Of a stretch of DNA of 64,000 nt, positions 1 to 64,000 are shown piece by piece. Origin of the DNA: Verrucomicrobiota bacterium (GTDB lineage: Bacteria > Verrucomicrobiota > Kiritimatiellia > CAJWTS01); NCBI GenBank assembly GCA_027623315.1, contig JAQBYD010000008.1:1-64000 (forward strand), written 5' to 3'. A program made the position numbers and the translations under genes. The notes beneath the pieces were generated by a model. That model ran no database searches. It saw only the letters and a list, made by a program, of their open reading frames with translations, and was not told the origin of the DNA. Within the stretch, counting starts at the first letter, position 1. Each line of letters begins with the position of its first letter.

Positions 1-5
1 CCGCT

Positions 6-160
6 GTCGTGTTCCCTCCGGTGCCAGGCAGAGGGCCAGACGACAGGGGAGCACGACAGGGCCAGACGACAGGTATCTTCGTGTTCCCGTGTCCCCCCGT
101 CGTGCCCCTCCGTCGTGTTCCCTCCGATGCCAGGCAGAGGGCGAAACGACGGCTATCTTC
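6..160. repeat. Imperfect direct repeat, two copies about 106 bp apart
   Basis: gtcgtgttccctccggtgccaggcagagggccagacgacagg at about 6 recurs as gtcgtgttccctccgatgccaggcagagggcgaaacgacgg at about 112; both copies lead into (t/c)tatcttcgtgt. Confidence 0.7.
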
Positions 161-263
161 GTGTCCCGCCCTCGGGCAGGGTGACGGATTCCTGTTTTCT
201 TGTCCGCGCGGTGAGGGTATCGTGGCCGGGTTCCAAAACCGGGGAGCGGAGGATTCCATTGCG

Positions 264-1664
264 ATGAAGAAGAAGGACAACTTGGGCGCGACCATTGATT
301 CCGGTGCGCAGGACTGGCAGATTTTTCAACAAGGACGCGACGGCACGGCGGATATCGTGCTGACCGGGCGCTGGAAAACTCGTGAACCGTACAAGATGGC
401 CGCCGTCCTCGCACGCATCGTGTACGAGGACAGTTGCGAAAGCGTAAGCCCCGCACTGGACTGGGTCCCGGCAACGACGCGCAAGAATGGGACTTGGACA
501 CTCAGGCTGCGTGGTGTGCCGGTCGGTGGGCTGTACCGCATCGAGACGATGCTGCAGTTGAACGGCGGCCCGGTTGAATGGGCGCAGCGCGGGGACTTGG
601 TCCATCACGTCGGGGTAGGGGACGTCTGGGTGATCACGGGTCAGAGCAACGCCGCCGGGTACGGTAAATCGCCCGCCACCGATGCTCCGGAGATGGGTGT
701 CCACATGTTCCACGCCGACGGCTCGTGGAAGCTGGCTGCGCATCCTTTGGGCGACTCCACGGGGACTCTCTATTCCGCCAATCGCGAGGGAGCAAATGCA
801 TCGCATAGTCCATGGTTGGCTTTCGCGCGTACGTTGAAGGCCCGGCTGGGGTATCCCATCGGGCTGATCCCCGCCTCGCTCGGGGGTTCGCCGGTTAAGT
901 CGTGGGACCGCACGGAGGACGGCTATCTCTTCTCCAATATGCTGAGCTACATCGCTGACGCCGGTGGGGGTGTTCGCGGAGTCGTCTGGTACCAGGGCGA
1001 ATCCGATACGGGCGTGCGGGAGCTTAAGCTATACAAGGGGCGCTTTCGGCGTTTCGTTGCGGATCTGCGCAAGACGATGAAGGATCGCACGCTGCCCGTC
1101 ATCACGTGCCAGCTCAACCGCTTCATCAATATCAATACGCACACCGACGCCGACGCGGCATGGGAGCGTATGCGCGAGATTCAACGGCAGCTGGCGCGGA
1201 GCATGTCGAACGTGTTTATCGTCGCCACCGTGGACCTGGGGCTCTCCGACGGCATCCATACCGATTCGCAAGGGAATATCGTGATCGGCGAGAGAGCTGC
1301 ATCGTGCGCGCTCGGTGGTGTGTATGGGTTTGACGTGAAGTATCGCCATCCGGATTGCGTCAGCGCGAAGCTGGTCAAGTCGAAGCAGATCGACCTGGCC
1401 TTTGATCACGTTGATCACCGGCTGCACTATGATGGACAGGTTCGCTCGGAACGTCCGTTCGCTGTGCGCGATGAGATCGGAGATATTCCCATCGACGCTA
1501 TCTGCGTCAAAGCTCCGAGTCGCATCGAGCTGACGCTTAGTCGAAAACCGCAGCGGAATTGCCGGGTCGTTGGTGCGCCCACGATTTCTCCCGCGCGCAT
1601 CCTTCCATTCGATATCCGCGGATACCGTCCGATGTTGGCGTTCACGATGAAAGTCACACCGTAA
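264..1664 (+). CDS. Sialate O-acetylesterase / SASA-domain SGNH-type carbohydrate esterase
   Basis: Motifs VITGQSNAAGYG, LGGSPVKSWDR, VVWYQGESDTG and DGIHTDSQGN; start taken at ATG 264 (MKKKDNLG) inside the longer ORF. Confidence 0.75.
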   Translation: MKKKDNLGATIDSGAQDWQIFQQGRDGTADIVLTGRWKTREPYKMAAVLARIVYEDSCESVSPALDWVPATTRKNGTWTLRLRGVPVGGLYRIETMLQLNGGPVEWAQRGDLVHHVGVGDVWVITGQSNAAGYGKSPATDAPEMGVHMFHADGSWKLAAHPLGDSTGTLYSANREGANASHSPWLAFARTLKARLGYPIGLIPASLGGSPVKSWDRTEDGYLFSNMLSYIADAGGGVRGVVWYQGESDTGVRELKLYKGRFRRFVADLRKTMKDRTLPVITCQLNRFININTHTDADAAWERMREIQRQLARSMSNVFIVATVDLGLSDGIHTDSQGNIVIGERAASCALGGVYGFDVKYRHPDCVSAKLVKSKQIDLAFDHVDHRLHYDGQVRSERPFAVRDEIGDIPIDAICVKAPSRIELTLSRKPQRNCRVVGAPTISPARILPFDIRGYRPMLAFTMKVTP

Positions 1665-1713
1665 GGGGAGGTGAAAAGATGAAGAAGGGACGCTCGTCGG
1701 AAGCTTCGATGAA

Positions 1714-2634
1714 TTGAATTGCGTGCTCTGTGAAGATGTCTGTGCAGTAGCCCTTTTTCTGCTTTCGTGTCGCCATGCGGCGAGTCTTAGTGTCAAGGTA
1801 GCCCCTGTGCTTCATAACGGCAATACTCTCGTACAGGGCGGGCACGGACAGAGCCTGGCGATCTCCGTCATGGTTCCGCTCGGGGCACGCTCGGGGGATG
1901 CTCGGCGCTGCCTCGCCGCGCTGCGCGCCGCAGATCCGGCGCCGGACGAAATTATCGTGGTCTCAGACGGACCCGTCCAAGATCTGGATGCAGTCGCCGA
2001 CGCGTTCGGAGCCGTTCTGTGCGTCCTCGATCGCCCTGCAGGACCCGCCGCGGCGAGAAACCGCGGTGCCGAGCAGGCACGCGGAGACATCTTGATGTTT
2101 GTGGATTCCGACGTCGAGGTGCACAGCGATGCCATCGGCGTGGTGATGCATGCGCTCGAAGCGGACCCCGAGGTGTCGGCGGTGTTTGGCTCGTACGATG
2201 ACGAGCCCGCGGAGCGAAACCTGTTGTCCCAATACAAGAACCTGGCGCATCACTTCACGCATCAGGTCGGGCGCGAAGAGGCATTCACGTTCTGGGCCGG
2301 GTGCGGCGCGATCCGGAGGGATGTGTTCGTGCGTGCCGGCGGATTCTCAGAATCGTATGCGCGGCCAGCCATCGAGGACATTGAGTTGGGCTACCGTCTC
2401 ACCCGGGAGGGGGCCCGTATCCGACTGCTCAAGAATCTCCAATGCAAGCATTTGAAGCGATGGACTCCGGTGATGCTCTTTCGTTCCGACGTCTTCGACC
2501 GTGCGATCCCGTGGACGCGGCTAATTCTGCAGACCCGCAGCGGCCCGAGCGATTTGAACCTGCGATGGTCTCAGCGGCTGTGCGTTGTCCTGGCGTGGGT
2601 ATGTGCGGTTTGCGCGGGTTGGGCGTTGCACTAA
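1714..2634 (+). CDS. Family 2 glycosyltransferase, N-terminal/catalytic part; reading frame continues past an in-frame TAA to 2868
   Basis: ISVMVPLGARSGDARRCLAALRAADPAPDEIIVVSDG, RPAGPAAARNRGAEQARGDILMFVDSDVEVH, AIEDIELGYRLTREG; true start uncertain (could be about 1800). Confidence 0.75.
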   Translation: MNCVLCEDVCAVALFLLSCRHAASLSVKVAPVLHNGNTLVQGGHGQSLAISVMVPLGARSGDARRCLAALRAADPAPDEIIVVSDGPVQDLDAVADAFGAVLCVLDRPAGPAAARNRGAEQARGDILMFVDSDVEVHSDAIGVVMHALEADPEVSAVFGSYDDEPAERNLLSQYKNLAHHFTHQVGREEAFTFWAGCGAIRRDVFVRAGGFSESYARPAIEDIELGYRLTREGARIRLLKNLQCKHLKRWTPVMLFRSDVFDRAIPWTRLILQTRSGPSDLNLRWSQRLCVVLAWVCAVCAGWALH

Positions 2635-2868
2635 CCCGTTCCGGCACTGGGAATCTGTGCGGTTTGCGTGGCAGGCCTGTTGGCGCTCGATCACCGAATC
2701 TGGCTCTTCTTTCTGCGCAAGCGCGGACTATCGTTCTGCGTGCGCGTCTTGCCGTGGCACGGGTTTCAATATCTCTATAGTGGACTTGCGTTCGCGATCG
2801 GCGCGCTAACGAGCGTTGCCGGGGGCGTCGAGTCTCGACCGGCGGTTGCGGCAGAGAGGGTGGGTTAG
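2635..2868 (+). pseudogene. C-terminal continuation of the upstream GT2 in the same frame after TAA 2632-2634
   Basis: Same frame (mod 3) reads PVPALGICAVCVAGLLALDHRIWLFFLRKRGLSFCVRVLPWHGFQYLYSGLAFAIG, a typical GT2 membrane tail. Confidence 0.65.
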
Positions 2869-2874
2869 CTGCCG

Positions 2875-4293
2875 GTGCAGGAGACGTACCCCGTGATTAT
2901 CATCGGTGCCGGGCCCGCCGGCCTCACCGCAGCGCACGAACTGGCGATTCGCAATGTGTATCCGCTGGTGCTTGAACAATCCGATAAACCAGGCGGCCTG
3001 GCACGTACGGAAGTGCACTGGGGATATCGGTTCGATATTGGTGGTCATCGGTTCTTTACGAAGGTAGACGAGGTGCGCCGCCTCTGGGAGGAGATCCTCG
3101 GCGAGGAGTTCGTCGCGGTTAGCCGGCAATCGCGAATCTACTACCAGGGCCGTTTCTACAGCTATCCGCTGCAGCCCCTGAACGCGCTTTCCAACCTTGG
3201 CGTGATCGAGAGTTGCAGGGTCATGCTCAGCTACTTCAAGTCGAAGCTGCGTCCGCATCCGGACGAGGACACCTTCGAGCAGTGGGTCACCAATCGATTC
3301 GGCGGTCGCCTGTACGAGACATTCTTTAAGACCTACACGGAGAAGGTCTGGGGCATCCCCTGCGATCGGATCCAGGCCGACTGGGCGGCGCAACGGATTC
3401 GCGGGTTGTCTCTATGGTCGGCGGTTGTGAATGCCCTGTTCAAGACGGGTAAGGTCAAGTCGCTTATTACCGAGTTCCAGTATCCGCGCGAAGGGCCGGG
3501 CATGATGTGGGAGGCCTTCTGCCGGGATGCAACGCGCCGAGGTGGCCAGGTTGAGTTCGAGGCTGAGGTCATCGAGGTGCAGCATCGGGATAACCGGGTT
3601 ATCGGTGTGCTGGTGCATGTCGACGGCCGCACCGCGGAATACAGCACCGACCAAGTCATCTCGACGATGCCGCTCAACCTGCTCGTATCCCGGCTGAATC
3701 CCCCGCCACCGTCCGAAGTTCTGGAAGCCGCCGGTCGACTGAGGTATCGCGATTTCATCCTCGTGGGCCTTGTCATCAATCGCAAGGAGATCTTCCCTGA
3801 TAACTGGATCTACGTGCATAGTCCGGAAGTGCTCGTCGGCCGGATTCAGAACTTCAAGAATTGGAGTCCGGATATGGTTCCGGATCCTTCAAAGACGAGC
3901 CTGGGTATGGAGTATTTCTGCACGCAAGGCGATCTAATCTGGGCCAGGTCGGATAAGGAACTGGTTGAGCTGGCCATGCGCGAACTCGTTACACTCGGAC
4001 TGGCGGATAAGGCCGAGGTGCAGGACGGGGTCGTGATACGCCAGTTGAAGGCGTACCCCGTGTATACCGGTGAATATCGTCACGATGTGGACATCATCAA
4101 GAAGTACCTCGACACGATCGAGAACCTGCAGACGATCGGTCGCAACGGCATGCACCGTTATAACAACCAGGACCACTCCATGCTGACCGCTATGCTGGCC
4201 GTCGAGAACATGGACGGCGCGCAGCATGATCTCTGGGCGGTGAACACCGAGCGCAGTTATCACGAAGAGTCCATGAAGCACGATTCCGCCTGA
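2875..4293 (+). CDS. FAD-dependent amine-oxidase-type oxidoreductase (UDP-galactopyranose mutase / protoporphyrinogen oxidase-like)
   Basis: N-terminal dinucleotide-binding motif VIIIGAGPAGLTAAHEL, GGLARTEVHWGYRFDIGGHRFFTK; GTG start. Confidence 0.8.
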   Translation: MQETYPVIIIGAGPAGLTAAHELAIRNVYPLVLEQSDKPGGLARTEVHWGYRFDIGGHRFFTKVDEVRRLWEEILGEEFVAVSRQSRIYYQGRFYSYPLQPLNALSNLGVIESCRVMLSYFKSKLRPHPDEDTFEQWVTNRFGGRLYETFFKTYTEKVWGIPCDRIQADWAAQRIRGLSLWSAVVNALFKTGKVKSLITEFQYPREGPGMMWEAFCRDATRRGGQVEFEAEVIEVQHRDNRVIGVLVHVDGRTAEYSTDQVISTMPLNLLVSRLNPPPPSEVLEAAGRLRYRDFILVGLVINRKEIFPDNWIYVHSPEVLVGRIQNFKNWSPDMVPDPSKTSLGMEYFCTQGDLIWARSDKELVELAMRELVTLGLADKAEVQDGVVIRQLKAYPVYTGEYRHDVDIIKKYLDTIENLQTIGRNGMHRYNNQDHSMLTAMLAVENMDGAQHDLWAVNTERSYHEESMKHDSA

Positions 4294-4302
4294 TTCACCG
4301 AC

Positions 4303-5139
4303 ATGCTTCCGAACCTGATTATTATTGGCGCAGCGAAAGCGGGCACGACCAGCCTGCATTACTACCTGGACCTACATCCGCAAATTCGAATGTCGCAGCC
4401 CAAGGAGTTGAACTTCTTCGTGGAGGAGAGAAACTGGACCCTCGGCCTCGACTGGTATCGCTCAAAGTTTAGCGGTGCGGAGAAGATTCACGGGGAGGCG
4501 TCACCGGCATACACGGGGGCTCCTGCTCATCCAGGCGTTGCTGAGCGCATGCACGGCGTGGTGCCGGACGCCCGGCTGATCTATGTCGTCAGGGATCCCG
4601 TCTCGCGTATGATTTCCCATTACGTACAGCGTGTCGCGGGATGGCTGGAAGAGGGGGACATCCGTGACGCCCTCGTGGCGCCCGGTGCCAATCCGTATAT
4701 TGACGGGACGCGCTATGCAATGCAGCTAAAGCAATACTTGGAGTACTACGCGGTCAAGCAGATCATGGTGATCACCTGCGAAGATCTGCTCGCAAACCGA
4801 GCCGAAACGCTGAGGTCTGTATTTCAATTTCTAGAGGTGGACGAAACGTTCCGCTCTCTGCGTTTCGCCCGGATGCGGCACCGGGCTATTCGCAAACGCA
4901 AGCCGGGCAGCTTCGGCCTGCGGTTGAGAAAGTCCATTCTGCAGTCGCGGCTCTACACTTGGAGCCCGGACCTCGCGCACTATGCCGAAGCCATCGCTAC
5001 CCTGCCGTTCTCACGCGCCGTGCAGGTGCCGGAGCTCACGGAGGAAGTTCGAAGGGACGTGCTCGATCGCTTGAAAGATGATCTCGATGAATTTAAGGTG
5101 ATCACCGGGCGTCAATTCGACGCGTGGAGACTGACATGA
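4303..5139 (+). CDS. Sulfotransferase (PAPS-dependent, heparan-type domain)
   Basis: PNLIIIGAAKAGTTSLHYYLDLHPQIRMSQPKELNFFVEE (5'-PSB loop) and RLIYVVRDPVSRMISHYVQ (3'-PB motif). Confidence 0.9.
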   Translation: MLPNLIIIGAAKAGTTSLHYYLDLHPQIRMSQPKELNFFVEERNWTLGLDWYRSKFSGAEKIHGEASPAYTGAPAHPGVAERMHGVVPDARLIYVVRDPVSRMISHYVQRVAGWLEEGDIRDALVAPGANPYIDGTRYAMQLKQYLEYYAVKQIMVITCEDLLANRAETLRSVFQFLEVDETFRSLRFARMRHRAIRKRKPGSFGLRLRKSILQSRLYTWSPDLAHYAEAIATLPFSRAVQVPELTEEVRRDVLDRLKDDLDEFKVITGRQFDAWRLT

Positions 5140-6125
5140 CCGAAATCGAAACGAAAACCGATCGCGCGTCGGAATCGGCCGCGAAGCGTGATGCCCCGGC
5201 GATGACCGTGATCCTCCCCGTACAGGGAACACCTCCGGGACCGCAGAAGAGCCTTGATCATCTTGCCGCCCAAACGGTGTGTGACCAGCTCGAGGTCATT
5301 GTCCTGGTCGATGGCCGGACCTCCAGGGATCTGGCGTCCGCCGAGTACAGTGGCTTCTGGGACTACCGCGTCATCGACGTCGACGATATCCGGGTTCGCG
5401 GGGAATCGATGGCGGCCGGGGTGCGTCATGCACGCGCAGCCATCGTGGCCTTGACGGAAGATCATGTCTTCACGGAGCCGGATTGGGCCGAGGCCCTGCT
5501 GCGCGCGCATGAAGGGGATGTCGCCGCCGTTGGGCCTGTCGTGTGCAACGCAAATCCCATAACGGCCGTAAGCTGCGCCGACTTTATCGTCGGTTACGGG
5601 CCCTGGATTGAGGGGCGCCGCACGGGAGCCGTCGACATGCTGCCAGGGCATAACAGCAGCTACAAGCGGGAGGTGCTTCTCTCGTATGGCGACCGGTTGG
5701 ATGCCATGCTGGAAGCGGAAACGGTTCTGCACTGGGATCTACGATCACGGGGCCACTCCCTGCTCGTGGAGCCGGGCGCCGTGATCAACCATTCCAATTT
5801 TGTCTCATGGGGCGGATGGGTTCCAGTGCTCTATCACAGCGGTCGTGCTTTCGCCGGCGCGCGAGTGTCCATCGAACGGTGGAGTGCCGGTCGCCGACTG
5901 CTATATTTTCTCGGTGGGCCCTTGATTCCCTGGGTACGGTTTTCACGGTATTTCTTCACCGCGCCTCCGGATGTCCGGCGAAAACACTTCCCGCTGCGCG
6001 TCGTTATCGTGTTGCTGGGCGCCCTGCACATCGATGCGGCGGGGCAGATGATCGGGTACGTCCGCGGTCGCGGTCGATCCGAAGGGTTGCTGGTAGAGCT
6101 CGAACTGGCGAGGTTGGAGCGATGA
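5136..6125 (+). CDS. Family 2 glycosyltransferase
   Basis: MTVILPVQGTPPGPQKSLDHLAAQTVCDQLEVIVLVDG, TEDHVFTEPDWAEALL, C-terminal hydrophobic segments. Confidence 0.8.
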   Translation: MTEIETKTDRASESAAKRDAPAMTVILPVQGTPPGPQKSLDHLAAQTVCDQLEVIVLVDGRTSRDLASAEYSGFWDYRVIDVDDIRVRGESMAAGVRHARAAIVALTEDHVFTEPDWAEALLRAHEGDVAAVGPVVCNANPITAVSCADFIVGYGPWIEGRRTGAVDMLPGHNSSYKREVLLSYGDRLDAMLEAETVLHWDLRSRGHSLLVEPGAVINHSNFVSWGGWVPVLYHSGRAFAGARVSIERWSAGRRLLYFLGGPLIPWVRFSRYFFTAPPDVRRKHFPLRVVIVLLGALHIDAAGQMIGYVRGRGRSEGLLVELELARLER

Positions 6126-6628
6126 AAGACGCGGGCCACGACATTCCGGCGATGTCCGTCGTGTTGGTCACGATGGGCAGTTATTCGCGAAGCTCCCGCA
6201 CGCTTGAATCTCTGCGACGGCAGACGGTGCATGACCAGCTCGAATTGATCGTCGTCGCGTCGCGAGATGTTCCCACCGAGATCCCGGACGAGGTGCGGGG
6301 CAGTTTTCACGGTGTTCGCGTAGAGTACTCCGAGAACATTCTGATGCGCGGTCAATCGACGGCGCAGGGCGTGCGCTGTGCGATCGCGCCCATCGTTACC
6401 AGTGCACCGCTGATACCGGTCGTTCGTTTTGCCCGCACATGTCGTCAGTTGACCCGCGAAGCCAGGTCTAGATATCTTGGTACGCTGACGTGGGCGGTAT
6501 TGTTCTGCGGCTACACCCTTGACGCGGTGGGGCAGTTGGCTGGTTACGCGGCGGGTGGTGGGCGCTCGCAGACCTGTGTATCTCACCATGCGCTCCTTCG
6601 CTTCGACCGAAAGGCAGGCGCGAAGTAG
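6122..6628 (+). pseudogene. Internally deleted GT2 paralogue of the preceding gene
   Basis: N-part LESLRRQTVHDQLELIVVASRD aligns with LDHLAAQTVCDQLEVIVLVDGR upstream; VRCAIAPIVTS is followed directly by APLIPVVRFARTCRQ (cf. GGPLIPWVRFSRYFF upstream), so about 140 aa including the acidic motif region is missing. Confidence 0.75.
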
Positions 6629-7698
6629 TGCCCGCGCCTCTCCAGGTCGGTGTGATCGGGTGCGGGCATGCGGCGGTTGAACTGCACCTGCCCGCCCTGA
6701 AAACCATTTCGGGTGTCACGCTGGCGGCTGTCGCTGACCTCGACGCAAACCGCCTGGCCGGGGTCGCGGACCGATTCCAGGTGCCTCGCCGTTATCATGA
6801 TCCGCATGAACTTATAGCGGACCGCGAACTTTCGGTCGTGGCCGTGCTTACGCCGCCGCAGAGCCACCACGGCCTGGTGGTGCAGTGCCTGGAAGCCGGA
6901 AAGCATATCCTCGTAGAGAAGCCGGTGACCCTGGATGACACGGAGGCAGCCGACCTGGTGCAGCGCGCGGCGTCATCCAACGTCAAGGTGTGCGTGGGGC
7001 ATTCGATGCGATTTCATCCACATGTGCAGCGCGCGAAACAGATACTTACCAGTGCGGCCCTTGGGGCGATCGAGAGCATCCAATGCCGTTGGATCAGCGC
7101 ATGGCGCAACGATCACGATCCGCCCGAGTGGCGCCGGAATCCCGTCACGGGCGGGAGTACACTCCTCGAGACAGCCGTACACCACTTCGACCTCTGGCGT
7201 TATCTCTCGGGGGGCGAGGTCGCGAATCTCGTAACGAGTCCGCATGGCGACGCGACCTGCGATGAGCACGCCGTCGTCACGGCTACACTGGATGGCGGCG
7301 TGATCGCGACGTCATTCACATCAACCCGCGGCGTGGAAGAGAACGCCCTCGAGATCTACGGGAGTACGGCCAAGCTGGCGTTGTCCTTCTATTGCTTTGA
7401 CGGCGTCCGCCTGGTGCCACGCGGAGTTTTTTCTGGATCGCTGGGCGATCGACTACGCGGGATTTCCCAGAGCGTCCGCATGCTTCCCGGGGTGCTGGAC
7501 ATTCGCTACGGCGGCACGTTTCGGAGGGCGTATCGCGAGGAGTGGCTGCATTTTATCGCCTGCATTGAGCGAGACACTCCCGTTTCATGCACCCTCGCGG
7601 AAGGGCGCCACGCCCTGCAGATCGCCCTTGCTGCCCGCCAGTCTGCCCGGGACGGGACTCGCGTGCGCCCGGCCGATCTCTTGCCATGTCATCTTTAG
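6628..7698 (+). CDS. Gfo/Idh/MocA family oxidoreductase
   Basis: LQVGVIGCGHAAVELHLPALKTISGVTLAAVADLD, CLEAGKHILVEKPVTLDDTEA; GTG start overlapping the upstream stop. Confidence 0.9.
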   Translation: MPAPLQVGVIGCGHAAVELHLPALKTISGVTLAAVADLDANRLAGVADRFQVPRRYHDPHELIADRELSVVAVLTPPQSHHGLVVQCLEAGKHILVEKPVTLDDTEAADLVQRAASSNVKVCVGHSMRFHPHVQRAKQILTSAALGAIESIQCRWISAWRNDHDPPEWRRNPVTGGSTLLETAVHHFDLWRYLSGGEVANLVTSPHGDATCDEHAVVTATLDGGVIATSFTSTRGVEENALEIYGSTAKLALSFYCFDGVRLVPRGVFSGSLGDRLRGISQSVRMLPGVLDIRYGGTFRRAYREEWLHFIACIERDTPVSCTLAEGRHALQIALAARQSARDGTRVRPADLLPCHL

Positions 7699-8564
7699 AC
7701 TTCTCCGTGATCATTCCGACCTGCGAGCGCCCCGCCGCGCTGCGCCGATGCCTCGGTTCGGCGGTCAGGCTCGAGTATCCCCGCGATCGGGTGGAGGTGA
7801 TCGTGGTTAACGACGGTGGCTCTCACACGATCGAGAACGTGGTCGACGAGTTTGCGTCCGGCGCGACGATCCGGGTTTATCACCGCGAGAATGGCGGCCC
7901 GGCAGCGGCGAGAAACACCGGGATGGGCGAGGCCCGCGGCCGGCATCTTGTCTTTCTCGACGACGATTGTGAGGTCTCAGCGGACGCGCTGAACGAGTTG
8001 ACGGCACTATTCAGATGCCATCCGGATGCGCTCATCGGCGCCCGGCAATCGAACGCGCTCACCGCGAACGCCTGTGCTGCGCTCAGCCAGATGGTGCTCG
8101 ATGTCGTATACGAGGTCTATAACCCCGGCCCTGAAAACACCTCGTTCATCGCCTCATATTTTCTGGCCGCCTCGGCGGACCTCCTGGAAGCGGCCGGCGG
8201 GTTCGACGTGGCTTTCAGGATCTCCGAAGACCGCGAGCTCTGCGATCGCTGGCGGTCGCTTGGACGCGGGATCGTCGTCGCGGACAACATTCACGTGCGC
8301 CACCACCACGACTTAACGCTTAAGGGACTGTGGCGACAGCATTTCGCTTACGGACAGGGCGCCTACGCATACCACCGCCGCCGGGCCAGCCTGGGGCGCG
8401 GCGGACTGAAGATCGAGCGCGGGTTCTATCGCGCACTGATGGCCGCACCGTTCCGAGCCGCTCACAGGCGGACGGCGCTGCTGCTGTCTCTCCTGCTGCT
8501 GTACCAGCAGGTGGCGAACGCCGCGGGCTACCTCTACGCACGACTTCGAACGGACGCATCATGA
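7686..8564 (+). CDS. Family 2 glycosyltransferase
   Basis: FSVIIPTCERPAALRRCLGSAVRLEYPRDRVEVIVVNDGG, RENGGPAAARNTGMGEARGRHLVFLDDDCEV, ISEDRELCDRW. Confidence 0.92.
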   Translation: MSSLDFSVIIPTCERPAALRRCLGSAVRLEYPRDRVEVIVVNDGGSHTIENVVDEFASGATIRVYHRENGGPAAARNTGMGEARGRHLVFLDDDCEVSADALNELTALFRCHPDALIGARQSNALTANACAALSQMVLDVVYEVYNPGPENTSFIASYFLAASADLLEAAGGFDVAFRISEDRELCDRWRSLGRGIVVADNIHVRHHHDLTLKGLWRQHFAYGQGAYAYHRRRASLGRGGLKIERGFYRALMAAPFRAAHRRTALLLSLLLLYQQVANAAGYLYARLRTDAS

Positions 8565-10144
8565 ACGCCGAGTTCAGAGCCGCGGGCCGACAAGTATGGG
8601 ATCGCGTTTTCGTGCTCTGCGCCATCGCGGTATGTGGCCTCCTGATCTGGATGTCTTTGACCAGGGGCCACGATTGGGGGGGCGACTTCGCGGGGTATAT
8701 CATGCAGACGCGCAGTCTCGTCGATGGGCCGGAACATATGGACAAGCTGCGATACGTCATCGAGAACTCCGTCAAGAGGCCCGGGCCTGTGGCCTACCCG
8801 TGGGGCACCTCGTTGCTGCTCGCCGTGCCCTATACCATGTTCGGCACGGATCTGCTGACGCTGAAGAGTGTCAACCTGGTCTGCTATCTGCTCTTCCTCG
8901 CATGTCTGTGGGTATTCATACGCGAAAGGCACCGCGGCGTGCTGCGCTATTGCTTCCTGCTACTCTTTGCGCTTAACCCGACGATGATTGGCTCAGCCAA
9001 CCGGGTCATGTCTGATATGCCCTTTCTTGCGGCGTCCACGGCGGCAATCATGCTGATCGCGAACGTCACCACGGGGCGGGTTGACGGCTCGGCGCGCCTG
9101 CGAGACCATCTGGCTCTAGGCATCCTGATAGCCGTGGCGTTGTTCCTCAGACGTAACGCAGTCCTGCTGCTTCTCACGCTGGCCGGTTGCCAGATCGTGG
9201 AACTCCTGCTTCTCTGGGCGCCGCAATGGACGAGACGCCACGGTGGCGCGAGAGATGTGACGACCCGCCGACCCATGCTGCGGGCCGCCGGGCGGTCGCT
9301 CATCCCTTACGTCACGTGCGCGCTCCTCGTGCTCGTCTTGGAAGGGGCCTTCCCGGCGGATGAGTCCGCGCACGTCGCCAGGCTTGACCTGATCAGGGCA
9401 GCCAAGTCGTCAGCCCAGTTCCACGACTTTTCGCGCTTGCCCAGGGCGTTCTTCGGATCGCTCAGCTCCCCCGGATGGAGGATCGATCGTGCGATCCACC
9501 TCGCGTCGCTTCCCTTTCTGGCCCTGGGCGTTCTGGTGCGGTTGCGGCGGGACTATCCCTTCGCCGCCTACAGCCTGGCGGTATGGGGTCTCTACATCAT
9601 CTGGCCCGGCCACATCGATCTCAGGTATCTGTTCCCGCTTCTGCCATTCTATATTCACTTTGTACTTATCGGAGCAGGCGCGTCGTGGCGCTCCCTTGAA
9701 GGGAAGACGGCCAGGATCACTCGCGCCACAGCCACGGCGGTGATCGTGCTCATCGTGATCGGGTTCGGCTGGGTTGCTGCGAAGAATGGCGTGAATAATT
9801 TGCTGCGTGCACGCCATGCTCCGGAGGGACCGAATTCGCCGGTGACACAGAAGATGTTTTCTGCCGTTCGCGCGTTCACCCGGCCAGATGATGTGGTCGC
9901 ATTTTACAAACCGCGCATTCTGCTTTTCTACACGGGTCGGCGCTCGGTGCGACTCGTTCATCCGTCCCAACTGGGCCGAGCAGACTACGTGGTCCTGCGC
10001 AGGGCAGGCGCCACTTTTGTCGAAGCATTCCAGGGGGAATCGGAAACCTTGATGGAGAACGGGGCCCTGGTCGTGGTCTACGAGAGTTGGAAGTACCAGA
10101 TCTGCCGCGTCGCGCTGACCGAGCACGTCGGCGAACGCGATTGA
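8561..10144 (+). CDS. Polytopic membrane protein, GT39/dolichyl-phosphate-mannose mannosyltransferase-like
   Basis: MNAEFRAAGRQVWDRVFVLCAIAVCGLLIW, GGDFAGYIMQTRSLVDG, many TM segments; ATGA overlap with the upstream gene. Confidence 0.65.
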   Translation: MNAEFRAAGRQVWDRVFVLCAIAVCGLLIWMSLTRGHDWGGDFAGYIMQTRSLVDGPEHMDKLRYVIENSVKRPGPVAYPWGTSLLLAVPYTMFGTDLLTLKSVNLVCYLLFLACLWVFIRERHRGVLRYCFLLLFALNPTMIGSANRVMSDMPFLAASTAAIMLIANVTTGRVDGSARLRDHLALGILIAVALFLRRNAVLLLLTLAGCQIVELLLLWAPQWTRRHGGARDVTTRRPMLRAAGRSLIPYVTCALLVLVLEGAFPADESAHVARLDLIRAAKSSAQFHDFSRLPRAFFGSLSSPGWRIDRAIHLASLPFLALGVLVRLRRDYPFAAYSLAVWGLYIIWPGHIDLRYLFPLLPFYIHFVLIGAGASWRSLEGKTARITRATATAVIVLIVIGFGWVAAKNGVNNLLRARHAPEGPNSPVTQKMFSAVRAFTRPDDVVAFYKPRILLFYTGRRSVRLVHPSQLGRADYVVLRRAGATFVEAFQGESETLMENGALVVVYESWKYQICRVALTEHVGERD

Positions 10145-10400
10145 AACCCATCGGATCGCTGAGCTTCTGCTTCTTGAGCATGCCGATCTTGTAGTCCGTC
10201 GTGTCGAGACCCCAGTACTCGATATACACGTCGAACTGCTGCAGGTAGAAATCGGGCCGCACAGCGAAGCCGCCGATGATCTGGAATTTGTCGTCGTAGC
10301 GATAGTCGATGTCGTGTGCGCTCAGCGGCAGGCCGACTCCAAGGCCGTCCAGGAGCCCGGCGGCCAGCGCCGCGGCACCGGCTTCGAGTGGATGAATAAC
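10145..10400 (-). pseudogene. Fragment resembling the C-terminal nuclease-like segment of UvrD-type helicases
   Basis: Minus-strand frame reads HDIDYRYDDKFQIIGGFAVRPDFYLQQFDVYIEYWGLDTTDYKIGMLKKQKL; no helicase domain in the window, stop codons upstream. Confidence 0.4.
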
Positions 10401-10591
10401 ATCGGGGTGGGATCATTATCTTTCCGTAAAGTAATACCCGCGAAGGCACCTGCGCATTGTTCCGTGCGCATTTGCTGCTATACGCGCGGCAGAGTAATTG
10501 ATACGAAACACTCATTTTGGGGTGGAACTAGGTTAATGCACAAGGTAGGATGCTGGATCGGCACGCATCTTGCAGGTGTGTGCCTCTTTGT

Positions 10592-13500
10592 ATGAAGTCA
10601 TCGTTGCGAAACCTGCCTGTGCTCCGATTCAACGCGTTTATGCGTCGAGTCCTGAGCATGACGTGCTGTGTCCTGGTTTCGGGCGCCGCGTTCGGTCAAC
10701 AGGCCGACGCCACCAAGTCCGCCGCGCGCGACTTGATGAAGCGCAGACTCTACGGCGATGCCGTCAAGGTGCTGTTGCGCGAGGTGGGGAGAATCCCAGA
10801 GGCCGACGCCGGGCTCTTCCAGATCATGCTCGGCGAGAGTTACTACATGCAGAAGCAGTACGCCGAGGCCCGCCCCTGGTACATCAAGGCGCAACGGTTC
10901 CTCGCAACCGACGACGAAGCCAATCAGACCATCGCTGAGTATCGACTGGCTTGCATCGCGTACCGGATGAATGACCCCGCCGCCGGGTTCAAGCAGACAG
11001 ACGATTTCATGCGCCACTATCCGACCGATAGACGCTCCGGCAGTCTCTTGCTGTTCAAGATGCAGGCCTTGGCCAAACGCGGTGCAGCCGCTACCGAGGA
11101 GATCGAGGCCATCCGTGAGAGCATCGCGGAAGACGCCAGGCGCTATGGCCCGGCGACCGACATCGCCGCCGACAACGTCCTGACCGAGTTCTACCTTGCG
11201 CTGGGCGGCAACGAGAAGGCGCGCGACCGCTATCGCAACATCGTCCTGAACTTTCAGCAGGTGACTCGCCAGTTCATCGAAGAGCACCGTCCGATCCCAC
11301 CAGCGTTAGAGCGTGGTCACGATAAGGCTGCCGTTCAGCTCGCGAGCATGAGTCTCAAGGATAAGGACTACGAGGACGCCGTGCGTTGGTTGAGCATCGT
11401 GCGTTACGACGACGAGATGAAGCGCCGCGCGCGATTGTTGCTGGCGCAGGTCGCGTATGAGCAGAACGATTTCCGACGCGCCGAGCGCCATCTAAAAGAC
11501 GACGATTTTATCGAGACGGTGCCGGCCGGGCCGCTGCGCTCCGACATGTACCTGCTGCTCGGGTTCTGCTCCAAGCGCGCGCTGAGACCGGTTCTGGAGG
11601 ACGTGGCAGCCTACTTCAGCAAGGTGGAACCGGGCACGAAATCGTACTTCCAGGCGCAGATGGGATTGGCCGACACGTACGAGCGCTGGCGAAGAATCGA
11701 CGACGCGATCACCGCCCTTGAGAACGCCAAGGTTTCGGCGAAGTACGAACCTCAAGCGTTGGCCTCGCTGGGGCGCCTTTACATGGAAACGGGCGACGGC
11801 GAAAAACGCCCGGAGAAGCAGGAGGAATTCTTTAAGCTCGCCGTGGAGCGTTTTGAGTCGCTCACCACGAAGTATCCGAATTCCCGCGAGGCCAAGGATT
11901 CCAATCCGTTGATTCAGAAGCTGATCGAAAAGGGATACGAGGTCAGGCTCGCGGAGACGGATGCGGACATGGTCGGCAAATGGGCGGAAACCGTCGCTCA
12001 ATCGCCCGGGTCGGGTCCGGCCGCACGCGCCCTGGTCAGCATCGCACGCCAGCATCACAAGGTCGTGATCGACGACAGCACCGGGGCTATTTTAAAGTTG
12101 CCAGACTACGCCGCATGCGCCGCTGCGGCCACAAAGCTGCTCGACGCTTCGGTCTACACGGGAACCGATCTAGCTGCGGAGACATGGGTCGCCATGCGCG
12201 CCGAGGCGCTCTACTACCGGGGATACTCCCACATGGCCAGTGCCACCCAATCGGTTCCGCCCGGAAAAACCGACGTGCCGCCCACGTATCTCGTGCCGGC
12301 CAGCATGGACCAGGCCATCCAGGATCTCGAAGCCGCCCGCGACATCGCCGACCCCAAGCAGGTGGATCTCGTGAAGAATATCGAGCTCGGGTTGCTGGAG
12401 GCGATGTTCAAGTCCGGCAAGGAGGAGTTGCGCGAGGAGGCGAGTGCACGATTCAACGAACTCGGTGCGACGTACGGCGCGGAGCCGCGCTTCCAGAAGA
12501 TGGCGTACGAATTGGCCAAGTGGTTCCAGGACCGCAAGATGTTCCCCGATGCCGCACGCGAGTACCGCGGCATTGCCGACCGCAGCCAGAACCTCGCGCC
12601 CGACGACCTGATGCAGCTCCTCTACCTGTCCGGCCAGCTCTATAGCAAGTCCGCACACGATGCCGCGACCGCGACGGGTGACCAACCGCGACGATACGGA
12701 ATCTACATCTACCCGAAGCGGATATTCAACGTCGCGGCGTTCCTGGATACGTATCGTCCATTCGAGAAGCTCGTCTCGCTCGAAGGTGTCGCCGACACGG
12801 AATTGAGCGCCGAGGACGCGATCCGTCTCATCTCGAAAGCGTCGCGCATTCCCTTCACGTGGTCATCGGCCGGGGGCGGTGAATCCGTCACGAGTTATCT
12901 CAAGCAGACTCGCGTCACGCTGGCCCCCTCGAGCGGCACCGTCATGGCGCTGCTTAAGCAGATCCTGAACGACGAGCATCACGAGCTCGCCCTCGACATA
13001 GGCCTCGCGGATTCTTCACCTACGGTGGTGCCGACGCGCGAGGAGCTTGAGGACCCGGAGATGGTGGATGTCGTCGTCCCGGTCGAGATTCTCGATACTC
13101 GCCATGCCGCGCTGCGGCATCCCACCATGACGCGCCAGTACGGCGCCTGGCAGTCCGCGCCTTCGGGGGAGACCATGCTTTTCCACGTCTTCAATCGCGT
13201 GGAAGAGATCACCAAGCTGGACATCTTGTGGGCACCCGGTGTCGAGAAGGACGATGTCCTGGCGACCGAACTCACGGCGGCGCCGGGCGTGCCTGCCGGA
13301 CAGGCCGTCTCGGCGGCGGTCATGCTTGGGGCGGTCATGCAACCGCTCGACCTGAAATACCGCATCGTCGAGCGCGATCTCTCGAGTCAGCTCTACGATA
13401 AGGCCAAGGATTCCTTCAGCGAGATCCGGCGCATTTCGCCGAAGAGCGATTACGGTGAAAAGTCTCTCTACACGCTTGCTTTGAATTACTTTCAGCAGAA

Positions 13501-14968
13501 GGAATACGAGCGCATGCGCATCGTCCTGACGGAATATCTCAAGATTTTCGACAATCCCAGCTTCCGCCACTACCACGACGCCAACTTCTGGGTAGGCTGG
13601 ATCTTTGAACACGACCGGCGCTACCGCGAGGCCACGCGCTACTACAATCGCGCCGCCGCGGAGAAGCTTCTTGTCGTGCGCCCGCGCGGGGAGGAACTCA
13701 CGCGCGAGGAGTTGAAAGAGAAGCTTTCCTACGAGACTGTCTATTCGCTTGAAGAGGTCTATACCGGCGATATTACGGGGATGACCGTTGCCGAGGGACT
13801 CATCGATTTTGTGCAACTGTACGCCGGCGTCGCGATGGGGATTGAGCCCTCGCTGCTGACCACCAACATCGCGGTAGCGGATGCTGCCTACCAGGAAGCC
13901 CAGGTCTTCGACGTTCTGCTCGACGCACTCGACGCTGTTCAACTTGGCCTGCGCGCGGAGAACGCGAATCCAGACGTCGCGCAGAAAGCCTACTTCCGAC
14001 TGGCGCGCTCGTATCAGAAGGACGGGAGGCCGCAGGAGGGTCTCTCCGGGTGCCGCGTATTGCTAGACCGTTACCCGCAGACAGAGCGGCGGCGCGATGT
14101 CTACAAGTTACAGCTTGAGATCTACAAGGCACTCAAGGACTACCGCAACGTGTTGGCTACGCTCGACCTGCTCAAGAAGGAACTCGAGGCGGAGGGACAC
14201 GGATACAAGATCGATTTCGAGATTGCATGGGTCTATTTCGACCTGTGTCGCTATGCCGACGCGGTTACACACTACGAGAAGGCGCTGGGGGGAGCCCAGA
14301 CAGGGCGTGAGGATCGCAACATTCGCGACGGTTACGCTCGTGCTCTGTACATGAACGGCGACTTGAAGGCGTCGCTGCGCGAATACCACACGCTGGTGGC
14401 CACGGAACCGCAGGCGCTGCGCGCATTTGTTGACGAGATGATGATCTGGTACCTGGAGCGCGCGCTCGGTGAGAAAACCTCCGCTGATCTCCCGCCGGCT
14501 GCCGCCAAGTTGCTGACGGCGTATGAGAAACTCGATAACTCCCAGCGCAGCCGCGTAAACCAGACCGCGTTGGCGAAAATCACGTGGGGCTACTACATTA
14601 CAGCGCTTCTCGATCTGAAGAACGGAGACTCGTCCATCGCGATCGATAAGCTCGACGCCGCCGGCAATTCGCCGGACGACTGGCTGGCCGCAAATGCGAT
14701 GTATCGCCTGGCGCGGGTGCACATGGCCGAGAAGCAGTACGTGCGTGCGATTGAAGCGCTCGAATATCTGCTGTTCTCCACGAGATCCGCCGAGGCGGAG
14801 GTCAAGGCCGGCTACGCGCTGGGCCTGTGCTACACAGAGAGCAGTCAAACCGAGAAGGCCCGGCACCGCTTTGAGCAACTGGTGCAGCGGTTTCCCGATT
14901 CCCCGTACGCCGACAAGGCAAAAGAGGCATTGGCGTCTCTCACCTCATCCCTCCCGGGCGAGAACTAA
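10592..14968 (+). CDS. Large TPR protein with signal peptide and two central STN-like segments
   Basis: N-terminal signal MRRVLSMTCCVLVSGAAFGQ; many TPR-like helical pairs (e.g. AEARPWYIKAQRFLA, YADAVTHYEKALGGA); central LSAEDAIRLISKASRIPFTW...VTLAPSSGTVMALLKQILNDEHHELALD and ITKLDILWAPGVEKDDVLATELTAAPGVPAGQAVSAAVMLGAVMQPLDLKYRIVERD. Confidence 0.8.
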   Translation: MKSSLRNLPVLRFNAFMRRVLSMTCCVLVSGAAFGQQADATKSAARDLMKRRLYGDAVKVLLREVGRIPEADAGLFQIMLGESYYMQKQYAEARPWYIKAQRFLATDDEANQTIAEYRLACIAYRMNDPAAGFKQTDDFMRHYPTDRRSGSLLLFKMQALAKRGAAATEEIEAIRESIAEDARRYGPATDIAADNVLTEFYLALGGNEKARDRYRNIVLNFQQVTRQFIEEHRPIPPALERGHDKAAVQLASMSLKDKDYEDAVRWLSIVRYDDEMKRRARLLLAQVAYEQNDFRRAERHLKDDDFIETVPAGPLRSDMYLLLGFCSKRALRPVLEDVAAYFSKVEPGTKSYFQAQMGLADTYERWRRIDDAITALENAKVSAKYEPQALASLGRLYMETGDGEKRPEKQEEFFKLAVERFESLTTKYPNSREAKDSNPLIQKLIEKGYEVRLAETDADMVGKWAETVAQSPGSGPAARALVSIARQHHKVVIDDSTGAILKLPDYAACAAAATKLLDASVYTGTDLAAETWVAMRAEALYYRGYSHMASATQSVPPGKTDVPPTYLVPASMDQAIQDLEAARDIADPKQVDLVKNIELGLLEAMFKSGKEELREEASARFNELGATYGAEPRFQKMAYELAKWFQDRKMFPDAAREYRGIADRSQNLAPDDLMQLLYLSGQLYSKSAHDAATATGDQPRRYGIYIYPKRIFNVAAFLDTYRPFEKLVSLEGVADTELSAEDAIRLISKASRIPFTWSSAGGGESVTSYLKQTRVTLAPSSGTVMALLKQILNDEHHELALDIGLADSSPTVVPTREELEDPEMVDVVVPVEILDTRHAALRHPTMTRQYGAWQSAPSGETMLFHVFNRVEEITKLDILWAPGVEKDDVLATELTAAPGVPAGQAVSAAVMLGAVMQPLDLKYRIVERDLSSQLYDKAKDSFSEIRRISPKSDYGEKSLYTLALNYFQQKEYERMRIVLTEYLKIFDNPSFRHYHDANFWVGWIFEHDRRYREATRYYNRAAAEKLLVVRPRGEELTREELKEKLSYETVYSLEEVYTGDITGMTVAEGLIDFVQLYAGVAMGIEPSLLTTNIAVADAAYQEAQVFDVLLDALDAVQLGLRAENANPDVAQKAYFRLARSYQKDGRPQEGLSGCRVLLDRYPQTERRRDVYKLQLEIYKALKDYRNVLATLDLLKKELEAEGHGYKIDFEIAWVYFDLCRYADAVTHYEKALGGAQTGREDRNIRDGYARALYMNGDLKASLREYHTLVATEPQALRAFVDEMMIWYLERALGEKTSADLPPAAAKLLTAYEKLDNSQRSRVNQTALAKITWGYYITALLDLKNGDSSIAIDKLDAAGNSPDDWLAANAMYRLARVHMAEKQYVRAIEALEYLLFSTRSAEAEVKAGYALGLCYTESSQTEKARHRFEQLVQRFPDSPYADKAKEALASLTSSLPGEN

Positions 14969-14969
14969 C

Positions 14970-17900
14970 ATGAAACGGCGATGGATAGTCACAGCACTTG
15001 TATGCGCGATCGCCGCCGGCGCATTCGGTGCGACCCCCGAGACGCTCTTCCGTGAGGGCAAGCGGCACGAAGAGCAGGGCGACTTCGTGCGCGCGATCGA
15101 AAGCTATCGCAAGTTTCTAAATGACTACGCGGGGCACTCGCAGGTGACCGATGTGCGATACCGGCTTGCGCGCTCGCAAGACGCGATCGGACTGATGGAT
15201 GAGGCCATCGCGAACCTGGAGACCGTCGTCAAAAAGGGCGGCGATCGTTTTCGCCAGCGCCAGGATGCGATGTTCATGCTCGGCAACCTGCTGGGCGACG
15301 TCGAGCGCTACGATGATGCGATCAGGATATACGAAGCGTTGCTCGTCGAAGGTGCCGGTCTCTTCCACGACGAAGTGCTGAATCGTCTGGGCGGCTACTA
15401 CGCCGTGCAGGAGAAATACGACGAGGCGGCTGCGAAATTGAACATTCTCAAACGGCGCAAGGACTCCAAGTTCGCCGAGCAGGCCGCCTACAAGCTCTCG
15501 ATGATCTGGATCCGCGCCGGCAATCTGGACCTGGCCGTGGATGCGGTCAGCGACCTGGCGACACGCTGGCCCCAGAATGAGCAGGCGCGCGGGCTGATGC
15601 TCCAGATCGCCGACAAGTTCCGCGAGCAACGCAAGTACGAACAGGCCGTGGCGGCCTGCGAGCAGCTTCGCACAGGATTTCCCAAGACTCGCGAAGGACA
15701 GGCCGCCGGCTACATCCTGGGTCGCATCTACCTGGACCGTGACGAACTGGCGCTTGCCGCGCAGACCTTCGAAGCCGTTGCGCGGATGCCGGAGAATCGC
15801 AAGCTCGGTCTCTCTGCCGATGCCATGTTGCAGTCCGCCGATCTTTACTTCGGCAAGTTGAACAACGTGGACAAAGCGATGGAGCTCTACGAGGAGGCGT
15901 CGAGCCTGGCGCGCGAAGATGTCAGCGCCCGTGATCGTACGATCCTGGCGCAGTGTTACTTCCGGCTCGGCGAGCACCAGTTCGCAAAGCAAGAGTGGAG
16001 CGTGGCGCTGGAGTATTTTACACTCTTGCGTGAGCTCGGCACCGAGATCAATATCCTGCCGCGCATCATGAAGTGCCAGGCCGAGCTGCACGTCGACCTG
16101 CGCGCCGAGCTTCAGAACGAGAAGGAGCTCGACTTCATCCGGCAGAAGATTAAGGAGAATCCGAACACCTTTGCCGCGGCCGAGGGGGAGATCTTTCTGC
16201 TCGACCGTGATCTCGAGAGCCGGCTCGAGCGTACGGTTGCGGTGGACGACCTGATCGAGGCCTATCGCGATGTTCTGGTACGCTATCCCAAGGCGGTTGT
16301 CTCGGAGCAGCACCTGGAATCGTATATCTACATACAGCTCGCACGCCTGCATGCGAAGCTCTTCCGGGACCGCGTCCTGACGGGGCACGCGGATCTGGAA
16401 TGGCAGTCGGCGATTACATTTTGCGAGAGAGCCCTGGAACTCGATCCCGACACACCGTATCGCGTGGATCTCCTGGAGTTGATGGCGGGCGTCGCCGACC
16501 AGGCGGGACAGACCTCCAAGGCATTCGACACCTATCGCCGGCTCTACGACCTTGCCCGTGCCGGGGCCACGACGAACACGGACGCCGCCGCGATCGTTCA
16601 GATGACGGAGTATATGCGCTCGATGCTGACACGAGCGGACGAAGGTGACTCGATCGAGAAGGCCATTGCCGCTGCCCGGGAGATCATCGCGAAGGACGGC
16701 AAGGACGCGCCGACGGCGCGCCACGCGATGTTCTACATCGGTGACCTGTATTATCTGCGCAAAGATTTCTCGGGTGCGGCCAAGGCCTACCGCGAGTTCA
16801 TCAAGGCATATGGTCCTCCCCAGACGCCCGAGGGCGAGATCAGTGGAGGCCCCTGGAAGCCTGGGAACGTGAATGAAAGCGTGAGGCAGGTTCAGCAAGC
16901 CGCGCTTCGAATCGCCCATTGTTGGTACCTCCAGGGGCATTCGCAGAACATGATCAAGGCCTACCAGTGGATCGTGCGCAATCTTCCGATCGATAACAGC
17001 TCGGTGGGCGAGGCGGAGTATTGGCTGGCGATGGAGCTGACCAAGGGCGAAGCCGCCAAGACGAAGGACGCCAAGCTTCAATTGGCCGATCAACTTTGGA
17101 AGCGCGTGGTCAATCCCTCGTTGGATTTTGAGGCCGAGAATTTCGCGGCGAGCTACCATCCATGGGTTCGCGACGAGCAGATGCGCCAGTACGTGCAGCT
17201 TGCCATGCTGAAATCGGGCGAGATCTACAGCGAGATGGAGAAGCACCGCGTGGCCGCCGAGATCTTCGGTCAGTACCTCTCTCGTTTTCCTCCGCACGCG
17301 TCGCGAGGTGCCGCGGAGCCGACGCGCGACGAGGAGTTGCACAGCATGGCGCGCTACGCACTCGGGCGTGAGTATATCGCACTGGGTGAATTGGGTCTGT
17401 TGGTGGGCGCGTACCGGCCGTATGTCGATGGCTTGCGTGGCGACCGCTTACGCGTGTCGGCCCTGAAGTTGCTTGGTTACCATGGGACGCGTAACAAGTT
17501 CTACGACGACGGGATCATTGCGTATGCAACGCTGCTCGATGAGTACGGGCGAAATGTTCTGAACGCAGATGGCAACCCCTTGCCACTTGCCCCGAGGCTT
17601 CGCTTACGCGGCAGCAATCCAGGCTGGAACGGCATCCGCATGGATGCCCCCGCGGATCTCGACCTGGGCGCTACGCGGTATGCGCTGGGGTACATTTACT
17701 GGATGCTGGAGGAGTGGGACGACGCGATCAAGGTGCTCGAGCCCTTCATCTCCGACAAGGATCTGCGCGACAACAAGGCACGCGCCAAGTCGCTGCACAT
17801 GGTCGGGCGTTGCATGTACCGTCAACATGACTACCAGGGAACCTACGAAGCGATGTCCCGCATCGTGAAGTACCCGGCGTACGCCGGGTTCAAGGCCATC

Positions 17901-18401
17901 GAGGAAGCCTATGTCTACACCGCCCGCGCCGCCATGGAGCTCGAAAAATGGGATGCGGTACATGAAACGTACACCAAGTTTGTGGAGAAGCACCCGATGT
18001 CGCTACAGCGACCCCACATCGACCTCTACCAGGGCGGCGCCTTGCTGCGCGGCGGCCAGGCCGTGGAGGCGTTGCCGATCCTGGGTAACCTCGCGCGAAG
18101 CGACACGTACCAGGACGTCAAGGCCGACGCCCTTTTCTATCTCGGCGTCTACCAGATGACCAAGTTACAGGAAAACTACAAGGCCGCGAGCAAGCTGCTC
18201 GATCAGAGCATCGAGATCTACCCACGCGAGGACGCGTGCCTTGTCGCGGCGCGCTGCGCCGTCAGGCTTAAGCGCTGGGACAAAGCGGCCGCCTATCTTG
18301 AACGAGCCTTGCGGGAGTTCCCGACGGGTAAACCTCGCGTGCTGGCCGAGGCAAGCAAGCTTCTGCCGAGCGTGAAGAAGGAATTGGCAAAGATGGAGTA
18401 G
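14970..18401 (+). CDS. TPR protein, exported
   Basis: MKRRWIVTALVCAIAAGAFGA signal; FREGKRHEEQGDFVRAIESYRKFLNDYAGH and repeated TPRs; starts directly after the upstream stop. Confidence 0.85.
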   Translation: MKRRWIVTALVCAIAAGAFGATPETLFREGKRHEEQGDFVRAIESYRKFLNDYAGHSQVTDVRYRLARSQDAIGLMDEAIANLETVVKKGGDRFRQRQDAMFMLGNLLGDVERYDDAIRIYEALLVEGAGLFHDEVLNRLGGYYAVQEKYDEAAAKLNILKRRKDSKFAEQAAYKLSMIWIRAGNLDLAVDAVSDLATRWPQNEQARGLMLQIADKFREQRKYEQAVAACEQLRTGFPKTREGQAAGYILGRIYLDRDELALAAQTFEAVARMPENRKLGLSADAMLQSADLYFGKLNNVDKAMELYEEASSLAREDVSARDRTILAQCYFRLGEHQFAKQEWSVALEYFTLLRELGTEINILPRIMKCQAELHVDLRAELQNEKELDFIRQKIKENPNTFAAAEGEIFLLDRDLESRLERTVAVDDLIEAYRDVLVRYPKAVVSEQHLESYIYIQLARLHAKLFRDRVLTGHADLEWQSAITFCERALELDPDTPYRVDLLELMAGVADQAGQTSKAFDTYRRLYDLARAGATTNTDAAAIVQMTEYMRSMLTRADEGDSIEKAIAAAREIIAKDGKDAPTARHAMFYIGDLYYLRKDFSGAAKAYREFIKAYGPPQTPEGEISGGPWKPGNVNESVRQVQQAALRIAHCWYLQGHSQNMIKAYQWIVRNLPIDNSSVGEAEYWLAMELTKGEAAKTKDAKLQLADQLWKRVVNPSLDFEAENFAASYHPWVRDEQMRQYVQLAMLKSGEIYSEMEKHRVAAEIFGQYLSRFPPHASRGAAEPTRDEELHSMARYALGREYIALGELGLLVGAYRPYVDGLRGDRLRVSALKLLGYHGTRNKFYDDGIIAYATLLDEYGRNVLNADGNPLPLAPRLRLRGSNPGWNGIRMDAPADLDLGATRYALGYIYWMLEEWDDAIKVLEPFISDKDLRDNKARAKSLHMVGRCMYRQHDYQGTYEAMSRIVKYPAYAGFKAIEEAYVYTARAAMELEKWDAVHETYTKFVEKHPMSLQRPHIDLYQGGALLRGGQAVEALPILGNLARSDTYQDVKADALFYLGVYQMTKLQENYKAASKLLDQSIEIYPREDACLVAARCAVRLKRWDKAAAYLERALREFPTGKPRVLAEASKLLPSVKKELAKME

Positions 18402-18444
18402 TTGCCCGCGCAGAACGGGTGGCATGGATTGGAACCGAACTTGA

Positions 18445-18468
18445 AGTCGCGGCCCTTCGGCCGCGGCT
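18445..18468. repeat. Stem-loop (about 10-bp stem, CTTC loop)
   Basis: agtcgcggcc-cttc-ggccgcggct between the TPR gene and exbB; one G-U pair. Confidence 0.65.
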
Positions 18469-18502
18469 ACGAATGAAGCGATAGAGCAACAGGAGGAACA
18501 CA

Positions 18503-19495
18503 ATGAAGAATGCAGTACGCGTTGTAGGAATCGTCATGGCCTTGTGGGTCGCGCAATCCGCGCGCGCCCAGCAGCTCGAGTTCGAGGGACTGCTTGATGA
18601 GGCCGATCAGGTCACCGAGTCCGACGAGATGAGCGGTGGAGATCTCAAAGAGTTCAAGGTCGTCACCGACGACGACATCACGAACGTCGAAATCGGCGAC
18701 CTCTACAAGAACAACACGAGTTACTTCAAGGTGACCGACATCAAGTCCAAGGCGGCGGACGGCGGGACCTTTATCGTGCAGCGCACGGCGGGCCTGCAGG
18801 ACCCGATGCGCTACTGGACGCGTGTATCCGGGATCGGACCCGGCACGGTCGTCGGGCGCGAGACGCTGTTCGACCGCTTTGTGAACGGCGGACCGTTGAT
18901 GTATCCGATTGCCCTGCTGCTGCTGGCCGTGATCGTGATCGCCGTCAATAGCGGCCTGGTCTATCGGCGGGACAAGCAGTACCCGGACGGGTTTGTCGAG
19001 GAGGCCTCGCAGGCGATCGCGAGTGTGGACGTGACGCGACTGGAAGGGCTCGCCCACGGGCAGGGCGGGCTGCTTGCCGCGCTCTGCCGCCGCATGGTGG
19101 TTAACTTCGAGGAGTCGACCGAGGATGATATCCGGATCCGTTGCGAGGCCGAGGCGCGTAAGCAGATCGGATTTCTGCGCATGCCGTTGCGCGGGCTGAC
19201 CTTTATCTCGGCCGTGGCGCCCTTGCTGGGACTGCTCGGAACCGTGATGGGTATGATTGCCTGTTTCGACAGCCTGGCCAGTGACGCGGCCAGCGCCGGC
19301 AAGGCGCAGGCGATGGCGTCAGGCATCAAGGTGGCCCTGCTGACCACGGCGTTCGGCCTCTGCGTAGCCGTCCCGGCACTGTTCGTGTTCTTTGTCTACA
19401 ACCTTAAGCTGAATGTGATCATTGCGGATTGCGAGAGCGCGGCCATGGAGTTCGTGCACGCGTTGGCCAAGGGCAAACGTCAGAAGGAGGCATAA
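18503..19495 (+). CDS. MotA/TolQ/ExbB proton channel family protein with N-terminal exported extension (module 1)
   Basis: FISAVAPLLGLLGTVMGMIACFDSL...GIKVALLTTAFGLCVAVPALFVFFVYNLKL. Confidence 0.93.
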   Translation: MKNAVRVVGIVMALWVAQSARAQQLEFEGLLDEADQVTESDEMSGGDLKEFKVVTDDDITNVEIGDLYKNNTSYFKVTDIKSKAADGGTFIVQRTAGLQDPMRYWTRVSGIGPGTVVGRETLFDRFVNGGPLMYPIALLLLAVIVIAVNSGLVYRRDKQYPDGFVEEASQAIASVDVTRLEGLAHGQGGLLAALCRRMVVNFEESTEDDIRIRCEAEARKQIGFLRMPLRGLTFISAVAPLLGLLGTVMGMIACFDSLASDAASAGKAQAMASGIKVALLTTAFGLCVAVPALFVFFVYNLKLNVIIADCESAAMEFVHALAKGKRQKEA

Positions 19496-19496
19496 G

Positions 19497-19931
19497 ATGA
19501 ATTTTCAAGACGTCGACGACGACGACAGCATGAAGGTTAATCTCGATCCGATGATCGATTGTGTCTTCCTGTTGATCATCTTCTTCCTGGCCACGACATC
19601 ATTCATCAAGATCGAGCAGGACTTGACGATCGACCTGCCAAAGCAGAGCCGCGAGATCAAGGTTAAGAAGCCTCCGGTGCGCCCGATCGTGGTGAACGTG
19701 AACTACCAGCCGGGCGGAAAGACCACGTATCACGTGGAGAACGAGCAGATGTCGCTCGCCGCGCTAACCGTCAACTTGAGCCGCGCACGCGTACGCAACA
19801 AGGATCAGGCCGTTGTGATTCGTGGGGATCGACGGGTCAAGTGGGAGCACGTCGCCGCGGTGATGAGTTGTTCCGCGCAGGCCGGAATCTCCAAGGTGTC
19901 GGCCACCGTCGAGATTGATGAGAAGGGGTGA
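19497..19931 (+). CDS. ExbD/TolR family biopolymer transport protein (module 1)
   Basis: VNLDPMIDCVFLLIIFFLATTSFIKIEQDLTIDLPKQ with the conserved TM Asp. Confidence 0.93.
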   Translation: MNFQDVDDDDSMKVNLDPMIDCVFLLIIFFLATTSFIKIEQDLTIDLPKQSREIKVKKPPVRPIVVNVNYQPGGKTTYHVENEQMSLAALTVNLSRARVRNKDQAVVIRGDRRVKWEHVAAVMSCSAQAGISKVSATVEIDEKG

Positions 19932-19982
19932 GCGTGAACGGAGCCGTGAGTAACAGGTATTCAGTTGGATGGTTCGCACGGG

Positions 19983-20025
19983 AGCCCTCACCCCGGCCCT
20001 CTCCCGGAGGGCCGGGGTGAGGGCT
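19983..20025. repeat. Perfect 19-bp inverted repeat with 5-nt loop, intercistronic
   Basis: agccctcaccccggccctc-tcccg-gagggccggggtgagggct; not followed by a T-tract. Confidence 0.85.
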
Positions 20026-20046
20026 TAATACGTCTTCCACCGTTCA

Positions 20047-21744
20047 ATGAGTAAACCACCGTCCAATAAGAAGTCGCAGCGCACGGAGCCGCGGGTTGAG
20101 ATTATCAATCCGCGTGCCGTGGTGGTCGGGCTCGCGTTCTTTGTCGCGGTCGTGATCCTTGCCGCGTTCTGGAAGATGGCGGCGCAGCGCAAGGCCAAGA
20201 AGGAGTTGCAGGAGTTCGAATTCACGCTCGAGGAGCCCGTGGTTGAGAAATTCGAGTTGCGCGATCCCATGCGCGACATCCTGCAGGAGAAGCAGGAGGA
20301 TCTCGAGGCCGTCGAGGTGGATGAGCGGCCCGACATTCATATGTCCGTCGTCCCGACCGATATCGATGTCTTCGAGGAGGTCGTGCAGACAAGGCAGATC
20401 GATATCGAAGTTCCCGAATTGCAGGTAGAGACGACCGAAATCGACCTCGATGCACCGGAGGAGATTATCGAGGTCTCCGAGACGATCGCGTTTGCCGTGA
20501 ATCCGATTGCGACTGAGACGCAGGACGCGGCTGAGCTTTTCAAGTACAAGGAGCCCAACCCGGCGACGAAGCCGCAGATGTACTTCGCGAACATGGCACC
20601 ACGTCCGAGCCGGGCGTTGACCGTTCTGCCACAGACGTTCGGGGACCAGGAGGCTCCGTCGATGGGCGATCTCGGGCCGATCAGCATCAATCTCTTCGGC
20701 GCGGGTGATTTTCTCAGGACGATGACGCGGGAGGGAGGCATCCACGCCCGCTCCTCGGTGGATTCGGCGCTGCAATGGCTGGCCGTGCATCAGGAATCGT
20801 ACGGCGTATGGGATCCCGGCGAGTACGAGGGCAACGAGGGCCACAAGGTTGGCGTCACCGGCTACGCCCTGATGGCCTTTCTTGGCGGCGGCCATACCGC
20901 TCGCAAAGGGGCGTACCGGCGAAACGTCTTGCGCGGCCTTGATGCCTTGATGAAGCTGCAGAAGGGCGACGGCATGCTCGATCACAATATGTACAGCCAC
21001 TGCATTGCCAGCATTGCGCTCTGCGAGGCGTATGGTCGAGCAAGGGACGAGCGGGTCGGGCGGGCGGCGCGCAAGGCGATTCTCTTTCTAGAGCGCGCAC
21101 AGAACCGCGACGGCGGGTGGCGTTACACACCGAACTCCGTGAGCAGTGACATGTCGGTGAGCGGGTGGGGCGTGCAGGCGCTCAAAACGGCCAAGCTTGC
21201 GCAGATCGATGTCGACAACTCCGTCTATGCCCGCTCTCTGGTCTACGTTGACGCATTGACCGATAAGGGCGGGGGCAAGGGAACGACGGGTGGCGTTGCG
21301 TACACCTTCAGCCCTGATCAGCAGTATGGTCCCGGAAGTGCCGCCTTGACGCCGGCCGGAATGATCGTAAGGCAATTCACGGGTAAGGGCGTGAAGTCCG
21401 AAGTGCTCTCGAATGCCGCCAACCTGGTGCGCGGTAACCCACCCAGTTGGCGGGAAAAGAACTTCTACACGTGGTATTATGCGACGTACGCGATGCATAA
21501 TATGGGTGGCGAGCATCGAATCTGGTGGAATCGCAGGATTCGAGACGTTTTGCTCCAGAATCAGAGCCGGGATGGAGAGAACGCCGGGAGTTGGGATCCT
21601 GTCGGGGACGCCCACGGCGACTCGGGCGGGCGAATCTACACCACGGCGCTGGGCGCGCTCTGCCTGGAGGTGTACTACCGGTATTCCGAGGCTCTCAACA
21701 GCTTTGGGGTCGCACCGGACATCGATGACCTGTTTCTCCAGTAA
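20047..21744 (+). CDS. TM-anchored protein with acidic linker and C-terminal prenyltransferase/squalene-oxidase-like alpha/alpha toroid
   Basis: TM AVVVGLAFFVAVVILAAFWKMA; acidic linker (LEEPVVEKFEL...EVDERPDIHMSVVPTDIDVFEEVV); toroid repeats SVDSALQWLAVHQESYGVWDP, RKAILFLERAQNRDGGWRYTP, QSRDGENAGSWDP. Confidence 0.85.
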   Translation: MSKPPSNKKSQRTEPRVEIINPRAVVVGLAFFVAVVILAAFWKMAAQRKAKKELQEFEFTLEEPVVEKFELRDPMRDILQEKQEDLEAVEVDERPDIHMSVVPTDIDVFEEVVQTRQIDIEVPELQVETTEIDLDAPEEIIEVSETIAFAVNPIATETQDAAELFKYKEPNPATKPQMYFANMAPRPSRALTVLPQTFGDQEAPSMGDLGPISINLFGAGDFLRTMTREGGIHARSSVDSALQWLAVHQESYGVWDPGEYEGNEGHKVGVTGYALMAFLGGGHTARKGAYRRNVLRGLDALMKLQKGDGMLDHNMYSHCIASIALCEAYGRARDERVGRAARKAILFLERAQNRDGGWRYTPNSVSSDMSVSGWGVQALKTAKLAQIDVDNSVYARSLVYVDALTDKGGGKGTTGGVAYTFSPDQQYGPGSAALTPAGMIVRQFTGKGVKSEVLSNAANLVRGNPPSWREKNFYTWYYATYAMHNMGGEHRIWWNRRIRDVLLQNQSRDGENAGSWDPVGDAHGDSGGRIYTTALGALCLEVYYRYSEALNSFGVAPDIDDLFLQ

Positions 21745-21960
21745 AGCATGCATACTTTTGTGCACATTTTTGGCTTTCAGTGCTCGACACAGAGCGCAAT
21801 GTTCGTGTAAGAATGCCCGTTTCATTAGGAGTAATAGATCTATCGGTTCAATTTCATATCGGGTGGCACACTACGTGCAGTAGGGGAGTTTCAACGCGGC
21901 GAGGGATCTGGGACAGGGCCCCGGATTCATTTGGATGCTGCTCGACGGATCTACAGTTTA

Positions 21961-23748
21961 ATGAAATCTATAACTCGAGACCTCGTATCCCGACGGATCG
22001 GTGCCATCTGTGTGCTTATCGCGATGTTGGGCGGCGGCGCCGCTGCGCACACCGTCAACCTCACCGAAAAAGACTGGGCCAAGCTGGAGACATTCGAGGC
22101 GCACAGCCTCTCCAGGGCCGACACGTTCCATGCACAGCAAAAGTGGCGCGAAGCCGTGGCGGATTACGATTCCTTCATCGCCGAGTTTCCGGCGTCGTAC
22201 GCCATTCCGTACGCGCTCCTGAAGAAAGGGTTTTCGCTGGAAGCAGACGACAAGCGATTTAAAGCGATCGAAGCGTATACCGAGGTGCTGGACTACTTCC
22301 CCGACAACATCGCCTTTGCCGCGCCGGCTCTCTTTTTCATCGGGAACTGCCATCACAGTAACGGCGAGATGGAGAAGGCCTTGCTGAGGTGGTCCGAGAT
22401 GGCGGATGACGAGGACTACTCTCAGCATCCACTGGCGGCCTATGCGATCAATTCACTGGCCGACAACCTGATGAAACTGGGGCGTGTGGCCGACGCGGTG
22501 AGGTATTACACGCAAGTCGCCGTCGACTTCAAGTCCAAGAATCGAGCGGCCCGTATCGCCGCCATGCCGCACGTCATCACGTTTCACATTCGCACCCAGA
22601 GGAGTGAACCTGAGCTACAGAAGTTCTACCGCAACGTCTCCACTTTCCATCACGACCCCCACGTCGTCCCGAAGGATTTGTCCAACGACCGCACCTATTG
22701 GAGCCAGATTCTCTCCGCGGTCGAAAGCCGTTCCGGGTTCAGTGCAGAGGACCGTGCGAAGGGTAAGCACAAAACGTACCTCGAGTATTGGACCAAGCTG
22801 CTCGACGGCAAGTGGATGGACGATGATGACTTCCAGAAGCACATTATAGATCTGTGGTATAACGCTCGCGAAGACCGCGTGGCCTGGCACCAGCGGCTCA
22901 ACCGTCAATTCGATCAGTACCAGAAGCCGGGTGACTTTGATCGCATCACGAAATGGATCATCTGGAACCTCGGGTTCAAGGAGGAGGTAGAGCGCTATTA
23001 TGCCAAGTACAATTTCGAAAAGATGAGCAATGCGCAGATCATCCAGGTGATTTTCGTCTTCTACTCGCACGACGTGGAATTGGCGCGCAACCTGATCGGC
23101 AAACTCAAATTCGACCTCATGTCCGACGGGGAGATCGCCGCTTTCGCGCGCAGCTTGTGGGGCAAGGATGACTCGATGGTCGAGCGGGTCTGCTCCAACA
23201 TCCGGGATCTCGATTACGGTAGGATGGAGGTCCTCTACTTCTTTCACCGTCGCCACGCATACCTGACCGACAACCAGCACAAACGGGCCATTCCTCTGGC
23301 CATCGAGATGACCATGGTCGATAAGTACGCCAAGGAAGCCTGGTTCCTGAAGGCTCAGATCCACCAATTTCGGGGGCAGTGGGAGGAGGCCATCGCGTCG
23401 TATGAGCAGACCGACGATCCGATACGCACGGTCTGGCTGATCGTGGATTGTTTCATGGCCTGGCAGAAACCGAAGCGCGCGATAAATCAGCTCTCGGAGA
23501 TTGAAAATTTCTTTCAGAAGCACTCGGACTGGGGCCCGCGTGCGGCGTTGGCGATCGCCCATGTCTACGGTGGTATGGGCCAGCGCAAGGCGCAGGTCTC
23601 CGGCCTGAGGCGCGTGTTGAAACAGTACCCGCATTCCGGCCAGTCCAGCGCGGCGCACGTCGAACTGGAGAGCATGGGCGAAAGCATCAAGGACAAGGGC
23701 GAAGACGAGCAGATTGTGCAAACAGGTGGCGGTGTAGATGCGCAGTAG
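21961..23748 (+). CDS. TPR protein, exported
   Basis: IGAICVLIAMLGGGAAAHT signal; REAVADYDSFIAEFPASYAIPYALLKKGFSLEA; TPR periodicity. Confidence 0.75.
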   Translation: MKSITRDLVSRRIGAICVLIAMLGGGAAAHTVNLTEKDWAKLETFEAHSLSRADTFHAQQKWREAVADYDSFIAEFPASYAIPYALLKKGFSLEADDKRFKAIEAYTEVLDYFPDNIAFAAPALFFIGNCHHSNGEMEKALLRWSEMADDEDYSQHPLAAYAINSLADNLMKLGRVADAVRYYTQVAVDFKSKNRAARIAAMPHVITFHIRTQRSEPELQKFYRNVSTFHHDPHVVPKDLSNDRTYWSQILSAVESRSGFSAEDRAKGKHKTYLEYWTKLLDGKWMDDDDFQKHIIDLWYNAREDRVAWHQRLNRQFDQYQKPGDFDRITKWIIWNLGFKEEVERYYAKYNFEKMSNAQIIQVIFVFYSHDVELARNLIGKLKFDLMSDGEIAAFARSLWGKDDSMVERVCSNIRDLDYGRMEVLYFFHRRHAYLTDNQHKRAIPLAIEMTMVDKYAKEAWFLKAQIHQFRGQWEEAIASYEQTDDPIRTVWLIVDCFMAWQKPKRAINQLSEIENFFQKHSDWGPRAALAIAHVYGGMGQRKAQVSGLRRVLKQYPHSGQSSAAHVELESMGESIKDKGEDEQIVQTGGGVDAQ

Positions 23749-23808
23749 CGTTTGTCGTTGCCCGCGTCAGCAGGCCACGGCAAACGGGCGAAAACGAAAA
23801 AGAGAAGG

Positions 23809-26142
23809 ATGAATCAAATGAAGCACTATTCAATCAGACCAGGCGTCGCGATGCTACTCATCGCAGCGATGTGTGCAGCGGGTTTGACGACAACGATCAC
23901 CCCCGCCTTCGGTGCGCGTGAAGTCAAGGGCGACCGCGCGGTCGAGTTAGCGGCGCGCCGTCTGCTCAACCGTGCGCAGGAACTACTCGAGGCCGGCGAG
24001 TCCGAGCGCGGGGTCAAGATGCTTGAAACCGTCATTCAGCAGCACCCCGACAGTGAATCCTGGTACGTCGCATACCTCATGCTTGCCCAGCATTACGAGA
24101 AGGAGCAGGAGTACCCGAAAGCCGTGGACGCGGCGCGCAACCTGCTCAAGTTGAAGGAGAAGGATGAGGAACTTGGGGCCGACGCCAAGGATATCTATCT
24201 CGAAGGTCTGTACATCACGGGCATGTGTAACTTCCACATGCGTGACTACGGCGCCGCGTTCGCCAAGCTACGCCAGATCACGAGCAAGTACCCCAACACG
24301 CTCTGGGCCAACCAGGCGTACTATTACATTGGCATGTCGCACTTTGCGCAGTCGCATTGGAGCAAGGCGATCAAGGCGCTTGGTCTTGTCGGGACCTTCA
24401 TCGACCCCACCAGCCCGGAGATCGAGTTTGCGGAGGCTGGCCGCCGCTTCTACGTCAAGGTCGAGGATGCGGATCTGCCGATTCTCGAACGGCAGGGCAA
24501 GGCTCTTGAAATCTACGCCAGGACGGAGGGCGGAGACGAGGAGAAGCTGATCTGTTCGCCGCTTGCCGGGAAGTCAGAGTTTTACCTCGGCTCGATGGGG
24601 ACCGAGTCCACGCCGATCGTGCCGAACGATGGCATTCTTCAGATCGTCGGCGGAGATATCGTCTACGCCAAGTACCTGGACGATAACAACCAGGCCGGGC
24701 AAAAGGACGTGCCCAAGGAGAAACTCGTTAAGATCGTTTCCAGCGCGTCGCTGAACTTCACGTTGGCCACCTTCGAGGGCAAGACCGCTTCGGCATTCCT
24801 GGCCCAGCCGATTTATCTCAAGCTTCGTGACCTGGACCTGGATCGCTCGGCCCAGATCGATAATGTGCGCGTATCCGTGCTGTCTCGCTACCGATCGGAG
24901 AGCATCGAGGAGTCCGACGTTTCGGACGGGGATGCGAGCGGGCAAGGCGATGTCGTCGACCTGGTCGACCTGTTGCGCGAGGAGGAGACACGCACGTTCG
25001 TCGTGCGCGACGAAGTGAGCGTCGATCTCGTCGAGACCGCGCCGCGCAGCGGCATATTTGTTGGAGACGTCATGGTCAACAACGCGGCGGCGGCAGGATC
25101 TGCGCCCAACTCGGGCGATGGCAAACTCGGCGCGCAACTTGGCGATGAGTTGATTGCCTCCTACACCGATGAGCTTCATATCCGCGGCGATGTCCCCGAG
25201 GAGATTACGGCGAAGACCGTCGTGTACGGCGAGATCGGGGCCGGCCCGGTTATCAATCAGAACGTCGTGAGCGACGCATTCGTGAGATCCAAGAAGGATC
25301 TGATCGAGGCCGAGGCTTACCTCGAACTCGCGCGCATCTTCGGAAGTATGGGCTTGCGCGACGGCGCCGACGAAAAGGGCGACTCCGGACTGGAGCGCGT
25401 CGACTTTACGCTGAGCAGTCCCTCGCTTGCGGGCAGCCCGCTGCGTCACCAGGCGTTCCGCCTCAAGTGGAATCTTTACCTGGCACAGGACGATCTCGCG
25501 AGGGCGATGGCGACGTGCCGGGTCTTCAATTCCCTCTACCCCGAGTCGCCGCTCGTCGACCAGGCCCTGATGGGCATTGCCAAGGTCCTGCGCGAGCGCG
25601 ATGAACTCGAGGAGGCAATCGGGGTCTTCCAGCAGGTGCTGGGGCTTCCGAACGCGTACTCGAAACCCGAGGCCCAGTTCCTGATCGCGGAGATCTACGA
25701 AGGGCAGGCCGACGACGCCGACACCATAGAGGAGGGCGAGGGCGCTCGAGCGCGCGAGGCCGCCGTGAGGGCGTACAAGGCATGCGCAAAGAACTATCCG
25801 GAGAGTCCCTACGCGGGCCGTGCGCTCGGCAAAGTCATCGACTATCACATCCAGGCCAGGGACTACGTGGTTGCCGACGACCTGATCGAGCAGGTTTTCC
25901 TCGACTACGAGGACGAGGACTTTTTGGACTCGATGCTCCTGAAATGGGTCATCGTCGCGTATCGCATGGGTAACCTGGAGAAGGCGCAGTCCAAGTGCCA
26001 GCAGCTTGTTTTTGAATACCCCGACAGCGAGCACGCCAAGCAGGCGCAGGTGATTCTGGACAAGATCGATAAGAAGTTGAAACGCGACGAGGCACCGGCC
26101 CCCGAGGCCGACGCCAACGACACGGCAAAGAACAGTGGATGA
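23809..26142 (+). CDS. TPR protein, exported, with a central beta module shared with the downstream giant protein
   Basis: MKHYSIRPGVAMLLIAAMCAAGLTTTITPAFGA signal; AQELLEAGESERGVKMLETVIQQHPDSE TPRs; YLKLRDLDLDRSAQIDNVRVSV...RDEVSVDLVETAPRSGIFVGDVMV. Confidence 0.8.
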   Translation: MNQMKHYSIRPGVAMLLIAAMCAAGLTTTITPAFGAREVKGDRAVELAARRLLNRAQELLEAGESERGVKMLETVIQQHPDSESWYVAYLMLAQHYEKEQEYPKAVDAARNLLKLKEKDEELGADAKDIYLEGLYITGMCNFHMRDYGAAFAKLRQITSKYPNTLWANQAYYYIGMSHFAQSHWSKAIKALGLVGTFIDPTSPEIEFAEAGRRFYVKVEDADLPILERQGKALEIYARTEGGDEEKLICSPLAGKSEFYLGSMGTESTPIVPNDGILQIVGGDIVYAKYLDDNNQAGQKDVPKEKLVKIVSSASLNFTLATFEGKTASAFLAQPIYLKLRDLDLDRSAQIDNVRVSVLSRYRSESIEESDVSDGDASGQGDVVDLVDLLREEETRTFVVRDEVSVDLVETAPRSGIFVGDVMVNNAAAAGSAPNSGDGKLGAQLGDELIASYTDELHIRGDVPEEITAKTVVYGEIGAGPVINQNVVSDAFVRSKKDLIEAEAYLELARIFGSMGLRDGADEKGDSGLERVDFTLSSPSLAGSPLRHQAFRLKWNLYLAQDDLARAMATCRVFNSLYPESPLVDQALMGIAKVLRERDELEEAIGVFQQVLGLPNAYSKPEAQFLIAEIYEGQADDADTIEEGEGARAREAAVRAYKACAKNYPESPYAGRALGKVIDYHIQARDYVVADDLIEQVFLDYEDEDFLDSMLLKWVIVAYRMGNLEKAQSKCQQLVFEYPDSEHAKQAQVILDKIDKKLKRDEAPAPEADANDTAKNSG

Positions 26143-26152
26143 CAGGGAGATC

Positions 26153-29100
26153 ATGGAACCGATGAGAACATGCACAATGAATATTCGAATGACCCACACG
26201 ATCATCGCGGGCTGCTGTGGCCTCTTGTTGACCGCCGCAACGCTTAGCGCGCAGGTGGAAATACCGGACGAGCGGAACGATGTTTTCGACGAGCTCTCGA
26301 TGCGCATTCAGCAGAGCGCGAATATGGCAACCGAGAGCGAAGTGCTCCGCTTGCTGGATCTCGGGCAGGAACTCGGTCGGAACTTCGCCGCGAGCCTCGC
26401 CCTCAAGACGTACCTGCGCCGGCAGACGGACGTGTCCCCGCGCCTGCTGCGTCGCGCAATCGACAGTGCGGTTCTGTCGGCGGATTACCCGGCCCTGGTG
26501 GCGCGATGCAAAGCGTTTCTGAGCGATGCGACTCCCGGCGCCGAAGCCTCCGAGGTGGCCGGCCTCCTGCTGATGGTGCAGATCGACTACCGCCGCACCT
26601 ATGACGACGCCTACAACGTGATGCTCAGCTACGGTGGTAAGTTTCGTCAGCATCGGTCCGTCGCCAAGTACGACCAGTGGTTTCTTTCGCGTGCGCGAGT
26701 CACGGCGGACCATGCCGGCGCGGCCACGCACCTCGCGGTAATCTTCGCCGAGAAACAACCGCTCGAGCGCGAGCGGCTTTTGTACTGGGATGATCTGGAC
26801 TGGCTGATCGGGGAGCTCAAATATCAGAATGCCGACCGTTTCGTTGCCGCCGCTTCTGCGCGGCGACTGGCCGGACTGATCCGCTCGGATCCGGGTCGCG
26901 CGCTGCGTTTAGGCTTCTTCGCGGAGAATCTGGCGTTCTACGCGGGAAGCACCGGTAAGGAGCAGGAAAAACTCGTCGACGAGTTCAAGACGGTCGCGCA
27001 GGCCGCCATGGCGTACGTCGCTCACAAACCGACCAGCGAGACGCTTGGACACGTCGTCGACTCCTTTTCCGATGGCGATCCCAATCGCGGCTGGCGCGAT
27101 GGGCTCGCCACCCAGAAACGGGACTTCTACGTGGCCGCCTTCAGTCGTCTGCCCGTTGACGAGCAGAAGAAGCAGCTCGCATGGAAGATGCCGGGCAGGA
27201 ATGAGTTCATGCCGGCTTACGTCGCCACGCCGGATCAGTGGGCTGCCCTTGCCCGCCAGCACCCCGAGGCATTTCGTGGTAGCGACGCCGGATCGAAGGC
27301 GCTGCTCAGCCGCAGCCCGGATCCGCAGGTCTACAAGCAACAGGCGCAGCTCCTCGCGGGCGTGCCATCGCGTGAGGCCGCCATCATCAACTCCATGGGC
27401 GCCGGCGATTCCCTGGACGCACTCTTCGCGCACCTGGTCCAGAATGAATCATGGCACCTGCCGCTCGCGGAGGTGAACAAAATTGCAACAACCGAGATCT
27501 GGCCCCGTTTTGAGGCCTATCCGCGCGATGAGCAGAACGAACTTCCTCTCGATGCGCTCGGCAAAGCGATGGCGACGCTTGGCGAGAAATTCGTAGCGAC
27601 GTCGCCCATGGCATTGGACCCCGACACCGCCCGGACCTACATCGTCTATGCCTGGCGGCATAGCGGCGAGCACGGGGACGACAAGTCCCAGGTGGCGCGC
27701 CACCTCGCATCGCTCAACTGGGTTCCGTACGACGCCAAGACGCGTGAATCGATCTTCGCACCCGCGATCGCCGAATTCACAGCCTGGAGTGAGCGCGTCC
27801 GGACGATGGGCACGGACAGCGGTACTCGCCTGCAGGCGGCCCAGACGGCACTGGACAAGTTGCGCCAACAGCTCGCGGCCCTCAACCAGCAGCAGGAGCA
27901 GACCCGCCAGGTCATCGTGCAGAATACGCAGGCCAAGGCGGCGACCGATCCCAAGGAAGCCGACAAACTGAAGCAGATCGACCAGGCCCTGGAGCAGGCC
28001 CAGGCACGCACTGCCGATCTCGCTAAGCAGGTCACCGAGCTCGATAAGACGGTCAAGAAGGGCGAAGCGGAGGTCGCGAAAGACGCGAAGATCTCGACCG
28101 ACAGCACGACCTGGCTGGACGGGCTCAGCGCACTCGACCAGGCGTTTCGAGCGGCATCGGCACTGACGCTCGACGTGCGAGCGCAGGGCCCGAATCCCTT
28201 GTGCGAGCAGCTTGCCCGCGTGGAGGTCGCGCGTTTGAAGAATAACCGCGATGCGTTTCTCGCGGCGGCTCGACAGGTCTATCCAATGATCAAGGCGTAC
28301 CGCGAGCAGAAATTGCCGGGAGGGCTTGGCGCCTTGCAGTCGATTCTTCGCCCTTCGGCGGCGATGGATATTTCCGACTTTCACGTCGAGGTGCTGACCC
28401 CGGAGCTAGCCGCCTGGCAGCCCACCGGTGGACCCGCCAGCGAGCGACTGAAGGCGCTCGTGCACACGATCGTGACCAGTAAGCCCGGCTGGGGCTGGGG
28501 TGCATTTCCGGCCCGGGATCACGACCAGGTCGTGAAGCTGAACGACCTGTTCGCCAAAACGCTGATGGCGCAGATGGACAAGGGCCAGTTCTCCGGAGAT
28601 CTTTTCCAGTACATACTTGCGACGCGGCACGGAAGCGGCTGGAACGACAAGGAGCGCAACAGTGATGTCATCGAGCGCATGATCACCGAAAAAACGCTTC
28701 TCAAGTCCGAATACCGCTACGCCGGCAAAACGGCGGCGACGTCGATGATGTCGCTGCTACACAACCAATTCCCGGAACTGAACAAGAAGTACCCGTACAA
28801 CACCTCTTTCGATGATCTCTACGTCGAGGAAGTCACCAAAACGCGGGTGTTGGATGACACGTACCGGGCACTGGGCGGATCGGACTCCCAATTCAAAGTC
28901 CGAAACGTCACGGCGACAATCATGCAGGACTACGCTACGCCTGCGGTGCCATACGGTGCGACACCGGCCGTCTACGGCCTGGGCGAATTCTGGACTTTGC
29001 AGTCGTATGCGATGAGCGCCCAGCCGGCCGCGCGCGATGCGATGCTGACCAGCCTCGACGCGGCGTACGGTAAAACCCGGTTCGATACCTACGCCTTGGG

Positions 29101-32100
29101 AATGGAGTCGTTTGCGACGGGCATCGACTACGCTAAAGCGGACGGTCGGAAAACCTATTTTGCGCGACTGAAGAAGCTGTGTGACCGCATACAGAATACG
29201 CCGTTGCGCCCCAGTTTCCACGTGGGCACCCCGCAGTCCCTGGATACGATGACGGCCGAGGAGATCGATATAGCCGTGCTCTTGCTGGACGCCCAGAACT
29301 CGCCTGACGTTTGGGTTGGCGGACGGCACTTCGACTACTTCGCCGAAGTTCTCTCTCGCTCGATGTACCAGGATAAACCGGACACACGTCTCGCCGCGCT
29401 GGCACCGGCTTTCTGGCGCGTAGCCCGCGACACGGGTAGCACGACGATCCTGCAGCCCGCCTTTCTGGCGCTTGGCCAGAAGATGATGAACGAGGGGCAC
29501 TATGACATGGCGGTAGCCTGGGCCCGCGCGGGATACGAGGTCTGCGGCCGAGCGGTGTCCGACGAAGTGCGAAGCGCGCTTGGCGTGCTCCAGTCCCGTG
29601 CGCTCTCGAATATCAAGGGTGTCATTCCGGTCAAGCGGTCCGATCCACGCTATCCGCTATTCGCGGCGCAGGCCAACTATAACGGTGGCAACGAGCAGGG
29701 CGCCTGGACCGAGTACATGCGCGGTCGCGACATACTCCTGGTGAGTTTCCGGGAGCTCGACCCGCTCTTTGTCATGTGGCTGATTGACCGCAATGTGGAG
29801 CTCGAGAATTTTGACGACGCCGAGGCCGTGGCGCGCGCGATCCTGCAGGACATGGAATCCAACACGCTGAAGCTGCCGCCGGAGATCCGTGTGCAGATTC
29901 TGCTCTCCTACGCGAATATTGCGTTCCATATCCCCGAGCTGCCGCGCGCACGCGCGCAGTACGAGCGAATCGGTGCCGCCGCTGAATTCGACGGACTGAA
30001 CGGCCAGGTCGACGCCCAGTTGCGCATCGCTGAAATCGATCGCGTTCAAAAGGACTATGACGGCGCATTGCAACGCATCGACACGGTATTACAACGCAGA
30101 GACGATTATGCGCAAACCGAAGGGCACTACCAGCTTGCGCTCGTTCTGCGCGACCAGGAGCTATACACGGAGGCGCTGGGCGAACTGGATAAGGTTCTGC
30201 AGATCACTCCGGGACATATCGACGCGAGGCTCACCGATGGACGCATTCGGCTGACCGTGAAGCAGTTGGAGGTGGCGTCGGATCTCGATCTCGGAATGGC
30301 ACTCAATCAGAAGTTCGTGGTTCCCGGCAAGGTGCTCAAGGTGCGCGTTATCGATAAATTGCGTCGAATCGTGAAGCGTACCACCACGATTGAAATTACC
30401 ATCTGGGCCGAGTCCGGAGACGAGGAGACGTTCTCGCTGGTCCCGTGGGCCGATAGCCTTGAGCGCTTCCAGGGCGAGATCCCGTCCGCGCTGGCTGCTC
30501 CCGTAAAGGGAGATTATATTCTCCAGTTGCTCGGGGTCGACACGATCCATTACGACTTCTCCGAGCGGTTTAAAGAGCTGCATAACGTTACCGCGAGCAG
30601 CAAGCTTACCCTGGGCGTGTTGAGCGATTCCGAACTCTATGCCTCATCGGGCGAGATCTTGACCGGTGACGCTTTGAGGGAACGCCAGGAAGAGGAAAAC
30701 ATTAGGCGTCGGCTCGCGCAGCAGGACAGTGGCGGTGTCGGTGTCGGTGTCGATATCGAACCCGAAGTGGAACTCTTGAGTGAATCCCGCCTCGGGAGCC
30801 AGGTGAAACCCGGGAACTCGATCAACGTGCTCGTCCTCGACGACGATCGCAGCATCTCCCCGGAAAACGACGAACTCGCGATTTCCGTTTCGGCGTCCAG
30901 CGGCGACAGCATCCAGGTCCTGACGCTTACCGAGACGAATGGATACGCCGGTATTTTCGAGGGAACCATCCCCACCGAATTGGCGCCCGCGACTGCGTTC
31001 GCGACGGACTCCGACGAGGGCACGGATCCGAACTTCCCGATTTCTGGTGGCGAGTATCCACCATGGGTTGCGCTTCCGGATAACCACCGCCCCAAGTTCT
31101 ATGGCGTGGACATGAACGACAGCGTCTTCATGCAGGCCATGCGCATTGAGGCCGGTGTGCCGGGGCGCAAGATCAAGGAATTCTTTCTCCAGACATCTCT
31201 CAACGGGCAGAACTACAAGCTCGTCGGGAGCTGGCCCCAGCCATACAAGGCCTGGGGCGGGTCGCCGGTCGGTGTCGTCGCCCGCTATGGCGCAGCGGTA
31301 CTCGGGCTCGACGATCCGGACGTACTGGCAGGGCTCGATCAATTCCTGGCGAACACTCGCTACCAGGATCGGCGCGAGATCCAGGTGGAAACGCTCAGCG
31401 CGGGCTGGACCGAGACCATTTTTGGGCATGCAGATGCCCTGAGAATCAACTGGGACAGCGAGCTTGATGAGTCGTGGTACATCGCTCGCTTCTCCGCGGC
31501 GTTCTATACGCCGCTGCGCGAGCATCGCACGCTGGTGCTCAAGTCGAAGAACGAAAGCGAGACGCCTGCCAGGTTTGCGCTCACGGTCGACGGGGAACTG
31601 GGCACGGATGACAGCGGACTGGAGCTGGCCACTTCAACGCACCAGTACAAGGGTGTTTTCAAGAAGGGCGCCCACCGCATTGATGTCTACGTCGCGGCGC
31701 AACGCCGCGCGCGGCCAAGCTTTCAGGTGCATATCGACACCGAGGAACCTCCGTACATGGAGCTTTGCCCTGCGTTGATGTTTGACATCGAGCAGCACCC
31801 CGAGATTCGTGAGTACATCTACGAGGAGCCCGCGACGATAACGGCCAACGAAGACGGCTCTGCGTTCGAGGTCGCATTCTCGGAGGATTCCCGGGCGCGT
31901 GCCTTCCGGATGGTGATGTTCGATTTCGAAACGGACGCTCCGGCGATCGGAAGCATTCAGCTCGACGCGATCGACGGAACGCGCGTGCTGCCGACGGAAG
32001 TGGATTTGATGGCCCTGCGCGATAACAAGATCCTGGAGATTATCCCGGGGGACCAGATCAAGATCGCCTACGAAGATCCGCGCCACATCAGCGAGAACAG

Positions 32101-34483
32101 TCGCATTCGCGAAGTCTTTCTTTCAGCGACGTTCGCCGACGCAAACGTGTCGCCGCAGATGGTGATCGGCTACGGCATCGGGACAGACGGAACACGCGTC
32201 CCGCTGCGATCGCGAATGCTCCGTTACAAGACGGGCGATTCGATCGACATTATCATCACCGATCCGGACGGAGACGTATCGAAGGAGCGTGATTCCGTCG
32301 AGGTGAAAATCAGCACGACCGAAGGTCAATCGCGTACGCTCACGGCGGTCGAGACCGAAAAGCATAGCGGCACCTACGAGGTCAGGATCTTTCCGGTCGA
32401 CACAGAGCCCCAGCGCGAGACTGAGATCCTGGTCTCGGAGAGCGACGACATCGTGATGGAGTACCTCGATCGCGAAAACACGGATCCTGGGATTCCGTGG
32501 ACACGCGCAGGTCTTGTCGAGCAGGTGTGGTACCAGGACCCGGAGCTGCGGTCCTACTCTGTGACGTCGATGCCGATTGGGGTCGAGGGCGACGCAGCGG
32601 GGGACAACTTGGAGGACTCAGAAGAGTTCTTTCGGTACACGCACACGATGGTGGCAACCCGCCCCGAGACTCCCGACGACCCACCTGAGCCGCAGACGCT
32701 CGTACATGGTGGACCCGTGATGGTCGAACTCCTCTGGCCCACGATCGCGCAGCATGTTGGCAGTACGGCGACTCTGTATGCGCAGACGACCAGGGGACGC
32801 GCCGCCTACACCGGCGTCCCGTCCGAGGAAGCGTTCGATATTAACGTCCCGGGCACGATTAAATTGTCCGGCGGATACGGAACGCCCGGCGGTGCCGCCG
32901 CAGGGGCTCCCGGGTACGACGGTTGCATGGTGATCGGGACACGCCACGCCGGCGATCCACTTGATGACGGTCGATTCGTGTTCGGTGTTCCATATGCGCT
33001 CGGCGATCTGCCCGAGGAGAGTCTGGCGATTCCACGCGAGGAGAAGCGGATCGGCCCCCCCCCGCCAACGGCGCTGATGGTCGGCGGCAGTGACGGTTTG
33101 CATATCGGCTTTCATTACACCAATGACCTGGGCGAGGCCGTCTGGATCACGCGCGATTTCACGCTTCACGCAGACGCGTTCTTCGACGTCATGGATCGCG
33201 CCTACCAGACCCCGGCGACGGGCCTCTTTGTTGACGAAACTGTGTACTTTCGTGCGCGAGATGTCGAGATGGACTCAACCGAGGAACGCGATGCGGTGAC
33301 GATCTCACTAAATACCTCATCCGGATTCAGTCGTGATCTGCAGCTCACCGAGACCGCCGCGCACGCCGGTACGTTCAAGGGATTGGTGCGTTTCGTCTAT
33401 GCGGAAGAAGGCAAGCTGGTCGAGGAGTACGATGAGGGTCAGATGCCGGTGCGCTTTGGCGATGAGATCACGATGACTTATCAGCCGACCAATGGGCGAT
33501 CGGGCGTCACGCACACCATTGAGATCTTCAAAGGTTCGGACGGGGACTTGACTCCGTTCACGAAGCGCTTCCGCGACGTCGAGATCGCGGTGAAGACGCA
33601 ACTGAGCATCGCGGAGGCCTACTTCGAGATGGCCAAGAAGCATCGCAAGCTGGGTCAGAAGGAGATGACGGAGCAGGAGATCTCGACGGGCAAGAAGATA
33701 CTGGAGGAGGCTTTACGCGACTTCCCGGAGAGCGAGGCGCGGGCGCAGGGCGACTACCTGCTCGCGAACCTCTCCCTCGAACTGGCCGAGGACGCCGAGC
33801 CTGAGGAAAGGATGCAGTACTACAACGAGGCGTTGTTGCGCTTCACCAAGATCGTGGGCCAGCATCGCGAGAGCACGTACGCGCCCAAGGCGCAGTACAA
33901 AAAAGCGCTGACACTCGAGAAAATGGAACAGTTTGATGCCGCGTGCGAAGAATACGTGAAGCTGTCGTATCGCTGGCCCGAGAACGAACTGATCGCCGAA
34001 ACGATTGCCCGGCTCGGCCAGTATTTCTTTCGAAAGGGCGACGAGCTAAAAAAGGTCGACAGCGACGACCCCGTGGAGATCGAGAAGGCCAAGCTGAAGT
34101 CGCACAAGATGTTCACCTCGGCAGCGGAAGTCTTCGCGCGGCTGGCCGTGCGGTTCCCCACGCACAAGCTCGCGGAGAAGACGACCGTGCTGTCCGGACA
34201 ATGCTACATGCGAGCCGAGAATTACGAGAAGGCGATCGACGCGCTGTTGGACGTCATCGAGAAGAAGGACGCCGACAAAGATGTGCGTTCCGAAGCGATG
34301 TACTGGTGCGGCGACTGCTACACCAAGGTGGAATTGGTAGGGAAGAGCCAGGCGTTTCCGATGATCTCGGCCTACCGTATGTTTAAGCGTCTGACCTGGG
34401 ACTATCCGGCCACACAATGGGCCAAGTATGCACGTGCGCGTCTCACCGAGGGTGCGATCGCGGCTGCTGGCCTCAACGAATGA
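26153..34483 (+). CDS. Giant (about 2,780 aa) exported protein: TPR regions, coiled coil, repeated beta modules, PA14-like segment, C-terminal TPRs
   Basis: Signal MNIRMTHTIIAGCCGLLLTAATLSAQ; coiled coil TALDKLRQQLAALNQQQEQTRQ...; three DxDxDxxxERDxVxVxxxxxxG...LTET.xHAGxF copies; C-terminal KHRKLGQKEMTEQEISTGKKILEEALRDFPESEARAQGDYLLANLSLELAED. Start uncertain (26135/26153/26177). Confidence 0.85.
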   Translation: MEPMRTCTMNIRMTHTIIAGCCGLLLTAATLSAQVEIPDERNDVFDELSMRIQQSANMATESEVLRLLDLGQELGRNFAASLALKTYLRRQTDVSPRLLRRAIDSAVLSADYPALVARCKAFLSDATPGAEASEVAGLLLMVQIDYRRTYDDAYNVMLSYGGKFRQHRSVAKYDQWFLSRARVTADHAGAATHLAVIFAEKQPLERERLLYWDDLDWLIGELKYQNADRFVAAASARRLAGLIRSDPGRALRLGFFAENLAFYAGSTGKEQEKLVDEFKTVAQAAMAYVAHKPTSETLGHVVDSFSDGDPNRGWRDGLATQKRDFYVAAFSRLPVDEQKKQLAWKMPGRNEFMPAYVATPDQWAALARQHPEAFRGSDAGSKALLSRSPDPQVYKQQAQLLAGVPSREAAIINSMGAGDSLDALFAHLVQNESWHLPLAEVNKIATTEIWPRFEAYPRDEQNELPLDALGKAMATLGEKFVATSPMALDPDTARTYIVYAWRHSGEHGDDKSQVARHLASLNWVPYDAKTRESIFAPAIAEFTAWSERVRTMGTDSGTRLQAAQTALDKLRQQLAALNQQQEQTRQVIVQNTQAKAATDPKEADKLKQIDQALEQAQARTADLAKQVTELDKTVKKGEAEVAKDAKISTDSTTWLDGLSALDQAFRAASALTLDVRAQGPNPLCEQLARVEVARLKNNRDAFLAAARQVYPMIKAYREQKLPGGLGALQSILRPSAAMDISDFHVEVLTPELAAWQPTGGPASERLKALVHTIVTSKPGWGWGAFPARDHDQVVKLNDLFAKTLMAQMDKGQFSGDLFQYILATRHGSGWNDKERNSDVIERMITEKTLLKSEYRYAGKTAATSMMSLLHNQFPELNKKYPYNTSFDDLYVEEVTKTRVLDDTYRALGGSDSQFKVRNVTATIMQDYATPAVPYGATPAVYGLGEFWTLQSYAMSAQPAARDAMLTSLDAAYGKTRFDTYALGMESFATGIDYAKADGRKTYFARLKKLCDRIQNTPLRPSFHVGTPQSLDTMTAEEIDIAVLLLDAQNSPDVWVGGRHFDYFAEVLSRSMYQDKPDTRLAALAPAFWRVARDTGSTTILQPAFLALGQKMMNEGHYDMAVAWARAGYEVCGRAVSDEVRSALGVLQSRALSNIKGVIPVKRSDPRYPLFAAQANYNGGNEQGAWTEYMRGRDILLVSFRELDPLFVMWLIDRNVELENFDDAEAVARAILQDMESNTLKLPPEIRVQILLSYANIAFHIPELPRARAQYERIGAAAEFDGLNGQVDAQLRIAEIDRVQKDYDGALQRIDTVLQRRDDYAQTEGHYQLALVLRDQELYTEALGELDKVLQITPGHIDARLTDGRIRLTVKQLEVASDLDLGMALNQKFVVPGKVLKVRVIDKLRRIVKRTTTIEITIWAESGDEETFSLVPWADSLERFQGEIPSALAAPVKGDYILQLLGVDTIHYDFSERFKELHNVTASSKLTLGVLSDSELYASSGEILTGDALRERQEEENIRRRLAQQDSGGVGVGVDIEPEVELLSESRLGSQVKPGNSINVLVLDDDRSISPENDELAISVSASSGDSIQVLTLTETNGYAGIFEGTIPTELAPATAFATDSDEGTDPNFPISGGEYPPWVALPDNHRPKFYGVDMNDSVFMQAMRIEAGVPGRKIKEFFLQTSLNGQNYKLVGSWPQPYKAWGGSPVGVVARYGAAVLGLDDPDVLAGLDQFLANTRYQDRREIQVETLSAGWTETIFGHADALRINWDSELDESWYIARFSAAFYTPLREHRTLVLKSKNESETPARFALTVDGELGTDDSGLELATSTHQYKGVFKKGAHRIDVYVAAQRRARPSFQVHIDTEEPPYMELCPALMFDIEQHPEIREYIYEEPATITANEDGSAFEVAFSEDSRARAFRMVMFDFETDAPAIGSIQLDAIDGTRVLPTEVDLMALRDNKILEIIPGDQIKIAYEDPRHISENSRIREVFLSATFADANVSPQMVIGYGIGTDGTRVPLRSRMLRYKTGDSIDIIITDPDGDVSKERDSVEVKISTTEGQSRTLTAVETEKHSGTYEVRIFPVDTEPQRETEILVSESDDIVMEYLDRENTDPGIPWTRAGLVEQVWYQDPELRSYSVTSMPIGVEGDAAGDNLEDSEEFFRYTHTMVATRPETPDDPPEPQTLVHGGPVMVELLWPTIAQHVGSTATLYAQTTRGRAAYTGVPSEEAFDINVPGTIKLSGGYGTPGGAAAGAPGYDGCMVIGTRHAGDPLDDGRFVFGVPYALGDLPEESLAIPREEKRIGPPPPTALMVGGSDGLHIGFHYTNDLGEAVWITRDFTLHADAFFDVMDRAYQTPATGLFVDETVYFRARDVEMDSTEERDAVTISLNTSSGFSRDLQLTETAAHAGTFKGLVRFVYAEEGKLVEEYDEGQMPVRFGDEITMTYQPTNGRSGVTHTIEIFKGSDGDLTPFTKRFRDVEIAVKTQLSIAEAYFEMAKKHRKLGQKEMTEQEISTGKKILEEALRDFPESEARAQGDYLLANLSLELAEDAEPEERMQYYNEALLRFTKIVGQHRESTYAPKAQYKKALTLEKMEQFDAACEEYVKLSYRWPENELIAETIARLGQYFFRKGDELKKVDSDDPVEIEKAKLKSHKMFTSAAEVFARLAVRFPTHKLAEKTTVLSGQCYMRAENYEKAIDALLDVIEKKDADKDVRSEAMYWCGDCYTKVELVGKSQAFPMISAYRMFKRLTWDYPATQWAKYARARLTEGAIAAAGLNE

Positions 34484-35172
34484 TCAGAACCATACTCAAG
34501 CCTCTGCGTCAGCCGGTCCTCCAGGTTGTGGCGGTGACGAGCCGCTGCTGGCTGCTCGGTGAAGCGGCCGCGCTTCGCGGTGTGCGTTGGCTGGGCCGGT
34601 CGATCCATCGCCTGCTTTGCGTCCTCGGGCCCTTGGTCGAGCGCGCTGTGATGGCCGCGACGCCGCATGTCGTGTCGCTGGCCGGCGCCGTCGCGTCTCG
34701 TTCCGGTCGTCTTTGGGCCCGCATGTCGCCGTACGCCGTGAAGTTCTGGATCTTTGCGGCGCCGGTGCGTACCTGGATCGTCCGCGCATGCAGCTGGTTA
34801 ACCAACCTCTGGATCCAGGTTGGCGACATGAACTACCGTGAGAGCGCCGTCTTTCAGGAGCATCTGGACCCCGACCATGTGGTGGGCCTGATTCGTACGC
34901 GAACGCGTGTGGATGTGGGGATGTGGTTTCGAAAGGGCCGCGTCTGGGCCTGCATGCAGCCCGCCGAACTGGTGCTCCTGGCGCAGGGAAAGAGACCGTG
35001 GGTGCAACACATCGCGCACGAGTCCTTGCGCGAGAGCCGCTACAACCATGTGACCGGTGAAGTCGCCCTGGCACCGGGGCAGAACCTGCCGCTTTCGTCG
35101 CTTCGTGTGAAGCCCTTGGAAGGAATCGAGTTGTTAAAGAGTATAGGAACAAAGGAGATACAACATGCTTGA
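34480..35172 (+). CDS. Hypothetical protein with amphipathic/hydrophobic N-terminal half
   Basis: ORF MIRTILKPLRQPVLQVVAVTSRCWLLGEA..., ATGA overlap with the giant gene and overlap with exbB downstream. Confidence 0.6.
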   Translation: MIRTILKPLRQPVLQVVAVTSRCWLLGEAAALRGVRWLGRSIHRLLCVLGPLVERAVMAATPHVVSLAGAVASRSGRLWARMSPYAVKFWIFAAPVRTWIVRACSWLTNLWIQVGDMNYRESAVFQEHLDPDHVVGLIRTRTRVDVGMWFRKGRVWACMQPAELVLLAQGKRPWVQHIAHESLRESRYNHVTGEVALAPGQNLPLSSLRVKPLEGIELLKSIGTKEIQHA

Positions 35173-35809
35173 GACGATCATAAAAGGTCGCATCATGATG
35201 ATCCCGCTGCTTGCGTGCAGCATCGTGGCACTCGCGGTTGTCGCCGACCGTATCTGGGCCTTCTACCTGAACAGCAAGCTGGATACGCGGGCGTTGCGCG
35301 CGCAGTTGATGCGTCATCTGCGGCGCGGGGAAGTCAGTGACGCCGCCCTGCTCTGCATTTCGACCCCCGGTCCCGTCGCGGCGGTTTTGCTCGCCGGGCT
35401 ACAGTCCTATGGTCGGCTGGACAAGAAGACGCCCGAGAACCTGCGCCTGAGCGTCGGGGAGGCCATGGAGGATCATGCACTGCATAGCACCAGTGCCGTG
35501 GAAAAACATCTTTGGCTCCTGTCGATGATTGGTAACGCTGCCCCGCTACTCGGCATGTCGGGAACGGTGCTCGGAATGATCAAGTCCTTTGAGAAACTAG
35601 GGGAGTCGTCGGACCCCCAGGTGATCGGTGTCGGAATCTCTGAAGCGCTGATTACGACAGCCGCCGGACTCCTGATCGCGCTCGCGGCGGTTATTCCATT
35701 CAGTTTCTTTTCGTCGCGCGCGGAAGAAGTCGAACTCGAGATCGAAGAAGCCTCCTCTGAGATGCTGGAGTTTCTCGTGACCGGCGCTGGCAAAGATCCC
35801 AGTGCGTAG
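35165..35809 (+). CDS. MotA/TolQ/ExbB proton channel family protein (module 2)
   Basis: LWLLSMIGNAAPLLGMSGTVLGMIKSFEKLG...GISEALITTAAGLLIALAAVIPFSFF. Confidence 0.93.
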   Translation: MLETIIKGRIMMIPLLACSIVALAVVADRIWAFYLNSKLDTRALRAQLMRHLRRGEVSDAALLCISTPGPVAAVLLAGLQSYGRLDKKTPENLRLSVGEAMEDHALHSTSAVEKHLWLLSMIGNAAPLLGMSGTVLGMIKSFEKLGESSDPQVIGVGISEALITTAAGLLIALAAVIPFSFFSSRAEEVELEIEEASSEMLEFLVTGAGKDPSA

Positions 35810-35888
35810 TCGTTCGCGGATGTCGCATCGAAATGGAGCCCAAAGGGCCCCGCTTTCCTGACACCGCAATTGAGCAGGAGTCCTCACC

Positions 35889-36305
35889 ATGGCCAAGAAA
35901 CAGAAAAGGCAAAAGAAGGAAGCTCCCGAGATACCTGTCAACTCCTTTGCCGATGTGGCGTTTCTGCTGATCATATTCTTCATCATTGCCACGACCATGG
36001 AACGCATGACCGGCGCCATGACCGACATGCCGACTGGCGAACAGAACGAGCAGGCGCAGGATAAGACGCCCACGGTCCAGTTGCATGACCAGTCGATCAC
36101 GTTCCAGGATCAACGCGTCACAATCCCCGAGCTACGCGCGGAGCTCGCCAAGCTGAATCTTCACGAGCGCGAAGGGGAGGACAAAATCATCGCCTTCGAG
36201 GCCACTGGTGAAGTGGAGTACCAGGACTATTTCGACGCAATGTGCACGATCAGCGCAGCCGGTGGAATTATTGCGCTAATCAAGGAAGACAAGAGCGGAA
36301 GCTAA
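35889..36305 (+). CDS. ExbD/TolR family protein (module 2, copy a)
   Basis: IPVNSFADVAFLLIIFFIIATTMERMTGAMTDMP, conserved TM Asp. Confidence 0.9.
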   Translation: MAKKQKRQKKEAPEIPVNSFADVAFLLIIFFIIATTMERMTGAMTDMPTGEQNEQAQDKTPTVQLHDQSITFQDQRVTIPELRAELAKLNLHEREGEDKIIAFEATGEVEYQDYFDAMCTISAAGGIIALIKEDKSGS

Positions 36306-36307
36306 CC

Positions 36308-36763
36308 GTGAGAAAGAGACGACGCCGCAAACAAATTCTGGTGCCCGTGGCGGGCATGGGTGATATCGCATTTCTGCTGATCATCTTCTTTCTCGTCGCG
36401 AGCCGCCTGGCGCAGGACAAGGCGATCGATCGCCCGACGTCGCTGGACGCCGCGAAGCTGCAGGAGACCCGCGTCAGCGTCCAGATTGACGCGGATGGGA
36501 TCGCGTACGTCAACGGTCGGCGGATGGAGAGCGAGAAAGAGATCAAGGCCGAGGTGAAAGATATGCTCGACCGTCGCGTGGCCACGAACGCGCTGCAGAG
36601 AACCGTAATGTTCAAGTGTGACAAGTCGGTCAAGAAAAGGATCTTTGAGCCCGTCATCGAAGCGATTGCAGAAGCAGGAGGACTGCTCGCCGCGGTTGGC
36701 GAACAGGGCGCCCCGAAGGAGGAGTCCAGGGATAAATCGACTAACCAGGAGGATACGAAATGA
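36308..36763 (+). CDS. ExbD/TolR family protein (module 2, copy b)
   Basis: GTG start; RKRRRRKQILVPVAGMGDIAFLLIIFFLVASRLAQDKAIDRP, conserved TM Asp. Confidence 0.88.
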   Translation: MRKRRRRKQILVPVAGMGDIAFLLIIFFLVASRLAQDKAIDRPTSLDAAKLQETRVSVQIDADGIAYVNGRRMESEKEIKAEVKDMLDRRVATNALQRTVMFKCDKSVKKRIFEPVIEAIAEAGGLLAAVGEQGAPKEESRDKSTNQEDTK

Positions 36764-37215
36764 ATGATGAATCCACACCCCGTTCCGACGAGGACATAGA
36801 AAATATCGCTCCGCAGAAGCTGCTGGTGAACTTCACCGAGAATCGCACGTTGAAGTGCCTTGGACTTGCGGCGGCCATTCACGTGTTGGTTCTATGCGGA
36901 TCATCCCCCCGCTATATCTACGAAGCGATCAACCCCGAGGCCAAGAAGGTGCGCCTGGCGCGCGAGGATAGCGACAAGTTGAAAGACATGAACGAGAAGA
37001 TTGATCGCGAGTCGCCGGCCGCGAAGCTGGCAAGAGAGAAGAGGGAGGCCGAGAAGAGTAAGGCCGACGCCGCATCAACGGATGGGGAAGCGGACACGAT
37101 GGAAAAGCGCATGCAGACCGACGCCTACAAAGAGACGGTTGAAAAGGCCGCCGCTGACGAAATTCCGAGCGAGCCGGAAGATATCGGTATTTCACTCGAA
37201 GACACCGAGCTCTAA
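36760..37215 (+). CDS. Small single-TM protein with TonB-like N-terminal topology and charged periplasmic tail
   Basis: TM LKCLGLAAAIHVLVLCGSSPRYIY with an intramembrane His, then a Lys/Glu/Ala-rich tail; immediately follows the exbD pair. Confidence 0.6.
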   Translation: MNDESTPRSDEDIENIAPQKLLVNFTENRTLKCLGLAAAIHVLVLCGSSPRYIYEAINPEAKKVRLAREDSDKLKDMNEKIDRESPAAKLAREKREAEKSKADAASTDGEADTMEKRMQTDAYKETVEKAAADEIPSEPEDIGISLEDTEL

Positions 37216-37239
37216 AGCCAACACCGATCTTCCATTCGC

Positions 37240-38820
37240 GTGAAGCTGTCAACCTACCATCGTATCATACCGACCCTGCACTGCCTTCCGTTGGGCATCT
37301 GCGGGGCCGTGCTGGCTTGGGTCGCGGTCCGGTTGCGCTTCTATCATATCGATCTGCTGGCCGAGCATTTCGAGCTGGCGGCGATCTTCGACCCGCTGCA
37401 CACGCCTGTCGGGTTTCTATCGTTGATGGTGATCAGTGCGATCGTCGCGCTGATGGCACTGCTTGCCGCGTTTTCCGGACTACTCTCCAGGACCGCGCGC
37501 TCGCTTGGGCTGATTCGCAAGGCGAATGCGGCCCTTCTCGCCTACTTTATCTTCTACGCCTGGGCGGTAATCTCAACAACCAGTCGCATTGAGGATGCGG
37601 TTCGCTTTGGCGAATCCGCCCCGAACGCGGTCGACCTTTTCAACTGGCGGTTGGCGTATCTCTGGCTTCCTTCCTTCGTCGCCGCTGCGGTCGGGTGGCT
37701 GCATCTGAACGCATGGCGTCGCGCCGTCATGAATTTCTACACGGCCGAAGCGGAGGACGCACCCGCTCGTGGCGATCTGATCGTGGAGAACATACGCACG
37801 CACGGAACCGACCCGGAATATCGGAAGTCGAAGATCGGAAGCGTTTGGGCGCACATCCTGATCATCGTGATCATTCCGTGGTTGCTCAACCTGTTTGGCT
37901 GCGTGACGCCGTACCGTGTTCCGTTCGGCGGCGGCGAACCGGCGGTGATGCAGGTCGTGCAGTTCAAGAAGAAGCCGAAGAAGAAGCGCGAATACATTCT
38001 CTCGATGGACACCGCGATTCTCTTCAACCTGCCGGATCTCGATGAGTCCAAGATCTTTCAGGAGGTCGAGATCTTGACGCGATTGACCTACGAGGCCAAT
38101 GCCAAGGCCGCGCACGGTAAGCTCGGTTCGAAAACGGCCGACCAGGCGGGTTTCTGGGATGGGTTTCTCGACGGCGAGATGCGCTTCATACGGCTTGAAT
38201 ATAGCGGCGCCGACTGGGACGACGGGATGGATTCGACCACCCAGGCGGATATGAACTTCCTGCTGAAGTTTCGTGAAGTCAGTGGCGGGATGAAGACCGC
38301 ACTACGTGGCGAATCCCACCGCGTCAGCCTCCTCAAAAAGTATCCCAAGGGACAGGCGCCGCCGTTTGTCTTTATGACGGGCTCCGGCTCCATCAACATG
38401 GGCGGGGGCGATATGAAGGTCCTGCGAGAACACCTGCGCGGCGGAGGCCTGCTCTTCGCCGATTGTGGAAGTCCGGCATGGGACGGTGCCTTTCGTAGTT
38501 TCGTCAGCCGACTTTTTCCGGGTAAGCAGCTGAGTGTCATCGCCGACGATGACCCGATCTTTCAGCTCCCGTTCGCGTTTCCGAACGGTGCGCCGCCGCT
38601 GTGGCATCACGGCGGCCATCGCGCGCTCGGCATCAAGGAGGGCGGCCGCTGGTTGGTCTTCTATCATCCGGGCGATGTGAACGATGCGTGGAAGACCGGA
38701 CACTCCGGGATCGACTCGGATCTCGCGGAGGGTGCCTTCCAGATGGGCATCAATATCGTCTACTATTCGACCATGCAATACCTCCAAAAAACACGGAAAT
38801 ACCGTAAGGGCAAGCGATGA
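37240..38820 (+). CDS. Multi-TM protein with C-terminal DUF4159 domain
   Basis: Several TMs, then FIRLEYSGADWDDGMDST...PPFVFMTGSGSINMGGGDMKVLREHLRGGGLLFADCGSP...EGAFQMGINIVYY; homologous to the C-terminus of the 52.6-58.2 kb protein. Confidence 0.8.
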   Translation: MKLSTYHRIIPTLHCLPLGICGAVLAWVAVRLRFYHIDLLAEHFELAAIFDPLHTPVGFLSLMVISAIVALMALLAAFSGLLSRTARSLGLIRKANAALLAYFIFYAWAVISTTSRIEDAVRFGESAPNAVDLFNWRLAYLWLPSFVAAAVGWLHLNAWRRAVMNFYTAEAEDAPARGDLIVENIRTHGTDPEYRKSKIGSVWAHILIIVIIPWLLNLFGCVTPYRVPFGGGEPAVMQVVQFKKKPKKKREYILSMDTAILFNLPDLDESKIFQEVEILTRLTYEANAKAAHGKLGSKTADQAGFWDGFLDGEMRFIRLEYSGADWDDGMDSTTQADMNFLLKFREVSGGMKTALRGESHRVSLLKKYPKGQAPPFVFMTGSGSINMGGGDMKVLREHLRGGGLLFADCGSPAWDGAFRSFVSRLFPGKQLSVIADDDPIFQLPFAFPNGAPPLWHHGGHRALGIKEGGRWLVFYHPGDVNDAWKTGHSGIDSDLAEGAFQMGINIVYYSTMQYLQKTRKYRKGKR

Positions 38821-40214
38821 TTCTGATCCGCATAGTCTACTATTTTCTTTTCACGGGCGTCGTGTCCGTCCTGGCCTGGTCGGCCGGTCTGTTGATGTTG
38901 GCACGCAACTGGAAGCATCCTAACCGCACGCGTCTCTATTGGACGGCATTCGCGCTGAGTGCGTTCGCGCTGGTTACGGCGAATCGGAATTTCGAAAACA
39001 TGGCCGCGATCGGCATGGATCAGAGCGCTGAACTTGCGGCCCAGGACAAGCGCGCCGAGACCACGCCAGAAGATGCTGACGCATCCGAAACGTCTGAGGC
39101 AGGCGATGCCACCGGGGACGCCGCGGGGGAGGATGGCGAGGCCGACGGCGAGGGAATAGTGACGGGCGAAGTGGCGGCCGCGCAGACGGAGGAAGTGCCC
39201 ACGATTCCGCTCTATAAGCAGGATGGCAAGGTAGAGCGCGAGGAGGGGAAGAAGATTGGCGACAAGACGATCGCGGAGGCTGCGGAAGTGGAGGAAGAAG
39301 AGCAGGTTGTCCAAGGCCGCACGTTAACGGCGATCCATCTGTTCCGTGCCAATCACTACGCGCGTATGTACCGGACGCTGGCGATCGGTCTGTTCTGGAT
39401 CGCCCTGGTTCTGTGCCTGGTGGACTACCTGGCGAAATTCAACACGACCTTCGGAGCGTATTGCATTCTTCCGATCGCCTGCCGTTTCGTAGATTCCTTC
39501 TCCCGCAAGACGCACGGCGTCTTGGTCAAGAACGCGTCGAGAGAGGCCCTGCTCGAATTTCTGACGTGCTCTCTGCGTAAGGGAGAGACGTTCATATATT
39601 GTGGTGCGGGCGATCCATGGGCGCATGCTGAGGACTCGGCTCCGGCGGGAGTCGCGCATGGCGACACAGGCTTCCCTTGCAGCAAACGGCGCCGCCCGGA
39701 AGCTTCCGTGCCGGCGCTGGCCCGACTCCAACTTGCCGACCCGCGTCCATGGCTGCTCGACACGGCGATCGCAGGTCTGCGCGGCATCCAGTGTCAACAC
39801 CTCGAGACGTGGGAGCAATGCCGGAGCAATCTGCGACCGCGCGTGTGGCCGCTTCTCCGGACGCCGCGCCTGAATGTGGCCCGCTTGAACGGCTCGATCG
39901 CCGCAAACTTCATGCTGGAATCGACATGGTTCGGCCGCCAGTGTCTCGTCGTCGATGGGCCGGATAACGCGAAGAAATGGCTGGCGGAGCTTCAGAAGTT
40001 CCTGCGCACGAGGGTGCATGTCCTGGCGCAGGCTCGTCGCAGCGTCAACGTCGTCTGGCACGTCGACGTTCCGATTGCGGAGGAGGATTTGAAAGAGTTG
40101 CTGTTTCTGTGCGAAGAGACAAACTACAAGTTTGTGCTGATTGGGCCGCATGCCGTCTCGGCCGACATCGCTGAACGATTTGGCGAGTCATACGACGATA
40201 TGCCCCATTCGTGA
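38817..40214 (+). CDS. Hypothetical membrane protein with acidic linker
   Basis: N-terminal TMs MILIRIVYYFLFTGVVSVLAWSAGLLML, acidic Ala/Glu/Asp stretch, third TM region IGLFWIALVLCLVDYL; ATGA overlap with the DUF4159 gene. Confidence 0.65.
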   Translation: MILIRIVYYFLFTGVVSVLAWSAGLLMLARNWKHPNRTRLYWTAFALSAFALVTANRNFENMAAIGMDQSAELAAQDKRAETTPEDADASETSEAGDATGDAAGEDGEADGEGIVTGEVAAAQTEEVPTIPLYKQDGKVEREEGKKIGDKTIAEAAEVEEEEQVVQGRTLTAIHLFRANHYARMYRTLAIGLFWIALVLCLVDYLAKFNTTFGAYCILPIACRFVDSFSRKTHGVLVKNASREALLEFLTCSLRKGETFIYCGAGDPWAHAEDSAPAGVAHGDTGFPCSKRRRPEASVPALARLQLADPRPWLLDTAIAGLRGIQCQHLETWEQCRSNLRPRVWPLLRTPRLNVARLNGSIAANFMLESTWFGRQCLVVDGPDNAKKWLAELQKFLRTRVHVLAQARRSVNVVWHVDVPIAEEDLKELLFLCEETNYKFVLIGPHAVSADIAERFGESYDDMPHS

Positions 40215-40226
40215 GACACGCCTCTC

Positions 40227-43200
40227 ATGACAGGCGTGTCGCATAGAACTGGCAGATGCAGTGTTGTCGCGGTCACCATCGTCCTTGCGGTAAACTTGAC
40301 CGGGTGCGGTCAAAAGGATACGCCACCGCAGCGCGCCGCGCCGGTGGGGTCGACGGACGCTTCGGCACCTGCGGTCCAGCCGCAGGGGACACCGGCGGCC
40401 GCTCCCGAAGCGGCCGTACCAGCAACGGACTTTGACGCTGGCTTGCAGGAGGTGCTTCGGCTCGAATCGGATGCCGAATTCAGCAAGGCGCTTCGACTCT
40501 GCCGCGAACTCCGCAGCGAATTTCGCGCTCACAAGCGCGCGGATGAGTTTGATGAGCTGAGCCTCCGCCTCCGCGAAGGGGCACGCGCCGGCATCGGTCT
40601 CAAGGTATTCATTCAGAATCTTGCCGCTTCGGATATGCCCACGCGCCAGGCGGCACGAGATCATCTTTCCGAATCCGGGGATCCGGGGCGCATTCTCTTG
40701 CGCCGGGCGGTGCGCATCGCGGAGGGTGATCTGGTCATCGAATCCGCCGCGATCCTCGCGCGAATGAAGGATGTTGGCGCCATTGCGCCTTCGATCTCCC
40801 GCCTGCAGGGCGATGTCGATGTCGCGATCGCCTCATCCGTTGGCGGGATTCTCAGGAGCGTCGCCCCGGACCTTAGCGGCGACCACCTCAAGGCGTGCCA
40901 CGCCATGATCCGGGACGATTCAGCATTCGCCCGCAAAGCGGTCGCCGGAGCCCTCCAGGCCGTATTCGATGATGCCTGCGGGGGGAATGCGACGTCGTAT
41001 GATGACCGTGTCGGCCGACCCGGCGCCTTGCGGGAGCTGCGCAGCTATATCGAGGCCGCCGTGGCCTCCGGCGATGCGGAGGTTCAGCAGTGGGTATGTG
41101 ACGAGGGCGGCTCTTCAGCTTCGTACGTCCACTCCCTGCGAGGGAGGTACTACCTCGGGAGAGACCACGACCCGAGGCAGATCGACCGGGAGCAGTTCGA
41201 TACCATCATCAAGTTCTACAACGACTCCTTCCGCTATACCTCGAATCGCTACACGGACATCTCCGTCCGGTGGGACGGCTACATCGATGTCCCCGCGGAT
41301 GGGGATTATGCCTTCGACTTGATCGGTGACGACCGGATCCGGATCTGGATCGATGAAGCGCTCGTCGCAGAGAGCAAGGCGAACGTCGCGGTCAAAACCA
41401 ACCGAACCCTGGCGGCCGGTTTGCGGGCGGTTCGGATCGACTACATGAATGCCGGATCCACGGCGTCCCTGGAGTTCAGTTGGACTCCTCCCGGTGCGCC
41501 CCGCGCGATAGTGCTGCCGTACCGTGCTTCGCCACGACTCGCCATGCTGACCAACTTGCAGGCCTCCGTTGCCGCCCTGGCGACGAATGATCTCAAGGTG
41601 ATTCGGTCCGCGAAATACCAGCTTGGGCGTGGCGGCGGGACGAGCCGCATTCTTCTACGGGACGCCGTCGCGCACGCCTCGCCGACCGTGGCCCGGCGAT
41701 CCTGTGAGCTCCTGGTCGAGTTGCGCGATTCGCGAACTCCAGGGGTGATCCTTGCAAGGTTGCAGTCCGATCCCGCGACGCCGCTCCGGCTGGCTCTGTA
41801 CGACGCGTTGCGCGACCTCGGAGCGCGGATCCCCGCGGAACTCTACGGCGCGTTGCTGGCCGATCTGCGAGAGGCGACCGATTACACCATGCGATCCAGC
41901 GCGGTGGCCCTGTGCGGAATCCTCGAATCGACGCGTTCCAATGCCGCAGAGGAATTCAACGAGAAGATGGGTGACGCGAAGGCCTACGATGACTTGAAGG
42001 CCTATGTTGCCACTTGTCTCGAAGCAGAGGAGAAAGACACGGTCAAACTGGCCGCGGCGTTCGGCACGCCCTTCGCGCCGTATTTGCCGGGCCTCGAGGC
42101 TCACTTCTACCTGGGATACCGGTTCGACGAGCATTCGACTGTTCGACGTGCGAATCGTGTGCACCTCGGTAACCGGGCGTGGCCAATGCCCGAGGCACGG
42201 CAGGATGACGTTGCCGTGCGCTACAGCGGCCTGCTTACGGTCACTAATGCAGATGCCTATGCGTTTCAACTTCGCTCAGACCACCCGGGGAGTGTCCGAT
42301 TGGGTGAGATGCCCGTGTTGTGGAGCAGGGGACACACCTGGCGCCAATCGACGAACAAGCTCGAAGTCGGCGTCTATGCGTTCGAGGCAGCGACCGGATC
42401 GCCCAGCGGTAATAACCGTATCGAGTCGCACTGGGAAACGCCCGCGGGTAAGGGCGTCGGCGCGTTCTATTCCACGCGGCCATGGTTCGATGCCCTTAAA
42501 GAGTGCGAGGCGGCGGTGCTGAATCTGACCTCGACGAATCCGGCGATCTTCGAGCCGGCGCGGCAGATGCTTCAGCATTTCGACCCCGTTGGAAGGGCCG
42601 TGCTACGCCACGCGTTGCGCACGGGAACTCCCGAGACAGCCGGCGAGGCGGCTCGGATACTGGCACGTCATCGCGACGCATCCGCCGTGCCGTTGATCAT
42701 TGCGCGTATGAACGACGCGACCATCGCGGCTTCCGATCCATTCGTAGAGTCACTGGTCCTGCTGGCCGATCTCATTCCTCCGGAGTCCGTCGCAGCGCTG
42801 GCAGCCGCACTACCTGCGGGCGAGTGGAAGGATTCGCTGCCCCGCGCGGCGGTGCTCTCATCGATTCTTGATGTCACTTACGGGGCGAACGCGGCGGCGT
42901 TTGACAAGGGAGCCGGGCGTCCTGACCTTGCGTCACAATTCAAGCCGTACTTCGAGCAGCTGATGATTTCGGAGAGCCTGACCAACGCGGCGTGGGCGGT
43001 GCAGTATGGCGGCGCGTTCGCGCCGAGGATGAACGGACTGCATGCGCAGTACTTCCTGGGACGGAATTTCGATACTCCTGTTGTCGACTACCGGTTGGGC
43101 TCGACGAGTATCGCCAATCGCAGGTTTCCGATCCCGGGCGGGAGGCAGGACAATATCAGCGCTCGCTGGACCGGGTTCTTGAATATCGACAAACCGGGCG

Positions 43201-44369
43201 AGTACACGTTCGACCTGGTCGGCGACGATCGCGCGGTGCTCTGGTTAGACGGCGAAAAGCGTGCCGTGAGCACGGCTAACGTCGTGGCTTCGGCGAAGGT
43301 CACTTTGAAGCAGGGCCGTGCTCCGATTCGCGTGGACTATCAGCAGACCGGCAGCTCGGCGATACTGGATCTGCAGTGGAGCGGCCCCGGGATCACCAGG
43401 ACGGTGATTTCAGGCACGGCGTTGCAGGCGAACGCCCGGTTGAGCCAGTTCGAGTATCTGACGGCGAGTGTCGAGAAGCTGGTGCCTTTGACCGATGCGC
43501 AGTCGGCTGCCGGCGATAACGCCCTGCTGGCCTATGGCGACACCGGCCGGCTCGTGGCCCGTAACGCGTTTCGCCACGCCGCGGATCCGGTCTCCGTTGC
43601 CGGAGCCGGGTTCCTGCGTAGGCACGTCGATCCCGAATTTGGCGCGATTGCCGTACAACGCCTTTCCAGCACGCCGTCGGCCCTGGTCACCGCGTCGGTC
43701 GTCAGTCACGTGGTGCGTTACACGAACACGATCGAGACGGCTGACCTGGCGGGGCTTCACGATCTGGTGATGGCGGAGAAGAAGCACGACCTGCGTGGCC
43801 TGGCGCTGCTGTTTGATCGCGTGCTCACGAAAGAGTGTGCGGGCAAGGCCGACGCCTTCGCGAAGCGGGTTGGGCGCGCCAAGGCCCTGGAGACGTTGCA
43901 GGACTACGTCCGCGGAGGGGCTGCTTCGACGGACAAAGCCATTGCGGACTGGTTCATCAGGTACACTGGCGATCTCTATCCCGTTCTGGGCGTAACGGCA
44001 GCGTACTTCACTGGCGCGAACTTTGAGACGCCGCTCAAGCAGGGGCTGGCGGCGGCCGTGAGTATCGACCCCAAATCGTTTCCCTATGCGGACCCCCGAC
44101 CGGAGCAGGTGTCGGCCAGGTGGACGGGTTACGTCAGAACGCCCGCCAGCGGATCCTATACTTTCAAATATACAGGAATTGGCACGACGCAGCTCTGGAT
44201 CAACAACGCGGCGGTCGGAAACGGCGCCGGCGTCAATTTGAATGGTGTCCACGAGTTGAAGTTCGAGCTGTCACAGTCCACAAACGCGACCGCCACCCTC
44301 ACGTGGAGCGGCCCGGGTATCCCGAAGGAAGAGCCCATTCCGCAATCCGCTCTGCGGACATTGCCGTAG
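40227..44369 (+). CDS. Lipoprotein with four PA14 domains alternating with HEAT-like helical repeats
   Basis: Lipobox LAVNLTGC; four modules LRGRYYLGRDHDPR, LEAHFYLGYRFDEH, LHAQYFLGRNFDTP, VTAAYFTGANFETP each followed by VRWxGYxxxxxxGxYxFxxxGDD-like sequence. Confidence 0.85.
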   Translation: MTGVSHRTGRCSVVAVTIVLAVNLTGCGQKDTPPQRAAPVGSTDASAPAVQPQGTPAAAPEAAVPATDFDAGLQEVLRLESDAEFSKALRLCRELRSEFRAHKRADEFDELSLRLREGARAGIGLKVFIQNLAASDMPTRQAARDHLSESGDPGRILLRRAVRIAEGDLVIESAAILARMKDVGAIAPSISRLQGDVDVAIASSVGGILRSVAPDLSGDHLKACHAMIRDDSAFARKAVAGALQAVFDDACGGNATSYDDRVGRPGALRELRSYIEAAVASGDAEVQQWVCDEGGSSASYVHSLRGRYYLGRDHDPRQIDREQFDTIIKFYNDSFRYTSNRYTDISVRWDGYIDVPADGDYAFDLIGDDRIRIWIDEALVAESKANVAVKTNRTLAAGLRAVRIDYMNAGSTASLEFSWTPPGAPRAIVLPYRASPRLAMLTNLQASVAALATNDLKVIRSAKYQLGRGGGTSRILLRDAVAHASPTVARRSCELLVELRDSRTPGVILARLQSDPATPLRLALYDALRDLGARIPAELYGALLADLREATDYTMRSSAVALCGILESTRSNAAEEFNEKMGDAKAYDDLKAYVATCLEAEEKDTVKLAAAFGTPFAPYLPGLEAHFYLGYRFDEHSTVRRANRVHLGNRAWPMPEARQDDVAVRYSGLLTVTNADAYAFQLRSDHPGSVRLGEMPVLWSRGHTWRQSTNKLEVGVYAFEAATGSPSGNNRIESHWETPAGKGVGAFYSTRPWFDALKECEAAVLNLTSTNPAIFEPARQMLQHFDPVGRAVLRHALRTGTPETAGEAARILARHRDASAVPLIIARMNDATIAASDPFVESLVLLADLIPPESVAALAAALPAGEWKDSLPRAAVLSSILDVTYGANAAAFDKGAGRPDLASQFKPYFEQLMISESLTNAAWAVQYGGAFAPRMNGLHAQYFLGRNFDTPVVDYRLGSTSIANRRFPIPGGRQDNISARWTGFLNIDKPGEYTFDLVGDDRAVLWLDGEKRAVSTANVVASAKVTLKQGRAPIRVDYQQTGSSAILDLQWSGPGITRTVISGTALQANARLSQFEYLTASVEKLVPLTDAQSAAGDNALLAYGDTGRLVARNAFRHAADPVSVAGAGFLRRHVDPEFGAIAVQRLSSTPSALVTASVVSHVVRYTNTIETADLAGLHDLVMAEKKHDLRGLALLFDRVLTKECAGKADAFAKRVGRAKALETLQDYVRGGAASTDKAIADWFIRYTGDLYPVLGVTAAYFTGANFETPLKQGLAAAVSIDPKSFPYADPRPEQVSARWTGYVRTPASGSYTFKYTGIGTTQLWINNAAVGNGAGVNLNGVHELKFELSQSTNATATLTWSGPGIPKEEPIPQSALRTLP

Positions 44370-44425
44370 TTGAACCAGAGCGCCGACCGCATCGGCACCA
44401 GGGCATACGTTAGGCTCCACCGACT

Positions 44426-47400
44426 CTACGACGGAAAAAGCGTCTTCGCGTCCATCGCTGTCCCCACGGCCTGTCGTAGATCGGACAGGGAGAGTGGCTT
44501 GCCCACGACCAGTGTGACGCCGTTGGGGCACTCACGGTTCTCGTTCATGATCGAGCCGAATCCTGTGATCAGGATCACGGGACTCGTCCGAGAATGCCCC
44601 GCGATGGTGACGGCAACCTCGTCGCCGCTGATATCCGGCATCGCACGATCGGTGATGACCAGGTCGAATGGCTCCCGGTCATAGAGTTCCAGTCCGGAGC
44701 GCCCGCGATCAGCCCGTGAGACGGTATGGTCATCCAGCCGTAGATATTTCTCGATGATATCGAGGGTGCGGCTGTCGTCGTCGATGATCAAGACCTTGAG
44801 CCCGTGGACGGTATCGACCGTGGGTTTTTCGACTTCGTGTGAGGTTGCGATTCGGCACTGGACAGGGAGAATGATGGAGAAGGTTGTGCCACGGCCGTGT
44901 TCACTCTCCACGTCGATTCGTCCATCGTGCGATTGCACAACGCCATAGACAACCGCAAGTCCGATCCCCGTTCCGCTGCCTGCCTTGGTTGAGAAGAACG
45001 GCTCGAAGCATCGCCGGGCGACGTCTTTGCTCATTCCCATGCCGGAGTCGCGGACACGGATCAACACGTCATCGGCGCTACGGCTTGTCGAAACGGAAAT
45101 AGAGCCGTTCGCTGCCATGGCGTCGCCGGCGTTGAGAACCAGGTTGGTGAGCATGACATGCAGCTGGGATCCGCTTCCGCATATGGGCGGAACGTCGTCG
45201 AGTTCCGTTTCAACGTCGATATGGACTCCACGCTCTGCCTGCAATTTGGTCCATCGATGGCGGGTTCCGTCCAGAACATCAAGGATCAGCTGATTGAGGT
45301 CTACCATATCGTAGTCGGACTCGTCAGCGGGACGATAGAAATCGCGCAGGCGCCTCACGACGTCGGCGGCGTGGACGGCCGCAGCGCGCACCTCCTTGAG
45401 GATAGTCGTGGTCTCCTGGCGGTCATCGAGGATGTCGGGATCTTCAATCAGGAGATCGGTGAGTCCCATGATCGGCATGAGGGTGTTGTTGAAGTCGTGG
45501 GCGACCCCGCTGGACATCTGGCCCAGCGCGCTCAACCGCTCGCTTTGAATGACCTGACGTTCCGATTCCTTGAGCCGGGTCAATGCGGCGGAAAGTCGAA
45601 TATTGGCGGCGCGAAGCTCCTTGGTCCGCTCCTCGACGCGCAGTTCGAGTTCGTCGAGACGCTTAGTGCGAGGATCGGGTGTGACCGAGACGGTGACCTG
45701 CGCGGATGTCTCGCTATAGACGAGGTCCTGGCTGATCGCGCGAACCTGAAAGGCGTACTCACCCGGTCCCAGATCGGCGTAACGGACGGTTTCGTGCCAT
45801 GTGGACTTCCACGTGTGATCGTAACCTTCCAACTTGTAGGTGTATCGCAGGTGCTTGCAATTCATGCTGATCCCGTGAAAGTGGATGGCGATGGCATCAG
45901 ATCCGACGGGAAGTGTGTACCGGCCGTCGGATTCGCACTTTGCGGGCGACACGCCTCGAATGAATACGGTCGGCGCATTCTCCGTCTCCGGCCTGTAGAG
46001 GCATGTGCCCTTGTAAGTCGCGATTAGAACGTCGCCGCTGGAGGTCTCCTGGACATCGGTGACGGAGTTACTTGGCAGTCCATCACCGACGGAGAGGAGT
46101 TGGTGATTTTTTCCATCAAAACGAATCACGCCGCCCCCCAGGGTGCCGACCCAAAGGTGATCGTGGCTATCAACCTGTAAGACCTTGATGTAGAGACTCG
46201 AAAGCTCCGTTTCGGGGGAGTGCTCCTCGAAGGCTCCGTCAACGAACTTCCCGAACCCCATTCCCGTTCCGATCCACACCTGCGCATCGCGATCCTCGAT
46301 AACGCACTCAAGCGGAACGTGGTCCCCGATGGGAAACGTTTCGCAGGGCCCCTGGCTGTGACAGGCGTGCAGGCATCTCGTGCCGTTATCGCATGCCCAC
46401 ATCGTGCCGTCGGACCCGCCGTGAAGTGATACCACGTGCCGCGCACCTTCAAGGGCCGTAGACTCGAGTCGCCAGCCGCTGTCCCCTTTTCGAACCATGC
46501 GCAGCCCGCCGGCACCGCCGATCCACAGGACGCCGTCACGATCCTCCGCGATGCACCAGACGCTCATGAGTGGGGTATCGGCGTCGGAGCCGGTGATCAG
46601 CGTTGGGGCCATGGAGTCGGACTCGAGCAGGTAGAGGCCGTGTTCGGTTCCAGCCCAGGTGCGGCCGGCGGAGTCCTTGTGCAGCGCGAAGACACGGCCG
46701 GATAACTCGACGGCAGTCCTGGAGTAGCCCGCCTGTCGGATTACGCGGTTCCCCGATCCGAGAAGGATTTCGTGTTGAGACGTTACGGCCGTACACTCCT
46801 CGATTGGGTCGGTTGCGACCATGCGAATCCGGTACGGATCGAGTCGACTGATTCCCGCGTGGTTGCAAGCGAACCACAGCCCGCCTTCACGATCTTCGAT
46901 CATGTCGGCAATATCATTGCCGGCGAGTCCATCATCGGTGGTGATTCGCGAATACGATTCACCATGGTAAACCGACGCGCCGAAGTACGCGCTGGCAAAC
47001 CAGATCGTGCCCACGCGGTCGCATACAATCTTCTGCACCCGTCGGTCCTCGAGTCCCGGGGTGGCACCAAGGGTTTCGAACGTGGTCCCGTCGTAGATAG
47101 AGATTCCGTTCTCCCACGTTCCGAACCAGAGGCGGGAGTCCATGTCCTCTGCCACGCACGTCACGTCGTTGAATGGATGACCATCTGCGGCTGTGAAAGG
47201 GGTGAAGTTGATTCCGTCGAATCGGTAAACGCCCGCGCCCAGGGTGGTGATCCAGAGGGTCCCGTCCCGTGCTTCAAGAATTTGCGTGATGCGGCCTGGC
47301 GCGCCGGCATTCGGGAGACTCAGGCGTTCCGCACGCGCGTTCTTCATACGAGTGATCTTGCCCTGCGAGTGTCCGAACCAGTGCGTACCGAAACGGTCGT

Positions 47401-47461
47401 GAAGAATGGCGAGTACAGCGGCATCGTTGCGTTTACGTACGTCTAATCTACTTTTAAACAT
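44426..47461 (-). CDS. Hybrid sensor histidine kinase: two-component-regulator propeller, Y_Y_Y, HisKA, HATPase, receiver
   Basis: Repeated DGxLWI/FGT blades; YKLEGYDHTWKSTW (Y_Y_Y); SSGVAHDFNNTLMPIMG (H-box); GSGTGIGLAVVYGVVQSHDG; KVLIIDDDSRT...DLVITDRAMPDISG. Confidence 0.93.
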   Translation of the reverse strand: MFKSRLDVRKRNDAAVLAILHDRFGTHWFGHSQGKITRMKNARAERLSLPNAGAPGRITQILEARDGTLWITTLGAGVYRFDGINFTPFTAADGHPFNDVTCVAEDMDSRLWFGTWENGISIYDGTTFETLGATPGLEDRRVQKIVCDRVGTIWFASAYFGASVYHGESYSRITTDDGLAGNDIADMIEDREGGLWFACNHAGISRLDPYRIRMVATDPIEECTAVTSQHEILLGSGNRVIRQAGYSRTAVELSGRVFALHKDSAGRTWAGTEHGLYLLESDSMAPTLITGSDADTPLMSVWCIAEDRDGVLWIGGAGGLRMVRKGDSGWRLESTALEGARHVVSLHGGSDGTMWACDNGTRCLHACHSQGPCETFPIGDHVPLECVIEDRDAQVWIGTGMGFGKFVDGAFEEHSPETELSSLYIKVLQVDSHDHLWVGTLGGGVIRFDGKNHQLLSVGDGLPSNSVTDVQETSSGDVLIATYKGTCLYRPETENAPTVFIRGVSPAKCESDGRYTLPVGSDAIAIHFHGISMNCKHLRYTYKLEGYDHTWKSTWHETVRYADLGPGEYAFQVRAISQDLVYSETSAQVTVSVTPDPRTKRLDELELRVEERTKELRAANIRLSAALTRLKESERQVIQSERLSALGQMSSGVAHDFNNTLMPIMGLTDLLIEDPDILDDRQETTTILKEVRAAAVHAADVVRRLRDFYRPADESDYDMVDLNQLILDVLDGTRHRWTKLQAERGVHIDVETELDDVPPICGSGSQLHVMLTNLVLNAGDAMAANGSISVSTSRSADDVLIRVRDSGMGMSKDVARRCFEPFFSTKAGSGTGIGLAVVYGVVQSHDGRIDVESEHGRGTTFSIILPVQCRIATSHEVEKPTVDTVHGLKVLIIDDDSRTLDIIEKYLRLDDHTVSRADRGRSGLELYDREPFDLVITDRAMPDISGDEVAVTIAGHSRTSPVILITGFGSIMNENRECPNGVTLVVGKPLSLSDLRQAVGTAMDAKTLFPS

Positions 47462-47640
47462 ATCTTAGAAGAGGATTGTGAGAATCATCGGAACTTCCAC
47501 AGCTACGTCATGTCTCAATGGCTTCCGGCGGAGCCGCTGGCGTGAGGCCCTCCTCCCCGTCCACGAAATCCGCGGTCCAGATGCGATGTCGCGCGTAGGA
47601 CAGCGCGCCCCGGTTGCGGAGAACCCGAAAGGTAGGTAGC

Positions 47641-49796
47641 ATGACGTCCCTGATGAGGTTCTGGTGCATTGCAGTCGTAGGCCTGATCTGCGCTGCCCCC
47701 GCCACGGCCGGCGGCAGCGCAGGGCTGACCAATCTCCGCTTTAAAGCCATCAGCTCGACAAGCAATGGAATCGAGATTCTGGTCGGCTATTCAAATGGTG
47801 AAACCAATCGCTTCGATCTTATCGGCGGCACTAACCTTGCGGCCGCCGGCTGGAGCCTGATCTCGGAAACCAACGCGATCGGGGCCACGAACTGCATTCT
47901 GCTTCTGGACACCAACGTTCTCGAGAACGTTCGATATTACGAAGCATGGGACGCCGTGGCGGACTCGGACTGGGATACGCTCGCGGACGGACGTGAATTG
48001 CGAATCTACGGGACCCTGCCGTCGCACACGGATTCGGACGCCGACGGAATGGGCGACGGCTGGGAGATAGCCTACGGATTCGATCCGGTCGTCTCGAACA
48101 CCGGCACGGGCGATGGCGACACGGACGGCCTGATCGATCGTGACGAGGCGCGCTATGGGACCGATCCGGGTAACGGCGATTCCGACGGGGATGGAACGGA
48201 CGACGGCGACGAAGTATCCCAGGGCAGTGACCCGGCCGACGATGCGGATACCGGTTCGAATTCCCGTGCAAGGACGCTCGTCGTGACCACCGACCAGTCG
48301 ACGAGTGCCGATGAACTCAGGTTCAACCTGCATCGCACGGGCACTCCGTTCTCCACGACGTGGCCCGTGCCTTCCCAGGCGGGCGCCCAGGGCAATCGCA
48401 GCTTCGTGGTCGTCCAGGGGAGACACTACCTGCTCAAGTTGCTTGCCGAGGCCGCGTTGGATCCGCCGCCGATGAGCCTGGCATGGAATATCAATCCCGG
48501 TTCCGATGTTCTGGTCGATGAGAGCACAAGCACGATCAATGTACCGACCGTCAGCGACATTGTGAGTGGGATCGTTACGACCCACCAGGTGGATGTCGAG
48601 GTCGATGTAGATCTGCAAGGATTCGCCGCGTTTCGTGGCGCCGGGAATACCATGGTTCCGGAGTCCGAGGAGGCCGCTCCGGCGGGTGTGCTGGTGACGC
48701 CCAGCAACGACGGATTGTCGCCGTACCTTTCTAACCCGCGTGAGGCGAAGATAATCGCCAAAGGGTTCAGTGACCTTGATCTCGAGGGGGCGGCGACGCG
48801 ATGCCTGCGCTTCAGTAGTCCGTCGAAAATTGAGCTCGTGGGCGGTGATTACGGATCGCCGACCCAACCGCCGTCCGAACTCGACCTGGGTACGATATCG
48901 GGAGTGCAGTTCACCTCTGATGTTGAATTCGAGGTCCACATGAACAGCGGAAATTGGTCTGCCGGTAATTATGTTGATGTTGAGTACGTCGTGAAAGATG
49001 CGCAGGGCAATGACCGCGGTTCCGACACCGTAAGGCTGCTCGGCCCGGTCGTCATGGCCATTGGCGACTCCGTCACGATGGGGTTTCAGCGGGATATCGC
49101 CCATGTACACCACACGCCGCCAATCGGGAGCGGGTGGTCCTCTAGTCAGAGCTGGTCGACCTATCCCGGGATCAACGACTGGAACGCATTGACGCCGCCA
49201 TGGAACAACGCGAACAATCGTCTGTCCGACAGTTTCCAAGGCTTTCGTGGTTACCTGGACCTGGTTCTTCCGGTTGGGACTGGACAGGAGAGAGCGTCAA
49301 CGGACACGGTCCAGCCCACATGGGTTACAACGGCGGGAAGATATTCGATCCCCTTGGTGGCATTGACATCTATGACAGGTATCCACGGTCCGCCGTGCAG
49401 GTGAACCCGTGCTATGCGATCATCATCTATTTGGCGGGATATAATGATGTGATCAGCGGAAGTTCAGCTTCCGACCTGTGGTCGTCTTGGAGTGCGCAGA
49501 TGAACGTGTTCGTCTCCGAGCGTTCGGGGCGCGGTAAGACACTCATCGTGGGCGTCCAGCTTGGTAAGATGGGGACTTGGTACAGCGGTTACTCCGCGAC
49601 CAAGCAAGCCCAGTTGACCGGGCTAAACAACTCGATCGAGAACTACAGCGTATCCGCCGCGAACGTGAGGTATGCGGCGTCGGACACCGAAAACGTGGGG
49701 CATAATGCCGGCGACGACGGATTGCACTATTTCGCGAACGAGAATATCAACTTCGCGGCGGGCATCCTCGATGCCATCGTGGCGGGGCTGCAGTGA
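47641..49796 (+). pseudogene. Secreted SGNH hydrolase with thrombospondin-type-3-like Ca-binding repeats; coding frame broken near 49270
   Basis: Frame 1 carries DSDADGMGDGWEIAYGFDP...DSDGDGTDDGDE and AIGDSVTMGFQ, running to YLDLVLPVG; another frame then carries WDWTGESVNGHGPAHMGYNGGKIFDPLGG...YLAGYNDV...NAGDDGLHYFANENINFAAGILDAI. Confidence 0.8.
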
Positions 49797-49882
49797 TTGC
49801 GCAGATCCAAAGCTGCACGGATTGACGTTTTATGCGAGAGGCGATCCCATCGAGATCTGAGCTCCGGAACCATCGAAACGCA

Positions 49883-49901
49883 AAGCGGCAAGATGCCGCT
49901 T
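49883..49901. repeat. Stem-loop (8-bp perfect stem)
   Basis: aagcggca-aga-tgccgctt. Confidence 0.6.
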
Positions 49902-49925
49902 CCAGCTTCTTCGACCAAAAAGGTG

Positions 49926-49947
49926 AAGCGGCGTCCCGCCGCTTTTT
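49926..49947 (+). terminator. Rho-independent-like terminator
   Basis: aagcggcg-tcc-cgccgctt followed by a T5 run. Confidence 0.7.
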
Positions 49948-49954
49948 GTCGTGC

Positions 49955-51826
49955 TTGCGTCAGGGGAGGATCACGCCGCTGGTGCTGTCTTTTTGGATTG
50001 CCGTGTCCGCCGCCACCGCCGATCTCCAACGCGATTGCTTCCTCGTCGGGAAAGGCGATCGCCTCGGCGTCATCGGCAGTGACGGTGCCGTCCGGACTCC
50101 CCTGAAGTATCGCGCCGCCAGCCGGTGGGGCGATACAGGATATCTCTGGGTCTCCGGATATGGAGATCCGCCGCTCGACGGCAACTTCATCAACGCGAAA
50201 GGATTCGAAGTCTCCACGCGACCGGTCGGATTGGAGATAAACGCCCTGGCGTTCGAACTGCCCGAGTTCCGAAACGGGAGGGCTGCCGTTCGGACGGGCT
50301 CCGCGTCGCACGGGTTCCTGGGCCCCGACGGTAAGATTCTGTATGCGACGTCCGCTGTTGGGGCGGCGATGCATCATCTGGACCCGTGGATGGTCATTCG
50401 CGAAGGGGACGACATGGGGTTTGCTACGGTCGCGGAGGGCGTCGTCATCGAGCCGCAGTTTGACGAGGCCTTCCCCTTCGGCGGTGATCTAGCGCCCGTG
50501 CGCGAAGGACCCCGTTGGGGGCTCGTCCGCCGGGACGGCTCCTATGCCGTCCGTTCGATGTACGACGAGATAAGACTGCTTACGCGGCGTGGCGACCGGC
50601 CTGTCTTCTGGGCGGTGCGTCTGGAGGATCGCTGGGGAATCGTGGACTCCGGCGGCAACGTGCCCGTGCCTCCGCGCTTTGATTCCATTCGACACGCCGA
50701 CCACGGTGTCGCGACCGTGACCGTCGATGACAAGTTCGGCGTCATCGAGATCGCGAGCAATCAGATGCTTGCACCCCCGCACTACGAGAGTGCGTTGCCT
50801 CTGGATAGGCAGGGGGTCTGGTTGCAGCGGGAGGGCCGCTGGGGGCGAATCGGGATCGACGGTCGCGAGCAGTGTCCATTCAACGTGGAGCGCGTATCGA
50901 GACTTGGAGAGACGCACTGGCGCATCTGGCGTCACGGACGATGCGGCGTGGTATCGGAGTCGGGCGAAGAGATCGTGGAGACGATCTATTCGGACATCTC
51001 AAGCTTATCGACGAACCTGGCGCGCGTACGGGTCGGGCAGGAGTTCGGTCTGTTCGACTTGCGTGCCCGCAAGCTCCTGCTGAAGCCGGAGTATCAAGGT
51101 GTGCGCGTCTATTCACAGTTCCGCGAGAGCATCGCACTGGTGAAACTGGTGGGGCGGTGGGGTGCCGTGGATCTTGCATCGGGTGCGCCCGTAATCCCGA
51201 TAGAGTCGGACGCGATCGATCCATGGTGGCCGTCGCTGCTGATTGCATCGAAGGACGGTTCGACGGTGCTCTATTCCTACACCGGCGAGACGGTGTTGAG
51301 CCCGGACCTGGAGGCAGATCTGATCGAGCTGCCTCAGGACTTCGTGCAAGGTTACGGACGGATTCAGTCGAAGGGTAAAGCGGGTCTGATCACCTCCCGC
51401 GGTCGAATCGCCATTCCCTGTCGCTACGAGGATGTCGGTGTGGTCGCGGATGGCCTCGTCCCAGCGGAGATGGACGGCAGGTGGGGCTACCTGGATCTGG
51501 ACGGTACATGGCGCATCAAGCCCGTGTATGGGGAAGCGCATCCCTTCTCAGGCGGTGTCGCGGCCGCGCGTAAGGACGGGCGCGTCGGCTACATCGATCA
51601 AGACGGCGTGACCGTGATTCCTTTCCGCTACGACGACGGACGCTGCACGTACAATGGCTTGTTCCCCGTCGCGCTTCAGGATCAGAAATCCAAAGCGATG
51701 CTTTGGGGCTTGTTGAATCAGAAATCAGAGGTCGTTCTGCCGATCGAATACGAAGCCCTTGAGTGGCCTCACCCGGGCCGCCAACTCACAACGATCCACG
51801 GCCGCCAGACCTGGCGCAGCCTGTAG
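49955..51826 (+). CDS. WG-repeat-containing protein, exported
   Basis: Repeated WG/GVI motifs (PRWGLVRRDGSYAVRSMYDEIRLL, DRWGIVDSGGNVPVPPRFDSI, GRWGYLDLDGTWRIKPVYGEAHPFSGGVAAARKDGRVGYIDQDG); start uncertain, TTG 49955 gives the signal-like LRQGRITPLVLSFWIAVSAATAD. Confidence 0.8.
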   Translation: MRQGRITPLVLSFWIAVSAATADLQRDCFLVGKGDRLGVIGSDGAVRTPLKYRAASRWGDTGYLWVSGYGDPPLDGNFINAKGFEVSTRPVGLEINALAFELPEFRNGRAAVRTGSASHGFLGPDGKILYATSAVGAAMHHLDPWMVIREGDDMGFATVAEGVVIEPQFDEAFPFGGDLAPVREGPRWGLVRRDGSYAVRSMYDEIRLLTRRGDRPVFWAVRLEDRWGIVDSGGNVPVPPRFDSIRHADHGVATVTVDDKFGVIEIASNQMLAPPHYESALPLDRQGVWLQREGRWGRIGIDGREQCPFNVERVSRLGETHWRIWRHGRCGVVSESGEEIVETIYSDISSLSTNLARVRVGQEFGLFDLRARKLLLKPEYQGVRVYSQFRESIALVKLVGRWGAVDLASGAPVIPIESDAIDPWWPSLLIASKDGSTVLYSYTGETVLSPDLEADLIELPQDFVQGYGRIQSKGKAGLITSRGRIAIPCRYEDVGVVADGLVPAEMDGRWGYLDLDGTWRIKPVYGEAHPFSGGVAAARKDGRVGYIDQDGVTVIPFRYDDGRCTYNGLFPVALQDQKSKAMLWGLLNQKSEVVLPIEYEALEWPHPGRQLTTIHGRQTWRSL

Positions 51827-51955
51827 TTATACCGATGATTGAGCAGGATCGCGTCCACAGGATTGACATCTCCGCATCGCGTGCGAATATCCGTTCAATC
51901 CGCGAGAAAGCGCAACTCCACGAAGACGTGGAAACGATCACGAAGGAACACCGTC

Positions 51956-52300
51956 ATGCAGCGTCACCAGCTTAAATCGAAAATCCATCGCGCTGCCATT
52001 ACGCGAGCGGATGTCGAGTACGAGGGCAGTATCGAAATCCCGTCGGACCTGATGCAGGCCGCCGATCTCTGGAAGGGAGAAAAGGTGCTGGTAGCCTCCA
52101 TTACCAGCGGTGCCCGGCTTGAGACCTACGTGCAGACCGGTGTCGAAGGCACGGGCGAAATCGTTATGAATGGGGGAGCTGCCCATCTGATCGGAAAAGG
52201 GGAGAGAGTTACGATCATGGCATTCACCTGGTCTGAGGACCCCATCGCCGCCAGGATCGTTCTCTGCGACGAGCGCAACAAGATCATTCGCGGCGTATGA
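51956..52300 (+). CDS. panD: Aspartate 1-decarboxylase (pyruvoyl-dependent)
   Basis: MQRHQLKSKIHRAAITRADVEYEGSIEIPSDLMQAADL with the Gly-Ser processing site, GTGEIVMNGGAAHLIGKGERVTIMAF. Confidence 0.93.
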   Translation: MQRHQLKSKIHRAAITRADVEYEGSIEIPSDLMQAADLWKGEKVLVASITSGARLETYVQTGVEGTGEIVMNGGAAHLIGKGERVTIMAFTWSEDPIAARIVLCDERNKIIRGV

Positions 52301-52509
52301 CGGAATAAGTGGTAAGTGGCGAGACCCTACGGCCTCTGCGGTATGGCTATCTCAGTTCGCCATTGCCTGCACTCTCCGGACATACTGTGAATTGGCGAAG
52401 CCCTGTTTCGATCAAGCCTGACGGAGCTATCCGTGTTCGTAGTAGGAAAAGTGTGAGATATCCGGGCTAGGGCATTTCAAGCACCCGTGTATCCGTTCCT
52501 GCCCTCCGT

Positions 52510-52570
52510 CTTTACCATAATCTTTACCCGAAGCTTCGCAGATAAGACGATGGTAAAGATTAGGGCAAAG
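52510..52570. repeat. Imperfect 20-bp inverted repeat (17/20) with 21-nt loop between convergent genes
   Basis: ctttaccataatctttaccc ... tggtaaagattagggcaaag. Confidence 0.7.
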
Positions 52571-52611
52571 ATGAAGGGGCTGCGTGCGGCCACAGTTTCT
52601 ATTAACGCGGA

Positions 52612-55600
52612 TTACGGCGCAGCTACCGGTGGCTGGACGATACGCACGTTCTGGATGGTGACCGAACCGGATGGCGATTGGGGGTAGATGATGAAGTGCC
52701 AGTCGTGAATGCGCGTCGCTTCGCCTAACCCCAGGTTGTACTGCCATTCGGATACCTCAGACTTGAATGTCTTCGCGCGCAGGTCGAAGACGATCCCGCT
52801 GTTCTTGCCCGGACGGATGTACGCCGGGGCGCTTTCAACGTACGCTCCGGTCTCGCCCACGGCGAAGGCGAGCGCCAGGCGGCAACCGCCTGGCATCTGG
52901 CTGTCCACGTCGAGCAGAAGAGCCCGGTTGTTGGAGAGGGTGATATCGACCGCGGCCAGGGCAACGACCTTGCTGCGCCGGGTGATCGTCTTCACCTCAG
53001 GCGAACCAAACGAGATTGAGAGTGAATTGTCGGGCCCCGCGGTCACGACGGCGGGTAACGTGTCACCCCAATCATCCGGTGCTGCCCACGACGGGGCTGT
53101 CGTCATCAGTTCGAACGGAAGCGGCGGGAGTGTGGACAGTGACGCTCGCAGATCATCGTGATCGCCGTGACTCTGTACCTTGTCCTGCATCGTGGCGGTA
53201 GGCGGTTGACCCTTGTTGAGAAAGTGCATCACGATGTTAATCCCCATGCGAATCGACCCCTCCTGCATATCGTGCGGAGAGAGGTCGCTCAGTGATGGCA
53301 TCAATGGATGTGTGTTGGGATTGATCTCGAGGCCATCGCCGTAGTCATTGCGCGTGTAGACGATGGCCAGCCGATCTCCGATGTAGAGGCCTTCGAGATA
53401 GTCGAGGCGATACTTGTCGCCCGGTGGGACAGCGTATCCCTTGAACCCTCGAGTCAGGTCGTACGGTCCCTTGAAAAGGTTGTGCGTCATGGGGATGCGC
53501 TTCCACTTCAGATCCGGCAGGACACGCGCGAGCTCACGGCGTACCGCGTGATCAAAGCGATCATCGCTGATATCCGTCGAGTCATTGATCCACATGTATC
53601 CGCCGCCGGCTAGATACTTCGAGAGTTGTTTCACCTCGTCTTCGGACATGCGAAAGGGATCGTGCCCCGTCATGAATATGAAGGGCAGTTCGCCGATGCG
53701 CTCGTCGTCGAGTCCGATCGTCGTGGTCCCGATCGGGAGCAGGCTGCCCGTTCTCTGCTCCATCTGGTATGCAAGATTAAGCATCGCCGTGTCGTCGCAG
53801 TCCCAGTCTCCGTCGTATTTCAGCAAGGGAAGTGTGCCGCCGGTTGCGGCGGTGTCGATCAGACCCTTGCGGGCCCCGAGCGCAACTTTCGCCGGAGGCA
53901 GGATTTCGTCGGGCGTGACGCTCGCTACGGATAGCTCCGGGGCCGGGGGTTGCCACGGAGCGGGCTGGTAAGGCGCCAGAAGGTCCGGCCGCTGGCGAGC
54001 CCTCATCTCCGGAGGCAGTGTGGCGCCGAGCGGCGCCAGCATCTCGCCCATAAAGTCGGGAATCTCCCTCGGCGGTGGTGCGGGTTCTGTGCGTGCGACG
54101 ACCGTCTCGATATTGATTAGTGCCGTCTGCTTGGGTGCGGGAGCGGTGGGACCGGAGCTGCGTAGCGTCGCCGTGGGCCGTGGCCCTTCAACGCTGGGTG
54201 TGCTTGGGGCAAGGGGACGCGTCGAATCGGTGGCGCGGGGCGAGACATGCTTAATTCTCCGGGGGACGCCTTGCATGACGCGAGGCGTGCTTGAAGCCGG
54301 CGCCACGACGGTGCGGCGTGGTCTCGTGGCCGGCGTCGCGGGCGTTTGCACGTCGCGGACACTGACGATAGAGGGGCGAGCGGTCGGAACGGACCGTTTC
54401 GCCTCAGGCTGTATCGCAGCCGTCGTCGACACGGGCGCAGAAACCGATACCTTGGGATGCGAGGATCGCACCTCCGCAGATGTAGTCGGTATCGCACGGG
54501 CGATCTGTACCCGCGCCGGCTCGCTTCGCATGGCGGAGTTCGTGACCGTATTCGGAGCCGTGGCGTCGGCGGACCTGCGCACGACCGGTTGGCTCGGTGA
54601 GGCGACGTCCGTCGTCTCGGACGCTTCTCTCCGAACCGGTTTCGTGGTGCGCCGCGGCGTGGCGCGCGGCGCCGTTACGGGTGCGGGCGTCCAGGATGGT
54701 TCAGCCAGGGTCTGTGATTCGTCTACCGCTGCAGGTTCGATGCGTTCATGCACCGGGGAGGATGCACGCTGAGCAGCGCTTGCCGCCGTGATCCGGGGTG
54801 ACGCCTGTTTTTTGCGATCGACGCTCTCCGGCACCGCCGTGGTAATCTGCAGGACGTGATCCGACGGAGTTCTCTTGACGGACTTGCGCTTCTCTTGTGT
54901 TAGCACGGGATCCATGTTAACGGGCGCGATCTCCGGAGAAACGTGCTCAACCGGCTGAGACACGTCGGCCATGTCCGGTTGCTGCTCGTCCGTGCGGGGA
55001 GTGGCGGCATTCGGGGTGGCCAACGGTTCGACCGGTTCGACATCACGACGATGCTTGCGCTCGACTTGCTCCGGCTCCTCGGTCTCAACCGTCATGACGT
55101 GCACCAGGCTCCGTTCAACCTTCTGTTCTACCGGTATGGCGTCGGCGTCGGGGGAGGGTGCTTCGGGAGTCGTTGGCGATACGTCCTGGGGAGTCGCGAT
55201 CTCCTTGGGCAAGATGGGCTCGATCTTGGCGTGCTGGTGCGCCATCTGCTCTTCGGGGGTCTCGGGTTCCTGCTCTGCATGCTTACGCTCGACCGGTGCC
55301 GTCGGTTCGGGCTCAACCGTCATGACTTGCGCCAGGCTGCGCTCAACCGGTTGTTCAATGGGTACCGCATCGGCATCGGGGGCCGGTGCTTCGAGGGTTA
55401 CGGGCGTCACCTCCTGTGGTGTAACCGCTTCCTCCGGCGTCATCGTTTCAACGCGGGCATGCTCCTGCTCGAGTTCACGAATCTCTACTTCGGGCGTCTC
55501 CTCGACCGTCTTGCGCTCCACGCTCTCCAGCGGTGTGTCCAGATCCACCGTTTCTTGCTCGGGCCGCTGCACCTCGTGGTCTTCCTCCGGGAGGGGCTCC

Positions 55601-58197
55601 GGATCCGCAATCTCCGCCAGCATGTCCTCTTCCGTTTCAACCTCACGCGAACTGTCCGGATCTTCCGGCTTCGTTTCGAGTTCGGCTTTGTCGATCTCCG
55701 ATTCGGACGGATCCGTAGCGTTGTCGGTGATCTCCGGAGTTTCCGGGGCGATCTGCTCCTCGACCACGCTGTCGGCACCGGTAAGTCGAATCACGCTGGC
55801 GACGGGCGCTTGCTCTTCATTCCGATCGGGATCGGGCAGCACGATGAACAGCGCGATGAGATGGACCAGGCCCGACGCACACAGAAACGCCATGCGGCGA
55901 TTGGCGCGCAGGTGGCTCAGGATGAGGGCGAGGGCGATGATCAGCACCAGCAGCAGAGGGCGCGCCCACGGCGCGGAGAGCCAACGCACGACGATTGGGG
56001 CCCGCACGACCTCTCCCGGCGGAAGACCGGTGTCGGCGATGTAGCGGAGCGTCACGGTCGCGATGCCGGGTCCCTCGAGGACCACGACGTCGTCGATGAG
56101 CCGCGGCATTTCGCTAAATGGCACGCGCAGCACCAGGTGCACGAGATTCGTCGCGGAGCTTGCCGCGAGCGACGATGGGAGAATCCGGAGCCCGGCGATC
56201 TTGCTGCGCACGGTCAGAGGGGAGCGACCGTCGGGCGAGAGGGCGATCGCAATCCGGTTGCTGATCACGACCGCGCTCTCGCGTCGGCCAAATTCAGCGT
56301 CGGTCATGACGGTTCGGATTTCCGGGGCGGCAACGCGTCCCGTGACCGGAATCATCCATTCGGAGCCTCCCGTTCGAACGCGAACCGTATTCGAGACCGA
56401 CTGGCCCGCCGTCGAGTCGCCGGCGGAGACGATCATGCTGAGTAGCGAGCTCTGGTTGGGCAGAATCGTGCCCTCGGTCGCGTAATCGATGCCGTCGTGA
56501 CGCGAGGGTCCGGCAAGGTCATGCAGGGCTCTATCGGGAAGCGGGGTGTTGATCAGGACGCTGACCGTGGCGGTCACGGTGCTTCCCGGATACAGATCCG
56601 TGACGCTGAACTCCGCCGGCTTGGCCCAGAAGATTGGAGAATCCGTGGCGATCGCACCTGGGTTCCGTACGGCTGCGAGGCTCACGTCGCGTGCGGTGGA
56701 CTGATCTTGTTGCACCGCGGCACGATGGATGGGCGCGCCGGCATGGCGTGCCATGTCGCCGCCGGTTCGTGAAAACGTGATGTTGGCCCCGCGCACGAAG
56801 CGGTGACCGTCGACGGTTCCCGTGGCACGTATCTCCGCTCGATAGACACCTTCGCTCTCCGCCGCGGCGTGACCGAGATAGAGTCCCGCCAGGTGTCCTG
56901 CCTGGATTAGAGATGTGGACGTTGTGCCGTCCGGATTGGCGATGCGACACTGAAGCGAGACGTTCCGGCAAAGCTCCGGCCTCGAGAGGACGTTGGCCCA
57001 GTGCAGCGCGAGCCCGGCCGGTCCGGCGACAACCGGTTGGACGGTATAGATCTCCAGGGATGAGGTCGCGCTGATCTGATAGACAATGCGCCCCTTACCG
57101 CTCATCTGCAGCGTATGTTCACCCGGCGGCAGATGATCAAGCGGGATCGAGACCGATCCGGAATCGCGCGTCATCGCATGCTCGGTGCCGGCGATGCGAA
57201 TCGTGATGTGTCCGTGCACTACCGAGAACTCGATCTGTGCGTTGCGCATGAACGGGTCGATGATCAATGGTTCCGAGTGCTCGCCCAGTAACTCCCGCGA
57301 CGCTTTCAGAAGCGTTGTGGGGCGGTCGATCAGTTGAAAAATCTGTGAAAAAATGCCTCCCAACTCCGCGCTGTCCGGAGCGGAGAAGAAGCGTCCGCCG
57401 GTATCGGTGGCGATTGCACCCAGTAGACGGGCATCCGCCTCGGCGGAGAGTCCGACCGCGTAGACCGGTGCGTTGAGTCCCTTCAGTTTCAGATGGGTGT
57501 CGTCGTACTGAATACGCGGAAAACCATCCGACAGGAACAGGACCGCCTTCTCCCCCTGACGCGTTTCCAGGATTCGCAATGCATCGCGAAACGGCCGGTC
57601 GAAGTTCGTGGCACCGCCGGGAGCGAGCTGTGCAAGGTACGGCGCCAGGTCGTTAACATCCGCCGGAGCGGTGGGGGCCAGCAGGATATTGGAGCGTCTT
57701 GAGAAACCGATGAGTGAGACCGAACGGAATCGACCGCTGTTCCGAGCCAGCGTGAAGAATCGCTGAACCGCCTCGTAGCGCAGGTTGAGAGGGTCGTTTC
57801 TCTTCATGCTGCCGGAGGTGTCAATCGCGATCACGACATCGAGCGAGGGGCCGGACTCGACCCGGTGGCGGCCCAGGGGCATGCTCCCTTGTGGACCGCC
57901 CTCCGTTGTGGTGACGAGTTTCAGGTCGCGCACCCCCGTGATTTCTCGCGACAAGCGTGCAACGGCCCAGTGGTTTGTGCCCTGCGTCACCATCTCGCAA
58001 GACGAGGTGGTGACGAGGTCGCCGTCGACGCTGCGCGAAACGAGCGCCACGGGCTGCACCGGATCAAGGGCAGGAACTTGACGTATGACCCACTCGTCGT
58101 CCGCCGGCAGGACGCCGGCGTAGGTGGCCAGCAGGACGCGCAGCGCGGCCGCGCGCATTGGCGTCATAGCGGGCTTATGGCTGTGAATTCGCAGCAT
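52612..58197 (-). CDS. 1861-aa fusion: VWA domain, TM region with TonB-like SxxxH helix, Pro/Glu-rich linker, DUF4159, C-terminal beta region (module 3)
   Basis: VVIAIDTSGSMKRNDP (MIDAS); FLCASGLVHLIALFIVLPDP; long P/E/V linker with an internal 76-aa duplication; YDGDWDCDDTAML...LPFIFMTGHDPFRMSEDEVKQLSKYLAGGGYMWINDST. Confidence 0.88.
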   Translation of the reverse strand: MLRIHSHKPAMTPMRAAALRVLLATYAGVLPADDEWVIRQVPALDPVQPVALVSRSVDGDLVTTSSCEMVTQGTNHWAVARLSREITGVRDLKLVTTTEGGPQGSMPLGRHRVESGPSLDVVIAIDTSGSMKRNDPLNLRYEAVQRFFTLARNSGRFRSVSLIGFSRRSNILLAPTAPADVNDLAPYLAQLAPGGATNFDRPFRDALRILETRQGEKAVLFLSDGFPRIQYDDTHLKLKGLNAPVYAVGLSAEADARLLGAIATDTGGRFFSAPDSAELGGIFSQIFQLIDRPTTLLKASRELLGEHSEPLIIDPFMRNAQIEFSVVHGHITIRIAGTEHAMTRDSGSVSIPLDHLPPGEHTLQMSGKGRIVYQISATSSLEIYTVQPVVAGPAGLALHWANVLSRPELCRNVSLQCRIANPDGTTSTSLIQAGHLAGLYLGHAAAESEGVYRAEIRATGTVDGHRFVRGANITFSRTGGDMARHAGAPIHRAAVQQDQSTARDVSLAAVRNPGAIATDSPIFWAKPAEFSVTDLYPGSTVTATVSVLINTPLPDRALHDLAGPSRHDGIDYATEGTILPNQSSLLSMIVSAGDSTAGQSVSNTVRVRTGGSEWMIPVTGRVAAPEIRTVMTDAEFGRRESAVVISNRIAIALSPDGRSPLTVRSKIAGLRILPSSLAASSATNLVHLVLRVPFSEMPRLIDDVVVLEGPGIATVTLRYIADTGLPPGEVVRAPIVVRWLSAPWARPLLLVLIIALALILSHLRANRRMAFLCASGLVHLIALFIVLPDPDRNEEQAPVASVIRLTGADSVVEEQIAPETPEITDNATDPSESEIDKAELETKPEDPDSSREVETEEDMLAEIADPEPLPEEDHEVQRPEQETVDLDTPLESVERKTVEETPEVEIRELEQEHARVETMTPEEAVTPQEVTPVTLEAPAPDADAVPIEQPVERSLAQVMTVEPEPTAPVERKHAEQEPETPEEQMAHQHAKIEPILPKEIATPQDVSPTTPEAPSPDADAIPVEQKVERSLVHVMTVETEEPEQVERKHRRDVEPVEPLATPNAATPRTDEQQPDMADVSQPVEHVSPEIAPVNMDPVLTQEKRKSVKRTPSDHVLQITTAVPESVDRKKQASPRITAASAAQRASSPVHERIEPAAVDESQTLAEPSWTPAPVTAPRATPRRTTKPVRREASETTDVASPSQPVVRRSADATAPNTVTNSAMRSEPARVQIARAIPTTSAEVRSSHPKVSVSAPVSTTAAIQPEAKRSVPTARPSIVSVRDVQTPATPATRPRRTVVAPASSTPRVMQGVPRRIKHVSPRATDSTRPLAPSTPSVEGPRPTATLRSSGPTAPAPKQTALINIETVVARTEPAPPPREIPDFMGEMLAPLGATLPPEMRARQRPDLLAPYQPAPWQPPAPELSVASVTPDEILPPAKVALGARKGLIDTAATGGTLPLLKYDGDWDCDDTAMLNLAYQMEQRTGSLLPIGTTTIGLDDERIGELPFIFMTGHDPFRMSEDEVKQLSKYLAGGGYMWINDSTDISDDRFDHAVRRELARVLPDLKWKRIPMTHNLFKGPYDLTRGFKGYAVPPGDKYRLDYLEGLYIGDRLAIVYTRNDYGDGLEINPNTHPLMPSLSDLSPHDMQEGSIRMGINIVMHFLNKGQPPTATMQDKVQSHGDHDDLRASLSTLPPLPFELMTTAPSWAAPDDWGDTLPAVVTAGPDNSLSISFGSPEVKTITRRSKVVALAAVDITLSNNRALLLDVDSQMPGGCRLALAFAVGETGAYVESAPAYIRPGKNSGIVFDLRAKTFKSEVSEWQYNLGLGEATRIHDWHFIIYPQSPSGSVTIQNVRIVQPPVAAP
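55030..55485 (-). repeat. In-frame tandem duplication of 228 bp (76 aa) in the linker
   Basis: HARVETMTPEEAVTPQEVTPVTLEAPAPDADAVPIEQPVERSLAQVMTVE.. and HAKIEPILPKEIATPQDVSPTTPEAPSPDADAIPVEQKVERSLVHVMTVE..; corresponding codons exactly 228 bp apart. Confidence 0.85.
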
Positions 58198-58218
58198 CCA
58201 GGCTCTGCCATTCGACGA

Positions 58219-58641
58219 TTACTCCCGCTTCTCCACGATCGATTGGGTCAGGCTGAGATCGGAGAGGCCGTGCTTCTTGCACATGTTGATCACGGTCATG
58301 ATTCGTCCGTGATTCGCGCTCGAGTCGCCGCGGATCTCGACGTACGACGAATCCGCCGCACGGTAGTTCTGTAGTTCATGGTCCAGTTGCTCGAGTGACA
58401 GGATGGCGTTGTTGACGACCAGGATCCCGCCTTGCCGGACATTGATGACCATGCGGCTGTTGTCGCGCGTGATGATGGTGCCTTCTGATCCTTCGGGCAA
58501 CTTGACCTCGACATCGCGTTCTTCGGAGTAAAACGTCGTCGCGACCAGAAAGAAGATGATCAGGATGAAAATAATGTCGATCAGCGGGGTCTGCGGGACC
58601 TCGAAAGACTCCTCGCTCTGCCAGCGACTGCGGTCGGACAT
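58219..58641 (-). CDS. ExbD/TolR family protein (module 3)
   Basis: FEVPQTPLIDIIFILIIFFLVATTFYSEERDVEVKLP. Confidence 0.93.
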   Translation of the reverse strand: MSDRSRWQSEESFEVPQTPLIDIIFILIIFFLVATTFYSEERDVEVKLPEGSEGTIITRDNSRMVINVRQGGILVVNNAILSLEQLDHELQNYRAADSSYVEIRGDSSANHGRIMTVINMCKKHGLSDLSLTQSIVEKRE

Positions 58642-58684
58642 ATCACACCATTTTCCCCGTGCGCCCTGCGATTCGAAGCGGATT

Positions 58685-59422
58685 CTAATGGTCAGGCGGA
58701 ATGATCAGGTTCTGCTTGGCCAGGATCTCGCAACGCCGTATGAGGTTGTCGATTCTGCCCGTGAAGTAATGATAGGAGAGGAGCATCGGTATCGCCACGA
58801 TCAGACCGAAGCAGGTCGTCAGCAGCGCTTTGGAGATTCCGCCCGCGAGGGCGCCGGGATCGCCCAACGCGCCCTGTTCGGCGACGACGCTGAAGGCCTC
58901 GATAATGCCGGCGACGGTGCCCAGGAGGCCGAGTAACGGCGCCGTGTTGGCGATAATCCCGATGGGTCTCGTCGATCGCTTCAATTGCCAGATCGACTCA
59001 TCCACGATTTCCTCGATGGCTGTCGCGATCTGATCGTGGGATTCGCGTCGCCAGCGATAACCAGCCGCCAGGATAAGGTTCACGCGGGATGTCTCATCGC
59101 TGTCCACGATTTGTTTGATCTCCTCGGAAGACATTCCATCGACGAGGCGCTTCTCCGTCTCGGCGGGCAGTATGACGGATCTGCGCGTGACGTATGAGAC
59201 CTCGAAGATGAATCCGAGTCCAACCGCGGATGCCAGTAGGATGACGTACATGACGCTTCCGCCCCGCTGAAGCGTGTCCCACGCGCTGCCGCTGAGCATT
59301 CCCGAGGCGTCGTCCGTCTCACCGGCGAACGCGACGTACGCGATCGTGCACAGCGCTGCGACGACCAGGTAGAGGATGGGTTGCTGCAATCCGGCACGAC
59401 GGGTTCTGCGTGAGCGTGACAT
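58685..59422 (-). CDS. MotA/TolQ/ExbB proton channel family protein (module 3)
   Basis: PIGIIANTAPLLGLLGTVAGIIEAFSVVAEQGALGDPGALAGGISKALLTTCFGLIVAIPMLLSYHYF. Confidence 0.93.
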   Translation of the reverse strand: MSRSRRTRRAGLQQPILYLVVAALCTIAYVAFAGETDDASGMLSGSAWDTLQRGGSVMYVILLASAVGLGFIFEVSYVTRRSVILPAETEKRLVDGMSSEEIKQIVDSDETSRVNLILAAGYRWRRESHDQIATAIEEIVDESIWQLKRSTRPIGIIANTAPLLGLLGTVAGIIEAFSVVAEQGALGDPGALAGGISKALLTTCFGLIVAIPMLLSYHYFTGRIDNLIRRCEILAKQNLIIPPDH

Positions 59423-62367
59423 TAGATTCCGGTTTCGTCGAGAGCCTGTGCAGCCTTCGTGGTCCAATCCGAGCCCGCGTAGTTATTCTGCAGTTTCTTC
59501 AAGTAGATTGCGGCGCGACGCGACGCCTTGCCCTCCGCCCGCACGAAAGCCTCAACGGCATGGTACAGCGCCTTGGGCGACAAGTCGCCGTAGTCGTACA
59601 GCAGTTCGACGCGGAGGAACTGCTTGGCGGCCTCGACGTAGTTCTTGTCCTCGTAGTACGTCGTCGCGATGTTGAACTGGGCGCGCGCGGCCTCGATGGT
59701 GTCGGTGCGCTTCATCGTGTCCTGGAAGTGGCCGCGTGCTTCCTCGAAGATGCGAACCGCTTTCTTTGCCAGTCCAAGTCGGAACGAGACCAGGAAGCGG
59801 CGCTCGGAGTCGGGGAATCGTGTCTCGAGGCGTTCGCATACAGCGATGACCTCCTGCCACTTGGCCGCTTGTACGAGCGCCTCGCTATACTGATGCAGAA
59901 GTTCTTCACCGGCGTCATCACCTTCACTCTCGACGCGGGCGGACAGGATAGACATCGCGCTGTCGTGATCGCCGGATTTCTGATGCAGTTCTGCGGCGCG
60001 CAGCGCGGCGTCGAGGGTGTATCGACCCTTCGGGAAACGCTCGAGCAGGGATGCAAAGTGCGCGGCGCCGGCCTTCGCGTTGTCGCGGTGCCTTTCGCAC
60101 CATGCGAGCATGTAGAGTGCGCGTTCGCCCCGTTCGGATTTCAGGTCGGCGAGCCGGGCAAAGAAGGGTTGAGCCGCGGCGTAGTCTTCGCGTAGGTACG
60201 CGATCTCGCCCCGCTGCAGTATGGAATCCGCGGCCATCTCTGATACGGCGGGGTCGTCTCCGAGCCCGGCAAAGATGGCGTCCGCTTCCTTCATCTTCTT
60301 CTGCTTCAGAAGGGACCACGCGAGCCCGTACTGCACCGTGGCGAGCAGTTCCGGCGCGGGTTTCGTGGCCAGGGCGCGCTCGTAGGCATCCACGGCGGAG
60401 TCCAGCACGCCCTGATCGAAATAGTGCTCGGCGAGTTTTACGAGGACTTGTGAACCAAACTGTCCGTCCGGGAAACGCTCTGGGTATGCCTTCAGGTGGG
60501 GCACGGCCTTGGCGGGCGGGTACAGAGAGCCAAGGCGATAATAGGCTTTGTCGATGAACTCGTCTTTTGCCGTCGATGTAATACGCTGCTCGTACGCGGC
60601 CGTGGCTTGCTCGGGCGTACCGGCTTCTTCGAAGGCGCGCCCGGTCATGTATGCCGCTTCAGACGCGTACTCGCTTTCACGTTTTGCGAGGTTCGCGAAA
60701 TGCTTCGCGGCCGCTTCAAAGTGCTTGCGGTCGAAAGCAACCCAACCGGCGCGATACAGCACGCGAGGTTGCGGCTCGTCGCTCTTGAGTAATTCGGCGA
60801 GATGCTTTTCACTACGGTCGAGTTCCCCAAGCCGATAGGCATACTCGCCAAGCGCAAACAAAATGTGCTCCCGCAGCTCAGCATCCATGCCGTCCTTCAA
60901 GCATCCTTCGAGAGTGCTGACCGCGGTCTTGAGATCGTCCTGCTGGGCGAGTTGGATGCCGAGCGCGTGGCAGGCACGTGCGCTGAACTCGCCAGTCGGA
61001 AAGGTCTCGAGTTGGCTCCTGAATGCCTTGATCGCGTCCACGGGTCGGCCTGCGGCGGCCAGCGCCTGCGCGTAGCTGTAGTGGGCCGTCTCGCGCTGGC
61101 GGGCCGGTAGGGCATCCACGTTCATGACCGCTTCGAGCGACGGGATCGCCTCCTTGTAGTTCTTTAGTTCGAATTGGGATACGCCGAGCCAGAACCGTGC
61201 GTCCAGCGCTTCGGCGCTCTTGGGGTATCCTTTCAGAAGTCTCTCGAGGGCGGCGGCGGCGGCGGCGTACTGCTTGAGTTCATAGCGGGCGATACCGGCG
61301 TTATAGAGAGCGGATGGAGCCATCGCCGATGCCGCATGCGCGTCCGCGAACGCAAGGAATGTCTTGGCCGCCGATTCGCGGTCACCGCTGCGGTATCGCG
61401 TCCATGCGAGGCGAAGCTTGGCTTCCTCGCCCGATCCGGCGTCGGCACTGAGAGGAGTGAGAAGCGTCTCGGCTTTCTTGTACTGCTTCGTCGCCGTCAG
61501 CGCGTCGGAGAGCAGTAGCGTCGCCTTCGTGCGCTCCGGATAATCCGGATGTTTCTCAATCAATTCGGTCAATGGGGCGATCGCCGCGGCGTGTTGCGCA
61601 CGCTCGATTTGTGTCCACCCCAGCGAGAAAAGTGCGTCGGCGCGATGCTTGGATTCGGGAAACTGCTCGAGGAATGCGGCGTAGTGCGGAACGGCCTGAT
61701 CGTATTTCTTCAATTGCAGCAGGCACTCGCCCGCTCCGACGTAGGCTTCCTCCTGGATCTCCTTGCGCGTTGATTTTGCGGCGGTCGTAAACGCGGCGAG
61801 GGCGGGGGCGTAGTTCTTTAGTTCGAGATGGCATCGGCCCAGGTTGTAGCCGGCAAGTTCGGCGTCGGGTAGCTTGGGGTGCTGCTTCAGGGCGACGCTG
61901 TACGCGGCTGCGGCTTCCTTCAATTGCCCGAGACGGAAGCGGCATTCCGCGGCACGGTAATGAGCCGTGCCTGCCGAGGCCTCGGTCGCGTGGTCCTTGA
62001 TGTAGATCGCGTACTCCTCCAGCGCCGACTCGTAGTCCTTCTGGATGAAGAGTCCCTCGGCAAAGTTGAACTGGTCTTCGGCCGGCCCGCCGCGCAAGGA
62101 GGTCGCAACCATCACGATGGCGAGCGTCAGACTCGCGAGAGTCCGATAGCATCCACCCCGAAGGGCGGGGCGATCGCGGCGGATCACCGGTGCGAAGATG
62201 TCTGTTGTGGGCCTGTTTTTCACAAATGTCGGCGTCTGACGCGGCGGAGTCTTTCGACTGGCGCTGACGGCTGACGGATAAGCAGATTTCGTGCTGGGCA
62301 TCGGGACTGTAGGCGGAAAAGAGGCAGAATAGATGCGAATTATGAGAGGGCGCGGGCGCGATGTCAA
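59422..62367 (-). CDS. TPR protein, exported (module 3)
   Basis: RTLASLTLAIVMVATSLRGGPAEDQFNFAEGLFIQKDYESALEEYAIYIKDH and many TPRs; stop overlaps the exbB start; start may be 62301. Confidence 0.85.
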   Translation of the reverse strand: MTSRPRPLIIRIYSASFPPTVPMPSTKSAYPSAVSASRKTPPRQTPTFVKNRPTTDIFAPVIRRDRPALRGGCYRTLASLTLAIVMVATSLRGGPAEDQFNFAEGLFIQKDYESALEEYAIYIKDHATEASAGTAHYRAAECRFRLGQLKEAAAAYSVALKQHPKLPDAELAGYNLGRCHLELKNYAPALAAFTTAAKSTRKEIQEEAYVGAGECLLQLKKYDQAVPHYAAFLEQFPESKHRADALFSLGWTQIERAQHAAAIAPLTELIEKHPDYPERTKATLLLSDALTATKQYKKAETLLTPLSADAGSGEEAKLRLAWTRYRSGDRESAAKTFLAFADAHAASAMAPSALYNAGIARYELKQYAAAAAALERLLKGYPKSAEALDARFWLGVSQFELKNYKEAIPSLEAVMNVDALPARQRETAHYSYAQALAAAGRPVDAIKAFRSQLETFPTGEFSARACHALGIQLAQQDDLKTAVSTLEGCLKDGMDAELREHILFALGEYAYRLGELDRSEKHLAELLKSDEPQPRVLYRAGWVAFDRKHFEAAAKHFANLAKRESEYASEAAYMTGRAFEEAGTPEQATAAYEQRITSTAKDEFIDKAYYRLGSLYPPAKAVPHLKAYPERFPDGQFGSQVLVKLAEHYFDQGVLDSAVDAYERALATKPAPELLATVQYGLAWSLLKQKKMKEADAIFAGLGDDPAVSEMAADSILQRGEIAYLREDYAAAQPFFARLADLKSERGERALYMLAWCERHRDNAKAGAAHFASLLERFPKGRYTLDAALRAAELHQKSGDHDSAMSILSARVESEGDDAGEELLHQYSEALVQAAKWQEVIAVCERLETRFPDSERRFLVSFRLGLAKKAVRIFEEARGHFQDTMKRTDTIEAARAQFNIATTYYEDKNYVEAAKQFLRVELLYDYGDLSPKALYHAVEAFVRAEGKASRRAAIYLKKLQNNYAGSDWTTKAAQALDETGI

Positions 62368-62399
62368 TCAGGCCATTAGAACGGAATTCCGCCGCTAGG

Positions 62400-62993
62400 A
62401 TACAGGTGTACACAGGCTGCCGCGGCCACCAGAACGCACGGACCTTCTTCAAGCGAATCTTTTCGCCTGGACGGGGCCGCTCGAACGCGCCAGGGCGCTT
62501 CCTTGGACGTGGCTGAAAATCCGGTATTTTCAGGGCTCGTTCGGGCATGCCTTCGACGAGCACGATCTTCCCGCGGACCGTTCTGGTCTCTCCCGGTTCG
62601 AGCAGAGGTATGGAACCGAGAGAATGGATGCAGTGGTGATCGTCCTCGTTGTGAAAGATCTCGCAGACCCTCTCCCAGTTCGTTCCGATCGTGAAGCGCC
62701 TGTCTTCGCTGGTTCGCAGGATGGCCCGGGCAAGGGAAGTTGTCCAGATTGTGAAATGGGAGATCGGTGAGGTCCGTGACCGTAAAGCGCATGTCGAGTC
62801 CATGTTCCGACGGCGTGATCTGTATGCGGTAGCGAATTCCCTGGATGAACTCTATACCCAGTTGTTTGGACAAGGCGTCACTGCGGATGACCGAAGGGTC
62901 CTCCACCATCCGTCGCTCCCAGCCGTCGCCGGCCGGAGAAAGCTGAAGGTTGTTACCGTATCGCGCACCGCGCCGCCAGCGAGTTGAAGATCC
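62400..62993 (-). pseudogene. Frameshifted remnant of an uncharacterised protein gene
   Basis: Frame A STRWRRGARYGNNLQLSPAGDGWERRMVEDPSVIRSDALSKQLGIEFIQGIRYRIQITPSEHGLDMRFTVTDLTDLPFHNLDNFPC, then frame B RAILRTSEDRRFTIGTNWERVCEIFHNEDDHHCIHSLGSIPLLEPGETRTVRGKIVLVEG. Confidence 0.45.
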
Positions 62994-63120
62994 TCACGGA
63001 GCCCGAAAAGATGGCACATCCGGATCTGAACGCGCCCGGTGAGGAAGGGCACCTACGGCTCGAGATTCCGGTGCGGCATCCGGATGTCGAGATTCCGGTG
63101 ATCGAACTCCTGCTGAAGTA
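62981..63120 (+). pseudogene. C-terminal gene fragment of unknown family
   Basis: Open frame ELKILTEPEKMAHPDLNAPGEEGHLRLEIPVRHPDVEIPVIELLLK*, with a cgagattccggtg direct repeat; no supported N-terminus. Confidence 0.25.
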
Positions 63121-63138
63121 GTCGCCGCGACGAAGATC

Positions 63139-63660
63139 CTACCAGCTGATTTCCCAGGTTGCGTTCAGCTTGGTGGTCAAATCGCGCGTGCGCCGCGCGA
63201 GCACTTCACCCACGCCGAGCAGGAGTTGGCACCCCAGGAGAGGGTGGGCGTTCAGGAACTCCTCGAGCTTGGTTCGCGAGATCTGCCATGTGCGGGCGTT
63301 GACGTGGGCCACGACCATCGCGCTCGCCTGCTGGGGGTCGAAGATGTTGATTTCTCCGAACCACTCGCCGTCGCGAATAGTGCCCAAGGGGGCTTCTCCG
63401 TCGTTGATCTTGTGTACAGCGTTAAGCCGGCCCTGGAGCAAAAGGTAGAGAGACTCCTGCGGCTGGCCTTCACCGATGACCGTCCTCCCGGCCCCGAATT
63501 CGCGAAATTCACCATAGCCGGTGAGTTCACGACGATCCGCTTCGTCGAATCCTGCGAGAAGCGAGCACTCGGGAAGTACCTCGGCCATGGGCGTCTCGTC
63601 CATGTAGAACAGCATAGCGCGAGCGCGGTGCGGTCTGCAAGTCCCGCGATTCCTTCGCAC
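63139..63660 (-). CDS. Cyclic-nucleotide-binding domain protein without an evident HTH
   Basis: ECSLLAGFDEADRRELTGYGEFREFGAGRTVIGEGQPQESLYLLLQGRLNAVHK...GTIRDGEWFGEINIFDPQQASAMVVA. Confidence 0.85.
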   Translation of the reverse strand: MRRNRGTCRPHRARAMLFYMDETPMAEVLPECSLLAGFDEADRRELTGYGEFREFGAGRTVIGEGQPQESLYLLLQGRLNAVHKINDGEAPLGTIRDGEWFGEINIFDPQQASAMVVAHVNARTWQISRTKLEEFLNAHPLLGCQLLLGVGEVLARRTRDLTTKLNATWEISW

Positions 63661-63801
63661 GGTAGTTGTCGACGATCACGGCGTGTTGCGTGAGAGCCTG
63701 GGCGGGTTTCTCAGTGGTCACTCGGGCATCGAGATCGTGGCCTCCCTCGCGAATGGGCGAGAACTTCTGGAACCAGAAGCCTTGTCGAGTGCTATGGCTT
63801 G
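63641..63801 (+). pseudogene. Truncated NarL/FixJ-type receiver domain fragment
   Basis: Frame reads VVVDDHGVLRESLGGFLSGHSGIEIVASLANGRELLEPEALSSAMA*, matching the first part of a receiver domain (VDDH..VRE.L...L.....IEVV..A.NGRE). Confidence 0.5.
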
Positions 63802-64000
63802 ATCCTACCCGAGATGAGATCGTCCAAGAATCGCTTATAGGTTCGACCGCTCAAGGGCAGATCGACCGGGGTGCCGGTGGCGCCGGAGTAGATCATGGCA
63901 TTCGTGAGTTCGACCTGATTGATAGCCTCCCTGGCGGGTGCGATCAGGGGCACGCCGTCTAGAATCGAGTCCACGAAGTTCTGGATGATACCGGCGTGTC
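63792..64000 (-). CDS. Gfo/Idh/MocA family oxidoreductase, C-terminal end (runs off window)
   Basis: GIIQNFVDSILDGVPLIAPAREAINQVELTNAMIYSGATGTPVDLPLSGRTYKRFLDDLISGRIKP*. Confidence 0.75.
   Translation of the reverse strand, partial: HAGIIQNFVDSILDGVPLIAPAREAINQVELTNAMIYSGATGTPVDLPLSGRTYKRFLDDLISGRIKP

Follow-up and report, generated by a model that had tools for sequence, protein, structure and literature searches.

The window, by which the whole analysed stretch of 64,000 nucleotides is meant, carries on its reverse strand an apparent operon with the gene order TPR, exbB, exbD and a large fusion gene. The fusion gene (52612-58197, (-) strand, as are all features of this operon given below) is one open reading frame, of which the translation is free of internal stops and yields 1861 amino acids. 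On the basis of the reading frame, Pfam matches and a set of six orthologues, its product can be divided into a VWA domain, a transmembrane (TM) hairpin with an SxxxH motif, a Pro/Glu-rich linker, a DUF4159 domain and a C-terminal beta-sandwich. A plasmid search for the same architecture found none.

At the N-terminus, a putative Sec signal peptide of about residues 12-36 (58090-58164) is proposed from hydropathy alone; residues 14-32 are hydrophobic with a mean hydropathy of 1.23, which is weak, and the counterparts in G001 and G378 are clearer. If this prediction is correct, the VWA domain that follows would be exported. The latter (aa 120-284; 57346-57840; Pfam PF00092, E 5e-12) possesses a complete MIDAS, with DTSGS at 126-130 and the downstream Thr and Asp in GATNFD and LSDG, and these residues (DxSxS, Thr, Asp) are intact in 6/6 orthologues. 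The DUF4159 domain (aa 1457-1660; 53218-53829) matches Pfam PF13709 with E 2.8e-35 and a score of 122 bits against a cut-off of 25.9, and its AF2 model resembles crystal structure 4i66, a DUF4159 protein, with a TMt of 0.83. Pfam thus bears out the preliminary description of this DNA, which had named both a MIDAS VWA domain and a DUF4159 domain. That description had overlooked the beta-sandwich at the C-terminus (about aa 1717-1861; 52615-53049), which is CBM-like according to Foldseek (probability 1.0 and TMt 0.4-0.53 with CBM11, CBM30, CBM4 and CBM16). The same sandwich is present, on its own, in a lipoprotein-like protein of G019 (L102:549-2279), where it is followed by what appear by eye to be WG-type repeats, and a similar-looking repeat protein is encoded in the window at 49832-51826. 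Nearby, the overlapping open reading frames 47614-49404 and 49200-49796 are candidates for a single SGNH-type hydrolase gene broken by a frameshift.

The gap between exbD and the fusion gene is 21 bp, in agreement with the earlier statement that the latter lies directly downstream of exbB-exbD. The exbD/tolR-like gene (58219-58641; Pfam ExbD, E 7e-22) encodes an intramembrane Asp in PLIDIIFILIIFFLVATTF, and its product also matches the NCBIfam TolR model (E 4e-15, under the model's cut-off). The gene for the exbB/tolQ-like proton channel is located at 58685-59467 (Pfam MotA_ExbB, E 1e-27). The first gene of the operon (59422-62367) encodes a TPR protein of 981 amino acids, recognized by Pfam TPR matches, which is a candidate partner of the fusion; a long open reading frame with a similar start is found at this position in G001, G149 and, judged by position, G378. 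This gene was missed at first reading, and so was another ExbBD/DUF4159 operon of the window (35165-38820).

For comparison of the motor proteins we used E. coli TonB, TolA and ExbB sequences of which the TM stretches agree with those given in PMC12215075, a cryo-EM study in which Ser16 and His20 of TonB touch Ser34 and Trp38 of ExbB, linked to Pro190. When aligned with E. coli ExbB, the ExbB of the operon retains the Ser34 and Pro190 equivalents and has Leu instead of Trp38. The Ser34 equivalent is present in 8/8 compared ExbBs with an SxxxH partner, and among the ExbBs compared it was lost solely in the one encoded at 18503 in the window, of which the partner has no SxxxH. The latter ExbB is part of a third ExbBD locus (18503-21744), in which the pair precedes a protein that combines a single TM helix, free of SxxxH, with an acidic linker and a domain resembling squalene-hopene cyclase (Pfam SQHop_cyclase_C, E 3e-7). 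Two further ExbBD loci of the same genome, L226 and L229, have neighbours that match SQHop_cyclase_C weakly, below the cut-off, and that possibly represent another type of head. In total, the genome contains ten ExbB-family genes and one TonB_C protein.

Helix hairpin, linker and orthologues

The AF2 model of the N-terminal part of the fusion is poor (pLDDT 51), and only its VWA and hairpin parts were used. Within it, the hairpin stands out with a local pLDDT of about 75-86. According to AF2 and hydropathy, it consists of a helix at aa 745-762, a short Arg-rich loop and a second helix at aa 767-786 (55840-55965). The two hydrophobic helices that were described earlier, the second with SGLVH, are thus recovered, and the second helix carries the SxxxH motif as S775-GLV-H779.

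Searches in the class and the phylum gave five further fusions, so that together with the window protein six orthologues from four families are available. Lengths are 1829 aa (G001), 1596 aa (G087), 2306 aa (G149) and 1971 aa (G378); the G001 orthologue consists of two halves on two contigs overlapping by 20 aa, and that of G383 is apparently split into two overlapping open reading frames, of which the parts alone were used. The aligned N-terminal (VWA) parts are about 32-41% identical to the window protein, and exbB and exbD precede the fusion gene in all six cases. When the second helices are aligned on the motif (ASGLVHLIALFIVLP, ASLLLHVLVLFFALP, ASLVMHILVFLLCLD, VSTAVHVLLFMLTMD, VSLLLHGILAILLMD and ASLVMHVLVFLLSLD), the sole positions of the approximately 22-residue helix that are invariant in 6/6 sequences are the Ser and the His at +4, and the rest of the helix varies. 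Loss of Ser or His in the orthologues, which would have refuted the earlier reading, is not seen. A tree of DUF4159 domains places the six fusions together in a single clade (SH-aLRT 95), which sits in an open group along with type B, the single-helix form.

A hydrophobic segment resembling a signal peptide precedes the VWA domain in all six orthologues and is weakest in the window protein. Such a segment would make the VWA domain periplasmic, with helix 1 running out-to-in and helix 2 in-to-out, and DUF4159 would again be periplasmic. The loop between the helices is positively charged in most orthologues, which is compatible with an N-in, C-out orientation of helix 2. Based on hydropathy and the AF2 hairpin, the DUF4159 domain should therefore be located in the periplasm; a cytoplasmic DUF4159, which would have refuted the preliminary description, is not what is predicted.

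The linker (aa 789-1457; 53827-55833) is 669 aa long and contains 14.6% Pro and 12% Glu, so it is indeed long and P/E-rich, as had been stated. Its first half is acidic and its fourth and fifth sixths are basic, and it resembles itself when shifted by about 76 aa. Linker lengths in three orthologues are 669, 643 and 394 aa; the longest TonB linker reported is 245 (PMC12204202). Just behind helix 2, the sequence PVASVIRLT (aa 798-806; 55780-55806) is, by position and beta-like alternation, a candidate for a D-box or motor-box strand, the element of TonB that is captured by ExbD (motif as defined in PMC10907165). The strand is clearer in the orthologues, with the consensus SP[TQS]LA[VI]x[VIL]. 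Four of the six have a Pro at +28 relative to the motif Ser and behind it a beta-like strand (e.g. P-T-L-A-V-T-I), at the same distance from Ser as the D-box of E. coli TonB (P+28, I-S-V-T-M-V). In the window protein and in G001 the D-box-like strand is shifted, weaker and imperfect; in the former it lies about 5 residues nearer to the helix.

The SxxxH motif among DUF4159 proteins of PVC bacteria

DUF4159 genes encoding TM helices and having an exbD upstream were collected from Verrucomicrobiota, Kiritimatiellota, Lentisphaerota and Planctomycetota. In this linked set, the last helix before DUF4159 has SxxxH in 35/61 proteins and AxxxH in 3/61, and lacks His in 23/61; after clustering at 60% identity, SxxxH is found in 27/41. 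The motif occurs in 6/382 background helices (<2%), at least three of which belong to TonB or vWA-type transducers of the genome studied here. It was found neither in the other helices of the linked proteins (0/234) nor in exported DUF4159 proteins (0/42). The latter number is 49 less seven proteins (L174-L180), which have a single-helix DUF4159 architecture with SFxxH after an Arg-rich stretch in 7/7 and an exbB downstream. The commonest linked form has four extra helices ahead of the SxxxH helix and DUF4159.

Three of the 23 His-less proteins are single-helix proteins in which Tyr replaces His, and most of the remaining ones group in a single region of the DUF4159 tree, with some exceptions that lie apart. 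Where short companion proteins were found beside a DUF4159 helix without His, 16/18 of them carry a full SxxxH. The reciprocity between DUF4159 helix and companion gives a Fisher p of 2e-4 on all proteins and of 0.09 on 60% clusters, and no significance was obtained with independent pairs on the tree. The impression that the companion carries the motif in place of a His-less DUF4159 helix is thus no more than suggestive. These companions (about 135-200 aa) are encoded between exbD and the DUF4159 gene in L059-type operons, for example at 36760-37215 in the window and at L231:10303-10719. Their helix has AxxxH or SxxxH followed by a near-invariant Ser, and the S form tends to occur where the His of the DUF4159 helix is lost.

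The second operon of the window (34417-38820) is of this kind. It comprises exbB at 35165, two exbD genes at 35889 and 36242, a gene for a short protein with an AAAIH helix at 36760 and a gene for a four-TM, SVWAH and DUF4159 protein at 37240-38820, and is located downstream of long open reading frames with TPR-like sequence (23752-34483).

Possible function and alternative explanations

We consider it probable (about 0.74) that the fusion is an ExbBD-driven force transducer of the TonB/TolA kind, in which DUF4159 serves as a non-TonB head. ExbB and ExbD of the operon would together make up an inner-membrane motor powered by protons, on which helix 2 may dock via Ser775 and His779 to ExbB, while ExbD would capture the strand just past this helix as it does the TonB D-box. 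The long Pro/Glu-rich linker could then pass the force on to a head made up of DUF4159 and the beta-sandwich at the C-terminus. What this head would act on can be guessed at: peptidoglycan or an outer-membrane target, possibly with the TPR protein as a partner. The VWA domain would be kept in the periplasm across the hairpin and could, as a further guess, anchor or regulate the complex. Its MIDAS is intact, and the metal-dependent docking that the preliminary description proposed for it is likewise a guess. As ligands of head and VWA domain we would guess at peptidoglycan, glycans of the outer membrane and the TPR protein. In favour of a transducer we count the invariance of Ser and His in 6/6 orthologues, the position of all six genes behind exbB and exbD, the rarity of SxxxH elsewhere, the retained Ser34 equivalent, the strand at D-box distance in four orthologues and the SxxxH companions of His-less helices; counted against it are the lack of TonB_C, the outcome of the profile comparison with TonB after masking (see below), the imperfect and shifted D-box match of the window protein, the 669-aa linker, the replacement of Trp38, the lack of significance of the companion pattern on the tree and the 23/61 linked proteins without His.

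The motif and the gene order might be coincidental and the fusion a BatA-like VWA membrane protein that is unrelated to ExbBD coupling. VWA membrane proteins without an assigned role are common, and exported DUF4159 proteins exist that have no ExbBD nearby. However, a motif with a background frequency below 2% would by chance have to provide the sole invariant residues of the helix, with the adjacency of exbB-exbD kept in 6/6 orthologues, and coincidence is therefore highly improbable. A scaffold is a more serious alternative, even if an unlikely one. The SxxxH helix would then do no more than recruit the protein to ExbB/ExbD, and the fusion would serve as scaffold or regulator, either gating the motor or keeping VWA, DUF4159 and the TPR protein assembled. 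Large periplasmic parts flank the hairpin on both sides, as in a scaffold, and the linkers of 669, 643 and 394 aa far exceed what is needed for crossing the periplasm, so that tension would be hard to build. On the other hand, the orthologues retain a strand at D-box distance, of which the TonB equivalent is the proposed pulling handle (PMC10907165), and the linker is Pro-rich and acidic-then-basic as in E. coli TonB.

The third alternative starts from the motor-coupled, vWA-headed transducers that were proposed for PVC bacteria by Williams-Jones et al. 2025 (PMC12204202), the genes of which are found behind a TPR gene, tolQ and two tolR genes. If the fusion were of this type, VWA would be its working head and DUF4159 an accessory. 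PVC bacteria do have vWA transducers beside TPR and tolQR genes (PMC12204202), and two loci of the general layout (SxxxH helix, linker, VWA-like domain) are present in the same genome. L225:8517-9935 encodes 472 aa with SLVLH, next to two exbD genes, with a weak VWA_2 match below the cut-off; L228:5116-6876 encodes 586 aa with SCALH and a VWA_3 match above the cut-off. With these two in the same genome, the window fusion represents a different arrangement from the published one. Its VWA precedes the hairpin, on the side on which no pull would act, and it is DUF4159 that lies at the far end of the linker; the operon has a single exbD and not a pair; and no VWA match was obtained for other DUF4159 proteins that are linked to ExbBD and carry an SxxxH or AxxxH helix. 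This makes VWA an improbable working head. The idea that the published vWA heads are really DUF4159 domains was also considered and dropped, as separate genes with the published layout, as described, match VWA models here.

If DUF4159 is indeed the head of a transducer, the docking signature of TonB ties this uncharacterised domain to ExbB/ExbD and gives it a testable role, and it joins the docking helix to heads beyond TonB_C and the vWA of 2025. This suggests that these bacteria drive a cell-envelope process with an altered TonB-type machine, and that PVC bacteria, of which the envelope is poorly known, may power several separate periplasmic machines. A wider proposal, which we consider somewhat doubtful, is that a broad class of PMF-driven envelope machines in PVC bacteria uses DUF4159 as its working head. 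The class would comprise three or more architectures, all built on one SxxxH helix that docks on ExbB, and the window protein would be its double-ended form, in which VWA serves as a metal-dependent adhesion domain across the motor. In the literature searched, which covered few subscription papers and no preprints, DUF4159 was never named, nor was a published name found for the four-TM proteins with a fifth helix and DUF4159; a transducer with a DUF4159 head thus appears to be undescribed so far.

Comparison with known systems

The fusion shares with TonB and TolA an inner-membrane SxxxH helix, neighbours homologous to ExbB/TolQ and ExbD/TolR, a putative strand behind the helix, which is imperfect in the window protein, a Pro-rich linker and a C-terminal head in the periplasm, the latter by prediction. 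The charge pattern of the linker, acidic and then basic, is like that of E. coli TonB, whereas its length is about six times the median of TonB linkers. Instead of the TonB_C or TolA C-terminal domain, the head consists of DUF4159 and the CBM-like sandwich, and unlike TonB and TolA the fusion has an exported VWA part and a first helix ahead of the SxxxH helix. No TonB family domain was matched in Pfam or NCBIfam. The second half of the SHLS motif (S-x3-H-x6-L-x3-S) is missing in the window protein, which has V for L and P for the last Ser; TonB itself shows lower conservation at these two positions (PMC12215075). In hhalign, the helix region matches TonB with E 4e-4 when Ser and His are included, in sets that were selected for the motif; with both residues masked E becomes 0.02, with controls at 0.03-0.08. 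Since the remaining similarity is at control level, the resemblance to TonB rests on motif, position and context, and we do not claim homology of the fusion to TonB. With no TonB_C, no second half of SHLS and no similarity left after masking, the fusion is, as judged from sequence, outside the TonB family. Of the candidate non-canonical TonB that was proposed in the preliminary description, the TonB-like transducer with a non-TonB end remains probable, given the invariant Ser and His and the predicted topology, and the family membership is not supported.

With the vWA transducers the fusion has in common the PVC hosts, the SxxxH helix, a disordered linker, a non-TonB head and the TPR and tolQ/tolR-like genes; as in the published loci, TPR (59422-62367) and tolQ-like (58685-59467) genes lie upstream. 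In the vWA transducers the vWA head comes after the linker and a pair of tolR genes is present, whereas in the fusion VWA comes before the helix, DUF4159 is the head and there is one exbD. The four-TM proteins with a fifth helix and DUF4159 (37240-38820, L231 and about 50 more loci) are similar to the fusion in that they mostly have SxxxH before DUF4159 and adjoining exbB/exbD genes. They differ by four extra TM helices that replace VWA and the first TM helix, by a shorter linker, and usually by two exbD genes and a short companion with an AxxxH or SxxxH helix. Finally, DUF4159 proteins with a signal peptide (e.g. L012 and L013) and 4i66 share domain and fold with the fusion (TMt 0.83), but the signal-peptide proteins are exported, often have tandem DUF4159 domains and occur without an SxxxH helix or ExbBD neighbours.
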